A DNA stretch of 64,000 nucleotides. Origin: Sphaerolaimus hirsutus (lineage: Eukaryota > Nematoda > Chromadorea > Monhysterida > Sphaerolaimidae). Below are positions 1-64,000 of the stretch, piece by piece. Position numbers and translations under genes: made by a program. The notes beneath the pieces were generated by a model. That model worked only from the letters and a program-made list of their open reading frames with translations, had not been told where the DNA came from and searched no databases. Position 1 is the stretch's first letter. Each line of letters starts with the position of its first letter. Where the stretch lies: positions 10,553,832-10,617,831 of the forward strand of contig OZ038458.1 in NCBI GenBank assembly GCA_964036195.1, in the 5' to 3' direction.

Positions 1-3000
1 GTCGGTGCCGCACTGCGCCGACAAGTGGCCGCACTTCACCGCGCCCAAACGGCCGGCTATCTTGCCGCAAGTGGAGTCCTGGGGGCAGTCCAAGACCCTG
101 TAAAATGCCCTGTAAAATGTATAAAGGTCATGCAAAATGTCAAAAGTCATGGAAAATGCCCTGGAAAATGGCAACTCGGTTGGCATTTTCCATGACTTTT
201 GACACTTTGCATGACATTTTACATTTTACAGAGCATTTTACAGGGTCTGGGACTGGCACCAGCTCGCACACGTAAGCTGATGGTTTGTCGGTGGTCGTCG
301 AGTGCGGAGCGTTGTGCTGCTGATCGTGCGCGCTGAGTATGATCAGTTCCAGGTCTCGTTCGGCCCACTCGGAGATTAGGCGCAGACGGGCGCGTACAAC
401 ATGGGTAGCCAGCTGCATCGCGTCGACCACCACTGCGCTCTGGGTGTGGAATTGGCGGAAATTAGAGCGGATGAATTTTGCACGCCAGAGAAGAAAAAAA
501 ACCTACTGTGGTTGCACTGGAAACAGTATCACCTAGTTGACTGATATTGTAAACACAGTTCACGATATCTGCCCAATCAGCAAATCTGTCGTCAATTTCC
601 GGCAGCGTCTCTGACTTTGCTGACAGAAAATCAACCGCTTTGACGATATTGTGCCCAACCTGTAACAAACCGGGTAATAAATATAATCAATGCATGGTTT
701 GAACACAACATCCAAGCAGCAAAGTGTAGTAGTTGATTGACTAAGGCAAGGACGGCGCTTGATTTCGTTCAACTGATTTTAAAAAATATGGAAAAATTTC
801 TGGTAGACATGCACTAGTTATTTTACTTTGTTTCGCGCAACCGCCCAATTTCGCTCAAACATTGACAGTGAGGGTTCTTGTCAGATGTTTTAATTGTCGT
901 TTCAGCATTTTCGTTTCTTCGTAGCGATGAAACACGACGATAAACGTTTGTTTTAACAACTCGTTTTTGAAAAACTAATAAACTAAAAAACATAATTTTT
1001 TAAACGGCAAGGAACGCCGACCATCCCAAGTTATCACAGCTAAATTGATGTCCTACTCCAAAAACGCAAAGCCAATTTCCAACAGCGAACCTCATCCAAC
1101 AGGGCCTCATCACATCCAGTAACAGCGAGCTGATCCCTGAGCGCCGCGTGCACCCTGTGCCAGCCGCCCCTGCCCTTCCTACCGGCGTCAACTGTCGCGC
1201 CGTTGCCGGGAGTTGACGCGCCAGCCGCGTCGGCGCACTGCTGCAGCAGATCTTCGAGTCGAGCGGCGCAGCGGCGGGCGTACGCCCGCTGCAGACCGGT
1301 CGTCGTGCCGCGGAGGTCGGACGCGAGCAGAGTGGCTGCAGTGGAGTCGGTTGTCTGGGGGGGGCACGGGTTTGGGCGATTATGGTGTGGAAGGGTCAGC
1401 ACTTGTACGCACAAACGCCCGGCACGCACAAACACCCGGCACGCACAAAATGAAAACCCGGTACGCACAAACGCCCGGTAAGCACAAAACTAGTTATTTT
1501 TGACCGTTTTTTTCTCACTTGACACCTTCAACAATCAACAACACTGACACAATCACAACATTTGCAGATGATGAGGGTCATGACCCTTTTGTCAACGTCA
1601 TGCATGCAGTAGTGATGGAAAATACCATTCTGCCATGGCCTGTCATCTGCAAATGTTGTCGATTGTGTCAGTGTTGTTGATTGTTGAAGGTGTCAAGTGG
1701 AAAAAATGGTAAAAGATAGCTAAGGTTTTGTGCGTACCAGGCGTTTGTGCATACCGGGTTATCATTTTGTGCGTGCCGGGCGTTTGTGCGTGCCAGGTGT
1801 TTGTGGTGTGGAATGTTGATATTGACAATTTTGGGACAATATTGAATTTCGACACCAATGCGAATTATAAAATAAGTATAGACGGTACACGTTTATCGGG
1901 AATGGAGATCGAAAAATTTAAAAAGCGTCGAAAATAGTTACAAACTGTAAAAATCGGATCACCACAACTGGATCACGTCGCATTCCGATAGTACCAAAAC
2001 CGAATGTATCACCTGTTTCTCCTCATCCAATACATCGTGCGACCTGAGTGCATCAAGTAGCAGACGCAGCAAACGCGGGTATTCATTCTCGAAGCACTGA
2101 CGCACTGAAATTGGTATGCCCTCAGACAACTGCTTTTCCACATGCGCGAGCAGCGCGTGCCAAGAACTGTTGACATTCTGTGTAATTTTTTTCTATTTGA
2201 TTTTGAGGGAGCTGGATTCAATTCCGCATAAAGTGAACTGAAAACTGAGAAGAGAAAAGTGAAAAGGCAAGTGAAAAAGTAAAAACAACAAACAATTGCA
2301 AGTGGGTGAAAAAAGAAGAAAAATGCGAACATTTCATCGATAGAAATCAGAAACAATGCTTTCTATGTCATAATTCATCCATTACGCTTTATTATTTATT
2401 TTTCACTTTTCACTTCACTTTTTGCGGATTTGGCCTCCGGCGTAACAAAAATTGACAATTAACCACAGTCACAACTTAATCGACAAAATCAAATATTCAA
2501 CAAACCGACAAAGTATCCTCAATCTCACTCTTATACTCTAACCCTCCCTCCCCCTCGATCATAGCCCTCAATCCAATTTTCAATCCATGCACATTTGCAG
2601 CGGCGGCGGCGAGCGCGGCGGACAATGTTCCCGCAGATGACCAAGCGTTGGCGCGCACCGCGGCGCCCAGGTTTGCCGCGCTGCCGCCGCCCGCAGTTGA
2701 TTGAGTTGGATTGGGTTGTCCTTGCTGCAAGGATGCGGTCGAGCTGCGAATGATTTGATCGACTGCAGTTGTTATAATATTGGGCCCACACACTAGTTGA
2801 CATCACAAATTCGTGTCAACTGAATGTCAACTAAATATAAAAAAAATAATTCAAGGCCTCAAAGTTTATCGAAACATGAAAATGAAGTGTTAAAATTTTC
2901 AATTGACTATGCTCTATCATACAGGAAAGTTGAAATCACATACTTAACCGAAATGTAGTTAATTTAGTTGACACAAATTTTGATGTCAACTAATGTGTGT

Positions 3001-5670
3001 GGGCCCATTGTAGCTAATTTGCTATCTGTAAACCAAAATCAGTTATCAACTGTAATCAGTTACTTTTTTCGGTTTGGGATGCCTCCGCTTCAATACAATC
3101 AAAAATTTCAACCAAGCAACGAACGCATCTGCCCTCAATCCGGCGGTAGTTCCGACCCTGTGCATGACGCTGGCGTTGGCCAACTCGGACAGCAACGAGT
3201 CCACCTGCTCGTGGGTCTCTTGCATCATGAGACGCACCTGCGCCTGCAGACCGCCCACGTGCAGCAGCACCTGGCGACGCGAATAATCACTTAGGGTAGC
3301 AATAACATGGTTACCCAGTCCCAGAGTTGTTAAAAGCACTGAACTTTTTTTAAATGTAAGCGTAAACGTTAAGTATTTTATTTTTACTCACCCCCGAATA
3401 CAGAAAACGTAAAGTAAATTTTTTAGTTTTACACTGCGTAAAACGTGAGTAAATACCAGTGTTTTGACACAGGGAAAACGTAAGAGCAAGTATTTATCGA
3501 TTTTGTACCCAAAAAAGTGAGTAAAAGTAAAAGCGAGAGTCTTTTGCTTTCCCTACCCATCGCAACTTCAATGATTTCCGTTTCAATTTGTTTGTGTTAT
3601 TTTTGCTTTTTATGCACCCCCATTAATTTTTCAAAAAACGTTTTCTGTACTCGCGTACTTTCAAAACGTACGCGTAACGCTGATTATTTTTTTCTGAACG
3701 AAAAGTAAACGTATTTAATCAGTACTCGAGTATATTATGTATCTTTCGAGTAAACGTAAATACGTTTTAACAACTATGCCCCAATCCCTCACAACATCTA
3801 AAGCAGCCCCAGCACGATTCACCTGTACCAGGCACGCCACATTGGGTGCATTCGCAGCTGCGAGAGCCACGCCCAACGCGTGCCGCGCCAGTCCGCACAG
3901 GGCGCTCTGCTGCCGCGGCAACTCTGCCAGGTACTGCTGCAGCACGGCTACCGCGCCGACGCCGTCGCGGCCCGACAGCTCGGCCAGCTCGCGCAGGATC
4001 GTCGAGCACTTGAGCATGTCGCGCGGCGACAGACGCGTAGAGGGCGCGTGGTGATCGGCCGTGCCCACGCCCAGAGACAGGTAAGGGTAGGCGGCGCTGT
4101 TCTGCGATCGGAGGTGTTTTTGTGTAGGAATCGTAAACGCTAAGAACCTATTTGCACGATAAAAAGTACAAATAGTAACATGATTTACTCGACAGACACG
4201 ATACTCTACAAACAGATAGGAGTTATGTCTCGGCTGGCAGATGGTCAGCCGAGAACTTATGGAAGGCTTGATGAAGACGATGTGATGGTGAGAGATGATG
4301 ATCGGGACGAAAGTGATGACGTCATGATGGTGTGTTTACTCCGGAAAAATGTACATCGTAATGTCATCCGAGTATTTTAAGTAGCCTGGTTACCTGGTAC
4401 GGTTGTTTTGTCGAACAATTTTTATTGATGAGTTTTTCAAGGAATTGGGGCCTATTTTCCGTCTGAATTTTTGAATGAAATACGAGACGTCATTGACCCG
4501 TGATCCAAATAAAACAATATATTTAAATACCGTATTACCTCGAAATACCCCCATGGGGGTTTTTTATTTAGGGGCGGGGGTTGTGCTGTTCCATTTCAGT
4601 TTACAGTTTTCACCTAGTTGAAAATTATCATTTTTCACTTTAAACTATCTCGTTAATATTAGATGGTTTATTTTTTGAAACGCGAAAATTAATTTTCCAT
4701 TAATTTCGCCAGCAAAATTTGAGGGGGGTTAATTCGAGGGGGGTTATCATTTTGTCAGAAATTTTCGTGAAATTCATAGTAAAGAATACGCTTTTTCATA
4801 CACAAAAGCGTTAATAAACGTGAGAAAATAGGTTAGGTATATTGAGGCTATAGACATAAATACATCTGAACACAAATGAGCGTATAAGTGTAGCTGCAAT
4901 GCAAATTAGCAGTAATAAATACGTCATGTACATTGCGTACATGATGTACATCATTCAGGGGGGAATTTCGAGGGGGGGGGTTATTATTTCCCCAGCCCAT
5001 TTTGAGGGGGGAGGGTTAATTCGATGGGGGGTTAATTCAAGGGGGGATCATTCGAAGTAATACGGTAGCTTATGACTGCCAATGACGCAATGATGTTTTT
5101 TCTAAATTTATGGCTTTGTAAATATTTGAATGTCCTGGTGTTTGACGGTGAAGTTATGCAAAAATCTGAAATACGCAAAAATACGGTATTTTGAGATTTT
5201 TAGCTCAAATACTCAAAAAAAGAAAAACATTTGAATATACCGCAGGTGATGAATAGATCCCCACCCACAAAACACACCTTCAACTTAGCAGTGAGCTGCA
5301 AGAACCTGTGCACATGCCTCAGCAAGGTACACGCCTTATGCATGTTTGCCAGCTGGCCAGTTTGTTTGGCCATGGCTTCGTGCAGTCGGCGCGCCTGCCT
5401 AGCCAGCCCAGCGGCGGCAGCTCGTGACGCGGTCATCTGCAGCCGCACAGAGCCCACCATGTCGCCCATGCATTCAACTGAAGAAGCCTGGGCCACCAGC
5501 TTCTCGTCGTGAGCGCACACCTGAATATTGGAACAGTGCCAAATTGAAATAGTTCAGCAGAACCGCCTGTGTACGTCACGGACCTGTTGCATAAGTTTGT
5601 CATCGATAAGAGCAATCTCGGCATCAATTGTTGCGATCCGCTCGCTCACGTCAGGTACCACTTCAGCCAT
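1..5670 (-). CDS. COG5: COG5, conserved oligomeric Golgi complex subunit 5 (3' end beyond window)
   Basis: COG5 is a lobe-B subunit of the COG tethering complex, which acts in retrograde traffic at the Golgi. Ten exons (high to low): 5670-5584, 5520-5278, 4101-3793, 3270-3125, 2743-2593, 2177-2013, 1354-1091, 659-507, 439-260, 78-1, with phases that agree throughout; about 592 codons are here and the family is about 840 residues, so the C-terminus is outside. Visible family landmarks are HDEKLVAQASSVE with a following helix ending LLRHVHRFLQLTAKLK (N-terminal coiled region), FENEYPRLLRLL (mid-protein) and DLELIILSAHDQ (later helical region). The start at 5670 is the first ATG in a good context just before the conserved helix; the human protein has about 60 more residues upstream. 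The exon 78-1 frame rests on phase only. It is head to head with KRTCAP2. Donors include several with a pyrimidine at +3. Confidence 0.9.
79..259. mobile_element. Family A MITE forming the entire COG5 intron 9
   Basis: A foldback element whose inverted ends read GCAGTCCAAGACCCTG on the left and, on the reverse strand, GCCAGTCCCAGACCCTG on the right. Internal CATTTTACA and AAAATGTC blocks are mirrored. Its two ends coincide with the GT donor (minus strand, 259-258) and AG acceptor (80-79) of the COG5 intron. I could not find a clear target duplication. Confidence 0.75.
1401..1805. mobile_element. Foldback element with CGCACAAACGCCCGG end repeats
   Basis: The ends carry 3-4 tandem copies of a unit like GCACAAACGCCCGGCAC in opposite orientation (1401-1490 and 1722-1805). 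Inside, 1516-1575 and 1643-1705 form a long inverted repeat containing TTGACACCTTCAACAATC. A related degenerate copy lies at 9746-10675. It is in COG5 intron 6. Confidence 0.7.
2207..2445. mobile_element. Family M MITE (AAGTGAAAAGGCAAGTG words)
   Basis: The ends resemble TCAATTCCGCA and TGCGGATTTGGCC. The interior repeats the word AAGTGAAAAGGCAAGTG on one side and CACTTTTCACTTCAC on the other. Related copies are at 26108-26345, 27405-27728, 50341-50582, 58015-58163 and 63108-63233. Confidence 0.5.
2782..3006. mobile_element. Family B MITE (GGGCCCACACACTAGTTGACA ends)
   Basis: Long inverted ends: GGCCCACACACTAGTTGACA at the left and its near-perfect complement at 2985-3006. It fills most of the 381-bp COG5 intron 4. 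Related copies are at 15041-15254, 27085-27252, 32470-32757, 38913-39117 and 40915-41130. Confidence 0.75.
3325..3776. mobile_element. Family F MITE (GTTGTTAAAA ends, GTAAACGTAAA words)
   Basis: Terminal GTTGTTAAAA at the left and TTTTAACAAC at the right. The interior is an array of GTAAACG, GAGTAAA and CGTACGCG words. It fills about 450 of the 522 bp of COG5 intron 3. Copies: 23330-23515 (partial) and 52495-53032. Confidence 0.7.
4529..5066. mobile_element. Family G MITE (CCGTATT...AATACGG, TA duplication)
   Basis: Ends are TACCGTATTACCTCGAAATA and its complement, followed by mirrored G and C runs (ACCCCCATGGGGG). The likely target duplication is TA. At least eight related copies occur in the window. 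It lies in COG5 intron 2. Confidence 0.75.
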
Positions 5671-6317
5671 TACGAAGGAAGAAACAGCGAAATTCGCAGC
5701 GCCGCGTTGGCGACAATGGACGGGGCCGTGTTTAGAATGTGGATATGATTTGCATACCTCACTCACTTGGCAGATCGGGCCATTTCCACTGTATTAGTTC
5801 TAGTGACGGAAAAGCGCCAAGGGAAAAAATGGAAATGGCTCCATGGAAAATGACGCCACAGTGCCATCAGATAAAATGGCGCTGGGTGCCAAAGGGCGCC
5901 AGAGACAAAGGCACCAACAATAAAAGTCTATTTCTGTAGTTATATTAATGCAGAAGCATTTGTAAAAATGCAATGTGTTATATCATTCTCCTGATTGTAA
6001 TAAGCTATATTTGAGTACATAAATATAGATAAGGCACTTAAATATGTAAGTAGATAAACTTCAGGGATACCCCATACATAAACTCTAACAATGGCATCCT
6101 GGCACCATCTAAAACAATGGCGCCGGGCGCCAAATGGTACCAGCAAAAAATGGTACCAAGCGCCAAGGGCACCATGGCACCATCAGAAATGATGGCACCA
6201 GACGCCAGAGAAAAGTACGCCAGCGGCATGGCGCCATTCCATCGCTAATATATTCCTTTCTATCGAGCCGCGTATCCGTTTCTTATTTGCACACTCAAAA
6301 AAGGAAAACCTGCGAAA
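5671..6317. promoter_or_regulatory. Shared head-to-head promoter region of COG5 and KR TCAP2, carrying a family L element
   Basis: The two start codons are 647 bp apart and point away from each other, so both promoters must lie here or in the 5' leaders. No TATA box was assigned. Most of the interval (5799-6246) is an element with TAGTGACGG / CCATCGCTA ends and repeated GGCGCCA words. Confidence 0.5.
5799..6246. mobile_element. Family L element (TAGTGATGG ends, GGCGCCATGG words)
   Basis: The ends are TAGTGACGGAAAAGCGCC and GGCGCCATTCCATCGCTA, near-complements. The interior has many GGCACCA / GGCGCCA words. Relatives: 55033-55146 (short) and 63786 to the window end. I found no target duplication. 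Confidence 0.55.
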
Positions 6318-9152
6318 ATGTCGCACTACGTGTCCGGTATTCTCTCTTTGATTCTGGCGATTTCGATCGCGGCAGCGATGCAAGTGCTGCGAGTTACGAT
6401 CGCCGCTAGCAGAATTGGCACGCTTCTCGGTGGATTGGCAGGAGCGCACGTTTTTCTTTTCCTTTTGACAGTTCGTTAGCAATTACGTGATTTGGCGCTG
6501 TGCCAGTTTTGAATTTGGAGTCTGTGTGGGCTTGGGAGACACGCTACGTCACATTGACGGTTTTTGAGTCGTGACAGACGGTTTTGAATGTTCCGAGTCT
6601 ACGCTGACGAGTAGAACTTTTGAAGTTGAAGTTGAATTTTTTGAAATTTTGTCGCTTATCTATTGAAAAATTGAAATATTTTTGACAAAGATTCTCCCAT
6701 TGCTATTCCATTCCATTGCAAACTTTGTGCTCAACTTTTTTACAGGCTGTGAGCAACCTGGAAATGCACCTGTTTGGTGACACGTTCCAAGCGAAGCTGA
6801 TCCCCGAAGGTATAGTATATCTCTTACTTACTATTAGATAAATCTGCGTGATTTTTCAAAGATTTCTTCATCTCGCAGTCGTTTCCTGCCTCGCTGTGTC
6901 CGTGTTGTCATGTGCCGCCGTTCACAGAGTCTGTGTCACCACCTGGTTCGTTTTTTGTACCTGCTTCCTGCAGGGGTCTTCTAGATTTCGACCCTCCGGG
7001 GGGTTGAATAGTTAGCAAGTCGCTCCTCCGGATGGATAGATAGCTGAAAAATTTTCTGGGGGGGGGGGGTTCGCGGGGGTTCAATATATAGGCATAGAAG
7101 GAAGAAAATGGAGAAAAATCGCTAAAAGAGGTGAAAATGGGTATATAAGCACATATACTACTAAAAATAGCTGAAAATAGGCAGTTAGACGCATGAACTA
7201 GTGATTTTGGAGGTGAAAATCTGTATAAAGGTACGAAAAATAGCGATTTTGAGTGAAAATTGGGGTATAGTTTCTGAAAAATCGCTCCAGATAGGTAGAT
7301 AGCTAGCCAATTTGGGGGGGGGGGCGAGGGCAAGGACGTATCCAGGGGGGGGGGCGGGGGGGGCTGCAGCCCCCCCCCTTCTCGGGGTGAGACTTAAAAA
7401 GTCCCGGAAAATGCAACTTTTCCTGTATATTTTTCGATGTTGCTAAAAATTTTTGCGCGCAAGCGCGCAATTCCTCACCCATGCATTGTATTTTCAGCGT
7501 ATCGGCACCATGTAAACCAAAATCCTTAGAAAAGAACACATTTTTGCGAATTTTGCTGTATATGTATGCATATTTACATACATATAAAGCGGTTCCTGGC
7601 GCTGGCGCTGGTGCTAACGCCAATAGCGCCATGGCGTGGCTCCTTTGTATGGCGCTAGCACTAGGGTTCAAACGGGACCAGTTTTTCGGACCGGGACCGG
7701 GACCGGGACCAGAAATTTTTCTTATCGGGACCGGGACCGGGACCGGGACTAGGTGGTCGGGACCGGGACCGGGACCGGGACTGGCATTTTTCAATTGTCA
7801 GGACCGGGACCGGGACCGGGACTGGGGCATCCGGACCGGGACCAGGATTTGCCGAACCAGTTACCAGGACCACAGCTCCCTTTTGAGCCCTATCGGGACC
7901 GATAACCATTTGAATGCATATTTTCAGAAGTTTCATACGATTTTCACACTTCATTCAATCAAAATTGTCATCAAAAATATAATAAAAGTCACAAAATTCA
8001 ATTGAGTCACAAAATTCAATTGAGTCACAAAATTCAATTGAGTCACAAAAAAGGACATAATGCACGAAAATTATGACAGTGAGTATTGATACATAAGCTG
8101 GCGCAGTGCTTTCTGAAGGAAACAAAAAATTTTAAGCCTTCTCTGATGTCGAACATGAATGAGAATGTTTGGAACTCACCGAAAAAAACGTCAAAAATTT
8201 GTCGACGGAATGAGAATGCGCCGACTGGCGCGAATTTTTTTGAATTTTACAAGTATTCAAAAGGCAAAATTTGGATCCAGTCCGGTCAATTTTTCTTATC
8301 GGGACCGCTGAAAAATTCCGGGACCGGGACCGGGACCGGGACTGGGTGGTCGGGACCGGGACCGGGACCGGGACTGGCCTTTTTCAATTGTCGGGACCGG
8401 GACCGGGACTGGGGTGTCGGGACCGGGACCGGGACCGCCCCAGTCCCGACGTTTTGCCGAACCATGTACCGGGACCGCGGTCCCGTTTGAACCCTAGCTA
8501 GCACCAAAACGTCTTACCGTCCCTATATAGGGAAAAAATTTTAGGGGGGGGGGCTGAGCCCCCCCCGTTCGCCGGCCCCCGTAAACAAGCAGCCCCCCCC
8601 CGCTCAAAAATCCTGGATACGTCCCTGGGCGAGGGGATAGTAGCCCAAAATTATGCCTCCAGGATAGATAAATAGATAGCTGAGCGGCTACTTATACTAC
8701 ATATACTACTAAAAATAGCTGAAAATAGGCAGTTAGACGCATGAACTAGTGATTTTGGAGGTGAAAATCTATAAAAGGGTATGAAAAATAGCGATTTTGA
8801 GCGAAATTTGGGGTCGTGTTTCTCAAAACTCGCTCCAGGTAGATAGCTGGGCGATTTAGGGGGGGGGGGGGGGGTTAGTGGATAGTAGCTCAAAATTTTG
8901 CCTCCGGGATAGATAGATAGCTGAGCGGCCTCCGGGATAGATAGATAGCTGGGCGGTTTGGGGGGCGGGTACCCCAACCCCCCCTTTCCTACCCCTGGCT
9001 TCCTGTCTTGGTTTGTGTCGGTTTACATTTTGTCAACTTTCAGCGTTTTGTTCTCGATCGGCTTCGCGTACATGACCCACTGCGTGGCGAACACAAAGTA
9101 TGGTGCCGTGGCGGCCAAGCCCGTGCCGGTGTCGGGCAAAAAGCACAAGTGA
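6318..9152 (+). CDS. KRTCAP2: KRTCAP2 / KCP2, oligosaccharyltransferase accessory subunit
   Basis: KRTCAP2 is a small ER membrane subunit of the STT3A-type oligosaccharyltransferase, used in co-translational N-glycosylation. Four exons: 6318-6470, 6746-6809, 6879-6945, 9044-9152 (TGA), 130 residues against about 136 in mammals; phases agree (0, 1, 2). Diagnostic stretches are NLEMHLFGDTFQAKLIPE (the family's NLENLVFGKGFQAKIFPE) and VHRVCVTTC across the exon 3/4 joint. The product is mostly hydrophobic, with about four membrane spans, and ends in basic GKKHK, typical of ER retention and of this family. The ATG at 6318 starts the only open frame feeding exon 2. Introns 1 and 3 both use the donor GTTCGT. 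Intron 3 is inflated by three nested transposons. AATAAA follows at 9383. Confidence 0.93.
7331..8627. mobile_element. Family E hAT-like element, middle of nest
   Basis: It begins CAAGGACGTATCCAGG and ends CCTGGATACGTCCCTG, flanked by the 8-bp duplication GGCGAGGG (7323-7330 and 8628-8635). It carries the GCGCGCAAGCGCGCA palindrome near 7455 and GGCGCCATGGCG words near 7620-7640. It is interrupted by the element at 7662-8496. Confidence 0.9.
7662..8496. mobile_element. Family D hAT-like element with GGGACC array, innermost of nest
   Basis: It begins TAGGGTTCAAACGGGACC and ends CCCGTTTGAACCCTA, flanked by the 8-bp duplication GCTAGCAC (7654-7661 and 8497-8504). The arms are tandem GGGACC arrays (7685-7850 and 8285-8450). 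No coding region; open frames across it are repeat translations. Confidence 0.92.
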
Positions 9153-9382
9153 TTTCGGACCCGGAAACATTCAGCTGGGGTAGGAACCGTTTTGTGTTTA
9201 TTCATTCCGTTTATCACAAGATTTGCTTTTTTTCACACTGGTGTCTATGCGGAAATATTTTGTTGCCTTTTTGTTTGTACTGGGTGACCTGTGATGTTTT
9301 TTTTTTGCTTTTCTGGTTGTCTTTGTTCTCGCCGTGAACCGCTGCGTTCATTGTATTATATTTATTTGTATTTGAAAATTGA

Positions 9383-9388
9383 AATAAA
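9383..9388 (+). promoter_or_regulatory. Likely KRTCAP2 polyadenylation signal
   Basis: AATAAA 231 bp after the stop codon. The rest of 9153-9582 is AT-rich 3' UTR and spacer with no other recognised feature. Confidence 0.55.
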
Positions 9389-9582
9389 ACACGGAATTGA
9401 CACTGCCCCATTTTCCTTGTACCTCTGTGTGCCTTTCGATCGCAGTGTGGTGGCTGAGTTACCGGCCTGCCAACGATTTATCGCTTACTAACAGCGGATC
9501 CGAAATTTAATTTTTTATTATATTTTTTTGAATTTTTTTACTTCCTAGTTTGAATTTTATTCCGGGTTCAAAATTGTGCGTG

Positions 9583-12500
9583 ATGTCGCTTCAACGAGAT
9601 TTCGTTCGTCTATGTGTTGCACTGTCGATAGTCGCGATGACTGTGCAGACTCGGCCAGTTACAGTCAGTTTAATTTTTTCTTTGTCAGCTGTTCTTCCAT
9701 CCGTTTCTGCGTAATACGTGAGCTGGTGTGTAGTTAGGGTGGCCCTGTGTACGCGCGCAGGGCCGTATCCAGGGGGGGGCGGGGGGGGGGGCTGCAGCCC
9801 CCCCCCCTCCCGGGGCGAGACCAGAAAGTGGCCAGAAAATGCGACTTTTTTAACGTCAGCGTAAAAATTTTTGCGCGCAAGCGCGCATTCTTCACCAGAT
9901 ATAAGGTATTATCATCAGATTTGCTCCATGTGGTCGCAAATCATTAAAAATTTTGTGCTTTTTGCTGTTTTGTATGTATATATACATACATATACAGCGT
10001 TCCATGGCGCTGACGCCAATGGCACCATGGCGTGGCGCCTACTAATGGCGCCAGCGCCATGGCGCCATTCCGCCACTATGCAGCTAAAATTTTAGGGGGG
10101 GGGGGCTGAGCCCCCCCCCCTCGCCGGGCTCCGTAAACAAGCAGCCCCCCCCCCCGCTCAAAAAACCTAGATACGTCCCTGTACGCGCGTAAACCGGGCT
10201 CTCACATACGCCCGGCACGCACACAGGCCCGGCACGCACATAGCATGGGCTATTTGCAATTTGGTTTGCTTTATTTACATTTTTTACACATTGTTGCAGC
10301 TTGACATTGAATTGAAGCTGAATTCAAAAACGTTGATTTGTTTAGTGGAAATTTATATGAAATAATGTGTACGTAAAATGTACCTGGATAAATAAATAGG
10401 GGCAGTAAAATTAGTATACTACACAGTAGTATGAGAACTGTCACACCACGGCATAAAAGCGCAGTATGAAAACTGTCGCGTTACAGCAGAATGAGGTAAA
10501 AAATCCTAGTATATAAACTGTCACATTTTGGCATGAGAAGTGACGCGTTCTGGCATGTAAACTGTCGTTTCTGATGGTATATAAAGTGGCCAGTATTAGA
10601 CATGTCTTGGCTTCCGCACATTGCACCAGCTATGCGCGTGTCAGGCGTATGTGCGTGACGGGTTTACGTGCATACAAGGTCTGGTCCGTTAGGGTTAGGG
10701 TGTCAAAAATATTTATACGGAAAACTTAAAGGTAAAAAATTTCAGCTGCCGGAAAACTGATAGCGGAAAGGTCAAAAAGTTAGTGTTTAAACTGGATTGA
10801 CTTTTTTTGGATCGGGATTGGCATTTCAAATTTTCGGGATCGGAATTGGGATCATAACCATTTCGGGATCGGGATTCCAATTTTCAAATTTCGGAATCGG
10901 GAACACAAAATCCCGGAATTTTTTCGGCATCTCGGTTGTTTTCATACCTAACATTAGTTTATAACTGACCGCTCAGGGCGCCTCCCCAGCAGCCGCCCCG
11001 CTGCAGGGCGTCGGCGTCGGGCTGCCGTTCGGTTTGGGCAATTTAGGCGGCGGTGACGTGCAGGTGAATATGCCCTTCAATCAGGTGCGGCTGCCCGGCA
11101 CCGGGCCGCTGGCGAATAGGCCTTTCGTCAAGTTGAACGGGCCCAAGCAGGGCAATTTGGCTACCAAGCCTGGCGGTGATGGTGGGTTGAGTCGGATCGT
11201 ACGTATCCAGGATTTTTAAGCGGGGGGGGGGAGCTGTATGTATACTGAGCCAGGTTAATGGGGGGATGACATTTTACCTACAAAGTAACGGACTGGTGCC
11301 ATGGCGGGTGATGGCGCCAGAAACAACTGTATAGTATGTAAATATACGTACATTTACAGCGACAGGTACATGATTGAGTGTGTTTTCAGGGATGTGTGTT
11401 TGCGGGGACCGATGTGCTGAAGATACCGTGCGCGTAGGGGAAGAGTGCGCGGTTGCACGCAATTGTTTCACGCAAACCTTAAAAATTGATAGTAAAAGTT
11501 GCATTTTCCGGGGGTTTTCAGGTGTCACCCCAGCCCAGTTGCCAGGAACACCTTAAGTTAAGCACTTTTGCTCGTTTCCTAAGACCATGTTCATTTGTTA
11601 ACACCGCCGCAGGTACTCCCACTTTACGTTGCCCGGCCAACCTGAAACGCTCCTTTCTACCCCCTGGCGCTTCACCTGGACTAGGTCTCAGTCCATCACA
11701 AGCTGCGGCCGCCGCAGGGGCTGGCCAATCGCCAGTCAGCGTCATAAATATGCCCTTTTATGAGTTTCAAATGCCGCTCAGCAACGTGCGATCCGACGGC
11801 AGTAGAAATGAACTGCCGCAAGCGTTGCGACAGCGGATAAACAGGGAGCGGCAGATCGACGCGGCGCTGGGCGACCCAGTTGCCAGGGCGCTGGTCACCG
11901 GCCAGGATGTGCTGCAGGCGGCGCAACCGCAAGCGAGACAGGTCGGGCTCAAGGAATGTGGTTCAGGGGCGGTGATTGATAACGGGGAAATATCCATCAG
12001 TGTTGATATACTCGGCGGACCGCAAAGTATGTGCAGAATTAGGGTTGGGACGATACGACTCTTCGATATTGATATTCGATATATTTTTCTGAAACTCGAT
12101 ATTCGATATTGATACGATATGGACCCTCGATATCGATATTCGATATTAAAAAATGTTCGATTTTTGATATCGATATTTCGATATTTTCGATATTTCGATA
12201 TTTTGCTTTTGGTATAGCAGGGCATTTCTCATTTGGCATATTGCATTTCCATTTGATCACAAACCCAACTGATCATCTCTACTGAAAAGTAGATGATACA
12301 AATTTAAATGGCACACAATGATCAAAATGAGAAAATGATTTGAAAATGTGACAGATGTGGTAAGGAAAAGGTGCCAGCCCCATTTATAGGTGCCAGGCCA
12401 TGGTGCCATTGATGTTCCCATGGTGTAAGTAGCTATTAAACATACATATACTCTTATGTGAACATCTGAGAGTGCATTTGCACATGATTTGATGCTGCCG

Positions 12501-15500
12501 CAAGTGCTGAAACAAGAATACCTGTCATGTGAGAAGAAAGTGCGCGCTTGCGCGCAAAATTTGTTAAAATTGCTTATGAAATCGCCTTCTAATAGTGCCA
12601 TTCCTGGCTTATTTGAAGTCAGGCCCAGGGAGTATAGAATATCGAAAATATCGAAAAAATGGTTGATATCGATATTCGATATTTTTTCAAAATTTTCGAT
12701 ATCGATATTCGATACGATATATCGTCCCAACCCTATGCAGAATCCTGCCATAATTGAATGAATAAAATCATTAATTATTATATAGTGAAAACGAAATAAT
12801 ATGATGAAAAACTGTAATTTTTGGTTAATTATTCAGATGGGTTATGGTAGGTTTAAATACTAAGTGTGATGTCCGCCGAGTATATAAAAACTACAGTTAT
12901 TATTATCCTCAGTATCATAGTACACAAATTTTAACTTTTCTCGATTTATCTTATCAGCTTTCCTCAACAACAGCTAAATAGCAGACTTTCAGTTTCGAGT
13001 TAGCTACGTAGTTAGAGCTGGTTAACTCGCAAGTACAACACTCCATTTCTAACTGTATTTACGTATTTGTTGCAGTTGTTGAACGGGGGCGGACCGGACG
13101 CTTCCATTGGTTTGTCTGAGCGCGCGCTGAAAGGCAACTTGGATACGTCAAAGCAGTTTTTCGGCTCCAAGAAAGGGCACCCCGATCTGCCGGCTCCCAA
13201 CAAACTCAGTCTGCCCATGAGCGTGCTCAACTTTCCCCTGCATCTGATGGACATGCCGCTTAGTAAGGTATGCCGGTGGTCGTTGACTTTTTATGCTTTC
13301 CATTTTCGAATGTATTTGATGGCCTGTTAGATGCGATAAGGATAGAGAGTTCAAACGGGATCCCGATCCCGAATTCCTGAAAATTTCGGGATTTGGAAGT
13401 CCCGGTCCCGAAACTGCAACCACGATGCCGAAACTCAAATCCAGATGCCTAAACCCCAATTTCGATCCCGAAATCCCAATCCCGAAAAGTCAATTTCGTT
13501 TGAACCCTATATGGATAGGAGTTGATTTTTTTATAGGAAAAATGCGAAACGTATTTATCCTTCCAACGCTGGCTATCCACCCAATCATCGGCTCAGTATT
13601 CATTTTTATGCTAAATACAGTACAGGCACCTAGGGTTCAAACGGGATTGACTTTTCGGGATCGGGATTGTTTTTTTGAGATTTCGGGATCGGCATCGGGA
13701 TTGGCCGGGATTGGGGTCACGTGATCGGGATCGGCATTTTTTCGGGATCGGGATTGGGGTTGTTGGATAGAGATTTTTGCCAATGTTTTGGCATCCACAG
13801 TTGTTCATAAAGGTCTAAAAACACTGTTGGATGCCAGAAACGTGGCATCAAATGATCGCTGGGGGTTTGCGTTCACATGTTTGCATGCAAAACGTCGTTT
13901 TTTCACTTTTGATAATTTCCACTAATTTTTCCGGGATCGGGATCCCGGACTTTGGAGTTTCTCGGGATCGGGATTTGAAAAGTTTCGGGATCGGGATCGG
14001 GACTGCAAAATCCCGGAATTTCACGGGATCCGGGATCGAGATCGGGATCCCGTTTGAACCCTACAGGCACCTACCCATCCCGCAGATGATGCTGCCATTC
14101 TCCCGGCTGAACGCACTACCGCAGTTTTTCGGCCAGGGCGGCGTCACAACCAGCGTATTTCCAAATGCCGCGCTGCCGCAGGCGTCGCCGTTGGACGCCG
14201 TATTGGCTGCAGGAAGTGCGCAGAGTCTTGGTGCCGGTGCACCGGCTTTGGGCAAGAAACGGAGAAGGAAGAGGTCTGAGTCTGGATGTCATCCCGAAGA
14301 TCATGTCAGTTTTTTTGCATTTTTTTGGTTCCTATTGGATGATTACACTCTGGAACAAACACGCAAAATTGATGTTTTACGTCAATTTTGAATTTTTTAA
14401 ATTGCTTTTTTGTTATGTTTCACGGTATCTGTGATAAATGAAGTAGTGAATAGGGTGTTAAATGGCAGTGATTTCAATGTTTATTAGATAACACTACATC
14501 ACCTGTAGTTTTCAAGCGGCATTTTTCTAAAAAATAGGCGATTAAAAAAAATCGTATTTTATAAAACTACAAGTTTTAATTCAAGGGGTTTAAAAAAGTT
14601 ATTTTTTCATACCCTTAAACCTAGATACGGTATTTCATGTGAGATCCATATGATTTATCGTCCAAACCATATAAATAGAATTCGTTGTAATGATTGAGTC
14701 GGGTTCTATAATAGATATTCAGTTTTGTTGAAGCTTGTACAAGTGCAAAGGGATATCGGCGCAACATTCCCCTCCACGCAGGTTTGTCGGGCAGCTGAAG
14801 CGCTCACACCCGACCTTCCGTTCAATCTGAACAGTTTCTCGCTGCCGTATTCGTTTATCAACAACCCGCTGGGCTTCTTCAATCTTCCATTGTCCTACAT
14901 TAATCTCCCCTATGGCTCCTTCAATATGCCCATTGGACATCTGAATTTGCCATTCGGTTTCAACAACTTGCCGTTCTTCGAAATGATGCAAACGTTCGGC
15001 GTGCCGCCCGTGTTGAGGAGTGCCGATGTGCGTCGATGGCGGCCCGCAAAACTAGTTGACAAATGTGTGTCAGTGTCAACTCAGATTTTGTCTTTGCGTG
15101 TCGCAGAGCGATCTCCAAATGCACATACGGGAGTTTTGAAGAATAAATATTTTGACAAGTGCATTGGAAGATGTCTCTGCGGCACGTGAAGCCAAAATCT
15201 GAGTTGACAGTTGACACAGACTAGTTGACACACATGTCAACTAGTGTGTGGGCCGCCGAAATGTTGGTCTTTGACAATCTATGCTCGTACACAAATTTTC
15301 AGCTTTTTTCTGCCGTTCAGACTGAAGTACCGCTCGTCCATCCGAATAAGGTGGATGTTGTGGAAGAAGAAGTCTCGCCACTTTCCGGCCATGAGCTCGT
15401 ACCATCCGATTGTTTCTATGAGGAGCCGGAAGTTCCCGTTAACGAGGTCGTTTTCCCTTTTGGAGCCTGTACCCGCAAAAATTATGTTTCAAACGCGTTT

Positions 15501-18500
15501 GGGTTCTGTGCTCGCCATAGCGCAGTAGATATTTTCAAAAATATAAATCTCTCATAACAGAAAATATAATCTCTGTTTTTGCGGCCGCGTCGTTTTAACG
15601 GCAGGCCTGTTCTACCCATTAGCTAGTGTTTACGGTTTGTCCTACTGGCTGTTCCCTCTGCTCCAGGCGTCTTGTAGATTATAACTCCTTCGGATGTCCA
15701 GATAGGTATAGTCGGCAGACATGATATTATACAGGTTTGGTCCACTTATGTTTCGCTTCGCTGAGCGTCAATGAAATTCAACATCTTACTGAACAGTGAA
15801 GTGCGATACATCTTAAATACGGTAGAAAAACGGTGCACAGTGGGTCGTAAATATGTCAATATGTATAGTCGACAGACATATCTTTCTACAAAATTGGAAA
15901 GTTATATTTTGTTCTTGTAGAGCGAACGAGAAAGGAATTTAGTAAAAAAGAAAATATATAGATAGTAAGAAGGAAAATAAAAATGTGCAGTTCTTTACGC
16001 ACTCGTTTACTCCAATTTTTGTGCCGATAGGTGCTGCAAATTTTTGATTATACGTTTACGTACGTTTAATCTAATTCATATTTAGAAAAGTTACACGCTA
16101 TCGATTCATTTTTACGAAAACTTGTTACGTTAAAAATTTTGAATTCAGAAAACGTTCCCGCTTTGTATTTATTCAGATCCAGACGACGCTTGGATGGCAT
16201 CATGCCAAAAAACTCAACCACACTTTGACGGGGGTTTGAATTGTGCGGGCACAATTGAATAGTTTCATTCCGTATATGCGTTAGCACGAGTCACCAAAAC
16301 AGAGTTCTACGGGTTGGATACAGCGTGCATGATATGACATGCAACTCATTGTATAGTATCATGTCTGCCGAGTATAGCAGATAGTTCCTTCGGAGGGATA
16401 GATAAATAGCTGACAAATTGTATGGGGGTTCCCGGGGTTTAATAAAATTGTGTTTCATTACCCCCTGCTCTGAACCGCCCCCCTACTAGACCCCAGCTGT
16501 AACCACAATGACTATGTTTCGTCAAACTTTTTCACCCTCCCGAAACGTATTTTTTTGTCATCCAGAACCGAACATTTTGAAATTGCCAACCCTAATGCGC
16601 GTTTTTCAACTTTCGCAGAGCGCTCAGGCGGCGGTGGCGGCGGACTCTGCAGTTTTGACCGAGCTGCTCGATTCGATCGAGAAGGCGCGCCTTGCGTCCG
16701 ACAAATCGGATCTCGAAGTGAAACAGCCGTCCGACGTGGTCGGATTGACTGATTCGTTGATCGCCGGCGCCGTCAGTGCGGGTGTTAAAAAGAAAGCAGG
16801 CGCTGATGATATGGAAGTTAGGCAGGAGCTGAGGAGTGCCACTGATTCCTTGAATAGGTTTGAAGCTTTGCACTGCATTTTGGGGCGTTTTTCTGCGTTT
16901 TTTTGCTGGCTTTTTGACTTTTGGCAGAAATTACAAATGCTATTTATTCCATTGCTCTACAGCCATTATGTGGCTTTATTAAACATCACGAAGTACTCTT
17001 GACCTTTAAATTTAAGAGACGGGATTAAAAACGTTTTTAATCCCTCTAGTCCTGAACGATTTACATCGAATGTGTCCGTATTTTGATTAATTGTCGCGTG
17101 AAAGGTGTTTTACCACTGTCCCGCATAGTGAGACCAATATAATATCGGGAGAAATTTTTTCCAAATATGAAAATGACAGACTGAGATGAAATATGACACA
17201 CTTCATTGTTAACTGAAACGGAATTAAAGAACGTGGCAATTTTTGGGGATTGGCGTCCAACACTTTTGCTCAACTTTCAGATTCTCCGCGTCCGTGCCCG
17301 AGTTGGGCGGCTTGTTCGGCACGCCGAACGCCCTCTTCACCACGCCGTTTTCTTTGTTCAACCTGCCGATCGGCTTCTTGGACGAACCGTTGGCGTTCAT
17401 GAACATGCCCTTCAGTCACTTCAATCTGCCGCTGGCTCACATGACGCTGCCGTTCAATGGATTCGCGCTGCCCACATTCGATATTGTGGAGCCCGAAATT
17501 CATCAGACGGTTTGATATTTGGGTGCCTTGTTATTTTGTTGGATGTTTACAGGGAGGCGAGCTCGTTGGTTGCTGTCAATGAACCTTAGCCTTCAGTCAT
17601 GTTAACCTACTAGTCATGTCGCCCTACCGGACATATACATGTATTTTACGGTTTTTTATCACGGCAGTCTGATTTGCAGCAGCGGTTTTACCTGATAAGT
17701 AGAATACATAGTTCGGGCCGCAGTGCGCGTGCAATCACATTGTTTTTGTCACACTCACTCTTAATTTACTGCACTCTAAGAAAACTAGAAAAATCCGTAA
17801 ATCAGTTGCTACGCATTTGGGTTTTTCAGTTGTTCTTTGAGCGGTGACATCAAAATAGCGAAAAAGAAGAGTGCACATGTACCGTGGCCTGTGCTATATA
17901 CCCTAAATATCGTGTGACCCGGCTGCCACTAATCCCCCGTGACGTATACTAATCCCCTAAAATACATAACTGGCGGGTCTACATAGGGTTGGAAAAAAAC
18001 GTTTTTTTTTAACTCGATGTTTTTTTTATAAATAAAAACGTTTTTTTTTTTAAAAGCTCCCAGATATGACCTTGTGTCAACATATATAGGTATATCAGAC
18101 AGTGGCAATACTCTGTGATGTTATATATGACCATATAATGTCTGTGGAGCCATGGGATAGCATTATAAGTGGTGATTTGTGTCAAAAATATCCATTTTTC
18201 GTCGACATATTGTTCGTATATCGCCTTATAGTCGAATGTTTGTGACTTCAGGTAAAGTTTGGCACGGAATAGTGATAAAACAAGGTTATAAAAGGAGGTT
18301 GTTACTTTGGGACTGAAGTTACACACTGTGGAGGTACATGGAAGCACATTACCTCAATATTATATACTACAGCAACATATGACGGCTTATTAACCCATGG
18401 TAGCACATAGAAATGGATACTTTGTTACTAAAAATGCCACAAAACCAATGAAAACAACTATCAATGTCAATTTGTGTGTGAAATTGCGCGCTTGCGCGCA

Positions 18501-19073
18501 AAAATTTGGCAAAATACCTAGTGCTTAGCTCTAAACATTTCGGCCGATGTTTTTTTAAAAAAAAAACATTTCGGACGTCATGTTTTTTTTTAAAAAACAC
18601 GTTTTTTAAAATAAAAAACGTTTTAAAAAAAACATCGGCCAACCCTAGGTCTACATGACTGGGAGGCCTACGTCCGTGTCGATGTGGTTTTATGTTTGTC
18701 AAACATGACTTGACTAAAATAACTTGAAAAATGCTTTGGTTTGGGAACTTATACACACCGAAAATTCGAAAGTTTCCGTATTCAGGTGGAGACGGCCACC
18801 GTGGAGTTGGCCGACATCCCGCCCAGTCTGCTGGAGCTGCTGAACCCAGAGGACGTGCTCAAGACCTACGTGAACATGCCCATGTCGGAGCTGAACCTGC
18901 CGCTGGCCATCTTGGACATGCCGTTCACCGTTTTCGATTTGCCCTTCGCCTTCATGAACCTGCCGATGAGCCACTTCAACAACCCATTCACCAATTTGCA
19001 TTTGCCCTTCGAAATCAGCTCCCTGCCCTTAGCCGACTTGGCTCTGCCTTTTGCCGCGTTTATGCAATATTAG
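9583..19073 (+). CDS. Unrecognised secreted protein with about 30 proline-centred heptapeptide repeats
   Basis: I do not recognise this family. Exons: 9583-9663, 10977-11181, 11613-12026, 13076-13267, 14086-14304, 14782-15027, 15321-15446, 16619-16857, 17281-17509, 18786-19073 (TAG), about 740 residues. Exon 1 encodes a signal peptide (core VRLCVALSIVAMTVQ). The rest is dominated by a 7-residue unit, [FLMI][ND][LMN]P[FLIM]x[x], for example FNLPLSY INLPYGS and MNMPFSH FNLPLAH; runs of 8, 7 and 9 units lie in exons 6, 9 and 10, with single units in exons 2-5. Exon 5 ends with KKRRRKRS, a furin-like site. Exon 7 (15321-15446) is acidic and exon 8 (16619-16857) is predicted helical, with no repeats. 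Phases agree everywhere except exon 3 to exon 4 (1 against 0), so a small exon or another donor is missing there. No membrane span or enzyme motif was seen. Confidence 0.75.
9758..10181. mobile_element. Family E hAT-like element
   Basis: Begins CAGGGCCGTATCCAGG, ends ATACGTCCCTG, with the 8-bp duplication TACGCGCG (9750-9757 and 10182-10189). It has GCGCGCAAGCGCGCA at 9873 and GGCGCCAGCGCCATGG words. It is inserted in the CGCACAAACGCCC-type foldback remnant spanning about 9746-10675. Confidence 0.9.
10182..10675. mobile_element. Degenerate foldback element with CCCGGCACGCACA units
   Basis: Right part of a copy related to 1401-1805: units CCCGGCACGCACA near 10210-10240 and inverted relatives near 10630-10660. 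Between them 10430-10610 holds imperfect tandem GTATGAAAACTGTC units. Confidence 0.5.
10688..10955. repeat. Remnants of TAGGGTGTCAAA and GGGATC word elements
   Basis: TAGGGTGTCAAAAA at 10693 followed by GGAAAAC words, then a GGGATCGGGATT array (10808-10910). No intact ends were found. Confidence 0.5.
12040..12735. mobile_element. Family C hAT-like element with GATATCGATATTC arms
   Basis: It begins TAGGGTTGGGACGATA and ends TATCGTCCCAACCCTA, with the perfect 8-bp duplication TGCAGAAT (12032-12039 and 12736-12743). The arms are GATATCGATATTC words; the core has GCGCGCTTGCGCGCAAAA. The decayed gene copy at 24240-24300 shows the uninterrupted site. Confidence 0.93.
13347..13510. mobile_element. 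Short family D element with GGGATC words
   Basis: Bounded by GAGTTCAAACGGGATCCC and CGTTTGAACCCTAT, with ATCCCGA words between. No confirmed target duplication. In intron 4 of the heptapeptide gene. Confidence 0.7.
13631..14063. mobile_element. Family D hAT-like element with GGGATCGGGATT array
   Basis: It begins TAGGGTTCAAACGGGATT and ends CCCGTTTGAACCCTA, with the 8-bp duplication CAGGCACC (13623-13630 and 14064-14071). It ends 22 bp before the exon 5 acceptor of the heptapeptide gene. Confidence 0.92.
15041..15254. mobile_element. Family B MITE
   Basis: Inverted ends GGCGGCCCGCAAAACTAGTT and AACTAGTGTGTGGGCCGCC. It fills most of the 293-bp intron between exons 6 and 7 of the heptapeptide gene. 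Confidence 0.7.
17984..18647. mobile_element. Family H hAT-like element with TTTAAAAACG arms
   Basis: It begins TAGGGTTGGAAAAAAACG and ends CATCGGCCAACCCTA, with the perfect 8-bp duplication GGTCTACA (17976-17983 and 18648-18655). It contains GCGCGCTTGCGCGCAAAAAT. It is a near-identical inverted copy of 43728-44389. Confidence 0.93.
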
Positions 19074-19217
19074 CGGGTGTGCGTCATTAAGACAAAAGCG
19101 CTTTAAGACAACAGTAGCTTTAATAGAACAAAAATGCTCAATGAGACAAAAGTTCTGGGTCATGTCATGTTCCAATGAGAAAAATATAAATAGACGATAA
19201 TTATGATAAAAAATGTA

Positions 19218-19223
19218 AATAAA
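19218..19223 (+). promoter_or_regulatory. Likely polyadenylation signal of the heptapeptide gene
   Basis: AATAAA 145 bp after the TAG. The AT-rich 3' region to about 20490 holds no further gene; 19115-19390 contains an imperfect foldback around TTAAGACAA and GTAGCTTTAAT. Confidence 0.5.
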
Positions 19224-20497
19224 TTTTGTAAAATTTTGGTGATGCAGTTAGGCTGAAAGTATAGTAGTTAAAGTAGAATTGACACAATTAACTTTCACAT
19301 AAACTTAACTATCTTCAAACACTATAGCGTTTTTGTAGCATTAAAGCTACTGTTGTCTTAAATTGCTTTTGTCTTAATGGGATACCCCCATATTAGCTAC
19401 CCTGTGTCATTTTGCGTTCAGTTTGTTGATACCTTACCTTCAGTTTTGTGCAAACTATCTAAAATGTTTTCGGGTTAATTGCTTATCTCATTTCGGGTTT
19501 TTGTGTTTTCGACATTGCGGGTATTTTATGAAGATACATAGTGGTAGATTGGAGCTGGATTTTCTAGAATTTTTTGTAAAGTATATGTACTGACTTTTGC
19601 CCTGTTCACTTTACTTGACCTTGTTGTAAATATATGTCTTTTCATATTTGATCTGCTTTTTGAATATGCATTTACACATTGCGGGTTGTCTCGTTATACA
19701 ACTTAGTTGTGCACTTGCCATAGTATAGTGAGGTATGTATCCACAAGTGCCTGTATAATATTCCTGGGTTTTTTTCTGTATCAAACATTGTAAATACTAC
19801 GTAAAGTTCTTTTTGGTGAAGACAAACTGTGATTGTTTCGCGGAAGGTGGTTGTTGCAAAATCAATTTGAATAATTTTACCCATTCCATGATTCTCACAG
19901 AAGAATTGTACAGGGTGCGGGATTGGACACCGAACCCCGAAAGTTTATTTTTTCCGTACCTAAAAATGCTGTTTATATCGCTTATAAAGGTCATCGCGTC
20001 CTAATGCCTGCGATTTGTTGTTATTTTTGTTTTTATTGGCCTTACACATAAGTTTTAAGCCGAAATTTCAAAAATTTGGAAAACTAAAATTAGCTGTCAA
20101 CTAATCTTGATGGAGAGAAAAAATAACTTGGGTATCGCGGTAAAAAGTAACTCCAGGCTGATTCATGAGTTTGAACAATTTCGCTCTAATACTAGTGTGT
20201 TTAGGCACATTTGTTAACTGTTTAGGTAAAAACAGCAAAAGTGTTCGACAAATTTTCTGCCGTACACTAGTGTGCGGAGTCGCTTTATTGCACCGGCTGT
20301 CTAAATAGTTTGTGTACGTAGTTGGTTTTGTGTAGTTTTATTTAAATTTTATGAATATTTATTTGCGTATAAATGTTTAGCGTCTCGAGTGCTGTCTTGC
20401 AAAATATCTTCAGTGTTCGGTACTGAGTGCCGAAGCGCTTTGAGATGAGCGTTATTACCGCTGGTGATATGGTCTTGTCATGCGTTGCTGTTGTGAC

Positions 20498-21181
20498 TAG
20501 GGTGTCAAAAAAATTTTTACGGAAAACGGAAACGGAAAAAAATTTTCAGCGGCCGGAAAACGGAACGGAAAACAGAAAAAAATTTACACTTGGCGGAAAA
20601 CGGCAACGGAAACTGAAAAAAATTTCAGCGGCTGGAAAACGGAAAAAGAGGCCAGAAAAACGGAAACGGAAAAATCAAATTTGCACGGAAATGGAAAAAC
20701 TTGCTGAAATTTTGCCAGAAAACAGATAAAATTTGCTAAAATTTTGCTGGAAGTGGAAAAAATTTGCAGTAATTTTGCTGGAAACAGAATTTTTTTTACA
20801 TCATTGACAATCTGCATGAATTTTTACCAGTTTGGCTGATCAGAAAACAGAAAGTTGAGCCAGAAAAAGGTAAAATGAGGCGGAAAAATGAAAAATTGAG
20901 TCGGAAAATGGAAAAAAGGCGGAAAAACTGGAAATTGAGGCGGAAAACGGGAAAAAAACAGAAAAACTGAAAATTTAACCGGAAAATAAAAAAAAGCTGG
21001 AAAAACTGAAAATTTAGCCGGAACACCGAAAATGAGCCGGAAAAACGGAAACGGAATAAAAAGTTGCCGGAAAACAGAAAGGAAAATGGAAAAAAAATTT
21101 CAGCAGCCGGAAAACGGAACGGAAAACGGAAAAAATTTGCCTGCGGAAAACGGAAATGGAAAACGGAAATTTGACACCCTA
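20498..21181. mobile_element. Family K hAT-like element with CGGAAAAC arms
   Basis: It begins TAGGGTGTCAAA and ends TTTGACACCCTA, with the perfect 8-bp duplication GTTGTGAC (20490-20497 and 21182-21189). Almost the whole length is GGAAAACGGAAAC words with no inversion in the middle. Confidence 0.93.
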
Positions 21182-21997
21182 GTTGTGACCTTCCGAAGCT
21201 CCAAAAACAGTGGTTTTCTCATCACAAATCTGTTTACCTATGCGTGTTCAGGGACCATACAAAGACCCTGTAAGATGCAGTGAAATTGTAAACAGTAATG
21301 TAAAATGTCAAATTGTAATTTTTATTGTGCATTTGGCATTTTTCGTATAATTTTTATTTACTGTTTACATGTGACATGAAATTTCGCGGGGATAGAGATT
21401 ACCATCAGATTATTCGGAGCACATGAATTTTTAGTTTTTGTTCCATACTGGGGATTAGTGAATTTGGACAACCCCGGGTAGGGCGCGAAACTCGAGTTCG
21501 AATTTTTTACAAACTCGAGTTCGAGTCACAACCCCAAAATCTTTCCGGTAGAGTCGGCGAGTCGAGTCAGGCAAGTCTGGAAAGTCGAGTCGAGTCGGGC
21601 AAAAAGGTATAAGGAAAGTGGAATGACCCTCTCATAAATTTTAGGTATAATACTGGTTTCTCTACCAATGTCTTCACACATACTTAATGAAGTCTAAATG
21701 CCAACGGTTCATTTTAATATAAAAAGAAAACAAAAATAAAACTTCCATGTTCACTTTCTTGATGTTACCACAAATAAAGTTGCAAAAAGAAAACCAGCAT
21801 AGCTACGGAAATACAACATCTTTTAACGATCTGGTTTTTATAATAAAAAGGAAATTTTTTATAGAAAAACCATTGAAAAATGTCATCCTTAAACCACCCG
21901 GATATTACCTGTAAAGCCAATGTCAGGTAGTGATTGGAAAGCAACTTCCCTTGTCAGAAACAAGTGTTGTTTATATTCACAAAAGATGAGGGAACTT

Positions 21998-22393
21998 ACC
22001 GTATTTACTCAAATAATTCCCCTGGGGAATTATTTTTTCGTCAGATATATTTGAGGGGGGAACTATTCGAGGGGGAATTATTATTCTGTCACAATTTTCA
22101 ATATATCTATCACACTACATACACATTTTGTCCTTGTCGCTAGTGCTAGTGTACATTCCATTGCATCTTTGCTCACTGGATGTGCAACATTTGAAGTCTA
22201 TGGATCAAACCAGACACAGATCGTTTGTTTGGTTGACTTCATCGATAGTTTTTGAAGGATATCTTTGTTCTATCATTGGGGAGGGGGGAATTATTCAAGT
22301 GGGGGAATTATTTTTTCCTCAATTGTCTAACAGGGGGAAACTATTCGAGGGGGATTATTCAAGTGGGGGGAATTAATTGAGTAAATACAGTAC
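21998..22393. mobile_element. Family G MITE
   Basis: Ends ACCGTATTTACTCAAATAAT and ATTGAGTAAATACAGT, with GGGGGAATTATT words next to each end. Confidence 0.7.
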
Positions 22394-22861
22394 TTATCAT
22401 ATGAATATGATCAGCTACAACCAGGGATTTATCCAGTATTGTTGAATGGGAGTGTCTGTTCAGCCTCTGTAATGGTGAATGAATTGTGGGTGCTCGTTTA
22501 CCACACACAAATTTTACCTACACAAACGGACTCATTCCATTACACTGACCCCATCATAGGCGCCACAACATGGCACAATTGGCAGTAAGAAACTTGAGTT
22601 TTAACATCATTCAATACATATGGCAACCCAATCAATGATATATCATTCATGTGTTGTGGAAACGCACACTTGTGCGCAAATTTTTTGAAAAATATGTCAA
22701 AAAATTCATACAAAAATTGATTTTTTTCCACAATTCTATGGGACTCGAAATTTGGCAAAATTTCGAGTCGAGTTAGGCAAAACCCTAGAGTCTTGAGTCA
22801 GGGCAATATTTTTTCAGGGGAGTCGAGTCGGTACCCAATTGCCGGGTACCCGAGTCATGAG

Positions 22862-23211
22862 TAGGGATATCCGATTTTTTTTAACCGTTTATTTTTTAAA
22901 ACAGGCATCGAAACCGGTTTTACGGTTTTTTCGAAATTTCGAAATCGAAACAAAAGGCAATATACGTAACAAGTCGAGAAACAATGGATATTTTTGACAG
23001 AAATCACCACTTATAATGCTATCCCATGGCTCCACAGCCATTCTGTGGCTATATTTAACATCACAAAGTACTGGCAATTGTTTGATATACCTGTATATGT
23101 TGACCCATAACCATATCTGGGAGCTTTAATAAAAAAACGTTTTAAATTTAAAAAAACGTTTTTTTAATAAAAAAAGCAGGATCGTTAAAAAACGTTTTTT
23201 GGCCATCCCTA
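22862..23211. mobile_element. Family H hAT-like element, short form
   Basis: Begins TAGGGATATCCGA, ends GGCCATCCCTA; flanks GTCATGAG and GTCACGAG match at 7 of 8 bases. Relative of 27786-28430. Confidence 0.8.
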
Positions 23212-23329
23212 GTCACGAGTGGAGTCGAGTCGAGTTCGAGCTCTACCTCCGGGGGTTCAACTCCTCGAAATACCCCCGGAGGTGATTGTTTCAGAGTAAG
23301 AATTTTGAGGGAAAATTGGGGAGACATTT

Positions 23330-23515
23330 CTCAGAAATACTCACCTTTACGTTTTCCAGGGGAAAAGTACGTTTACTCCATTTACTCATGAGTAAAAGAA
23401 AAAAAATTACTTTAAGTTTTCTGTACTCAGAGTGAGTAAAAATAAATAATTTACGTTTACTTATACTTTAAAAAATGTTTGGTACTTTTAACAACTGTAA
23501 CTTTTATCAACTGAA
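23330..23515. mobile_element. Partial family F MITE
   Basis: TTTACTCATGAGTAAAAG and GTAAAAATAAATAATTTACG words and a right end like TTTTAACAACTG, as in 52495-53032. The left end was not found. Confidence 0.5.
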
Positions 23516-23526
23516 AAAATTACCAT

Positions 23527-24735
23527 CTGTTTGTTTCTGAGAGTAGCCGGAAGTTTTTGTTAGCGGCGATATCGTTCCATTTTTAGGGTCTGTACCCGCA
23601 ATAATTATGTTTCAACCTGGCTTGGGTTCTGTTTTCGCTATGGTGCGGCAGTTATTTTCGAAAATATAAATCACTCTAAAAGAAAATATAATATCAAGTT
23701 TTTGTTGCTCGTCGTGTTAACGGCCGGCTTGTTGTAGCCGCTGCGGTTTATTGTTTACCTTGCCTTCTGTTCCCTTTGACTGAGGGGTCTCGTAGATGGG
23801 GGTGCCCCCTGGTGTTCAATGTATATGTTTTTCTGTACACCTGACCCCCTGCCAGACCCCTGCTGTACCCATAGTGATCATGTTTCAGTCAATCTGTTTA
23901 ATTCCCCCCTTTGGCGAAGTCATAAATGTATAAACCACTATACAAGCATAGAAAGTTGTTATGCTTATCACTTTTTAACTTCTCGTTGTCATCCCTGAGT
24001 GATGGGTATTTTAATTTTTGCAGAGCGCCCAGGCGGCCATGGCGGCGGACACGTCTGTGGTGACCGAGCTGCTCGATTCCATCGAGGGGGGCGTCTTGCG
24101 TCCGACAAATGGAGAAGTTGAAACAGCCGTCCGAAGTGGTCGGTTTGATCGATTCGTTGGTCTCCGCCGAGCCAGTTCAACGACCCATTCACCATCTACA
24201 TTTGCCGTCCGACGGGTCTGCCTTTTGCTGCGTTTTTGCATTAGATATACTGGGTGGACCGCAAAGTATGTGCAGAATCTCACCATAATCTAATGAATAA
24301 AATCTTGATAAATTTCGTAATAATTTATTCCATAGTAAAATCAAAATATTTTGATGGAAAAATGTAAATTTTTGGTTCATTTTTCAGATGCGTTATGGTA
24401 GGTTTTCATAATAAGTGTGATGTTCGCCGAGTATGCGTTATTTATAACTTTCAGTTTGTAATACCTTGGCAGCTTTTTGTGCCAATCACTCTGGCTGGAT
24501 GTCTATCCCATTTCGGGTTTAGGTGTTTTGTGCATTACGGGTATTTTATGAAGATCATAGTGGTTGATTGTGTTGTACATAATCGAATTTTTAGTAAAAC
24601 ATGTGCTGACTTTTGCGTTGTTCACTTTGCAATGACTTTGTGTTCGGTAAATAGTACCTAAGTGCCGAGACGCCCTGAGATATGCGTTATTACTGTTGAT
24701 GATATCGTTTTCTCACGCGGTGCTGTTCTGGCATT
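23527..24735 (+). pseudogene. Decayed, rearranged copy of the heptapeptide-repeat gene
   Basis: Blocks match the intact gene in mixed order: 23527-23760 matches exon 7 and its donor side (15405-15620); 23860-23990 the following intron; 24024-24160 exon 8 (AGCGCCCAGGCGGCCATGG against AGCGCTCAGGCGGCGGTGG) with an early frameshift; 24175-24243 the end of exon 10; 24243-24430 the end of exon 3 plus its intron (12006-12890, without the family C insertion); and 24440-24735 the 3' flank (19420-20490). The exon 8 frame is lost after about 30 codons, so it cannot make the same product. The exon 3 block lying after the exon 10 block shows rearrangement, not simple duplication. Confidence 0.75.
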
Positions 24736-24764
24736 ACAATGTCAGATTATCCGATGGCTATGTG

Positions 24765-27700
24765 ATGACTATCCAATCGAGTCTCCTCGGCCGCGTGGCG
24801 TTGCTGTGCGCCGTGTGCCGCCTCGCCGCCGGCTGGAGCGACCCGTCAGTTTCCGCTCTCTACTTTACGTGTTGAGATGACTGAGGCCTTCTGTGCATGT
24901 TAACCCGGTGTGCTACATCTCGAAAAAGCCTTTATATTGAACCCCCAAACCAGGGGTATCTTGAATTTTGACCCTCCGAGTGGTTGGATAGATAGCAAAT
25001 CGCTCCTCCGGAGGGATAGATAGCTGAAAAATTTTCTGGGGGGGGGTTGTGGTGGTTCGATATATAGGCTTTTTTGGGGCATAGAAGGAAGAAAAGGGAG
25101 AAAAATCGCTAAAAGTAGGTGTAAAATAGCTCAAAATGGATATACAAGAGCATATAGTACTTAAAATAGCTTAAAATAGGCAGTTATACGCATGAACCAG
25201 TGATTTTGGAGGTGAAAATCTATATATAGGTATGAAAAATAGCGATTTTGAGCGAAAATTAGGGTATAGTTTCTGAAAAATCGCTCCAGATAGGTAGATA
25301 GCTGGGCGATTTGGGGGGGGGGTTTAGGGGGTAGTAGCCCAAAATTTTGCCTCCGGGATAGATAGATAGCTGAGCGGCCTCCGGGATAGATAGATAGCTG
25401 GGCGGTTTGGGGGGGGGGTAACCCCCCCCCCCCAACCCCCCCCCATTCGAGACCCCTGCCCCAAACCCGCCAAAAAAATTTTTAGGAGCGATTAGCTATC
25501 TATCCAACCCCCCGGAGGATCAAAACCTAAAATACCCCTGACATGCACAGCGGGTAAACATGCACGAAGGCACAGGCTCGTTGAGATCGCCGCGCGACAA
25601 CTTCACACGTCTCAGCTGCGCGTCGCCGCGCTGCGCCCAGCTGGCCGCGTGCGTGAACTGCGCCTGGCCGACGCGGTGCGACTACGGCGAGCGGGTGCAG
25701 TTGCAGTGCACGTTGGCGCCCGCGTGCGGCTTGCAGCGCGACTCTAGCGGCGCGCACGTGACTGTGACCAGGGAGGCTGAGTGCTTGTATTGTTGGCAGA
25801 CGGACGCGCAGACGCACAGGTCGGTGGGTTCGGGCTTTGTGCGCCGGTTGATGTATTTGGAGGTTTTCTTTACTTTTTTCACGTGGATTTTATTAGTGTG
25901 GCGGCGGTTTATTGCACGGAATAGCCATTTTTTATGTTCGACAGCAGATTGAATGACTGATTAAAAAAGTAAATTAAGTTCACTGAAGTCTTGTATTTAT
26001 TTGTCAATGAGTGTGGTTGTAGAGAAACCTATGCGTGTCTAATAACAGTGAGACAAGTGGTGGAATAAGCATTGAAACATTGAAGTATCGGTTTCTTGGA
26101 AATCGCGCTGGGGTCAATTCCGCATTTTGAGAAGTAAAAAAACAAGTAGGGAATAAAAAATTTACAAGTAGGAAGTATAAAATGTAAAAGAAAAGTAAAT
26201 TTTGAAGTAAGAAAAACGTTGTTACTTTTCTTTTATCCTTTTCCTTTTTATTTTCCCTCTCACTTCTAAATTTATTTTTATTTTGAATTTGTACTTGCCG
26301 TTTTACTTCTCACTTCAAATTGTTTTTATTTATTTATCAACTCGATGTCAACCAGGCGTCACATCCGTCGATTTGGCGATGTGCCATCAGTGTTTTTGAC
26401 TTTCGGTAAGCGAGAGACCGACAACGTTTAAAAAGTGCATGCGACCTTAGCTACGAGTAATCACCGTCTGCCAAATCTGAGCGGCTTGCGGACGTCCCAG
26501 TCGGAGCGCACCTGCCGCACCGTGGCTATATCTCCTTGCTCGCGCAGTCTTTCCAATAGTTCGTCCATTTCCCGTCGGCGCTGCGCCGGGGTAAGGCATT
26601 GAATGCGCTAAATTCACAGTCCCATACCCTGTAAAGTGTCAAATGTCGTAAAGTGCCAATCAAGGCAGAAAAATACTTTATTACAGAACTTTGTATGACA
26701 ATTGACAGTCTACTTGACCATTTGTCATTGATTGGTACCAGAGCCGGGTGCCAGCTTGAGACAAACACGTATACATGATAATGAATGATTTTATTCGATG
26801 TTTTTGTAACTGTTGTTCTGCGATTTCGTTTTCTGACTAGATATTAGCATTTGTCCCAAATTGGAACAAGGCCCAGAAAGTTTTTAACTCACCGCGGCGA
26901 ATCTGTCCAACAAGTCCGGGTCGGACGGGTACATTCTGAACTGTGTCAACTCTCCCAAGACTAGTCTGTCGGCGCCGACCAGCGACACGAGGCATGAAGT
27001 CGCCAGGATCAACACCAGCACGTCCGCGCGTCGACTACCAGGCGCGCAGTCGCCGCAACCGTCCGAGCGCATTGTGCTGCAATAATGGCACTACGCACAC
27101 TAGTTGACATCGAACCAAAATGTCAACTGGTTTCGATCCCGATTCGAAGCTTGCTGACTAGCTGACGAACGACGTTCAAACGCAAGCTTTGAATTGGGAT
27201 CGGAACCAGTTGACATTTGGTATTGATGCCAACTAGTGTGTGTGGTGCCAATATGCCACGGGAGAAATAATTATAAATACTATACGTCAATGTTATAAAT
27301 AACTTATTTCTTTAAATAAAGTCTTATAAACATGAAAACGAGTGATGTATATAAATAGATAAAATATATGTACCTAGGTATATATTTCTATGCAGGTGGC
27401 AGGTGCCTATTCCGCGAGTGGAGTAGTGAAAAGGCAACTTTGATAAAGTTATTTCACGAGTGAAAAGGCAAATAAGAAGTTACTTTATAAGTAACAAGTG
27501 AAAAGGTCGAGAGAGATGGACTTAAACATTTCATATTTTCGAAACATTTCATATTTTCTTTTTTTTAAGTATTTTTTGTTTATTTGTTACGTTTTCTTGT
27601 CACTTGTCTCCTGAGACTACCTACCGCTTATAAATTGACTTCTCTCTCGACTTTTCACTTGCCTTGATTTGCCGCTTGTGAAACCACTTATAAGTTGTCT

Positions 27701-29753
27701 TTTACCTCTTCATTTACAAAATTGACCCCTGTAGCACCACAACGCATAATTTTTGCAACGGTTATTTACATCGAGTATGTACACTTAGGGATGGCCAAAA
27801 ACGTTTTTTAACGACTCGGCCTTTTTTTATAAAAAAAACAACGTTTTAAAAAAAATTTAAACGGTTTTTTTAAAGCTCCCAGATATGGTTATGGGTCAAC
27901 ATATACAGGTAAATCAAACAATTGCCAGTACTTTGTGATGTTATATATAGCCACAGAATGGCTGTGGAGCCATGGGATAGCATTATAAGTGGTGATTTCT
28001 GTCAAAAATATCCATTTTTTGTCGACTTGTTGCGTATATCGCTTTTTGTCAAATGTTCGTTACTTCAAGTCAAGTTTTGCATGGAATAGCACTTATACAA
28101 TGTTATAATATAAGGCTGATCCATTGACAGTGATGGATCACACTGTAGAAGTATGTGGGAGCACATTGGCTGGATATTATATGCTACACTAACATATCAC
28201 GGCTTATTATGACACAAAAGCATGAACAAATGGAAGCTTTCACACTAAAAATGCCTCAAAACCAACGAAACAATCACAAATGGTAAAGTGTATGTGAAAT
28301 TGCGCGCTTGCGCGCAAAAAAATGCAAAATACCTAGTACATAGTACAAAAAAATTTGGCTGATGTTTTAAAAAAAAACGGTTTCGATGCCTGTTTTTTAT
28401 TATTTAAAAATAAAAATTATTATTTACACTGTACATCGATGGCACGCATTTTGCGTGCGGCGGATATGCATGGGATGGGAATCTCAATATATGGAAATCG
28501 GAAGCGGCTATCAACCTCCAATCTCGCATGTGGCAATTTTCTGCAGCTAATGTACCCGCTTCAAACCGTTGGCGTGATACATCACGCATGTAAAGTAAAG
28601 TAGTTGGATAGCCCGTTCGGGCGACATTTGATCCAATCGCCGGGGCATTTTACCCGCATTTGAGAGATGCCGAGCAAACACAATTCGTGTCCTGTTTCTC
28701 GCCTGTGATGCGAGGCAGCTAACGTTGTGGGAATTGACGTATTTAGGTAATTCACGTTTAGGCATACTTCACGTTTAGACGGTATATTCAGATTCACGAT
28801 GATGTAAGTGTTGATTTTTATACGGAATGGTGATTGCACTGAAGTCAGATAATCTAACTATGGTAAATATTTCTTGGAATAAGGCTAGAGGCATTAATTG
28901 GTTTTATCGTATATGGCAGCGTGGGGGTTTCTGTATGGCTAACGTTCTCAATTACCGATGGTTGTAAATATACCATATTTGCTCGAAAAAGTTCCCTGGC
29001 GAATTATTTTTTCGTCGAACTTCTTCAAGGGGGAATTATTCAAGCAAATACGGTAATTGGTACGCCGCACTTCTCATTACGATGCAATACTATCTCTACT
29101 CATAATCGCGTTACACCTGCAGATGCACGCCGGTGGCGCACCGGTGCCGCGTGCGCACGGGCGCCAAGGTGCTCACCAACTGCACCGTGCCCGACGACGT
29201 GCTGTGCATGGGCACAAGGACGTTCGGCAAGAGAGTCCCCTGCGACTGGACCAGCGGCTATAAGTGGAGCACCGCATTCGCTCTCAGGTGGGTTACCAGA
29301 GTTGGTAACGTGGCCGCACGAGCCACGCGCGGTGGCATTTTGGTCGATCAATTTTTGGATGGATCTGTTAAAGTAGTTTTTGAAGAAAAGTTGTGGTTCG
29401 GTTTGGTATAGGTAGTACGATATGTCAAGTTTTCACTTTCAGGCTTGTGCTAGATAGTTCTGTTAGTAAAGCTCATTGGTATTTATGCAAATTTCATGAC
29501 GCTAAGATAGGTAGGCACGTTATTTTGTTTCCATTTATCCATCGGCAACCATGTCCAACCACAATAAACGCGCAAACATTTCAGCGTAACGCTGGGCGGC
29601 TTCGGCGCCGACCGGTTCTACCTGGGCCAGTGGAAGTCCGGCTTGGGCAAGCTGTTCAGCTTCGGCGGCCTCGGCCTGTGGACGCTCGTCGATGTGCTGC
29701 TTGTGGCCGTGGGCTACCTGATGCCCGCAGATGGCAGCAGTTTTGTATATTGA
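24765..29753 (+). CDS. TM2D3: TM2D3 / almondex, TM2-domain membrane protein
   Basis: Fly almondex (the TM2D3 orthologue) is needed for Notch signalling. Exons: 24765-24844, 25586-25819, 29123-29287, 29585-29753 (TGA), 215 residues against about 247 in human; all internal joints are phase 2. Exon 1 encodes a signal peptide (LLGRVALLCAVCRLAAG). Exons 2-3 give the cysteine-rich lumenal part (CVNCAWPTRCDYG, CLYCW, CTVPDDVLCMGTRTF, DWTSGYKWSTA). Exon 4 is the TM2 domain: GGFGADRFYLGQW with the DRF loop motif, then LGLWTLVDVLLVAVGY and a PADGSSFVY tail. The exon 1/exon 2 joint is the weakest: donor GTCAGT, and an acceptor with a poor pyrimidine tract. Intron 1 holds a family I element and intron 2 a peptide gene on the other strand. 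Confidence 0.92.
24951..25541. mobile_element. Family I element
   Basis: Begins CAGGGGTATCTTGAATTTTG, ends TAAAATACCCCTG, with GATAGATAGCTGA words and long G runs. Same family as 6971-8997, but flanking bases show no clear duplication. Its right end is within 50 bp of TM2D3 exon 2. Confidence 0.75.
26108..26345. mobile_element. Family M MITE
   Basis: Left GGTCAATTCCGCATTTTGAG; AAGTAGGAAGTATAAAATG words mirrored by TTACTTCTCACTTC on the right. In TM2D3 intron 2. Confidence 0.5.
26461..27072 (-). CDS. Candidate secreted neuropeptide precursor with one C-terminal -PLRFGRR peptide
   Basis: Two exons: 27072-26893 (60 codons, canonical donor GTGAGT) and 26607 (or 26580) to 26461, ending TGA; 99-108 residues. 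Residues 16-35 form a signal peptide core (ADVLVLILATSCLVSLVGA). A helical acidic/basic spacer (REMDELLERLREQGDIA) leads to RSDWDVRKPLRFGRR immediately before the stop. G followed by RR at the very C-terminus is the classical amidation and dibasic cleavage signal, so the product would end -PLRFamide. The one-copy, last-position layout is like myosuppressin, but the H-x-FLRF core is absent, and it lacks the RLRF of short NPF. Both acceptors keep the frame. The gene is nested in TM2D3 intron 2 on the opposite strand. Confidence 0.65.
27085..27252. mobile_element. Family B MITE just upstream of the peptide gene start
   Basis: Ends TGGCACTACGCACACTAGTT and AACTAGTGTGTGTGGTGCCA. It begins 12 bp upstream of the peptide gene ATG, so it lies in its 5' leader or core promoter. 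The middle is an inverted repeat around CAACTGGTTTCGATCC. Confidence 0.75.
27405..27728. mobile_element. Family M MITE
   Basis: Left TTCCGCGAGTGGAGTAGTG, words GTGAAAAGGCAA and AAGTAACTTT, mirrored right side CTTTTCACTTGCCTTG ending near ATTGACCCCTG. In TM2D3 intron 2. Confidence 0.5.
27786..28430. mobile_element. Family H element
   Basis: Begins TAGGGATGGCCAAAAACG and shares its core with 17984-18647, including GCGCGCTTGCGCGCAAAA at about 28301. The right end has decayed (simple A/T sequence), so the border is approximate. Confidence 0.65.
28969..29057. mobile_element. Short family G MITE
   Basis: TACCATATTTGCTCGAAAAA at the left and TTCAAGCAAATACGGTA at the right, 89 bp, about 65 bp before TM2D3 exon 3. 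Confidence 0.6.
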
Positions 29754-30633
29754 TTGTATTTATTTGGGTTGTGTTGTGTGGTAGCTGGGATATTCGATTT
29801 TGATATTGCTTTTGACAAGTTTATTGCCATGTAATGAAGTTTTCAATGCATCGCGTTCAAAAAATGACATGGAAATGGAAAAGCAACAATGACAAAACCA
29901 CGTATAGCAAGAGAATGAGACCACTGTCTGAAAAGGAAAACTGGCTCGCCGCCCACAACAGACATTAACATCAATATCCCGATAGCATATACAACGACGG
30001 ATTACAAAACTTAAAATAAAAAATTGAATAACTTAACAATCGTGTTAGGAAAACGTGGCAAAAAGCGGGCGGCTCAATAATAAAATTCGAGGAAATACAA
30101 AAATATCATGACTCAAGGCAGGCTCAAATACAAAATGCACATCTGTGGCACATGCAACAGCATAAATATTCCTGTTAACTTTGAGGAAGATTGCTTTCAA
30201 AAGTGTTGGGGACGATTTCACAGCTTATGGCATGGCTTAAACGAATGTTGAGCCCGGCCAGCACCCCGCCAAGTGTGAGGCTGAGTGACAAACTTCAGCC
30301 AAACTGTATGGATTGCATACAAATGAATGGTGCTGAGTTGAAAAATCTCGAGAGGGTAGTTTACTGAAAGTTTCGAGACTGTGATGTACCGGGCTGATGG
30401 AAGAAAACAATGCATTCAAAGCTGATTTATCAGTTTCGAAATTGTCAGTTGTAAACAAGAGCGCGTGTGGGTACTTTACAGGGTGCGGGCTGGACCCCTT
30501 AGCAACAAATCAACAATGCTAGCAATAAAAATCGACTTAAACTTTCGTCTGCAAAACGAAGCAAGCAATGTCAGCAATATAGCACTTCTGCCGTCGTGGC
30601 AGAATTAGCGTCCGGGTGCAATTGCACTGAGCG
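29754..30633. other. Convergent spacer between TM2D3 and Frazzled
   Basis: The 3' ends of the two genes face each other across 880 bp. AATAAA at about 30014-30019 could serve TM2D3. I see no coding exon or transposon in it. Confidence 0.5.
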
Positions 30634-33600
30634 TTATACAACGCGGAATTCCTGCTGCATCGCGTGGAGGTCGTCGATCATGGTGTCCAGATTTTGCATC
30701 TGAGCGTTCAATTCCTCCGTGCTGTAGGAGTGCTGCGAGAGGGGAACGGTGTTACTACCTGGCTATGGTTTTCACTGAGCGGAAACGTGCAAACTGAAGG
30801 GATCCCGGACCTATAAAATGTCATGTGAAAGGCCCTGTCAAGTGTCTGTGTATCCAAACATTATATTTTTGTACCCAAAGATTTGGATAAAAAACATAAG
30901 ATTTGGATACGCATGACACCTTACAGGATTTTTTTCATGACACATGACATTTTACAGGGTCTTGGACTGCCCCCTGAGCGGATGCCCACCTGCAACTGTT
31001 CGCTGTCGGTGTCTCTGCCGCTCGACCCGCCGCAGTTGCTCTGCTCGTTTCTGCCCGCCTGGCCGCAGCTGGCGTTCAGCGTCGCGTCGCTGCCGGTGCC
31101 CGAGTGCGCGGTGGGCGGCCGGCCGCTGTTATTCGGCGGCACGGCGACCATGCGCGGCTTATTGCCGCCGGCGGCGTTGGGCCCGTTGGCCGCCTGCCGC
31201 ATGGGCGACGGGGCCACGGTGATGGGCACGGGCCTGACCACGTGCGTGCGCGGCGACTCGCCGCCCGGCCCGCCCATGGTCGTCAAGGCGACCGCGGTGG
31301 GCGGCGGCGGCGGCGGCTGGTGCACGCCGCTGAACGACGACAACGGGTGCTGGCCGGCGGCGGAGGCAGATGCAGAAGCGGCGGACTTCTTGGTGAGCGT
31401 CTTCGACCCGTCCATCATGGGCGGGCACGTGGGCGGCGCCGCCGGCGGCGGAGTGGGCGTTAAACCGACTGAAGATTGATAGGGACTGTGACGCGCGCCT
31501 GCCGCGGACACCGATCCGTAGTGGCTTGTCTGCGAAGCAAAAGTGGTTATCGTATTGGAGATAGGCAAATTTTGTTTGACGCAAATTTGTTTCACGCAAA
31601 AAACATATAATTACTAAAATCCCATATTCCCATTTTCAAACTTTTTTTTTCTCTAACAACGAGACTTTGTCCAAAATATTTACAATGGAAAGACACCTAA
31701 ACGCCTGCACATTTTGTCGAAAAAGGAAAAAAGGAAAAAGCTTTGTCGGTGAGCTTCCCGCCAGTTTTTCTAGCCTTCTATTCAACCGGGTAACCTCCGG
31801 TCATCCCATCTATCCAAAAATTGGGACAAAAAGAGAACCTTAAAAAACCCCACCCATCTAAAAAACGAACCTGCGGCAACTCCATGGTGGCCCTGGCGCT
31901 CTGGTGCGGTGTGCGCGGGCCGGCCGCCGCGTACACAACGTGCGGCGTGGACGCCATGTGCGGCGCGGCGCTGCGAGCAGTCCCCCGTTGTTGGTGCTGC
32001 TGTTGCTGCTGCAGGTCGAGACTGCTGCCGGCTGATTGATTGTGATAGCTGCGCGACAGCGTGCCGCCTGCGTGAGGGTACTTTTTGTGAAAGAGACGCG
32101 TGTGAGTAGGATAGAAATCAATAAAAACGGTGACAGGGGTGAACGAAGTGTGCGGGTAGACTGTGGAGAAACACCAAGGGATGGACTGCCGGTACCAAAT
32201 ACCCCACCCAAATAGCAGAGGGGCAAACATTCCCCAATGGCAACATGCAGACCATCGTGTGCGGCGTTGAGCACATGCAAGGGCGTCTTGTCCAGCGAGC
32301 TGCGCGCCGCCGACGACCTGTTGCCGGTGCTCAGCGACGACTCGGCCGTCGACGGCTCGTACACGCTGCGCCACAGCGCCGCCACCGGCGACGGACGCAC
32401 GCCGGCCGCTTCTGCGAGCCGGTGCACCACTGGCGCTACGACGCTGAGACACGAAACCAGGATAGGGCCTGCATACACTGGTTGACGTCGAAATTCGTGT
32501 CAACGAAATTTTTTGAGATAAAATTCGTGTCATCTAAATTTTTTGAGATAAAATTCGTGTCATCTAAATTCAACTAATTTTGGTGACCTAATTATGTGAT
32601 TTCAACTTTCCCATGTGATGGAGCATGGTTATTTTATCTTTTGACACATAATTTTTATTGTTTCTGTCATGTGTGATAGTTAAAAAAAATTTGTTGTGTT
32701 TTTTAGTTGACACTCAGTTGACACGAATTTGCGATGTCAACTAGCGTGTGGACCCATAAAGGACAAACTGAACACGCAATGATTGCATACGCAAGCTCCA
32801 GCTATATTTGGCATTTCTGCATGTTTAGCTAGACAAACCTGACTTGTGAAAAAGCACCACAGCGTGAGAGACCGTTTCACACGTATTTACTACAGTTCAT
32901 AATATATTTACCTCGACATGAACAATACGCTTTGCGTGCTTTTGCACGAGCCAGGTTTGCCCACGCGAACATAGCTAGCGGGCTAAAATACGACACCAGG
33001 AAAACGTAAAACGACGGTAGGCGGGGTAGAAACAATGCGCTAAAGCTATGCACAAGTCCACAAAAGAACAAATACGTTACGACACCAAAATTTTTAAAGC
33101 TAAAAAGAAGACTCCACGAAAAATACCGTAGCGATGGTGGTCTAAAATGCAGAAATGGGGTGAAAATGTGCATTATAAAAAGACAACGTTGCACGGAGCG
33201 TAGTGACCGAAAAAAGCGATAATTGCTCAAACCACTCCAACAAACAAGCGCCAGCGCACAAACCGGAAACAGCGTGGTATCTGGCGGGCGTGTCGCGGTC
33301 GGGGCTGTGCGTCGGGCCCGGCGCCGGGTACACGACCGCCTTCAAGTCCTGCATCGAGTCGCTGGGCGTGCCCCCGCCGTCCACTGTGTGTGTATATGGG
33401 CGACATGGCGGCGGATAAATAAATGGCGCAGTTTTCGGCGTGAAAATGAAGCGGCCAGAAAAAGGATGTGAAATTATAAACCACAGTTAACAGGATGACA
33501 AAAGGCCACGGTGCGGTGCTGGCGACGATTCAGAGATTCATTGGAGGAAATTAAAATGTGCCAGCAAAAAGGAACGTTGACAGGCTTTATTGGGCTTTTT

Positions 33601-36600
33601 TAAGGAAGGAAAGGATACAGTATTTCAGCAATACCCCCGGGCCAACTTCTAGCATGCGACCAACACAAATTATAGAAAAACTTTCCAAAAATGTCGAAAC
33701 ATACAGATGCATATCATTTAAATTACAATTACGCAAAAGTTTCTGCAATTCCCAAAAATACTATCCTCAATATTTAGTTAGCTCTTCTGTTTTCGTTATT
33801 TTAGTAATTTTTTTACGCTTAATTTGCACTGTTAGTAGCATCGGGCATTCTGAAAGGTTTACCAAAACACAATTCTGAAAGGTGTGGTGGCGGGAGGGGG
33901 GACAAAGGGCCCGAACACATCAACTCAACTTATTCACACTTTTCGATTAGTCTGTTACACAAATTAGTGTATGTGGAGTTCCCCATGGTAATGCTGGAAT
34001 TAGGCCCTGGGGACACTTTCTCCCTAGCTACAGCTAAATCAATTAAAAATAAATAAAATCAGCCCCAACTACGCACGTCGGTTCCTGTCGACCAAATCGC
34101 ACTTGTGGTCGATCCACAAGTCCGGCGGCGGCTTGACGTCGCCTTTTCTGCTCCTTTTTCCAGCGACGTAGCCGCCGCGGCGGCCGCTGCCGCGTCGACA
34201 GCAGTAGACTACAATTCCTGTTGGGCATATATAGTTTTTATGTGTCCTGATCCGTTTATATAACTCGGAGTGAATGTCAAGTTAGAATGTACCGGAGAAT
34301 GGGTTCACGTGTAAATACGAACTATAAATTGGGAAGCAAAAAGACTGTGCACGATTCCAGGCAGAGTCTACGTCTACGAATCGGCGAACACATTGCTAAA
34401 ATTGCTGCAAACAAATAAAAAGCACAATGCACCAATAGCCCAAACGAACCGATCACACTGATAAGGCAGACTGCGACGGCGGCAGAGGCGACCATGAGCA
34501 CCACGGTGGACGTGCGGTCCAGGAAGGCGGCCGGGCCCGACAGCTGCGAATCCCCGCCGCCCGTCACCGGCCCCGATGCTGGCGCCATTCCACCTGAGGG
34601 ATTGGGGGTCAGAAAATAGATGCTGAGAGTGGGTAGCACATTCTAGCAACGCACATGGAGGTTGTGTTGTACTGAATATAATAATCGAACTAATTTTCAC
34701 ATGGAATGCTGTAAAAACACATCAAGGCTGTGAAAACAAATCAAAAATGCGTAAAGAATTTTGACGTCAAAAATCATGTCGTCCGAAAATCGGTCTCAAA
34801 AAGCCACCCCTTCAGGCGCACCTCTGGTCCTATGCTGCACCACGGAACTCTGCGGTCCATATCCCTTATCATTTCTAGCCTGTATCTTGAAGTAGTAATC
34901 AGTCTGCGGTAACAAATTATCAATGCGCGTGGAAAAATGGTCGCCGCGCACAGGTCGCAGCTGCCATTCGGCCTCGCGTTGTGTCACGTCAGTCGTGTAG
35001 TAGATCAGGTACTCTGTAGAGACAACAGTGAAGTTCGCATGTGATTTAAGGATAAGCTACGCAAGTAGGTGCCCCTGGGTGGGTACCTATTGATTGGTTG
35101 ACACGTGTGCTATGTTTATTGATCGTTTTCTGTAGATTTCAACAAAAATTAGCTGATTTCAAAACGGTTGCGACCGTTTATCTTACTAGGTGCCACTCCT
35201 GGACGCTGAAAAATGTCAAATATCATGGCCAAAGTGTCAAAGATCATGTAAAATGTCAAACTTTCATTTTTATACTGGTTGTTTGACATCTTTGATGAAA
35301 TATTAAATGACTTTCAGAACATTGCGTGATATTTAAAATTTTACAGAGCATTTTACATCTGGGTGTCGTCCCTGGTATATGAAGCATCTTGGAGACTTCA
35401 AAAAAAGTAACGCTCAGACGTAACATATTTAGATATAAAAATATCACACTTAGGAATCAAACAGATCAACTTATGTCACCCGTCAAACTCACCCACGATC
35501 TGGCCATTGGCAAATTTCGGCGGCTGCCAGTTCAACATGGCCACATTGGGATCGCCATTGGGCGAGTTGACAAGGGTCAAGTCTCTGGGCGCAGAAGAGG
35601 GCGGAGCCGAGAAAGTCGTGTTCAGTGCAGCCATGCTGTAGCGCGAATGCCGATGACCCAGGGACACCTGCGTTTTTGTAACGATTTTGTTCATTTGAAT
35701 GGTGGAAGTCTGGAGTTGAACTGCATTTGATATAGGCACTGGGGTTATAGTGATGAGTTCCAGATTTCGACATAAATACTATATAAATTGGACATTAAAT
35801 ATCCTATATTTGTTGTGTCAATATGGTTTTCAATAGTAAAAGTTCATCCATAAAAGTTCAATAGTACGCCTATCGTTCCAACAGGCTGGTCGCAATATAT
35901 TCACCAAAATCTCATCAAACTTTAAGAACTCACCCTAACAGAAAACTCATACTGAGTAGCCGGCTTGAGTCCATCCACCACATAAGTCGTCTCAGTGGCA
36001 TTTCTCAGCCTATACCTGCCGCCATCCTTATGATAATTACTATACCTAATCGTATAGAATCTACCATCCCTGGGCCGCTGCGGTCCCATGTCCACGGTGG
36101 GCAGCGTCTGGTCCGTCCAGGACAATCTCACCGCCGTGGGGCTGAGCGTGCGCGCGCTCAAAGCGATCGGCGTGAAGCGCATCTCCAGCGGCGAGTCGGC
36201 GTCTTCGCCGCCCAGGTGCGCGCCGTAGTCGTCGTACAGGTCGTAGGCGGCGGCCGAGTTGGCGCCGGACTGGCCGAAGGCGCCCGGCCGGCCGCCGCCG
36301 CCCGCCGGCAAGGTGCGCACCGACTCGTAGATCGGGAAACCGTTGCCCGCCTGGTTTTGGGGAATTCTTTACGGTGAAACGTTGATAATGAGTGATAAAA
36401 AGTGTCAAGATTTCAATAGATACCGAATAAGACCCCAGGGGAGTTATTGGTTTGCCAGAAACTTTTAAGGGGTGTTATTCATAGTTGAGGGGTAGTTATT
36501 TTTCCTCTGAACTTTCAGGAAAATTTGCACTTTATTCATTGTATGAATGCATTCCTTCAACTCATGTAATCCAGGTATAACAGTTCAACAAAAACAGTCT

Positions 36601-39600
36601 AAAATTTGTGTTCATTGGATCACGAAACATTCATATACACATATTGGATACACATATCAAGTAACCAGAGGTTTTCAAGAGGGGAGGATAATTCAAATGG
36701 GGTATTTTTCTCGCCTGACCAACAGGGGGAGTTATTCAAGCGGAATGATATTTAAAGGGGGTCTTATTCGAGGATATACAATATGCATTAAAATTTCTTT
36801 AAAGAAAAAGATAAGAAAAGCCAAGACAAAACGCACATTATTATAGGCCCTCATACTGATAACATACTCCCTATTCGGGTCCAACCCTTCAATCTTGTAA
36901 TACCGCGCGTGCGCATCCACTTTGGCAGTGTTGCTGTCGGGCACGCCCACCCCCCAGCCGACCAAATACCCCCGAATCATAATGCCATCATCCAAAGGGG
37001 GTGCCCAAGCGACGGCTATTGATCGGGCTTCGGCGTGGGGCCGCAGCTGGCTGGGCGCGCCGGGCACCGTGTTTTCTGCGCAATGTTATGCGATGAGAGA
37101 AAGTTATTTTTATTAGGATGAATTATGTAGATTTCATTGTAAAGTGTGCAAAAAGGGCTAAAAACGCTAATGAAGCAAGAAGACTATATATTTCATCTAC
37201 CATATTTCGTCTAATAGATTAGCATATCTCCCATAGAATGGCACCTCCAAAAGAACGGAAGGTAGGCACTTTTTCACCCACGAAAAGTACAACGACAGCC
37301 CCAATAGAACGGCAAAAAACGCTAACGGAAAAATAAAACGGCGCCCTTCTACTAGAAGAAACACTTTAATAAAAATTCTACCAGGCAACCCAAGGCACCT
37401 TCTCTTTCCCTCTCGAAAGTTTCAAAGTTAATCCACGATGTGGGCGGGCCGCTACCATTCACATTGATCGCTCTCAACTGCAGCACGTAAGCAGTGTCCA
37501 CGAGGAGATCGTTCAGCTGATAGCTCCTGGTGTCGGGCGATATGACTCGTTCATCGACGCGAGCGCCGCGGCGGTCAAGTTTGAATTTTAACTGGTAGCC
37601 GGTGATTATGCCGTTGCGGGCGATTGCCTGTTCAGAGGTGGCGTTGTATTTATGCTCGAAATAGCGACTGGAACGACATGGAGAGAAATCAGATAAAAAG
37701 TGATTTTTCGAACAACTAATTTCCTAGAAAAACTACCCTAAAACATTAACGTGCTAGCATTGCAAAAGTATCGGGTGATTTAAAAGTTATAAATCTAAAA
37801 ACTATAACAATTTTTCAGAGATAAAACTTTATTAAATGAGAAGAAAATATTTATATTGATTTTTTGGGGGGATTTTATTATATTTCTTTTCTGAAAATCA
37901 GCGATTTTTAGAAAGTTAAGCGTGACATGCATCAAGACAAGTGATAAATACTAGCTTGGGTGGGACTATCCAAATCGAACGACATTATGCAAACTACCGT
38001 AATACAAACACAAAGAAACCATCAAACACGCACCGGAACCTCATCCCACCGAACTACAGCAGCCGTGGTTCCGGTAACTTCAACCTTCACATCAGCCGGA
38101 GGTGAGCTTGGCGCGTCGCCCAAAGTGGTCGCGTGCACAGTGGGAGAACTGAGACCGGCGCCCAAGTCTCCAAAAGCCTCCACCCTGTATGCGTAGGTGG
38201 TGAACAGGTCGAGGCCGTGCTGAACGTAGCGCGAGCTGGTGACCACTATCTCCGTTTCCTGGATGCACGGTTTAGTGTTAATGTTTCTGGGAGCAGTCTC
38301 AGACCCTGTAGAATGTCAAATGTTATGCAAAGTGTCAAACGTTTTGACTTTGACTTATGACACTTTGCATGACATTTGACATTTTACAGGGCCTGCGACT
38401 GGCACCAGGTGAACAAACTTAAATCATAAAGCTGAACCTACCATATCCCTCTCAATAGGCTGTCCCTCGTGCTCAACCTTGGCATAGTACAGCTTGTAGA
38501 ATCTGACCGCACTGTCGCCGGCGGGCGGGCGCCATTCGATCGCCATTGCACCCGGACCCAATGGCAATGCACGCAGCTCGCGAACGGTCCCCGGGACCGC
38601 TTCTGTGAGGGGAAAATTTGTGGTATATGCACAAAAATTGCCAGAAAATCAAAAGAAATTGTATACTTATTTAATTAATAAATAAAGTTGAGTACAAAGC
38701 AGCCAAAACTCAACGCGACACCAGACTTACGCTGTGCTAAAGTTCTCACTCTAAGTGGTTCACTACTGGAGCCCTTTTCCCCACCATCGGTGGTGGCAAC
38801 CACTCGAAAGTAGTACACCGTGTCGGGTTGCAGCGAGTCCACGCTCAGCTGAAGGCCCGTGGTCGTCTGTGACCTCTCTCTGCGTTGAAATAAGTTGTGA
38901 CCGCGTCTATTTTGCCTACGCAGACTAGTTGACAGCCAAAATTTCCAAAACTGATCAATATATTTTGAGCACATTTTAGTTTACCTGAATGAAACTTTGT
39001 TGATCTGTGTTAACAGCATTTGGTTGACGGATTCCTCATTCAGGTAAACTAAAATGTGTTTGAGACCAATTAATCAGCTTTGGAAACATCGCTTGTTAAA
39101 TAGTGTGCGTAGGGCAATCAGTTCTCCTGGAATTCGGCGTTTTTGTGAACTGTATATATATTCCGCGCTAATGTATTATATGTCATGCGTTCCACTGGTA
39201 ACAGCGCAATTCAACGTTACTCATTCACTCCAATCCATCCACCCCCTCAGCCCCCATGACTGAACTCACCTATCAGAACCTTCCTCCTTATAAAACACCT
39301 CATAGCCGGACACAACCCCTTGGCCCCTGGGCGGCGCGGCCCACTCGAGCGTCACGAATCGACTGCCGGTGGTCAGCGTGCGAAGTCGGTGCGGCGCCGA
39401 CGCGCGGCCGCCGTCCGCTGGTGATGCCGCCGCCGCCGCGTCACTTTCTGCAGTTGCGGCAGTGGTGGATTGGGCAGTGTCCACGAGCCGGTCGCTCGGA
39501 CTGCCGCCGCTGCTGTTGCTGTTGCTGCGCTGCGCTGCGACCGTGCGAGTGGGCGGTGTGGCGGCGTGCAAGGGGGTGGGGCGGCAAAAGCGATGCATAT

Positions 39601-42600
39601 TTTTGGGTAGATATTATTTGTTACTGATTTTAGTTTTTGGATACGTTTTGCAAAATAACATATTATAATTGTTTTAATTTGTATTTTAATTTGAAGTACT
39701 TAAATGTTAATTTTTGAACGAAAATGTAAGTACAACGAATTTTCCATCATTTCCCAATCCCCCTCGAAACAGACAAAAAACAACATCATATGACTTTCAC
39801 ACTGAAAATGCCGCATTGGGAACAGATGATGCATTCCTGTACGCTCAGTTATTGCATTTGGTGATATATTTATTAGGTGCCACACCCCGCCACGACACAC
39901 ACGCGCACGGGCGCAGCGCGTCACATTTTCTAACACAGCAGCGGCAATAGCGGCGGCAGCGGCGGCGGCAGAACGGCGACAATAAAAGGCGCCGCTGGTT
40001 TATGCCGCCGCCGCCGCGGCAGACATTTCCACCCATTATCAGCAGAAAACACACGAGTCTTTACTCTAATGCCCAATGGGTGAAAAACAAACGAGGTATG
40101 GGTATAGCGGTAAAAAGTGCAAGAATGCGACAAGCCTGTTGAAAATTTACGCGGAACAAAGGTCGACTTTTTGTTAATGTTGCGGAGACTCACAGGCGGC
40201 AGTTGGGTGCCCTTCGCTTTTTATTTGTTATTTTAACTAAACGTGGCTACGAAAATATGTCTGGTTAGTCGTGTTGTTTACACGTTTTTTTATGAGTTAT
40301 CTTCACGAAACCAAATTGCTTTAATTGATGATAAAAAACAAAAGATGTTGATTTAAAAGAATTGGTCCCTTATTGAACCAGTGCAAACTGCATGAAAATT
40401 ACTCCCGCAAAAACAACTTACCGTAATCAGGATAGTTGTTGAACATATAGTAGGGATAGAGGTAGTCTACAATCGGAAAATGGGGGGCCCAGATCTCTAT
40501 CGCTCCACCACCAAAAAATCAAACCAAGACCCTCAAGACAGGAAAACCAAATCACCAACAGTAAAAAGCCCACAAAAAAAGAAAAAAAGCCAACCAACCA
40601 GCTAACTGGACGACCAATTGTGCGCTGGCTTGCACACTTCCAGCTTCATTTTCCGCCAAACACTGATACACTGCCTGGTCGGTGCGGACTAGGCCCAGTA
40701 CGCGCAAGGCCCCGCCCTCGATCTGGGGGTGGGTGATTTTAACGGACTTTTAAGTGTGGCAAAAATGTGGATGGCGTGAAAGTGGGAGCATGTTCTGGAC
40801 AGAATTACACTTTCGACGCTATAGTGGGATCAAATGAAATTTAAAACTTTTTGTGTGCTCAGTAGTTTTTTGGGCAGAAGTGTGGAATTTATGAACCATT
40901 GATTTGACTTAATGGCACCACACACGCTGGATGTCAACTGAAATCGTAAGAACAAAATTTGAGTGAGTTAATTGATTTCAACATCACTGATAGAACATAG
41001 TGAAGTTTACACCATGACACAATTTTCATTGTTTCTGTGAAGTGTGATGGTTTTTAATTTTTTGTGTTATTTAGTAGACATCGAGTTGACACGAATTTGC
41101 GATGTCAACTAGCGTGTGTTAGGCCATTAATGAGCCCATTTTTCATGACAAACTGAAAAGCCGCAATAAACCACCAAAACGACCAACACCGAACCCACCC
41201 TAAAATAATCGCTCGCAATAATCTTCTCTCCATTCTTATACCAAGTAACGCTGGGGCCGGGTCTGCCTTCAGCCTCGCACTGAAACTCCACATCGGTGAC
41301 TTCCTTGCCAACTGTATTTCTGGGGGTCGCGCTCAATCTGGGCGGGACTAAAACGTCGAGCGCGGCTTGGGCCTCGGCGGTGGCGTGCTGGTTGGCCGCG
41401 CGGCACATGTAGGTGCCCGCGTCCGTGCTGCGCACTTTGGACAGGACCAGGGTCGAGCGACCGGATAACGACAGGCGGTCGTCCTGTATGGACGCATTGT
41501 ATTTAGAATGATTGAGATTTTTAATACTCCGCAGAGAGCACAGCTTACGTGCGCACATATTTGTTTTACGCAACGATATGCCAAGTCAACACTTGTGAGG
41601 GTACCCACTTTCACAAAAAGTAAAAACATTAAAAATAGAACAGCATTTTTCAGACTTGAAACAACTTTTTCTATTTTTGGAAAAAATTTGACCTGTTAAT
41701 GATGACGTCATGAAAGGCTGTTTACTTCAGAATACCGAATAGAGTGTCTACCGTTAAAGAAACTTTAAATGACAGTAATTAAGTACAAGGACGTAGCCAG
41801 GGGGGGGGCGGGGGGGGGCGGCCGCCCCCCCCCCTTCCCGGGCCGGACCAAAAAATGTGCCAGAAATGGCACTTTCAGACGACGATTTTGTCGACAGTTA
41901 GAAAAAATTTTTGCGCGCAAGCGCGCATTCTCCCTTCACAACATATCTTTTTGGCTGACCAGTCTCCGCGGCCTAAAAGCCTGTGAAAATGTACTCAATT
42001 TATGTCCATGTCGCTGTATATGCCTGTAAAATACAGACGTATACTGCTGTTTTGGCGCCAATGCCAACGCCAGTGGTGCCATGGCGTGGCGCCTACGAAT
42101 AGCGCCAGCGCCATGGCGCCATTCCCCTACAACAGGGGTAAAATTTTTAAAATCCCCCCGTTCGCCGGGCTCCGTATACAATCCGCCCCCCTCGCTCAAA
42201 AATCCTGGCTACGTCCCTGATTAAGTAAAATGTCTGCATCGATAGTCGCACATTAAAATTATCCACCAGCAGACCCAACTTCATGCACGGTTAATATTCA
42301 CCTTGGCCACATTCAACGCCACCCTGTCCTTGAGCCACTGCACGTCGGGCGGCGGGCTGCCGTTGGCGACGCACTCGAACACGGCCGTGTCGCCCTCCCG
42401 GACCACCTGGCCGCGCGGCTCCAACACAAAGGAGGGGGGCTTGCCAGCGCCGTCTTTGGAGCGCATGCTGAGCTCGCCCTCAGTGCTGTGTCTGTACTTG
42501 TCGGCGTTGCTCAGCCGGCACTTGTACGCGGCCGCGTCCGACTGGCGCACGTCGCCTATTTCGAGCGTCCCGGTCACCGGGTAGACGGTGTAGCGCGCAG

Positions 42601-45600
42601 AGCCTTCTGCGAAACGAGAACGATTGGCCAAGTCCACTTCGAAAATTATTTGCACACGTTCAACTAGGACATTTTTTGCCAAGTGAAACAGAAATTGACG
42701 GAAATGTGATATCTGGGGGTCTGGTATATAAGTCTGGGGGTAGAGTAGAGTGAATCAATTAAGCGTGTGGAACTCGTACAGCGGGTGATTGATCTACTCA
42801 GTCAAGTTAATTCGCGAGTGATAAATCAGGTTAACACGGTTAAATCAGTTCCACTTGACCACCCTTAACCCAAATTAAGTGATAAGCACGCGCATGCCAC
42901 AGTACCCAACCAGTCACAGTACCCTAACGTACCAACGTCGATGAGCACGTTGTCCTTGTACCACAGGACGGCGGCGGGCGGCTTCGCGTCGGCCACCCTG
43001 CACGCCATCGCAGCCACGTCGCCCACGCTCGCCGTGGCGTCAGTGGGTTGCTCGTCGAATCTGGGAAGTGGTGCTGTGTTTTACGGTTTGTTATTCAAAA
43101 TGTAATTAATCAGACCAATTGTTTGATTATCAGTGATCTGGTGCGCTTATTAGTTTGATAGTTTCCCAATTTATTTATCTACGCACTATTTGCTCACTCA
43201 CTCGATTGATTATCCCCGGATAAGTTGACTGTATTTGACAGGTCACTCAAAAAGCAACCACCAAATCAAATATTTTCAAAAAAGACACCAAATCCCCCAA
43301 ACATGTAACCAATCGATTCACCTCGGCAAAACGGCCATTTCCAATTTTGCCATTCTGCTAACGAACGTCCACTGGGCGTCGTCTTTTTTCACGCGCACAA
43401 CGCACTGATATGAGGCGGGGTCGCCGTCGGTCGCGCGGCTTATCAGCAGTGTACCGTTCGACAAAATCGACCTGTGGTGGAAGAAGGTTGATTATTTATT
43501 GTCAATGTATTTATTTACACAAGTGATGTGGTTTGGTTCCACTCCCATACCCTGTAAAATGTCAAATCAATTTCGTGCAAGTTCAAAAACTCATGTAAAA
43601 TGTCTTGAACAACTGCCAGAAAAAAAGAATATATTTACGACATGTTTAATGACTTTTGCCATGTGCACCGTGCAGAACGGTTTACATGTTACTGGGTATT
43701 TTTCAAACTCTGGTAGTGCCCCTTGTGTAGGGTTGGCCGATGTTTTTTTTAAACGTTTTTTATTTAAAAAAAACACGACGTCCGAAATGTTTTTTTTTAA
43801 AAAAAAACATCGACCGAAATTTTTAGTACTAAGCACTAGGTATTTTGCAAAATTTTTGCGCGCAAGCGCGCAATTTCAGACACAAATTGACATTGGTGGT
43901 TGTTTTAATTGGTTTTGTGGCATTTTTAGTATCAAAGTATCCATTTCTATGTGCTACCATGGGTTAATAAGCCGTCATATGTTGCTGTAGTATATAATAT
44001 TGAGGTAATGTGCTTCCATGTACCTCCACAGTGTGTAACTTCACTCCCAAAGTAACAACCTCGTTTTATAACCTTGTTTGATCACTATTCCGTGCCAAAC
44101 TTTACCTGAAGTCACGAACATTCGACTACAAGGCGATATACGAACGATATGTCAATGAAAAATGGATATTTTTGACACAAATCACCACTTATAATGCTAT
44201 CCCATGGCTCCACAGACATTATATGGTCATATATAACATCACAGAGTATTGCCACTGTCTGATATACCTATATATGTTGACACAAGGTCATATCTGGGAG
44301 CTTTTAAAAAAAAACGTTTTTTATTTTAAAAAAAACGTTTTTTTTAAAAAAAAACATCGAGTTAAAAAAACGTTTTTTTTCCAACCCTACCCTTGTGTAC
44401 AATTTATTCATTCGTATAATTGAGGAAGCTCACCCACAGCAAATATTATTTTATTATAAGTGTGAATAATATGTGTGAAAGACCCCTGTCAATCAAAAAC
44501 ATTTTTTGTGCGCAGTACTTGGCGACAGGTGCATTCGACAACTGCTGTGACACTAAAAAATATGTTGTACTTATTGTCGACAAACAAAAAAGTTCTGAAG
44601 TGCAGCAACGCTCCACACATTTTTGAAGCATCGTGCCATTTGTTTGCACAAAGCTGTCTGACTGAAGCGCTCAAAAAATACTCCATTGGCAACGGACACC
44701 CCCTTTTATGCCATTCGCCTCAAGATACATAAACATGTACACATTCACTCAAATTCTGTTCACATAACGTCCAAACCTCGAAGCATCCAGGTGTGACTCA
44801 CAAAGGCTTATGCACCCTCCATTGGAGCCAATGACCGAATTTATGGCCAAAGCGCTCACAGAATGGAATGGCGCCAACGTACATCTGGCGTGAAACGGAT
44901 GGCATGCCTCACCGTTTACCCCCCCCCCCCAATATTTGAAGCCGTAACAGAGACAGCCCATATTAGCTGAAATAATCCCCTGCCCGTTCAAAGCGGCTCG
45001 CGATGCGACGCGAACACGGCCGAGCACTCCATATACGGGCAATTCCCCGTGGACAAACAAAATGTGCCATCCAGACATCTGGCAAAATAAAGCGCTTTTT
45101 GAGTGGGCTGGCGAGCAAATAAAAAAGGCGGCGATGGCAAAAAGTGCATCAGATCAGGGCACCATTTTGGTTTTTAAAACGGCATCAACCACGTGGCAAA
45201 ATTATACACCAAATGTATTTTCAATACATAACATATATGATATTTATTTTCCACAGCTGGGGCAACACTACCAACCATCATCCATCTTGTTCAAGCCAAC
45301 TAATTATGTAGGTTCACTTTGCATTTCCCACAGCCGCGGCTCACCGCGAACTGACGCGCGCGCTTCAACTACGTGTGTAGCGAGCAGTGCTTGGAAACCG
45401 CAGGGGACGTGTTCCGCGAGTCCGGCGCGTATCAATTCTAGCCTGCTGGGTGGCCCATTTTGAAATGCGTCACTGTGCGGTAAGTTGAGACTAGTACACT
45501 TGTTCGCAGCGAGGTTCAGTGAGAAAATTCAATAAACCCCGCCAAACAAGTTTTTTCCACAGCCTGAGTCATTGTAAATATTTATTTCAAATTTAACGCT

Positions 45601-48438
45601 CGGCTGCGAACTACAACTTCGCCGAATACGACAACATACTAACATAGCACAGAAAAAATGCGCCCAAAAAAAACGACATAGCGGACATATTTATCACAAT
45701 TTGCACCATTCGGTCAAGCTTCAAGCTATATTTGCAAAAAATACCAGCTCCCATCACGAGCCAAGTCTCAACAACCACACCGTAAAATCCCGACGGTTCC
45801 CCGAGCCCGGCGGGCACTGAGCCAAGGTGCACATGCCGGTCACGCTTCAGTGCGCCCATGCAATGTAAACGCGCGGCCACCTTACACCGGACTCACGCAC
45901 CGACGCGCCGCCGCCGCCCCGGGCTACCAACAACTCGACGAAATACAATTTTGCCGCACTTCTGCCGCGGCCGCAATGTAACCGTGCAGCTCATCATGAT
46001 GTGTTTGTCGCCGACGTTACACAACCAGCGTCACTTCTAATTACGACATTTCTCGATTAGGCGTCGCTAGTGCCCATCCCAGTTTCAGTTTCATGAGCTC
46101 ACACGTCGGAGAGGAAACGTGCGTGCGCAAATAAACATGCGTGCGGCCAGAACCAGTGCATGATTCTCGTAGCGGGGCGGCGCGGCGCCACGAGCAAGCT
46201 GAGCCGAGCGGCGTTCGCAATTGCTACACGCGAGCGGGGCGGCATGAGTCACGTTGGCCGCGCCGCCGCCAGCCCCGACCACCGCCGCGGCCAATGAATA
46301 TCAAGCAATTGCTTATGCAAGCCCGGCCGCTCCCAGTTGTATAGGCGCGCCGCGCCCGCGCCCAAAAGCAACACGCGGTACATATTTACATGTGCATTCG
46401 TGTAGCGTTTTGCCCCGGGCAGGAAGGAAGGAAGCAGGCCGGCAGAAACACCCGCGAGGGTGGAAGCCGCTGGCGCTATCAACATAGCGCAATTCAGCTA
46501 TTCACGTATCACGTGCATCACACGCCGGGCAACATTCGCGCGCGCGTGCCGCGCGGCCGCAAATCGCAGCGAATGCAACCCGATACGGCCGCGCAGATTC
46601 GCGCGCACTTCATATTTAGCCGGGCTGCGGCTGGAACGAAGCCGCTAAGCGCAAATCGCGTCATGCGCATTAGCGCCCGATTGCCGCCGCCGCGGCACGG
46701 CGATGCGGAACGGCAGCCAATCCACAAATTCAACGGGCGGCAACGCAAATTCAGTGTGTCAGCAACAGCGTAAACAATCACGTCGGCGGCACGTGTAACA
46801 GACGGGCCCCCGGTCGCGAGTACTATTTATTGAAAAGCACGGTGGTTCAATAAAAATGGACCACCACACACATTTTAAAGGGGAATGCAAACGAAGTCTA
46901 GAACAGATGTTGTGGGTAGTTTGAAAATCGAAATCGCATTAATTTCCACCCAAATTGCTGGGACACGACCCAACAATAAATATTTGATCAAAGATAGCTC
47001 GCTCCCGCTATATTGGAACAACCGGTTTGAGCAAACAAAGACCAATGTAGCCACTAAATGAATTCCACCTGTTTACATTATAATAGTAATAAAGAGCGCT
47101 GCAGCCGCAGCCACGCCCAGTGGCTGCGGCGAGAAACTCATGAATATTTTGCATGCGCCGGCCCAATAAAATGGCGAATGCATGATGACACATCATTTGG
47201 CTATATAGAAAAGGTGGCGTGAATCACGTCCAATGTTGACCTTGTGGCACTAATGAAAAAGCCGCAGGCGCCATGTCGAGCCCGGGATTGCTGGTAATCA
47301 GTCTCGGAAATTGATGGACACTGAATTCAGTTGCGCGGAACGAACGCGGCGCCGCCGACATTCGGTATTTATGGAAATTATTCGCCGGGCAAATGCGCAA
47401 AAACGCTAGTGCGCCGCGTCAAAACGGCAAAGGTTTTTATAAAAGAAAAACAGCAGGAAGCGTGAATAATGGCATTAAATTTAATGACTGCAACCTGACA
47501 ATGTGGAAATAGAAATAAACGCGAAAAGAAGCGGAAATGAAAAATTTGCAACCGAGATCAAATGTGCCGCGCAATATTTTTGACGTTTTTCTTCAGGTGC
47601 AGTCGCATGAAAAACATACATTTAACCGACTGGGTGAATTGAATGCATTGAGGCGCGAGATGAATAGAATTGCTCAAAAATTTAAAACGTACTCAAAGTT
47701 ACAGTAATAAATTGAGAGTTTGAAAAATGTGACCTCAAAAATATAAACAACAAATACGGTTCCCCGCCGCACAAAGCATTTAAGATTTGTCGATATATAT
47801 AGTTGGAAACGGTGGCGTAACCAGGGGGGGCGGACGCCACCCCTCTTCCCGGGCCAGATATAAAAGATACCAAGAAATGACCCAAAATTCTGGTCCAAAT
47901 GTACTAAAACTTTTCCACGCGCTGTATATGTATGTAAAATACATACAATTACAGCGGTTTTTGGCGCCAATGACGCCATGGCGTGACTCCTACGAATGGC
48001 GCCAGCGCCATGGCGCCATTCCCTTACCATAAGGGCCAAATTTTAGGGGGGGGCGCCGCCCCGCCCCCGTTCGCCGAGCTCCGTATACAATCCCCCCCCG
48101 CTCAAAAATCCTGGCTACGCCACTGCTTGGAAAGCAGATCGAAAAACGCCACATCGAAATTTCTGTCGCATCGAAAAAAAAACGACTAAAAACGGCCTAG
48201 CCACAAGTTGGAACTTCGCCAACACAGTCACAAGCCACAACTTCACCAATCAAACCCAACCCAACTCACAATCGTCCAAACGACTCGGCCACGCTCAACT
48301 CGGCGCCGTCTCTCCTCCAACCGATGTCGTAATCGATGCCGGTGCTGCCGAACGACGGCGCGCAGTGCAGTGCGGCCGGCTGCGAACGCACGGCGACCAG
48401 CGACCGCGGCTCGGTGGCGAACGAGAAGTTTAGGAAGG
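30634..48438 (-). CDS. fra: Frazzled / DCC / neogenin netrin receptor (signal-peptide exon not found)
   Basis: Netrin receptor for axon guidance. 23 exons: 48438-48270, 43471-43322, 43060-42933, 42606-42302, 41483-41199, 40722-40599, 40502-40422, 39534-39270, 38879-38731, 38602-38442, 38258-38034, 37627-37399, 37075-36837, 36350-35934, 35667-35493, 35013-34822, 34593-34450, 34208-34077, 33383-33260, 32443-32253, 32067-31871, 31529-30990, 30732-30634 (TAA); about 1570 codons, all phases agreeing. Order: four Ig domains (e.g. VSGKP-like [25 protein letters not shown]), six FN3 domains (EEGSDRER in FN1; [15 protein letters not shown] in FN4, diagnostic of DCC/neogenin; [15 protein letters not shown] in FN6), one span ([20 protein letters not shown]), P1 motif ([14 protein letters not shown]), low-complexity proline/glutamine-rich tail, and C-terminal P3 motif [17 protein letters not shown]. 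Exon 1 here starts inside Ig1, so the signal exon lies above 48438. Confidence 0.93.
30808..30970. mobile_element. Family A MITE
   Basis: Left GATCCCGGACCTATAAAATG, right CATTTTACAGGGTCTTGGAC. It fills most of the last Frazzled intron and ends about 20 bp from the exon 22 donor. Confidence 0.7.
32470..32757. mobile_element. Family B MITE
   Basis: Left GCATACACTGGTTGACGTCG, right TGTCAACTAGCGTGTGGACC, with tandem AAATTCGTGTCATCTAAATT units at the left. In Frazzled intron 19 (between exons 33383-33260 and 32443-32253), ending about 27 bp upstream... on the exon 20 acceptor side. Confidence 0.6.
35190..35380. mobile_element. Diverged family A MITE
   Basis: AGGTGCCACTCCTGGACGCT at the left, AAATGTCAAA words, and AGCATTTTACATCTGGGTG at the right, in the Frazzled intron between FN6 exons. 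Confidence 0.55.
36420..36785. mobile_element. Diverged family G MITE
   Basis: ATACCGAATAAGACCCCAGG at the left and CTTATTCGAGGATATACAAT at the right, with AGGGGTTATT-like words. In the Frazzled intron between 37075-36837 and 36350-35934. Confidence 0.5.
38280..38410. mobile_element. Family A MITE inside a 183-bp Frazzled intron
   Basis: Inverted ends with CAGACCCTGTAGAATGTC and GACATTTTACAGGGCCTG; about 120 of the 183 intron bases are element. It separates the two halves of FN2. Confidence 0.75.
38913..39117. mobile_element. Family B MITE variant
   Basis: Ends TGCCTACGCAGACTAGTTGA and TAGTGTGCGTAGGGCA; the middle is a hairpin of TTTAGTTTACCTGAATGA and its complement. In the FN1 intron of Frazzled. 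Confidence 0.65.
40422..40502 (-). CDS. fra: 81-bp symmetric Frazzled exon between Ig4 and FN1
   Basis: It encodes 27 residues rich in tyrosine and aromatic residues ([18 protein letters not shown]). The donor is canonical (GTAAGT) and the acceptor is ...GGTGGTGGAG. Both sides are phase 1, matching the exons before and after, so including or skipping it keeps the frame. The segment is not one I recognise in DCC or neogenin, whose Ig4-FN1 linker is short. Confidence 0.6.
40915..41130. mobile_element. Family B MITE
   Basis: Left GGCACCACACACGCTGGATG, right ATGTCAACTAGCGTGTGTTA, in the Frazzled Ig4 intron. Confidence 0.6.
41786..42219. mobile_element. Family E hAT-like element
   Basis: Begins CAAGGACGTAGCCAGG, ends CCTGGCTACGTCCCTG, with the perfect 8-bp duplication ATTAAGTA (41778-41785 and 42220-42227). 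Contains GCGCGCAAGCGCGCA at 41914 and GGCGCCAGCGCCATGG words. In the Frazzled Ig3 intron. Confidence 0.93.
43533..43690. mobile_element. Family A MITE fragment
   Basis: CCACTCCCATACCCTGTAAAATG at the left with AAATGTC words; the right half is missing or disrupted near the family H insertion at 43728. Confidence 0.5.
43728..44389. mobile_element. Family H hAT-like element, inverted copy of 17984-18647
   Basis: Begins TAGGGTTGGCCGATG, ends TTTTCCAACCCTA, with the perfect 8-bp duplication CCCTTGTG (43720-43727 and 44390-44397). It has the GCGCGCAAGCGCGCAATTTC core. In Frazzled intron 1. Confidence 0.93.
44400..45859. other. Frazzled intron 1, no recognised element
   Basis: Unique-looking intron sequence. 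I see no exon with conserved coding content and no complete transposon. A run of ten C lies near 44930. Confidence 0.4.
45860..46800. promoter_or_regulatory. CpG-rich island in Frazzled intron 1
   Basis: About 900 bp markedly richer in G, C and CpG than the flanks (CGCGCCGCGCCCGCGCCC, CGCGCGCGTGCCGCGCGGCC). No exon with family similarity could be found on either strand. It may be an internal promoter or enhancer of the receptor gene, or an unrecognised non-coding first exon. Confidence 0.35.
47810..48125. mobile_element. Family E hAT-like element
   Basis: Begins CGGTGGCGTAACCAGG, ends CCTGGCTACGCCACTG; flanks GTTGGAAA and CTTGGAAA match at 7 of 8 bases. Short member without an insertion, with GGCGCCAGCGCCATGG words. 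Confidence 0.85.
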
Positions 48439-48641
48439 CTGTGGGGGGTTGGGGAGGGTGCTGGGAGAGTCAGTGGGCAACTGAGGTTTAATGATCAATA
48501 CGGAGTTATTCATGCTGTGGGTTCATGCCGGGTAGAACCTTTAAACTGGGTGTTTTGTTCGACGGTGCGGCGAAATGTATCACAAGGTTATTTTGGGCTG
48601 GCGCCACAGGACCGCGGTCTAACTCTATTGTTGCCGCAATA

Positions 48642-49180
48642 ATGGCGCTACGCACACTGAAGCCGAAATATTCGGCATACGCACGTTTTTGACAAATGCT
48701 GAATTAAATGCTGAATAGAAAAAAACTTGCCGAACTAAAATCGTCCGTACTCTTGAAAATTAGGCTGTTTGTCAATTCAGCATGTATTTCAGCATTCAAA
48801 AGATGCGTACACTTTTACATGCAGAAACCATTCGGCAAAATCAGATGAAATGTTGAATTGTCGAAATTGTCGAATGAAATTGTCGAAATTGCGAGTACGG
48901 TACGGTACGCAAGCCAATACGGTAAATACACACATTCAGCTATCGTCCTTATCATAGAAAATGCTGAAGTATGTTGCTTTCGACATACTTCAGCGTCTAA
49001 AAATTAACGCTCAAATTTGTCCGAATTCGTCCGAATATCGTGCACACGTTTTCAAAATTCAATATGGCGGCCCCTAAAATGCCGAACTTAAAACGTCCGA
49101 ACGGCAATTTTTCAATTCGGATTCGGCAGATGAAAACGTGCGTATGCCGAATATTTCGGCTTCAGTGTGCGTAGCGCCAA
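48642..49180. mobile_element. Long-TIR MITE (TGGCGCTACGCACACTGAAG ends)
   Basis: More than 40 bp of near-perfect inverted end: TGGCGCTACGCACACTGAAG then CCGAAATATTCGGCATACG at the left and the complement at the right. The outermost TGGCxCTACGCACACT matches the family B copy at 27085. It lies just upstream of the first recognised Frazzled exon. The 49181-50046 stretch beyond it has no feature I can support. Confidence 0.75.
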
Positions 49181-50046
49181 TCGAACAACATATAATTTCA
49201 GTGCATATTTTTTAGGACTGAAACGAAAAGTGAATCAACAAAATTCTAACCGACGTCTGAATCGCAAGAGTTTTCAATTGAGTCAAAGTTGCTCCCACCA
49301 AACCAAATTTGGAGCGGTGACAACACGCTTTAATATTCAAATACACACGATATCACCACCAACCTGATTCATCTTGCGCCAAACTGAACCGTAAAAGAGT
49401 AACATGTAGACAATACAGGTAAATCGTTCGTGACGAGATGTGACCCCGTCCCGGCGCCATGGCGAGCGTTTTTCCTTGTGTGACCCCCAAATGTTTTTGG
49501 CTTTTATATGTTTTCTTTTTTCCAAAAAGAGGACACTCGTACGAAATTCTGGAAAATGTCCCAGGAATCGTTGAATAAGCTTTTTTTCTGCAGATTTTTT
49601 TGAAAATGAAGACAGATCGGAAGTTCGGAAAAATAACTGTGATTGATTCAATATCGTCGTTTACAGTGGGTGTTGAATGCTTGAGTGCTAAATACAGTCA
49701 TTTAAAGAACAGAATCACGCTATCTAAACAATGTTGGCAGCCGTCCAATAGCCCATTCTGTGTTTTACTACGCACAGTAATTAACGAAACATTTCAGTTA
49801 GTTTGTGTCATCCGCATTTTCGTGGAGGTGACGTGCTATTTGAACTGAATATTCCGCTAGTTATAGCTAGAATTTTACTGATTGAATCTTCTCTTATGAT
49901 GATACGGTCACATAGGTGACCGACTAATGAAATAAATAGATTTGTTGTAAATTCATCGACACAACGCGTTATAAATAGTTATAGTATGGCATATAATACC
50001 AGTGATAACAAAAACAACGATCAACATGATAAAATGAGCTGAACAT

Positions 50047-52214
50047 TCAAAAGGACGGAGCTTCACTCGCAGTCGAGGCTGCGTCGATGACTTCGTCGAT
50101 ACTGGCCACACTGGGCTGCCGGTTCAGCGCCGGAGAATCTGCGCATTGATTCAATCTGTGTTGGGAATCGTGATGTTTGTTCACTGATACTACTTCCCAT
50201 TTGATTCAATATAGCTGTGTGATAGCAGCCATCGAGAGAAGACTATGAAGTACTAACCAACCAAAACCACTCAACCCTCAAATCCAACAATCTGTGATCA
50301 ATTGATTCGATAAAGTCTACTACTATTACAATTTAACAAATCTGGGGCCAGTTCCGCGAATTGAGAAGTGAGAAGTAAAATGGCAAATGCGAAGTGAAAT
50401 GAGAAATGAGAAGTGAATGGAGAAGGAAATTGGCAAAAGCGAAGGGAAATAACTTTTTTTATTTTTTACTTCGCTTTTGCCAATTTACTTGCCATTTCAC
50501 TTCGCTTTTGTCAATTTTCTTCTCAATTCACTTCGCATTTGCCATTTTACTTCTCACTTCTCAATTTGTGGGAATGGCACCTGTTCTTTCCAGTGGAGGT
50601 GCGCCCAATATGGTGCCCAATCTGTGCTGCGGCGTGCGTCGCCCAGCCTCCAGCTTGTCGTCGCTGCTGCTACTGGAGCTGCTGCTCGAGCTGCCCCCGC
50701 TCGCACTGCTGCTGTCGCCAGACTTGTTACCTGGGGGGGGGCTGAGTGAATGAATATGATAAATCCATGACAGACGCCTCGTTTAGGAAATGTAATTTTG
50801 GGTATGAAATACGAGACAACTTTCACCTCTCGTGATACCAACTGCCGTTAATGCAATGGTCATCATAGCTTGATTTTTCATTAGCAAAGAAAGAAAAAAA
50901 TTTAATTTGGTCTGACATTTGCTATTTAACCGCGGTACTGGCATTGGATTATCCTTTAAAAGATATATGGTCCCATTGCCAGACCCTGTAAAATATCCTG
51001 TAAGATGTGAAAAGTCATGAATTGTGTCAAAAGTCATGAAAATGTCTTGTAAAATAGAAAATGTCCAAAAAGTAGAAGAATATGTGACATTTTACGGGCA
51101 GTTTACATGACTTTTAACACTTTGCATGGCATTTGACATTTTACAGGCTCTGAGAGTGACCACAGAATGTGTATCCCCTCCAACCTTTCCCATCAATCAA
51201 CTTTCTCAGTTCATCATCTATCAATCCAGTACTTTTAGGCTGTGCTGCACTGCTGTTTAGTGGCGGCAAGTGACTGGTGCCGATAGGTGCTAAACTTGTT
51301 CTCAAATTCATTTTTGCATTAGTACCATCACTTGTTGACTGTTCTTGTGACATTGGCTGCGTTTTCGCTTTTGTGTGATCGACTTTTTGCACGGCTGGGG
51401 GGCTGAGGGGTGAACTGGCTGACACGTGTGACGCTAGCGGAAAGGGGGTTTCTTTTACTGCAGCATGGGCATCGATTGACTGTGGTGGCTGAGTGAGTAT
51501 TGGTGTAGCTGCCGGCTGCAGTTGATTTTTTATCAATACCTCAATCAACGGTGTCTTTTCATCGACAAAATCATTGGAAAGATGTAGAGCAGATGTCAGT
51601 GATGTGCGTCGCATTGAAGTACTGGCAGCGTGAGCCTGAAACAGTGCATGAAGATTTGGTTTCAAAAATCAAAATTCCACTAGTGGTAAAAATTCCACTT
51701 GCAAAAAAATCCAGGCACTCACACTTTCCACATCAAACACGGCTAGCGTGTTTTTCAAGTCCGCGCAGCGCAAAGCATCGCGCACCATTGCCAAGCATAA
51801 AATTCTGTGTTCTGATTCGTGTCCAAGGGCACCAGCTGCAGTCTGGTGCTGGCCGAGGTGCTGGTGACGCTCATCGAGTGCCAGATAAACTGCCGCGCGC
51901 AACTCTGCCTGGGAACAAAGAAATTTGGGCAGCCCGATACAATGTAAGAAATTGCACGTTACACCGACACAGTCAACACAACGTGTCGGGTTGCTCGAGG
52001 AAAAAAACGTTCAGAAATAATCCAATTATGCGTCTGAGCCCGGTGCATGGACGTTGAAGTCTTTCTATGAAATTATTAGTTGTTTCCATAATCCGGTCGT
52101 AGTCTGACCACTCACTTTTATTTTTGTGAGTGTTCCAGAACGAGTGAGCGCGTCGATTACAGCATTGTGCAGCCACCTGGCATCCTCACTTTCGATATCA
52201 CTCGTTACAGCCAT
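50047..52214 (-). CDS. CEP43: CEP43 / FGFR1OP (FOP) centrosomal protein
   Basis: FOP anchors microtubules at centrioles and supports ciliogenesis with CEP350. Five exons: 52214-52116, 51908-51723, 51635-51185, 50730-50581, 50138-50047 (TGA), 325 residues against 399 in human; every phase agrees. Residues 1-33 (WLHNAVIDALTRSGTLTKIK) then AELRAAVYLALDERHQ match FOP's LLVQTLENSGVLNRIK and AELRAAVFLAL, with the intron at the same place. Next is the LisH-like helix pair (HRILCLAMVRDALRCADLKN TLAVFDVES, given in two parts). After residue 95 it is low-complexity: Gln/Ser/Pro-rich exon 3, then a serine run in exon 4, then PSVASIDEVIDAAS and the stop. The C-terminal half is not conserved with vertebrate FOP, as is usual. 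Confidence 0.88.
50341..50582. mobile_element. Family M MITE that supplies the CEP43 exon 4 donor
   Basis: Left TGGGGCCAGTTCCGCGAATT; right, on the reverse strand, GGTGCCATTCCCACAAATTG. Words: GAGAAGTGAAATGGCAAATG and the mirrored AATTTACTTGCCATTTCAC. The right end GGTGCC overlaps the exon 4 border: the donor GT is bases 2-3 of the element. Confidence 0.75.
50960..51165. mobile_element. Family A MITE
   Basis: Left GGTCCCATTGCCAGACCCTG, right CAGGCTCTGAGAGTGACCAC; CAAAAGTCATG words inside. It ends about 20 bp from the CEP43 exon 3 donor. Confidence 0.7.
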
Positions 52215-52494
52215 TGCTGCTAGAAAGTTGATAGATGAACACTAATCAATTTATGGCGATAGATCGTCTGCGTGACTGTTTGTCAGTTTATTCAGTTCAT
52301 TTGAGCGTTTTGTGTTAAAATCCAAGCAACAGAAAGTGCGGAACACTGCAATTCGTCGAGATGTCTTTCACTCAGCGTAGGTTTGCATAAAACAAGCGGA
52401 ACAATTCAGAAATGTCAATAAACTACAGAGTTGTAATCAGCAGCAATTAGGTATCATACATATGTGGATTCATACAGAATGAAACATACTGTCA

Positions 52495-53032
52495 TAGTTG
52501 TTAAAACGTATTTACGTTTACTCGATGAATACGTATACTCGAGTACTGCGTGAATACGTTTACGCCCCCCCCCCCGAAAAAATACCGGTACTCACATACT
52601 CGCGTACTTTATGAGAGTACACGAGTACAGAAAACGTATTTCATTTAGGTTTTTATATCGCTTTTTTCAAGGCATAGAAAGGAAAAAGGTAAGAAAAATG
52701 ATAAAAGTAGTGAAAAATAAACGAAGTTTGGTAAATATATAATCAAAATATATTAATATAGCCAAAAATAGCTGAAAATTGGCCAAAATTGGTGAATTAG
52801 AGGGAAAATCGACAAAAAAGTATGAAAATTAGTTATTTTGAGTGAAAATTTCTCAAAAATACCTACTCTAACGTTTTCCAATTGAAAAGTATTTTACTCA
52901 TGTTTACTCATGAGTAAAAGAAAACAATAGTACTTTACGTTTTTTGTACTCAGTGATAAGTAACAATAAACACTGAACGTTTACATTTAGGTATTATACT
53001 TTGAGAAAAGTTTAGTACTTTTTTAACAACTC
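52495..53032. mobile_element. Family F MITE
   Basis: GTTGTTAAAACGTATTTACG at the left, TTTTTTAACAACTC at the right; words GAGTACACGAGTACAG and GAGTAAAAG. Confidence 0.7.
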
Positions 53033-53303
53033 TGCATACCGTATTACTGAAAAATTTTAAATACCATATTTACAGATAATGGTTATCAATAACTTGATGA
53101 CCGGAAATCTTGGAATCATACAATTTTGGTATGACAGTTGATCTAACAAAAAAACAATAACACGGTTGAATTGAACATGACAATTGAGAAATTTACTTGA
53201 TTCTTGGCGAGTTGTTGCACACGCCTACCCAAAAACGATGCACACTGCGAAATAATACTTTACGAGCTTAACTATTTAGCTTGGATATTCAAAACCTACT
53301 GAT

Positions 53304-53509
53304 TACGGTTCAAACGGGATTGACTTTTCGGGATCGGGATTGGGGTCAAGGACCGGGACCGGGATCGGGTTGGGATTTTCAGATTTCGGGATCGGGGTTG
53401 GGGCTTTGGGATCGGGATTAGGCTTTTGAGATGGTGATCGAATCACGCCTGCTGAAACCCGGAATTTATCAAGATTCGGGATCGTCATCGGAATCCCGTT
53501 TGAACCCTA
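53304..53509. mobile_element. Family D hAT-like element with GGGATC words
   Basis: Begins TACGGTTCAAACGGGATTG, ends CCCGTTTGAACCCTA; flanks CTACTGAT and CTTCTGAT match at 7 of 8 bases. Confidence 0.85.
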
Positions 53510-53689
53510 CTTCTGATCAATCTAACCAAATGAAATAGGTAGCTTTATGAATTCACAACTTACTCGCGGCATTCACAACTTACTCGCGAGTACAAGGCAT
53601 ATTTACTCAATACCTAGTCAAAAAAAGTAAAATACCTACTAAAGATATTAAGTACTTAAGCGTAGATTGCTGATCAGGAGGCAGTCTCG

Positions 53690-53860
53690 CACCATGTAAA
53701 GTGTCATGTAATGTGTCAAATGTCATGAAATATGTCATTCAAATTTCTCAAATGTCAAAATTTCAAAAGTTCAGTAATAAATTTTTTTTCGTTTATTTGA
53801 CACTTTGCATGACATTTGATACTTTGATAAAACTTTACAAGTTTAGTTCTCACTTTTCTT
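53690..53860. mobile_element. Diverged family A MITE
   Basis: GCACCATGTAAAGTGTCATG at the left, then AATGTCAAATGTCATG words and GACACTTTGCATGACATTTG at the right. Confidence 0.5.
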
Positions 53861-54212
53861 GCAACTTATGACTTCATTTACTTTTATGCACGTTTCTTAT
53901 ATTTGTATCTTGCAGACTTGCGGAATTGGATACAGCATGGCGACTTAATTTATTGTGACTGAAATTGTGACTGAATTTCTGACATTACCCACGTAAAAAG
54001 TGCTTTTTGTCGCTTACAATGTTCATATTTCGGTACTTAATCACAGTTACCTAGTCTGAAAAATCCTTCATGGTGTCAGTTAAGTCCTTGGTTCGCCACG
54101 CCTGAGCTCATGAGATCTATTATGGCACTACACTACATAAATAATTTAGGTATTAACATAGCAGCCTCTTTGTTGTAAACTGGAACGGATTTGGTTTTGT
54201 ATTGCATAGGTA

Positions 54213-54662
54213 CCGTATTTCCTCGAAATACCCCCCGGGGGGTGATTGTTTCATAGTGGTCCCGAGAGGGGGGGGGTTAAACGAGGGGGGGGGTATTTCG
54301 AGGGGGGGGGTTATTGTTTCACAAGAAAATTTTTGAAAACCAAGTACGAATTTGTCGTCTGAAACGTACGCAGACGTCGAAAAATGCAACAAAAACTGCC
54401 ATTTATAAGGTTCTGTAGACTAATATTAGTATGTAGATGGTATGTACACTGTTCTAACGTGACACCGACATTGTTTTAACGTGTGTTCTGCAGTACACAG
54501 AACACAAACTACAGTAATTGTCATGTACGTTCCCTTTACACTCAATTTGGGGGGGGTATTTCGAGGGGGGGGGTGATTGTTTCATAGTGGTCCCGAGAGG
54601 GGGGGGGTCAAACGAGGGGGGGGGTATTTCGAGGGGGGGGGTATTTCGAGGAAATACGGTAG
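54213..54662. mobile_element. Family G MITE, inverted partner of 58986-59417
   Basis: Ends ACCGTATTTCCTCGAAATAC and GTATTTCGAGGAAATACGGT. The middle (CTGTTCTAACGTGACACCGA) is the complement of that at 59175-59195. Confidence 0.8.
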
Positions 54663-54750
54663 CTTGAATACAAAATAATTACGCATTTCGAATGGTTCCT
54701 AGTGATACTTGATAAAGTCAAAAGGAAACATGGTTAAAGTTTCAAATAAT

Positions 54751-57700
54751 TTAAAATTCCTCGTGAACTCCGCCGTTGTTCACAGCAGCTGGCTGGTCCT
54801 CCGCTGGCGCCGTGAATCCGTCCTGAGTGCATGTAAATATAGGTAATATGTGAAATGCATACATGTACGTATGTTGGTAAACATGTAGTTTATAAGCAGT
54901 GAGCACACAATGCACATGCATTTGGAACAGATGTATGCACGTGTATTAAACATAATACTTGAATCATGGTGGTTGCCAAGGAAACAAGCTTAGGTCATAC
55001 ACATATTTAGGTGCTGGCTTCTGATGAGATCATAGTCTAGTGATGGAAAAGCGCCAGAAAAAATTACGCAATTTGAGCGTGTTCGAAAATATTGCGCCGG
55101 GTGCCCTCAATAGGCGCCAGCGCCATGGCGCCATTCCATCACTATCGCTCTACACACACGTGTTTTACAACAAGCGCCAAGAATTTTAGCAAACATTTCA
55201 AATGCTAGGGCACAATTTTAAAATCTTACAGTGCCGGAAAGCCACTATATAAATAGGTAGTAACGTTGTTGTACATATCACGTCGGATGGCGCCGGAGAG
55301 ATTGCGATACTCAATCTTCACACATAAGGTACTAATTCATTAACAGTTAGCAATTATTAAACAACAATTTTTTACAGAGAAAATGTAGAAAAGTGCATAA
55401 TTCACCACACATTTTTTACCTTGAGATAAACTAAAAGCAAAGCTGACGCAAAGCAAACGAAAGTCCAAGGAAACAAACCTCTGTTGCATACAAAATCTCC
55501 AGAACGGACGAGGTCTCGATATTGCCGCTTTCCTTCTCTTGGCACACCATCTCGATCTGCCGCAGTTTGGCAAAGTAGAAATCTCGCTCCTTTTCCAAAC
55601 TTGTAACCATCGTTTCCAGAGCAGTCACCTGAAATTTGTGACCAAACTTATTTATTTCTTTGGTGTTTATTGAAAATTTATATACCGTATTACCTCGAAA
55701 AACCCACATGGGGGTTTACAATTCGCCAGCAAAGTTTGAGGGGGATTAATTCGAGGGGGGGTCAATTCGAGGGGGGGCTTATTCGAGGGGAGTTATTATT
55801 TCGTCAGAAATATTTGTGAAATTCATAGTAAAGAATACGCTCTTTCATACACAAAAATGGTAATAAACGTGAGAAAATATTGGGGCTAAAGACGTACATC
55901 TGTACACAAATGAGCATACCTATATTTAAGTGTAGCGTAGCGAGTATGCTACATGAAACATACAAGCCCACGAAACAGTCCGTATCTATACACATCCCCA
56001 TGTGCCCATGAAAACAGTTTGTATCATTACACATGCCCATGCGCCCATGAAACATACACGCACGCGGTGTTGTAGTAACGTGTTTTTTGCATGCGTCACC
56101 ATCTACATACCTAGTCATTCTTTGAATATAATGAACCATGTTCAGCGCTACATTGGAGCAGTTCAATAACCTGTGACACAACAAATATACAACCATTCAT
56201 AAAAATGTTAACAATAGATAATCTGTTAAAACTGTGTAGAAATTGTTTGACCAATTATGTAGTAATATTAAAATTACGGTAATACCTCGAAATACCCCCA
56301 TGGGGGTTATTATTTCGCCAGCAAAATTTGAGGGGGGGTTAATTCGAGGGGGGGGGGTATTCGAGGGTTTTTTTTATTATTTCGTCAGAAATTTTTGTAA
56401 GGATCGTAGTAAATAGTAGGCATTTGCATACCCAAAACAGGTAATAAATGTGTCCAAACAGGATATATTTGGACATAAAAACGTAGATAGCCACAAAAAC
56501 TAGTCTATGTGTAGCTGCAATGCAAATCAACAGTAAATTACATCATGTACATTGCATACATGATGTATTTATTATGTACATGACGTACAACGTTCCGAAG
56601 GGGGGGGGGGTATTTCGAGGGGGGGGTTATTATTTCCCCAGCCCATTTTGAGGGGGGGTTAATTCGAGGGGGGGGGGGTTAATTCAAGGGGGGGAATAAT
56701 TCGAGTTAATACGGTATGTTACCATGAATAACTTTCCCTTTTTGATAATTCCAATCGGAAAGCAACTAAATGCATCCATCCTGACATCAGGGCATTCACA
56801 CCTTGCCAATAATTATCACTGCTCTAATTATCAATTTATGAGTACACATATTGCAGCACTCATAACGTTGCTATAACACCGCGCGCGTGTATGTTTCATT
56901 GGCATGCCGGCATGTTTCGTGGGTGCATGGGTATGTGTAATGATACAAACTGTTCCACGGGCACATGGGCATGTGTAAAGATACAGACTGTTTCGTGGGC
57001 TTGTATGTTTCATGGGATCATCCCAAGTGAGCTGCAATGCACATTAAGAGTAATAAATACCTCATGTACATTGCATACATGATGTACATCATTCCGGAGG
57101 GGGGGTTAATTCGAGGGGGGGTTAATTCAAGGGGGAATAATTCGAGGTAATACGGTATTTGCGATTTAGGTATTTATATATTTATTATGAAAGTTTACGT
57201 ACAGTGCTATTAAAGTTTCTTGTATTTTTTCGCATTTCTTCATACAGTTTTTAGAAAAATGTGTATATTTGGCTTAAGGTGAACATCGAAAACAACGTGT
57301 TACCTAGACACCAATACCAGCCGTAGGCACCAATACCGAAACTGGCCAACAAACCCCGCTATATTTACTATGTGCTCATCATCCGAGTGTAAATTTTACA
57401 AATTTTCTCAAACAATAAATTGTTTTTTTATGACATTTCATGTTTACAATTTCACGGTAAACGCGAATAAACCTGCTCTTTGACAGTGTTGTGCTCCGTT
57501 TTGAGTGCATTCAACTCTGCGACGGCGGCGCCCGCTGGAGCTGCATTTTGTTGTCTAACTGGTGGCCGTGCCACTGTGAAATTCAGATTGTGATAAAACA
57601 TGTTGAAACATTGGTATGCCGTTTTGGACTTTTTAGGAACTGTGGTCTACAAAACAAGTCTACCGTATTTCCTCGAATTACCCCCCGGGGGTTTATTTTT

Positions 57701-59608
57701 TCAGAGTGAAAATTTTGAGAGAAAAACGTGAAAAATGCAACAATAACCACCATTTATAAGTTTTTACAGCCTTATATAAGGATGTAGATGGTATAAACGA
57801 TGTTCCAACGTAACATAGTACGTGTTTTGAACGTCTGTTATGCATTTCCCGGACCACAATATCATAGTGCCCATTTTGAGGGGGGATATTTCGAGGGGGG
57901 GGGTATTTCGAGGAAATACGGTATTCTGAACGAGTTTTGATCCACACCGAGGGGTACTTTTTATTTGTGAAAAACACCAGTCAAAAAGCACCCAACGTTA
58001 CAAAAAGAGCGTTACATTCAACTATAATCTTTACTTTTGTATTTTACTTTCATCTTAAATTTGCCACTTTGGCAAGTTAAGAGTAAAGTAAAAAAAACCA
58101 AATGGCAAGTAAAGCGTAAAGTTAAAAATTAAATGTCGATACTTTGCTTCTTGCGGAACTAGCCGCCAGTTTTAGTGTAATCGAAAGATTTTAGAATCAT
58201 AAATGTGTTTTTCGGGTAAACTGTGCATAGTATTTAAGTCCAATGTTGCACCAATCAAACAAATCCTGACTTACAAGGAGAGCAATGTCTCACAGCTGGT
58301 CTTGGCTTTGGAGCAGCTCGAGGCATTTTACTAGCTGTAGGATCTGGCGCTGGCAGTGGCTGCAGATGGGAGATATACTTGTGAATTTTGATGAAACTTC
58401 CTCAAAATTATTTATATACATTTTATTACCTCCCCATTTCTGGCAGCAATTGGATCAAAGGGCCTCCCAGCAAAATTTGCATCATAGAATTTCTTGAACC
58501 ATTGCAAGAATTCATAGTTGTCTTGAAACTTGCCCTTGACCAACCTTTCTACAGGCACAATCTGCGTGGGTATTTACACAAAAAGTTTAGTTTAGCTGGG
58601 GCTAATTTCTCCAGCACCTGTGAAATGCCTTGCAGAATTCCAGGCATCTTATTCAGAGTAGCTGACTTGCCACTTGACACGGCACTTACCTAGGTCGACA
58701 ACATAAGTGCATCCACACCGCAGTTTCTTGGGGCACAAATTCACGAATGTTTACTAAATTTATCACTTATGAAGCATGGCACAGGGTGCGGAGTGGTCTA
58801 TAACATTATTTCTCATTTTCTGCAACCTTGCTTTTTACCTTATCCACACTCAAATCCTTCATAGCTAATGTGATCAACTTCCAATTGTTCAGCCATTCAA
58901 CCTCCAATAATGATGACCACCTAACTTTCTTCAATTGCACACAACCTGAAAGGAAACCAAAATTTGAACTCGATTTCTTTACAAATACCGTATTTCCTCG
59001 AAATACCCCCCCTCGAAATACCCCCCCCCTCGTTTGACCCCCCCCTCTCGGGACCACTATGAAACAATCACCCCCCCTCGAAATACCCCCCCCCAAATTG
59101 AGTGTAAAGGGAACGTACATGACAATAACTGTAGTTTGTGTTCTGTGTACTGCAGAACACACGTTAAAACAATGTCGGTGTCACGTTAGAACAGTTTACA
59201 TACCATCTAAAATACATACTGATATTAGTCTACAGAACCTTATAAATGGCGGTTTTTGTTGCATTTTTCGACGTCCGCGTACGTTTCAGACGACAATTTC
59301 GTACTTGGTTTTCAAAATTTTTCTTGTGAAATAATAACCCCCCCTCGTTTAACCCCCCCCCTCTCGGGACCACTATGAAACGATCACCCTCCGGGGGGTA
59401 TTTCGAGGAAATACGGTAGGTATATTTCCAGTGTTTTTTATCACCAGCCTGGGAACAAAGATTCCATGAGAAGGCAATAAGCGTCGCCCTTGTGCAATTG
59501 TTCAATTTTTGTGAAATTGGACTGCGCTGTGTCATTCATCCAAGCGAGCAGTTCATGCCGCGACAAATTCTCTGTGGATGCTGAAGTTGTGTAGACATTC
59601 ACAGCCAT
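54751..59608 (-). CDS. EB1: EB1-family microtubule plus-end protein (MAPRE)
   Basis: EB proteins track growing microtubule ends and recruit other +TIPs. Seven exons: 59608-59449, 58945-58839, 58561-58430, 58359-58275, 57573-57473, 55628-55479, 54822-54751 (TAA), 268 residues, the same length as human EB1; phases agree. Exons 1-3 give the CH domain ([57 protein letters not shown]), exons 4-5 the basic proline-rich linker, exon 6 the EB-homology coiled coil ([16 protein letters not shown], ending EILYATE), exon 7 the acidic tail ending HEEF, the EEY/F motif read by CAP-Gly proteins. Intron 1 needs a GC donor. Exon 2 ([16 protein letters not shown]) departs strongly from the usual VKFQAKLEHEYIQNFK. 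Confidence 0.93.
55033..55146. mobile_element. Short family L element
   Basis: TAGTGATGGAAAAGCGCCAG to GCGCCATTCCATCACTA, about 114 bp with only 10-15 bp of spacer between the mirrored halves. In EB1 intron 6. Confidence 0.65.
55685..56716. mobile_element. Two overlapping family G MITEs
   Basis: Left ACCGTATTACCTCGAAAAAC at 55685, a middle ACGGTAATACCTCGAAATAC at 56276 and right TCGAGTTAATACGGT at 56714. Interior CATGCGCCCATGAAACATAC units at 55940-56060 reappear inverted at 56895-57015. Confidence 0.65.
57661..57925. mobile_element. Family G MITE
   Basis: ACCGTATTTCCTCGAATTAC at the left, GTATTTCGAGGAAATACGGT at the right, in EB1 intron 5. Confidence 0.75.
58015..58163. mobile_element. Family M MITE fragment
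   Basis: TTACTTTTGTATTTTACTTTC words mirrored by AAAGTAAAAAAAACCAAATGG, ending CTTGCGGAACTAGCC. Confidence 0.45.
58986..59417. mobile_element. Family G MITE
   Basis: ACCGTATTTCCTCGAAATAC to TCGAGGAAATACGGTA, in EB1 intron 1, closely similar to 54213-54662 in the opposite orientation. Confidence 0.8.
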
Positions 59609-59827
59609 ATTTGTTATTTTGCATGCGCAATAACTCTGCTAATCTTGTTATTTGTAGAATATTATATTTCATGAAAATATGTAGATGCTGGAAAAAAGTG
59701 ATGGTGTTCTCGAAAGCTAAGCGCATGCGATTATCCACTGGGGTCCAATTCGAAAACAAGTAGGAACGAGCGAAATAAACCAGTGGACTGAAACCACGCT
59801 GTTTTCTAAATATTTGTCGCTACCACC

Positions 59828-61018
59828 TAACGATGGCCAAAAAAGATTCGAAAATTCGAAAACATATTCGTGCTAAATATAGCGAAAAAGAATTTTTCCG
59901 GAATTTTCGAATTTTTATTCCACCCCTAGAAAAAACACTTAAAAATCGATTTATTTTTCAAAAAATTCAAAAATTCGAAAATTCAAAAATTCGAAAATAG
60001 TTTTCGAATTTTTCAGGCATTTCAAGGCAACAAAACGCATTCTTAAGTTCAACGTGCTAAATATAGCGACAATTGATATGCGGCGCGTATGAAAAAGCGA
60101 AACGTAACAAAAAAAAACATTGAAATGTCATCCGCGGCGGAAGAGGCGGACTTCGACACATCCGTTTTTATACCGTATTTCCTTGAAATATCCTCCCCCC
60201 TCAAAATACCCCCCTCAATATTTGCCCTATGAATTTATAACCCCCCCCCCCCTCGAAATACCGCGCCCAAATTTGGTGTATAGAGAACGTTTGTGCGGTT
60301 TGTTATCTGGAAAACACGTTAAAAACAATGACTGTGTTGCGTTAGAACAGGGTTTGTACCGTCTACGTACTTATATAAGTCTATAGAGTCTTATAAATGG
60401 CGGTTTTTGTTGCATTTTTTACATCTGTGTTACTTACAAAAAAAAACAATTTAGCACTGGGATTTCGAAAAATGTCTGGCAAAGTAATAGACCCCCGGGG
60501 GGGGGGGGGGTTAATTCAAGGAAATACGGTATTTGATGCCAATATTTTATTTGATGCCAATATTCTATTTGATTCCAATGTTTTATTTGACACCGATTTT
60601 TAAATTGTTGCCTTTATTGCCTTTGCTGCGTTGGTGAATTAAATGTGTCAATGTGTGAATTAAATGAAGAAGCAGGTCACTGGTCCGTATAACTCCTTCC
60701 ACAATTTTTAATGCTAAATTATGGGACGTTTTAAGGTTATAAAAACTGAGGAGAATATGAAAACAGTCCAAATAATGTGTTTAAAGCTTCAGATTCAATA
60801 TTTTTCCAAAAAAAATTCGAAAATTATTTGAAAAAATTCGAAAACTGGCCAAAAAAATTCGAAAATTGCTAAAAAAGATTCGAAAATTCGAAAATTCAAA
60901 AATTAAATTCGAAATTCGAAAATTAATTTGGGGAAAAATTCGAAAATTCGAAAATTAGTTTTAGAAAAAACACTTAAAAATTTAAATACTTTTTTCTCGG
61001 GGGTTTGCCATCGTTACT
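59828..61018. mobile_element. hAT-like element with TTCGAAAA arms
   Basis: Begins TAACGATGGCCAAAAAAG and ends GGTTTGCCATCGTTA, with the perfect 8-bp duplication CTACCACC (59820-59827 and 61019-61026). The arms are TTCGAAAATTCAAAAATTCG words (59840-60010 and 60805-60965). A family G element (60171-60531) is inserted inside. Confidence 0.93.
60171..60531. mobile_element. Family G MITE nested in the TTCGAAAA element
   Basis: ACCGTATTTCCTTGAAATATC at the left, TTCAAGGAAATACGGT at the right. Confidence 0.75.
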
Positions 61019-61149
61019 ACCACCACAGCATTTACGCATGCACCAAACACATTATTCCACACACCAAGATGCATGAACAAGGAATGAGTGAAAGAAAGCA
61101 GTAGGGATCGCGCGAAGCCGCTAGATTTATTGAACAACACTATCTTTCC

Positions 61150-61370
61150 GCCATCTAAATTCGGCCCAGTAGCGAGATTGGCAGCGCGGCAAAGTTCAAC
61201 GGCCGCAGCGTAGACTTGGAGTTTAGCCGGCGGCCCGAACCCGCTGCGTTGCACCGCACCGCGCGCATGCGCAGTGCAATGCACAGCGACCGCTGTTCCA
61301 ATGGAGCGGCCGGCCGGCACGCCGACCCACGCGAAACGGTCGCAATTGCGCAGACGGTGGCAAATTTGAG
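61150..61370. promoter_or_regulatory. CpG-rich region with an NRF1-like palindrome
   Basis: A short GC and CpG peak (GCGGCCGGCCGGCACGCCGA) containing CGCGCGCATGCGCAGTGC, which fits the NRF1 core GCGCATGCGC. It is 1.5 kb upstream of the EB1 start, with a transposon between, so it may be the EB1 promoter with a 5' leader intron, or belong to a gene to the right. Confidence 0.4.
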
Positions 61371-63785
61371 GGGAGAATTGATTGGAATTTTATTTTGGAG
61401 CAGTCTAGTCAGCGGGTGAATTTTCGGGGTTGTTTTGTCAATGAAAATGCCTACCCTCATTCCCTCTAAAATGGTTTTTCTTCAGTAAGTTCAGAGTTAT
61501 CTTTGGTGAGATCCTACTTACAAACGATAAATCTCCTAATAAATAAATCCAAATAAATAAACAAATAAATCTCCCACGTGTAGTATTTATCAAATATATT
61601 CCATTCTCAAGATCACCCCCATGGGATCAGCCAGCAGCTATTCTTCCGCAATTTCACCGATAAACTATAGAAAAAGTGGTCTTTGAACTTGACCTTGTTT
61701 TTTATTGAAGAAAGAATGTATTTACATTGTTACACCTATGGTCAGGCAATGATGAAATATTAAAAAAATTAATGTTGATAAAAATGTTCTTTTAACCGAG
61801 TACACAAATAACTATTATCATATTTTCGAATTTCCATCGTCAACTGCGGCGCGCAGAAATGGCCGAGTGCAAATTCAGCAAACACCAATAGCACGCGGCA
61901 GTATGGAGGGTGGCTCGTTCTCGGTCAAGTGACGACTTTATCATGTCGCCATCCGATCGTTATATCGACTGTCTTCTGTGAGAAAAGAGTGAGTCCTAGT
62001 CTCGGCATTTTTTCCGCAGAACGCCTTGTATTCACCACATATGCTGCTCAATGGACATGATACCATTTATATACACACAGTTGGCTTTTTAGGAAAGATA
62101 CATACCGCACATGAGTCCACGCTCTATTCAGATGCCTAGCTGCAGCATGAAATTTCACTTCATGTTAATGCCGTAAATACGCACATGCCGAGGCATTATA
62201 AAAACCGGAAATGACAAAAATCGGGTTTCAAATGGGAGGAGAAAATTATAAATGTTATCAAAATTACGATAATAACATCAGGCACGTGACATGGTTGGCC
62301 TATTTATACAATGTTGAATTTCAGCTAGGTAAACCGGTGCATGATAAACATAAACTTGCGATCAGTATGAACAACAATGGATAAGCACAGAGAAGCTACA
62401 TGCGAGTCATACATAATAAACAATACTAAGTGGAATGCATCGGCATCCATACATAAATGCGTCCGTATGTCTGTGTGCTGAGCACAACATCTTGTGGATG
62501 CATGAAAGTATGATCCAAGTAAATACATACAAAGTTGGAGATGCGAGATGCGAGATGGAAGCAAAGTACGAACATTTGTAAGGGTGAAGGCATAAGTGAT
62601 ATATGTGACAATACTCCTAAATATTTATTTAAATACAATACAAATACATAATTTTATTAGTTATTTAGACACTGCTTATTTGCCTAAGTTGTGCATGAAA
62701 ATGTGTTACTTAAATGAAAAGATTTGTGCGTAATGAAATCAAACTGCTTCACAATAATTTGACATTTTAAAACTGGCACAACACATTCGATGAAATTCAA
62801 AAAATGGCACCACTTTCATACTTAGTATTTAGTGGCAGGAGTTCTACAAAAGACAATGCAGACACTGTCCCAATACTTTCCTGACATTACATTGCAACAG
62901 TACGTTGCTTCACTGTAGAATCCAGTAAGTCATGCTAAATGTGATTACGATCATCTGAAGCTGGGAGACTTTCTCGACCTATTTGATTCTGCGAACATCA
63001 ACACAACGCAGTGAACTGCTGTGATTCTTGTCGAACATATGATTAAAATTAAGGGATGCATGAAATGAGAATACCAGACTGGGTTAGATATTTTTTTATA
63101 ATAATTTTAAATTTTTTATTATTATTTTTACTTCGCTTTTGCCAATTCACTTGCCGTTTCACTTCACCTTTGCGCTTTACTTCGCCTTTGCCATTTCACT
63201 TATCACTTCTTATTTTGCGGAACTGGCCCCATGACATCACTTAGCAGTTTTTCTCTGCAACCAAAGCCTGCTGAGATTGAAAGAGGTTGCAGTTATAATG
63301 TGTATAATATCTAGGTAAATGCATGTGCTTTCTGTGGAACCTGTGAGGTGGAACCTCTCAGCTAGCATTAATCATTTCCTGATGCTTTCCTCGCAGTATG
63401 CACGTGTGCAATGAACTATCCTCACTAGACAGCTCTGAAAATGTTACCAAACATGAATATTCAATCATAAGAAGGACGAGATGCCGGTTGAACACTGTAG
63501 TTTGCAGATTTTTTCTAGAAGTTTGACTTATCCTTATCATAGGCCTCAAAAATTTGATGCAAATTGTTGAATGTTGATCAAATTCAGTCTTTGACCAATG
63601 CATGAATAAAAATATCATTACATTCACCTACACCTTGGTATTTTCTAGTTGAATGACGAAAACGTCCAAATATTTATGTGTTTACCTATGTTTACTAGCT
63701 TGCATATTTTTACTATTTGTGCCGGCCTAAATGCCAAACCGTATACATCATTGCTTAACAGTTCCAGCTGCACATGCTCACAACT
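61371..63785. other. AT-rich stretch without recognised genes
   Basis: No open frame here resembles a known family or sits between convincing splice sites. The only repeat noticed is a family M fragment at 63108-63233 (ACTTCGCTTTTGCCAATTCAC words, ending GCGGAACTGGCCCC). Confidence 0.5.
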
Positions 63786-64000
63786 AGTGATGTAAAAGCG
63801 CCTGGCGCTAGCGCCAAAGAAAAAAGCGCCATGGCGCTTTTGGCGCTTGGCGCTATTTTCCTGTGGCGCCATTGGCGCTTGGCGCCATGCCTATGAAAAG
63901 CGCCATGGCGCTTTTGGCGCTTGGCGCTATTTTTAGCTGGCGCCAGGAACAAAATGCCTGGCGCTGGCGCTTGGCGCTAGCACCAAAGCAAAAAGCGCCA
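63786..64000. mobile_element. Family L element cut by the window end
   Basis: Begins TAGTGATGTAAAAGCGCC and continues as an array of GGCGCTTGGCGCTA and AGCGCCATGGCGCTTTT words. Its right end is outside. Confidence 0.6.

Follow-up and report, generated by a model that had tools for sequence, protein, structure and literature searches.

Products of the MLT-10 family are secreted by the epidermis around moults, and the family is said to have been defined by Meli et al. in 2010 on tandem P-x-x-L-(S/T)-P repeats, a definition that agrees with the local LSPxx arrays of the genome considered here. This family (Moulting_cycle, PF04870, DUF644) is the nearest known kind to the protein described below, both being nematode proteins with a long run of short, proline-centred hydrophobic repeats; however, the MLT-10 repeat counts five residues (LSPxx) and lies beside DUF644, whereas that of the present protein counts seven, and DUF644 was not found in it. 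The original prediction for this locus did not name the family. Elastin-like and other Pro-punctuated matrix proteins are likewise built from short hydrophobic units with a fixed Pro, separated by other sequence, a similar arrangement from which the heptad protein departs in its seven-residue period, the little Gly within its arrays and the lack of any Pfam relation. MLT-10 itself is presented as a secreted proline-rich-repeat protein required for adult alae (PMC7712855). Epicuticlins (EPIC; GYR PF02756) are described as nematode secreted cuticle proteins, tandemly repeated and intrinsically disordered, with repeats of 49-51 residues carrying the conserved Tyr motifs GYR and YGD (PMC9612446). 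The heptad protein resembles them in being nematode, tandemly repeated and (by prediction) secreted, but has seven-residue units, only four Tyr in all 30 of them and no Pfam matches.

The gene was predicted at positions 9583-19073 (forward strand) of the window, the whole stretch of 64,000 nucleotides analysed, and its ten exons, separated by nine GT-AG introns, join in frame without stop or frameshift, in keeping with the ten-exon structure first proposed. The predicted gene and the neighbouring features are the following.

9583..9663, + strand: exon 1; ATG, donor gtcagt, phase 0; 27 aa with a signal-peptide-like hydrophobic N-terminus
10977..11198, + strand: exon 2; donor after 11198 (model B) or 11181 (model A); Gly/Pro/Ala-rich; heptad at 11064-11084
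11522..11941, + strand: exon 3; start at 11522 (model B) or 11613 (model A); two heptads in register (11744-11785)
13076..13267, + strand: exon 4; three heptads at 13205-13267, the last ending exactly at the donor
14086..14304, + strand: exon 5; array I continues with its fourth unit (14086-14106), followed by an Ala-rich linker and KKRRRKR
14254..14274, + strand: furin/kexin-type site KKRRRKR (model A residues 326-332)
14782..15027, + strand: exon 6; the seven heptads of array II (14836-14982)
15321..15446, + strand: exon 7; acidic linker containing a single Cys
16619..16857, + strand: exon 8; heptad-free spacer, acidic and rich in Ala/Leu
17281..17509, + strand: exon 9; the seven heptads of array III (17336-17482)
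18786..19073, + strand: exon 10; the nine heptads of array IV (18870-19058); stop codon at 19071-19073
19218..19223, + strand: AATAAA, candidate polyadenylation signal
23521..24641, + strand: tandem copy of the gene's 3' half, degenerate and with parts deleted
23521-23797, + strand: broken copy, end of exon 7 and intron 7
24006-24169, + strand: broken copy, exon 8
24169-24243, + strand: broken copy, pieces of exon 10
24504-24641, + strand: broken copy, 3' flank

The border between exons 2 and 3 admits two in-frame solutions (models A and B), according to which the predicted protein has 717 or 753 residues, and the end of exon 7 has two candidates, 15446 (weak donor) and 15527 (GCA followed by gtagat, better-looking by eye), the longer form likewise being in phase 0 and adding two Cys. 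A hydrophobic N-terminus, MSLQRDFVRLCVALSIVAMTVQT, is present as had been claimed, its character as a signal peptide being judged by eye only, and by the same means the exon 8 spacer is perhaps helical. Model A contains five Cys, one of them within the signal-like N-terminus, and one N-glycosylation sequon. The non-repeat exons are linked to the gene by splice phase only, exons 7, 8 and 10 also by the collinear broken copy, and neither Rfam (gathering cut-off) nor ARAGORN gave matches within the window.

Thirty heptads were counted over seven exons (one in exon 2, two in exon 3, three in exon 4, one in exon 5, seven each in exons 6 and 9, nine in exon 10), consistent with the approximately 30 units originally announced. 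They derive from 42 places of the form xxxP[FLIMYV]xx, 29 of which were kept and 13 dropped as out of register or unlike the motif, with one in-register unit, FALPTFD, added. The heptads tend to be hydrophobic at positions 1, 3 and 5, with Asn/Asp at 2 and Pro at 4, but the motif [FLMI][ND][LMN]P[FLIM] proposed in the original prediction was overstated, fitting 14 units and not the other 16, and the Asn/Asp assigned to position 2 holds in 20 and not in the remaining ten; the Pro described as constant at position 4 is indeed so, but by construction only, the units having been chosen around a Pro. A looser motif, [FLMIV]x[LMNF]P[FLIMY], accommodates 25 of the 30. The register runs unbroken over the exon 4/5 junction (MDMPLSK then MMLPFSR, phase 0), as previously noticed. 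The seven-residue Pro periodicity is real and beyond chance, with 29 Pro-Pro pairs at a lag of seven, where 2000 shuffles averaged 8.0 and reached 16 at most, and a residue identity at the same lag of 107 vs. 51.0 expected (sd 6.6, z 8.5).

The furin-like site was also correctly recognized: KKRRRKR includes, at residue 329, RRKR of the R-X-K/R-R form, and it would split the protein into oppositely charged pieces, with a net charge of +9 on its N side and -35 on its C side, where the 161 residues of 23 units contain no K or R. We consider as nearly an even chance that the gene encodes a secreted, non-enzymatic nematode matrix protein, a precursor cut at KKRRRKR whose arrays self-associate in the apical matrix. 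The chain would enter the secretory pathway, to judge from its N-terminus, and a furin/kexin-type protease would cut at the basic site. Of the two products, the basic one, rich in Gly/Pro/Ala, would carry seven heptads and the acidic one the other 23, grouped in arrays of 7, 7, and 9. The acidic spacers could hold the arrays soluble until cleavage, and the arrays, as amphipathic extended strips, could adhere among themselves or bind the basic piece, cuticle lipids or collagens; with Lys and Cys absent from the C-side arrays and Tyr present three times, it is not obvious how the usual cuticle cross-links would form. Used in an MLT-10-like way, this would be an epidermal product that is incorporated in the apical extracellular matrix or cast off with it, and it may thus be a surface-matrix protein comparable with, yet distinct from, the MLT-10 family. 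Periodicity, codon scrambling, in-frame exons, the charge split and the 3/7 harmonic count in favour of the matrix protein, together with the nematode setting and the presence of another Pro-repeat family in the same genome.

Many self-assembling secreted proteins combine hydrophobic blocks with charged spacers and opposite charges. The alternation of such blocks and spacers in the heptad protein, with its oppositely charged halves, would also suit a structural protein that belongs neither to the cuticle nor to moulting, whether adhesive, silk-like or of the eggshell type, and is secreted as gland, eggshell or cyst material, in which the arrays would have the same hydrophobic self-association in a different tissue; no tissue, however, is indicated by the sequence, and we regard this alternative as rather unlikely.

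In terms of shape, three hydrophobicity scales assigned 94, 80, and 68% of the periodic signal to the 3/7 harmonic, a pattern that favours an extended, twisted strand rather than a helix and predicts an extended ribbon, not a helix or coiled coil, which is testable with a short synthetic peptide. Against the extended form, AlphaFold2 drew short helices and no strands in both of its low-confidence models, of exon 10 alone (mean pLDDT 44.2) and of a seven-row alignment of register-shifted arrays (48.9), and the solenoid or fibre formerly imagined was not borne out by them. A Foldseek comparison of the alignment-based model with the PDB returned no matches, an uninformative outcome at a pLDDT of 48.9. 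Taken whole, the blocks of exons 6, 9, and 10 can be aligned heptad to heptad (joint permutation P 0.0037, in a test made after the alignment had suggested block duplication), and pairwise tests were mixed (total score P 0.012, 0.41, and 0.094; mean score P 0.24, 0.60, and 0.40). Blocks of about seven units thus look duplicated as wholes, and an open-ended fibre is for this reason somewhat weakened. Such a fixed-length unit, like the hydrophobic stripe of the arrays, would suit a secreted carrier with lipid- or hydrophobic-ligand-binding strips, its folding units being blocks some seven heptads long, but the joint test is post hoc to the alignment, the pairwise ones disagree and AlphaFold2 gave no confident fold, so that a carrier appears distinctly improbable.

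Returning to the matrix protein, it is conceivable, though unlikely, that blocks of about seven h-[ND]-h-P-h-x-x heptads constitute an undescribed module, a twisted ribbon hydrophobic along one edge, within a protease-switched, self-assembling apical matrix protein, perhaps derived from an exonic 21-bp minisatellite. The protease would then turn on assembly by parting the basic from the acidic half, and the module may have originated when the minisatellite was brought under protein-level selection in a satellite-rich genome. If expressed, the gene would add a new repeat type to nematode secreted proteins, beside collagens, cuticlins, epicuticlins and the MLT-10 family.

The absence of a Pfam family suspected from the outset was confirmed, with no match at E up to 10 for the whole protein (model B) and none for seven array rows; likewise, NCBIfam gave no family for nine stretches spanning exons 2-10, and a PDB search by sequence no convincing match. 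Searched with the array profile, the PDB returned one match, CroV539 (7zal; E 0.013, best single-stretch i-Evalue 120), a chain with FNxP words like those of FNIP repeat proteins. FNIP proteins share short FNxP-like words with the heptad protein, but those of CroV539 are about 23 residues apart, vs. a spacing of seven here; with no Pfam family for protein or arrays and a composite E of 0.013 lacking a significant stretch, the match was treated as chance and FNIP membership rejected. Among 33 pattern stretches retrieved with exon 10 from IMG/VR contigs there was no relative. No protein with this heptad was found in the titles and abstract starts of the literature covered, a coverage outside which most subscription journals fall, and the "heptapeptide repeat" of one C. 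elegans paper proved to be that of RNA polymerase II (PMC10516431). The genome, with 56 Col_cuticle_N and 11 TTR-52 matches, is nematode-like, contrary to the arthropod setting assumed in the original prediction; Chitin_bind_4 (PF00379, arthropod RR cuticle proteins) had no matches in the protein or in the genome, and control genomes gave none either. A kinorhynch affiliation, considered on mitochondrial gene order, was rejected, kinorhynchs having all these genes on a single strand (PMC5068742).

PF04870 found eight places in the genome at E up to 1, none of them in the window; one passes the cut-off, and five to six lie near LSPxx arrays. The presence of these MLT-10-type loci in the same genome, and the secreted-looking, nematode character of a protein with Pro at fixed short spacing and hydrophobic neighbours, would agree with a diverged MLT-10/DUF644 member in which the Pro repeat grew from five residues to seven and DUF644 either decayed or sits in unseen exons. 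Nonetheless, the protein gave no PF04870 match at E up to 10, nor any match to profiles of two local DUF644 stretches with filters off; the local pentad profile reached E 0.058 with a negative score and outside the arrays only, P-x-x-L-[ST]-P does not occur (0 times), and Pro spacing was seven in 23 of 23 steps of the four heptad arrays vs. five in 40 of 43 steps of four local MLT-10-type arrays, all hand-cut. Such a descent is therefore very doubtful. With five- and seven-residue Pro-centred repeats in one genome, it may be asked whether short repeats with a fixed Pro arose more than once for the same matrix.

Searches of the 348-Mb genome with exons 10, 6, 8, and 3 and with an artificial heptad consensus found no second intact heptad gene, so that the present one is single as far as searched. 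Exon 3 matched itself only. Exon 10 had 14 matches, namely exons 10, 9, and 6 and 11 others, which on scanning showed Pro-periodic minisatellite frames in ten cases and none in one; exon 6 had 15, 12 of them with loci, and the ten loci examined were exon 10 and nine minisatellite-like places, two of which ranked above exon 10. The consensus gave 27 matches, 20 with loci, 17 of these being read; the three further loci fell inside exon 10 (one) and at places already among the loci examined (two). Of 14 similar-looking genomic matches, 13 had 76-100% base identity between 21-mers and are minisatellites. In the three C-terminal arrays of the gene mean base identity between 21-mers was 0.47-0.56, the Pro codons of the 30 units were scrambled (CCG 13, CCC 12, CCA 4, CCT 1), and units were more alike at codon position 2 than at position 3 (0.67 vs. 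0.39). The protein pattern is kept while the DNA diverged, as expected of the protein-level unit, not DNA satellite, first described. That the locus is a pseudogene, or that open frames came together by accident over an ancient 21-bp minisatellite, is scarcely credible, since, although the genome is rich in 21-bp minisatellites giving Pro heptads in open frames and the neighbouring copy is broken, ten exons run without interruption and both the low base identity under a preserved amino-acid pattern and the codon position bias oppose it. The reversed window, tried as a null (1-2 frames vs. 3-4 in the true window), was dropped because reversal preserves the 21-base period. The broken tandem copy, whose reading frame is disrupted by gaps, is an addition to what had previously been reported for this DNA.

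Joining ten exons with GT-AG introns across 9583-19073 of the window (plus strand), where the original prediction had placed the heptad gene, gave an open protein of 717 (model A) or 753 residues (model B); the placement is correct. The two in-frame models differ solely at the exon 2/3 junction, with 7 of 9 junctions in phase 0 in model A and 8 of 9 in model B; exon 7 also offers an alternative phase-0 donor at 15527, better-looking by eye, which would supply two extra Cys. The chosen exons hold no stops and no frameshifts, an openness that is weaker evidence than a transcript, the borders having been picked to keep the frame open. The gene is probably functional, in a nematode-like animal, and its repeat is apparently undescribed across the libraries and papers searched.

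The model A protein, whose residue numbers are used here, begins with a stretch resembling a signal peptide (judged by eye) and contains KKRRRKR at residues 326-332, five Cys, no Trp and one N-glycosylation sequon. Net charge is +9 over residues 28-325, before KKRRRKR, and -35 over residues 333-717, after it; the former hold 7 heptads and the latter 23, which include no Lys or Arg, and the arrays on this C-terminal side are spaced by acidic linkers and by the Ala/Leu-rich, acidic exon 8, which carries no heptads. Our best and still tentative reading is that a furin-type protease would cut the protein at KKRRRKR, and that the cleaved product would then self-assemble in the apical matrix.

The heptad repeat is real. 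Pro pairs at lag 7 numbered 29 in model A, whereas 2000 shuffles averaged 8.0 and peaked at 16; those at lags 14 and 21 (27 and 20) also lay above all shuffles (null maximum 18 each), the 16 at lag 28 fell just short of clearing them (null mean 7.6, maximum 17), and pairs at lags 5, 6, 8, 13 and 15 did not exceed all shuffles. Residue identity at lag 7 reached a z of 8.5. The 30 units are distributed over seven exons (exon 2, 1; exon 3, 2; exon 4, 3; exon 5, 1; exon 6, 7; exon 9, 7; exon 10, 9) and were hand-picked, 29 being kept and 13 dropped among 42 xxxP[FLIMYV]xx places, with FALPTFD, in register, added. Position 3 is Leu or Met in 25 of the 30 and position 5 Phe or Leu in 22. The strict motif first proposed, [FLMI][ND][LMN]P[FLIM]xx, holds for 14 units and fails for the remainder, a looser motif covering 25; its Asn or Asp at position 2 stands in 20 units and is absent from the other 10.

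The repeat was also held to be a protein-level unit rather than a DNA satellite, and the codons bear this out. All four Pro codons are in use (13, 12, 4 and 1 times), and likeness between units is greatest at the second codon position (0.67, as compared to 0.44 at the first and 0.39 at the third). The best comparison set is the genome's own 21-bp minisatellites, many of which have open frames likewise yielding Pro heptads. Among 17 loci read from a heptad-consensus search of this genome, mean 21-mer base identity was 0.48, 0.56 and 0.47 for the matched parts of the exon 6, 10 and 9 arrays, whereas the remaining 14 gave 0.76 to 1.00 in 13 cases and 0.58 in one without a Pro array; thus the protein pattern was kept while the DNA became scrambled. 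Such minisatellites (L006, L008, L010, L011, L012 and L013) lie on several contigs, have more than one open frame each, and yield Pro heptads such as WQPHQRP and ALVRLPG.

Exons 6, 9 and 10 carry blocks of seven, seven and nine units, whose unit-by-unit alignment, at offsets 0 and +1, exceeded chance with a joint P of 0.0037 in a test that permuted unit order in exons 9 and 10 and was chosen after the alignment had hinted at blocks. Pairwise tests were weaker, with P of 0.012 (exons 6 and 9), 0.41 (6 and 10) and 0.094 (9 and 10) on total score, and 0.24, 0.60 and 0.40 on mean score. The four-unit exon 4/5 array gave P of 0.048, 0.052 and 0.15 against exons 6, 9 and 10, its best offset to exon 10 being 0, not +1. 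Taken together, the alignments suggest, short of proof, that a block of about seven heptads was duplicated as a whole rather than grown heptad by heptad.

When the 348-Mb genome was searched with exon 10, exons 9 and 6 matched, followed by minisatellite-like places; exon 6 gave a similar outcome, but two minisatellite-like places outranked exon 10. Exon 3 matched only itself, and exon 8 only itself and window position 24024 (E 0.07), which lies in a broken copy. This copy, and MITE-like elements in the same region, are located as follows:
23521-24641, broken copy of the 3' half of the heptad gene, including the exon 8 match
12006-12885, MITE-like small element in intron 3
15707-16376, MITE-like small element in intron 7
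24244-24434, MITE-like small element inside the broken copy

The broken copy retains, in gene order, stretches resembling the end of exon 7 with intron 7, exon 8, exon 10 and the 3' flank, at 74-86% identity and with the frame destroyed by gaps; no counterpart of exon 9 was found in it. The exon-by-exon searches, which give lower bounds, thus revealed no further intact heptad gene in the genome. The MITE-like elements have terminal inverted repeats around ATACTCGGCGGAC or TATAGTCGGCAGACATGATA. Intron 9 contains a 0.66-kb repeat (17984-18647) whose inverted copy at 43728-44389 is 91% identical to it, with others, more distantly related, near 23.0 kb and 27.8 kb.

On three scales, the 3/7 harmonic (154 degrees per residue) carried 94, 80 and 68% of the periodic mean-hydrophobicity signal and the helical 2/7 harmonic 5, 15 and 26%. 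Given a Pro at each seventh residue, the arrays are likely to form an extended, twisted, one-sided strand. AlphaFold2 returned mean pLDDT of 44 and 49 on the arrays, with short helices and no strands at such low confidence; these predicted helices do not favour the extended-strand reading.

The closest comparison is MLT-10, described as a secreted proline-rich-repeat moulting-cycle protein required for adult alae (PMC7712855). MLT-10-type loci occur in the same genome (contigs C6, C16, C4 and C7), where PF04870-like frames have same-strand LSPxx pentad arrays, for instance LSPYVLSPYTLSP, at most a few kilobases away (locus coordinates):
L041, 8372-8910
L043, 9269, with L044, 103
L046, minus strand
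L047, minus strand

Successive Pro lie five residues apart in 40 of 43 steps of these local arrays, whereas they lie seven apart in all 23 steps within the four arrays of the heptad gene. The motif P-x-x-L-(S/T)-P, by which the repeat was reportedly defined in the original description of MLT-10, occurs nowhere in the heptad protein, and profiles built from two local DUF644 stretches did not match it. By these sequence comparisons the protein does not pass as an MLT-10 member; by analogy, it may be MLT-10-like in action. Epicuticlins, with repeats of 49-51 residues and Tyr motifs (PMC9612446), are unlike the 7-residue units. In the PDB, a profile search reached CroV539 at E 0.013 through several insignificant stretches only, a match judged to be chance.

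The arthropod setting first assumed was not supported. The arthropod cuticle domain PF00379 had no match in the genome, which is weak alone, control genomes being silent too; in contrast, there were 56 matches to PF01484 (nematode cuticle collagen), 11 to PF01060 (TTR-52) and 8 to PF04870 (Moulting_cycle) at E up to 1, one above the cut-off, all families that we take to be nematode markers. The mitochondrial contig C762 (L028, L029; 14,754 bases) uses invertebrate code 5 and has a rearranged gene order: of the protein genes found there (named by eye), nad1 and nad2 alone lie on the opposite strand. The source animal is probably a nematode, perhaps an early-branching one, or less probably a nematomorph. 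On the same contig cob is divided between two frames near L028:8054, and inspection by eye showed no atp8.

Other gene-like features noticed in the window, all on the minus strand, are:
5203-5553, COG5 N-terminal match (E 6.5e-7, slightly below cut-off)
34325-42754, Ig/fn3 receptor (Ig exons 41130-41585 and 42284-42754; fn3 exon 35925-36368)
55434-55715, EB1 C-terminal motif (E 3.9e-14)

Additional fn3-like frames were seen by eye in the receptor, and one of its Ig exons had Roundabout 2 as top PDB match (E 2.7e-33).
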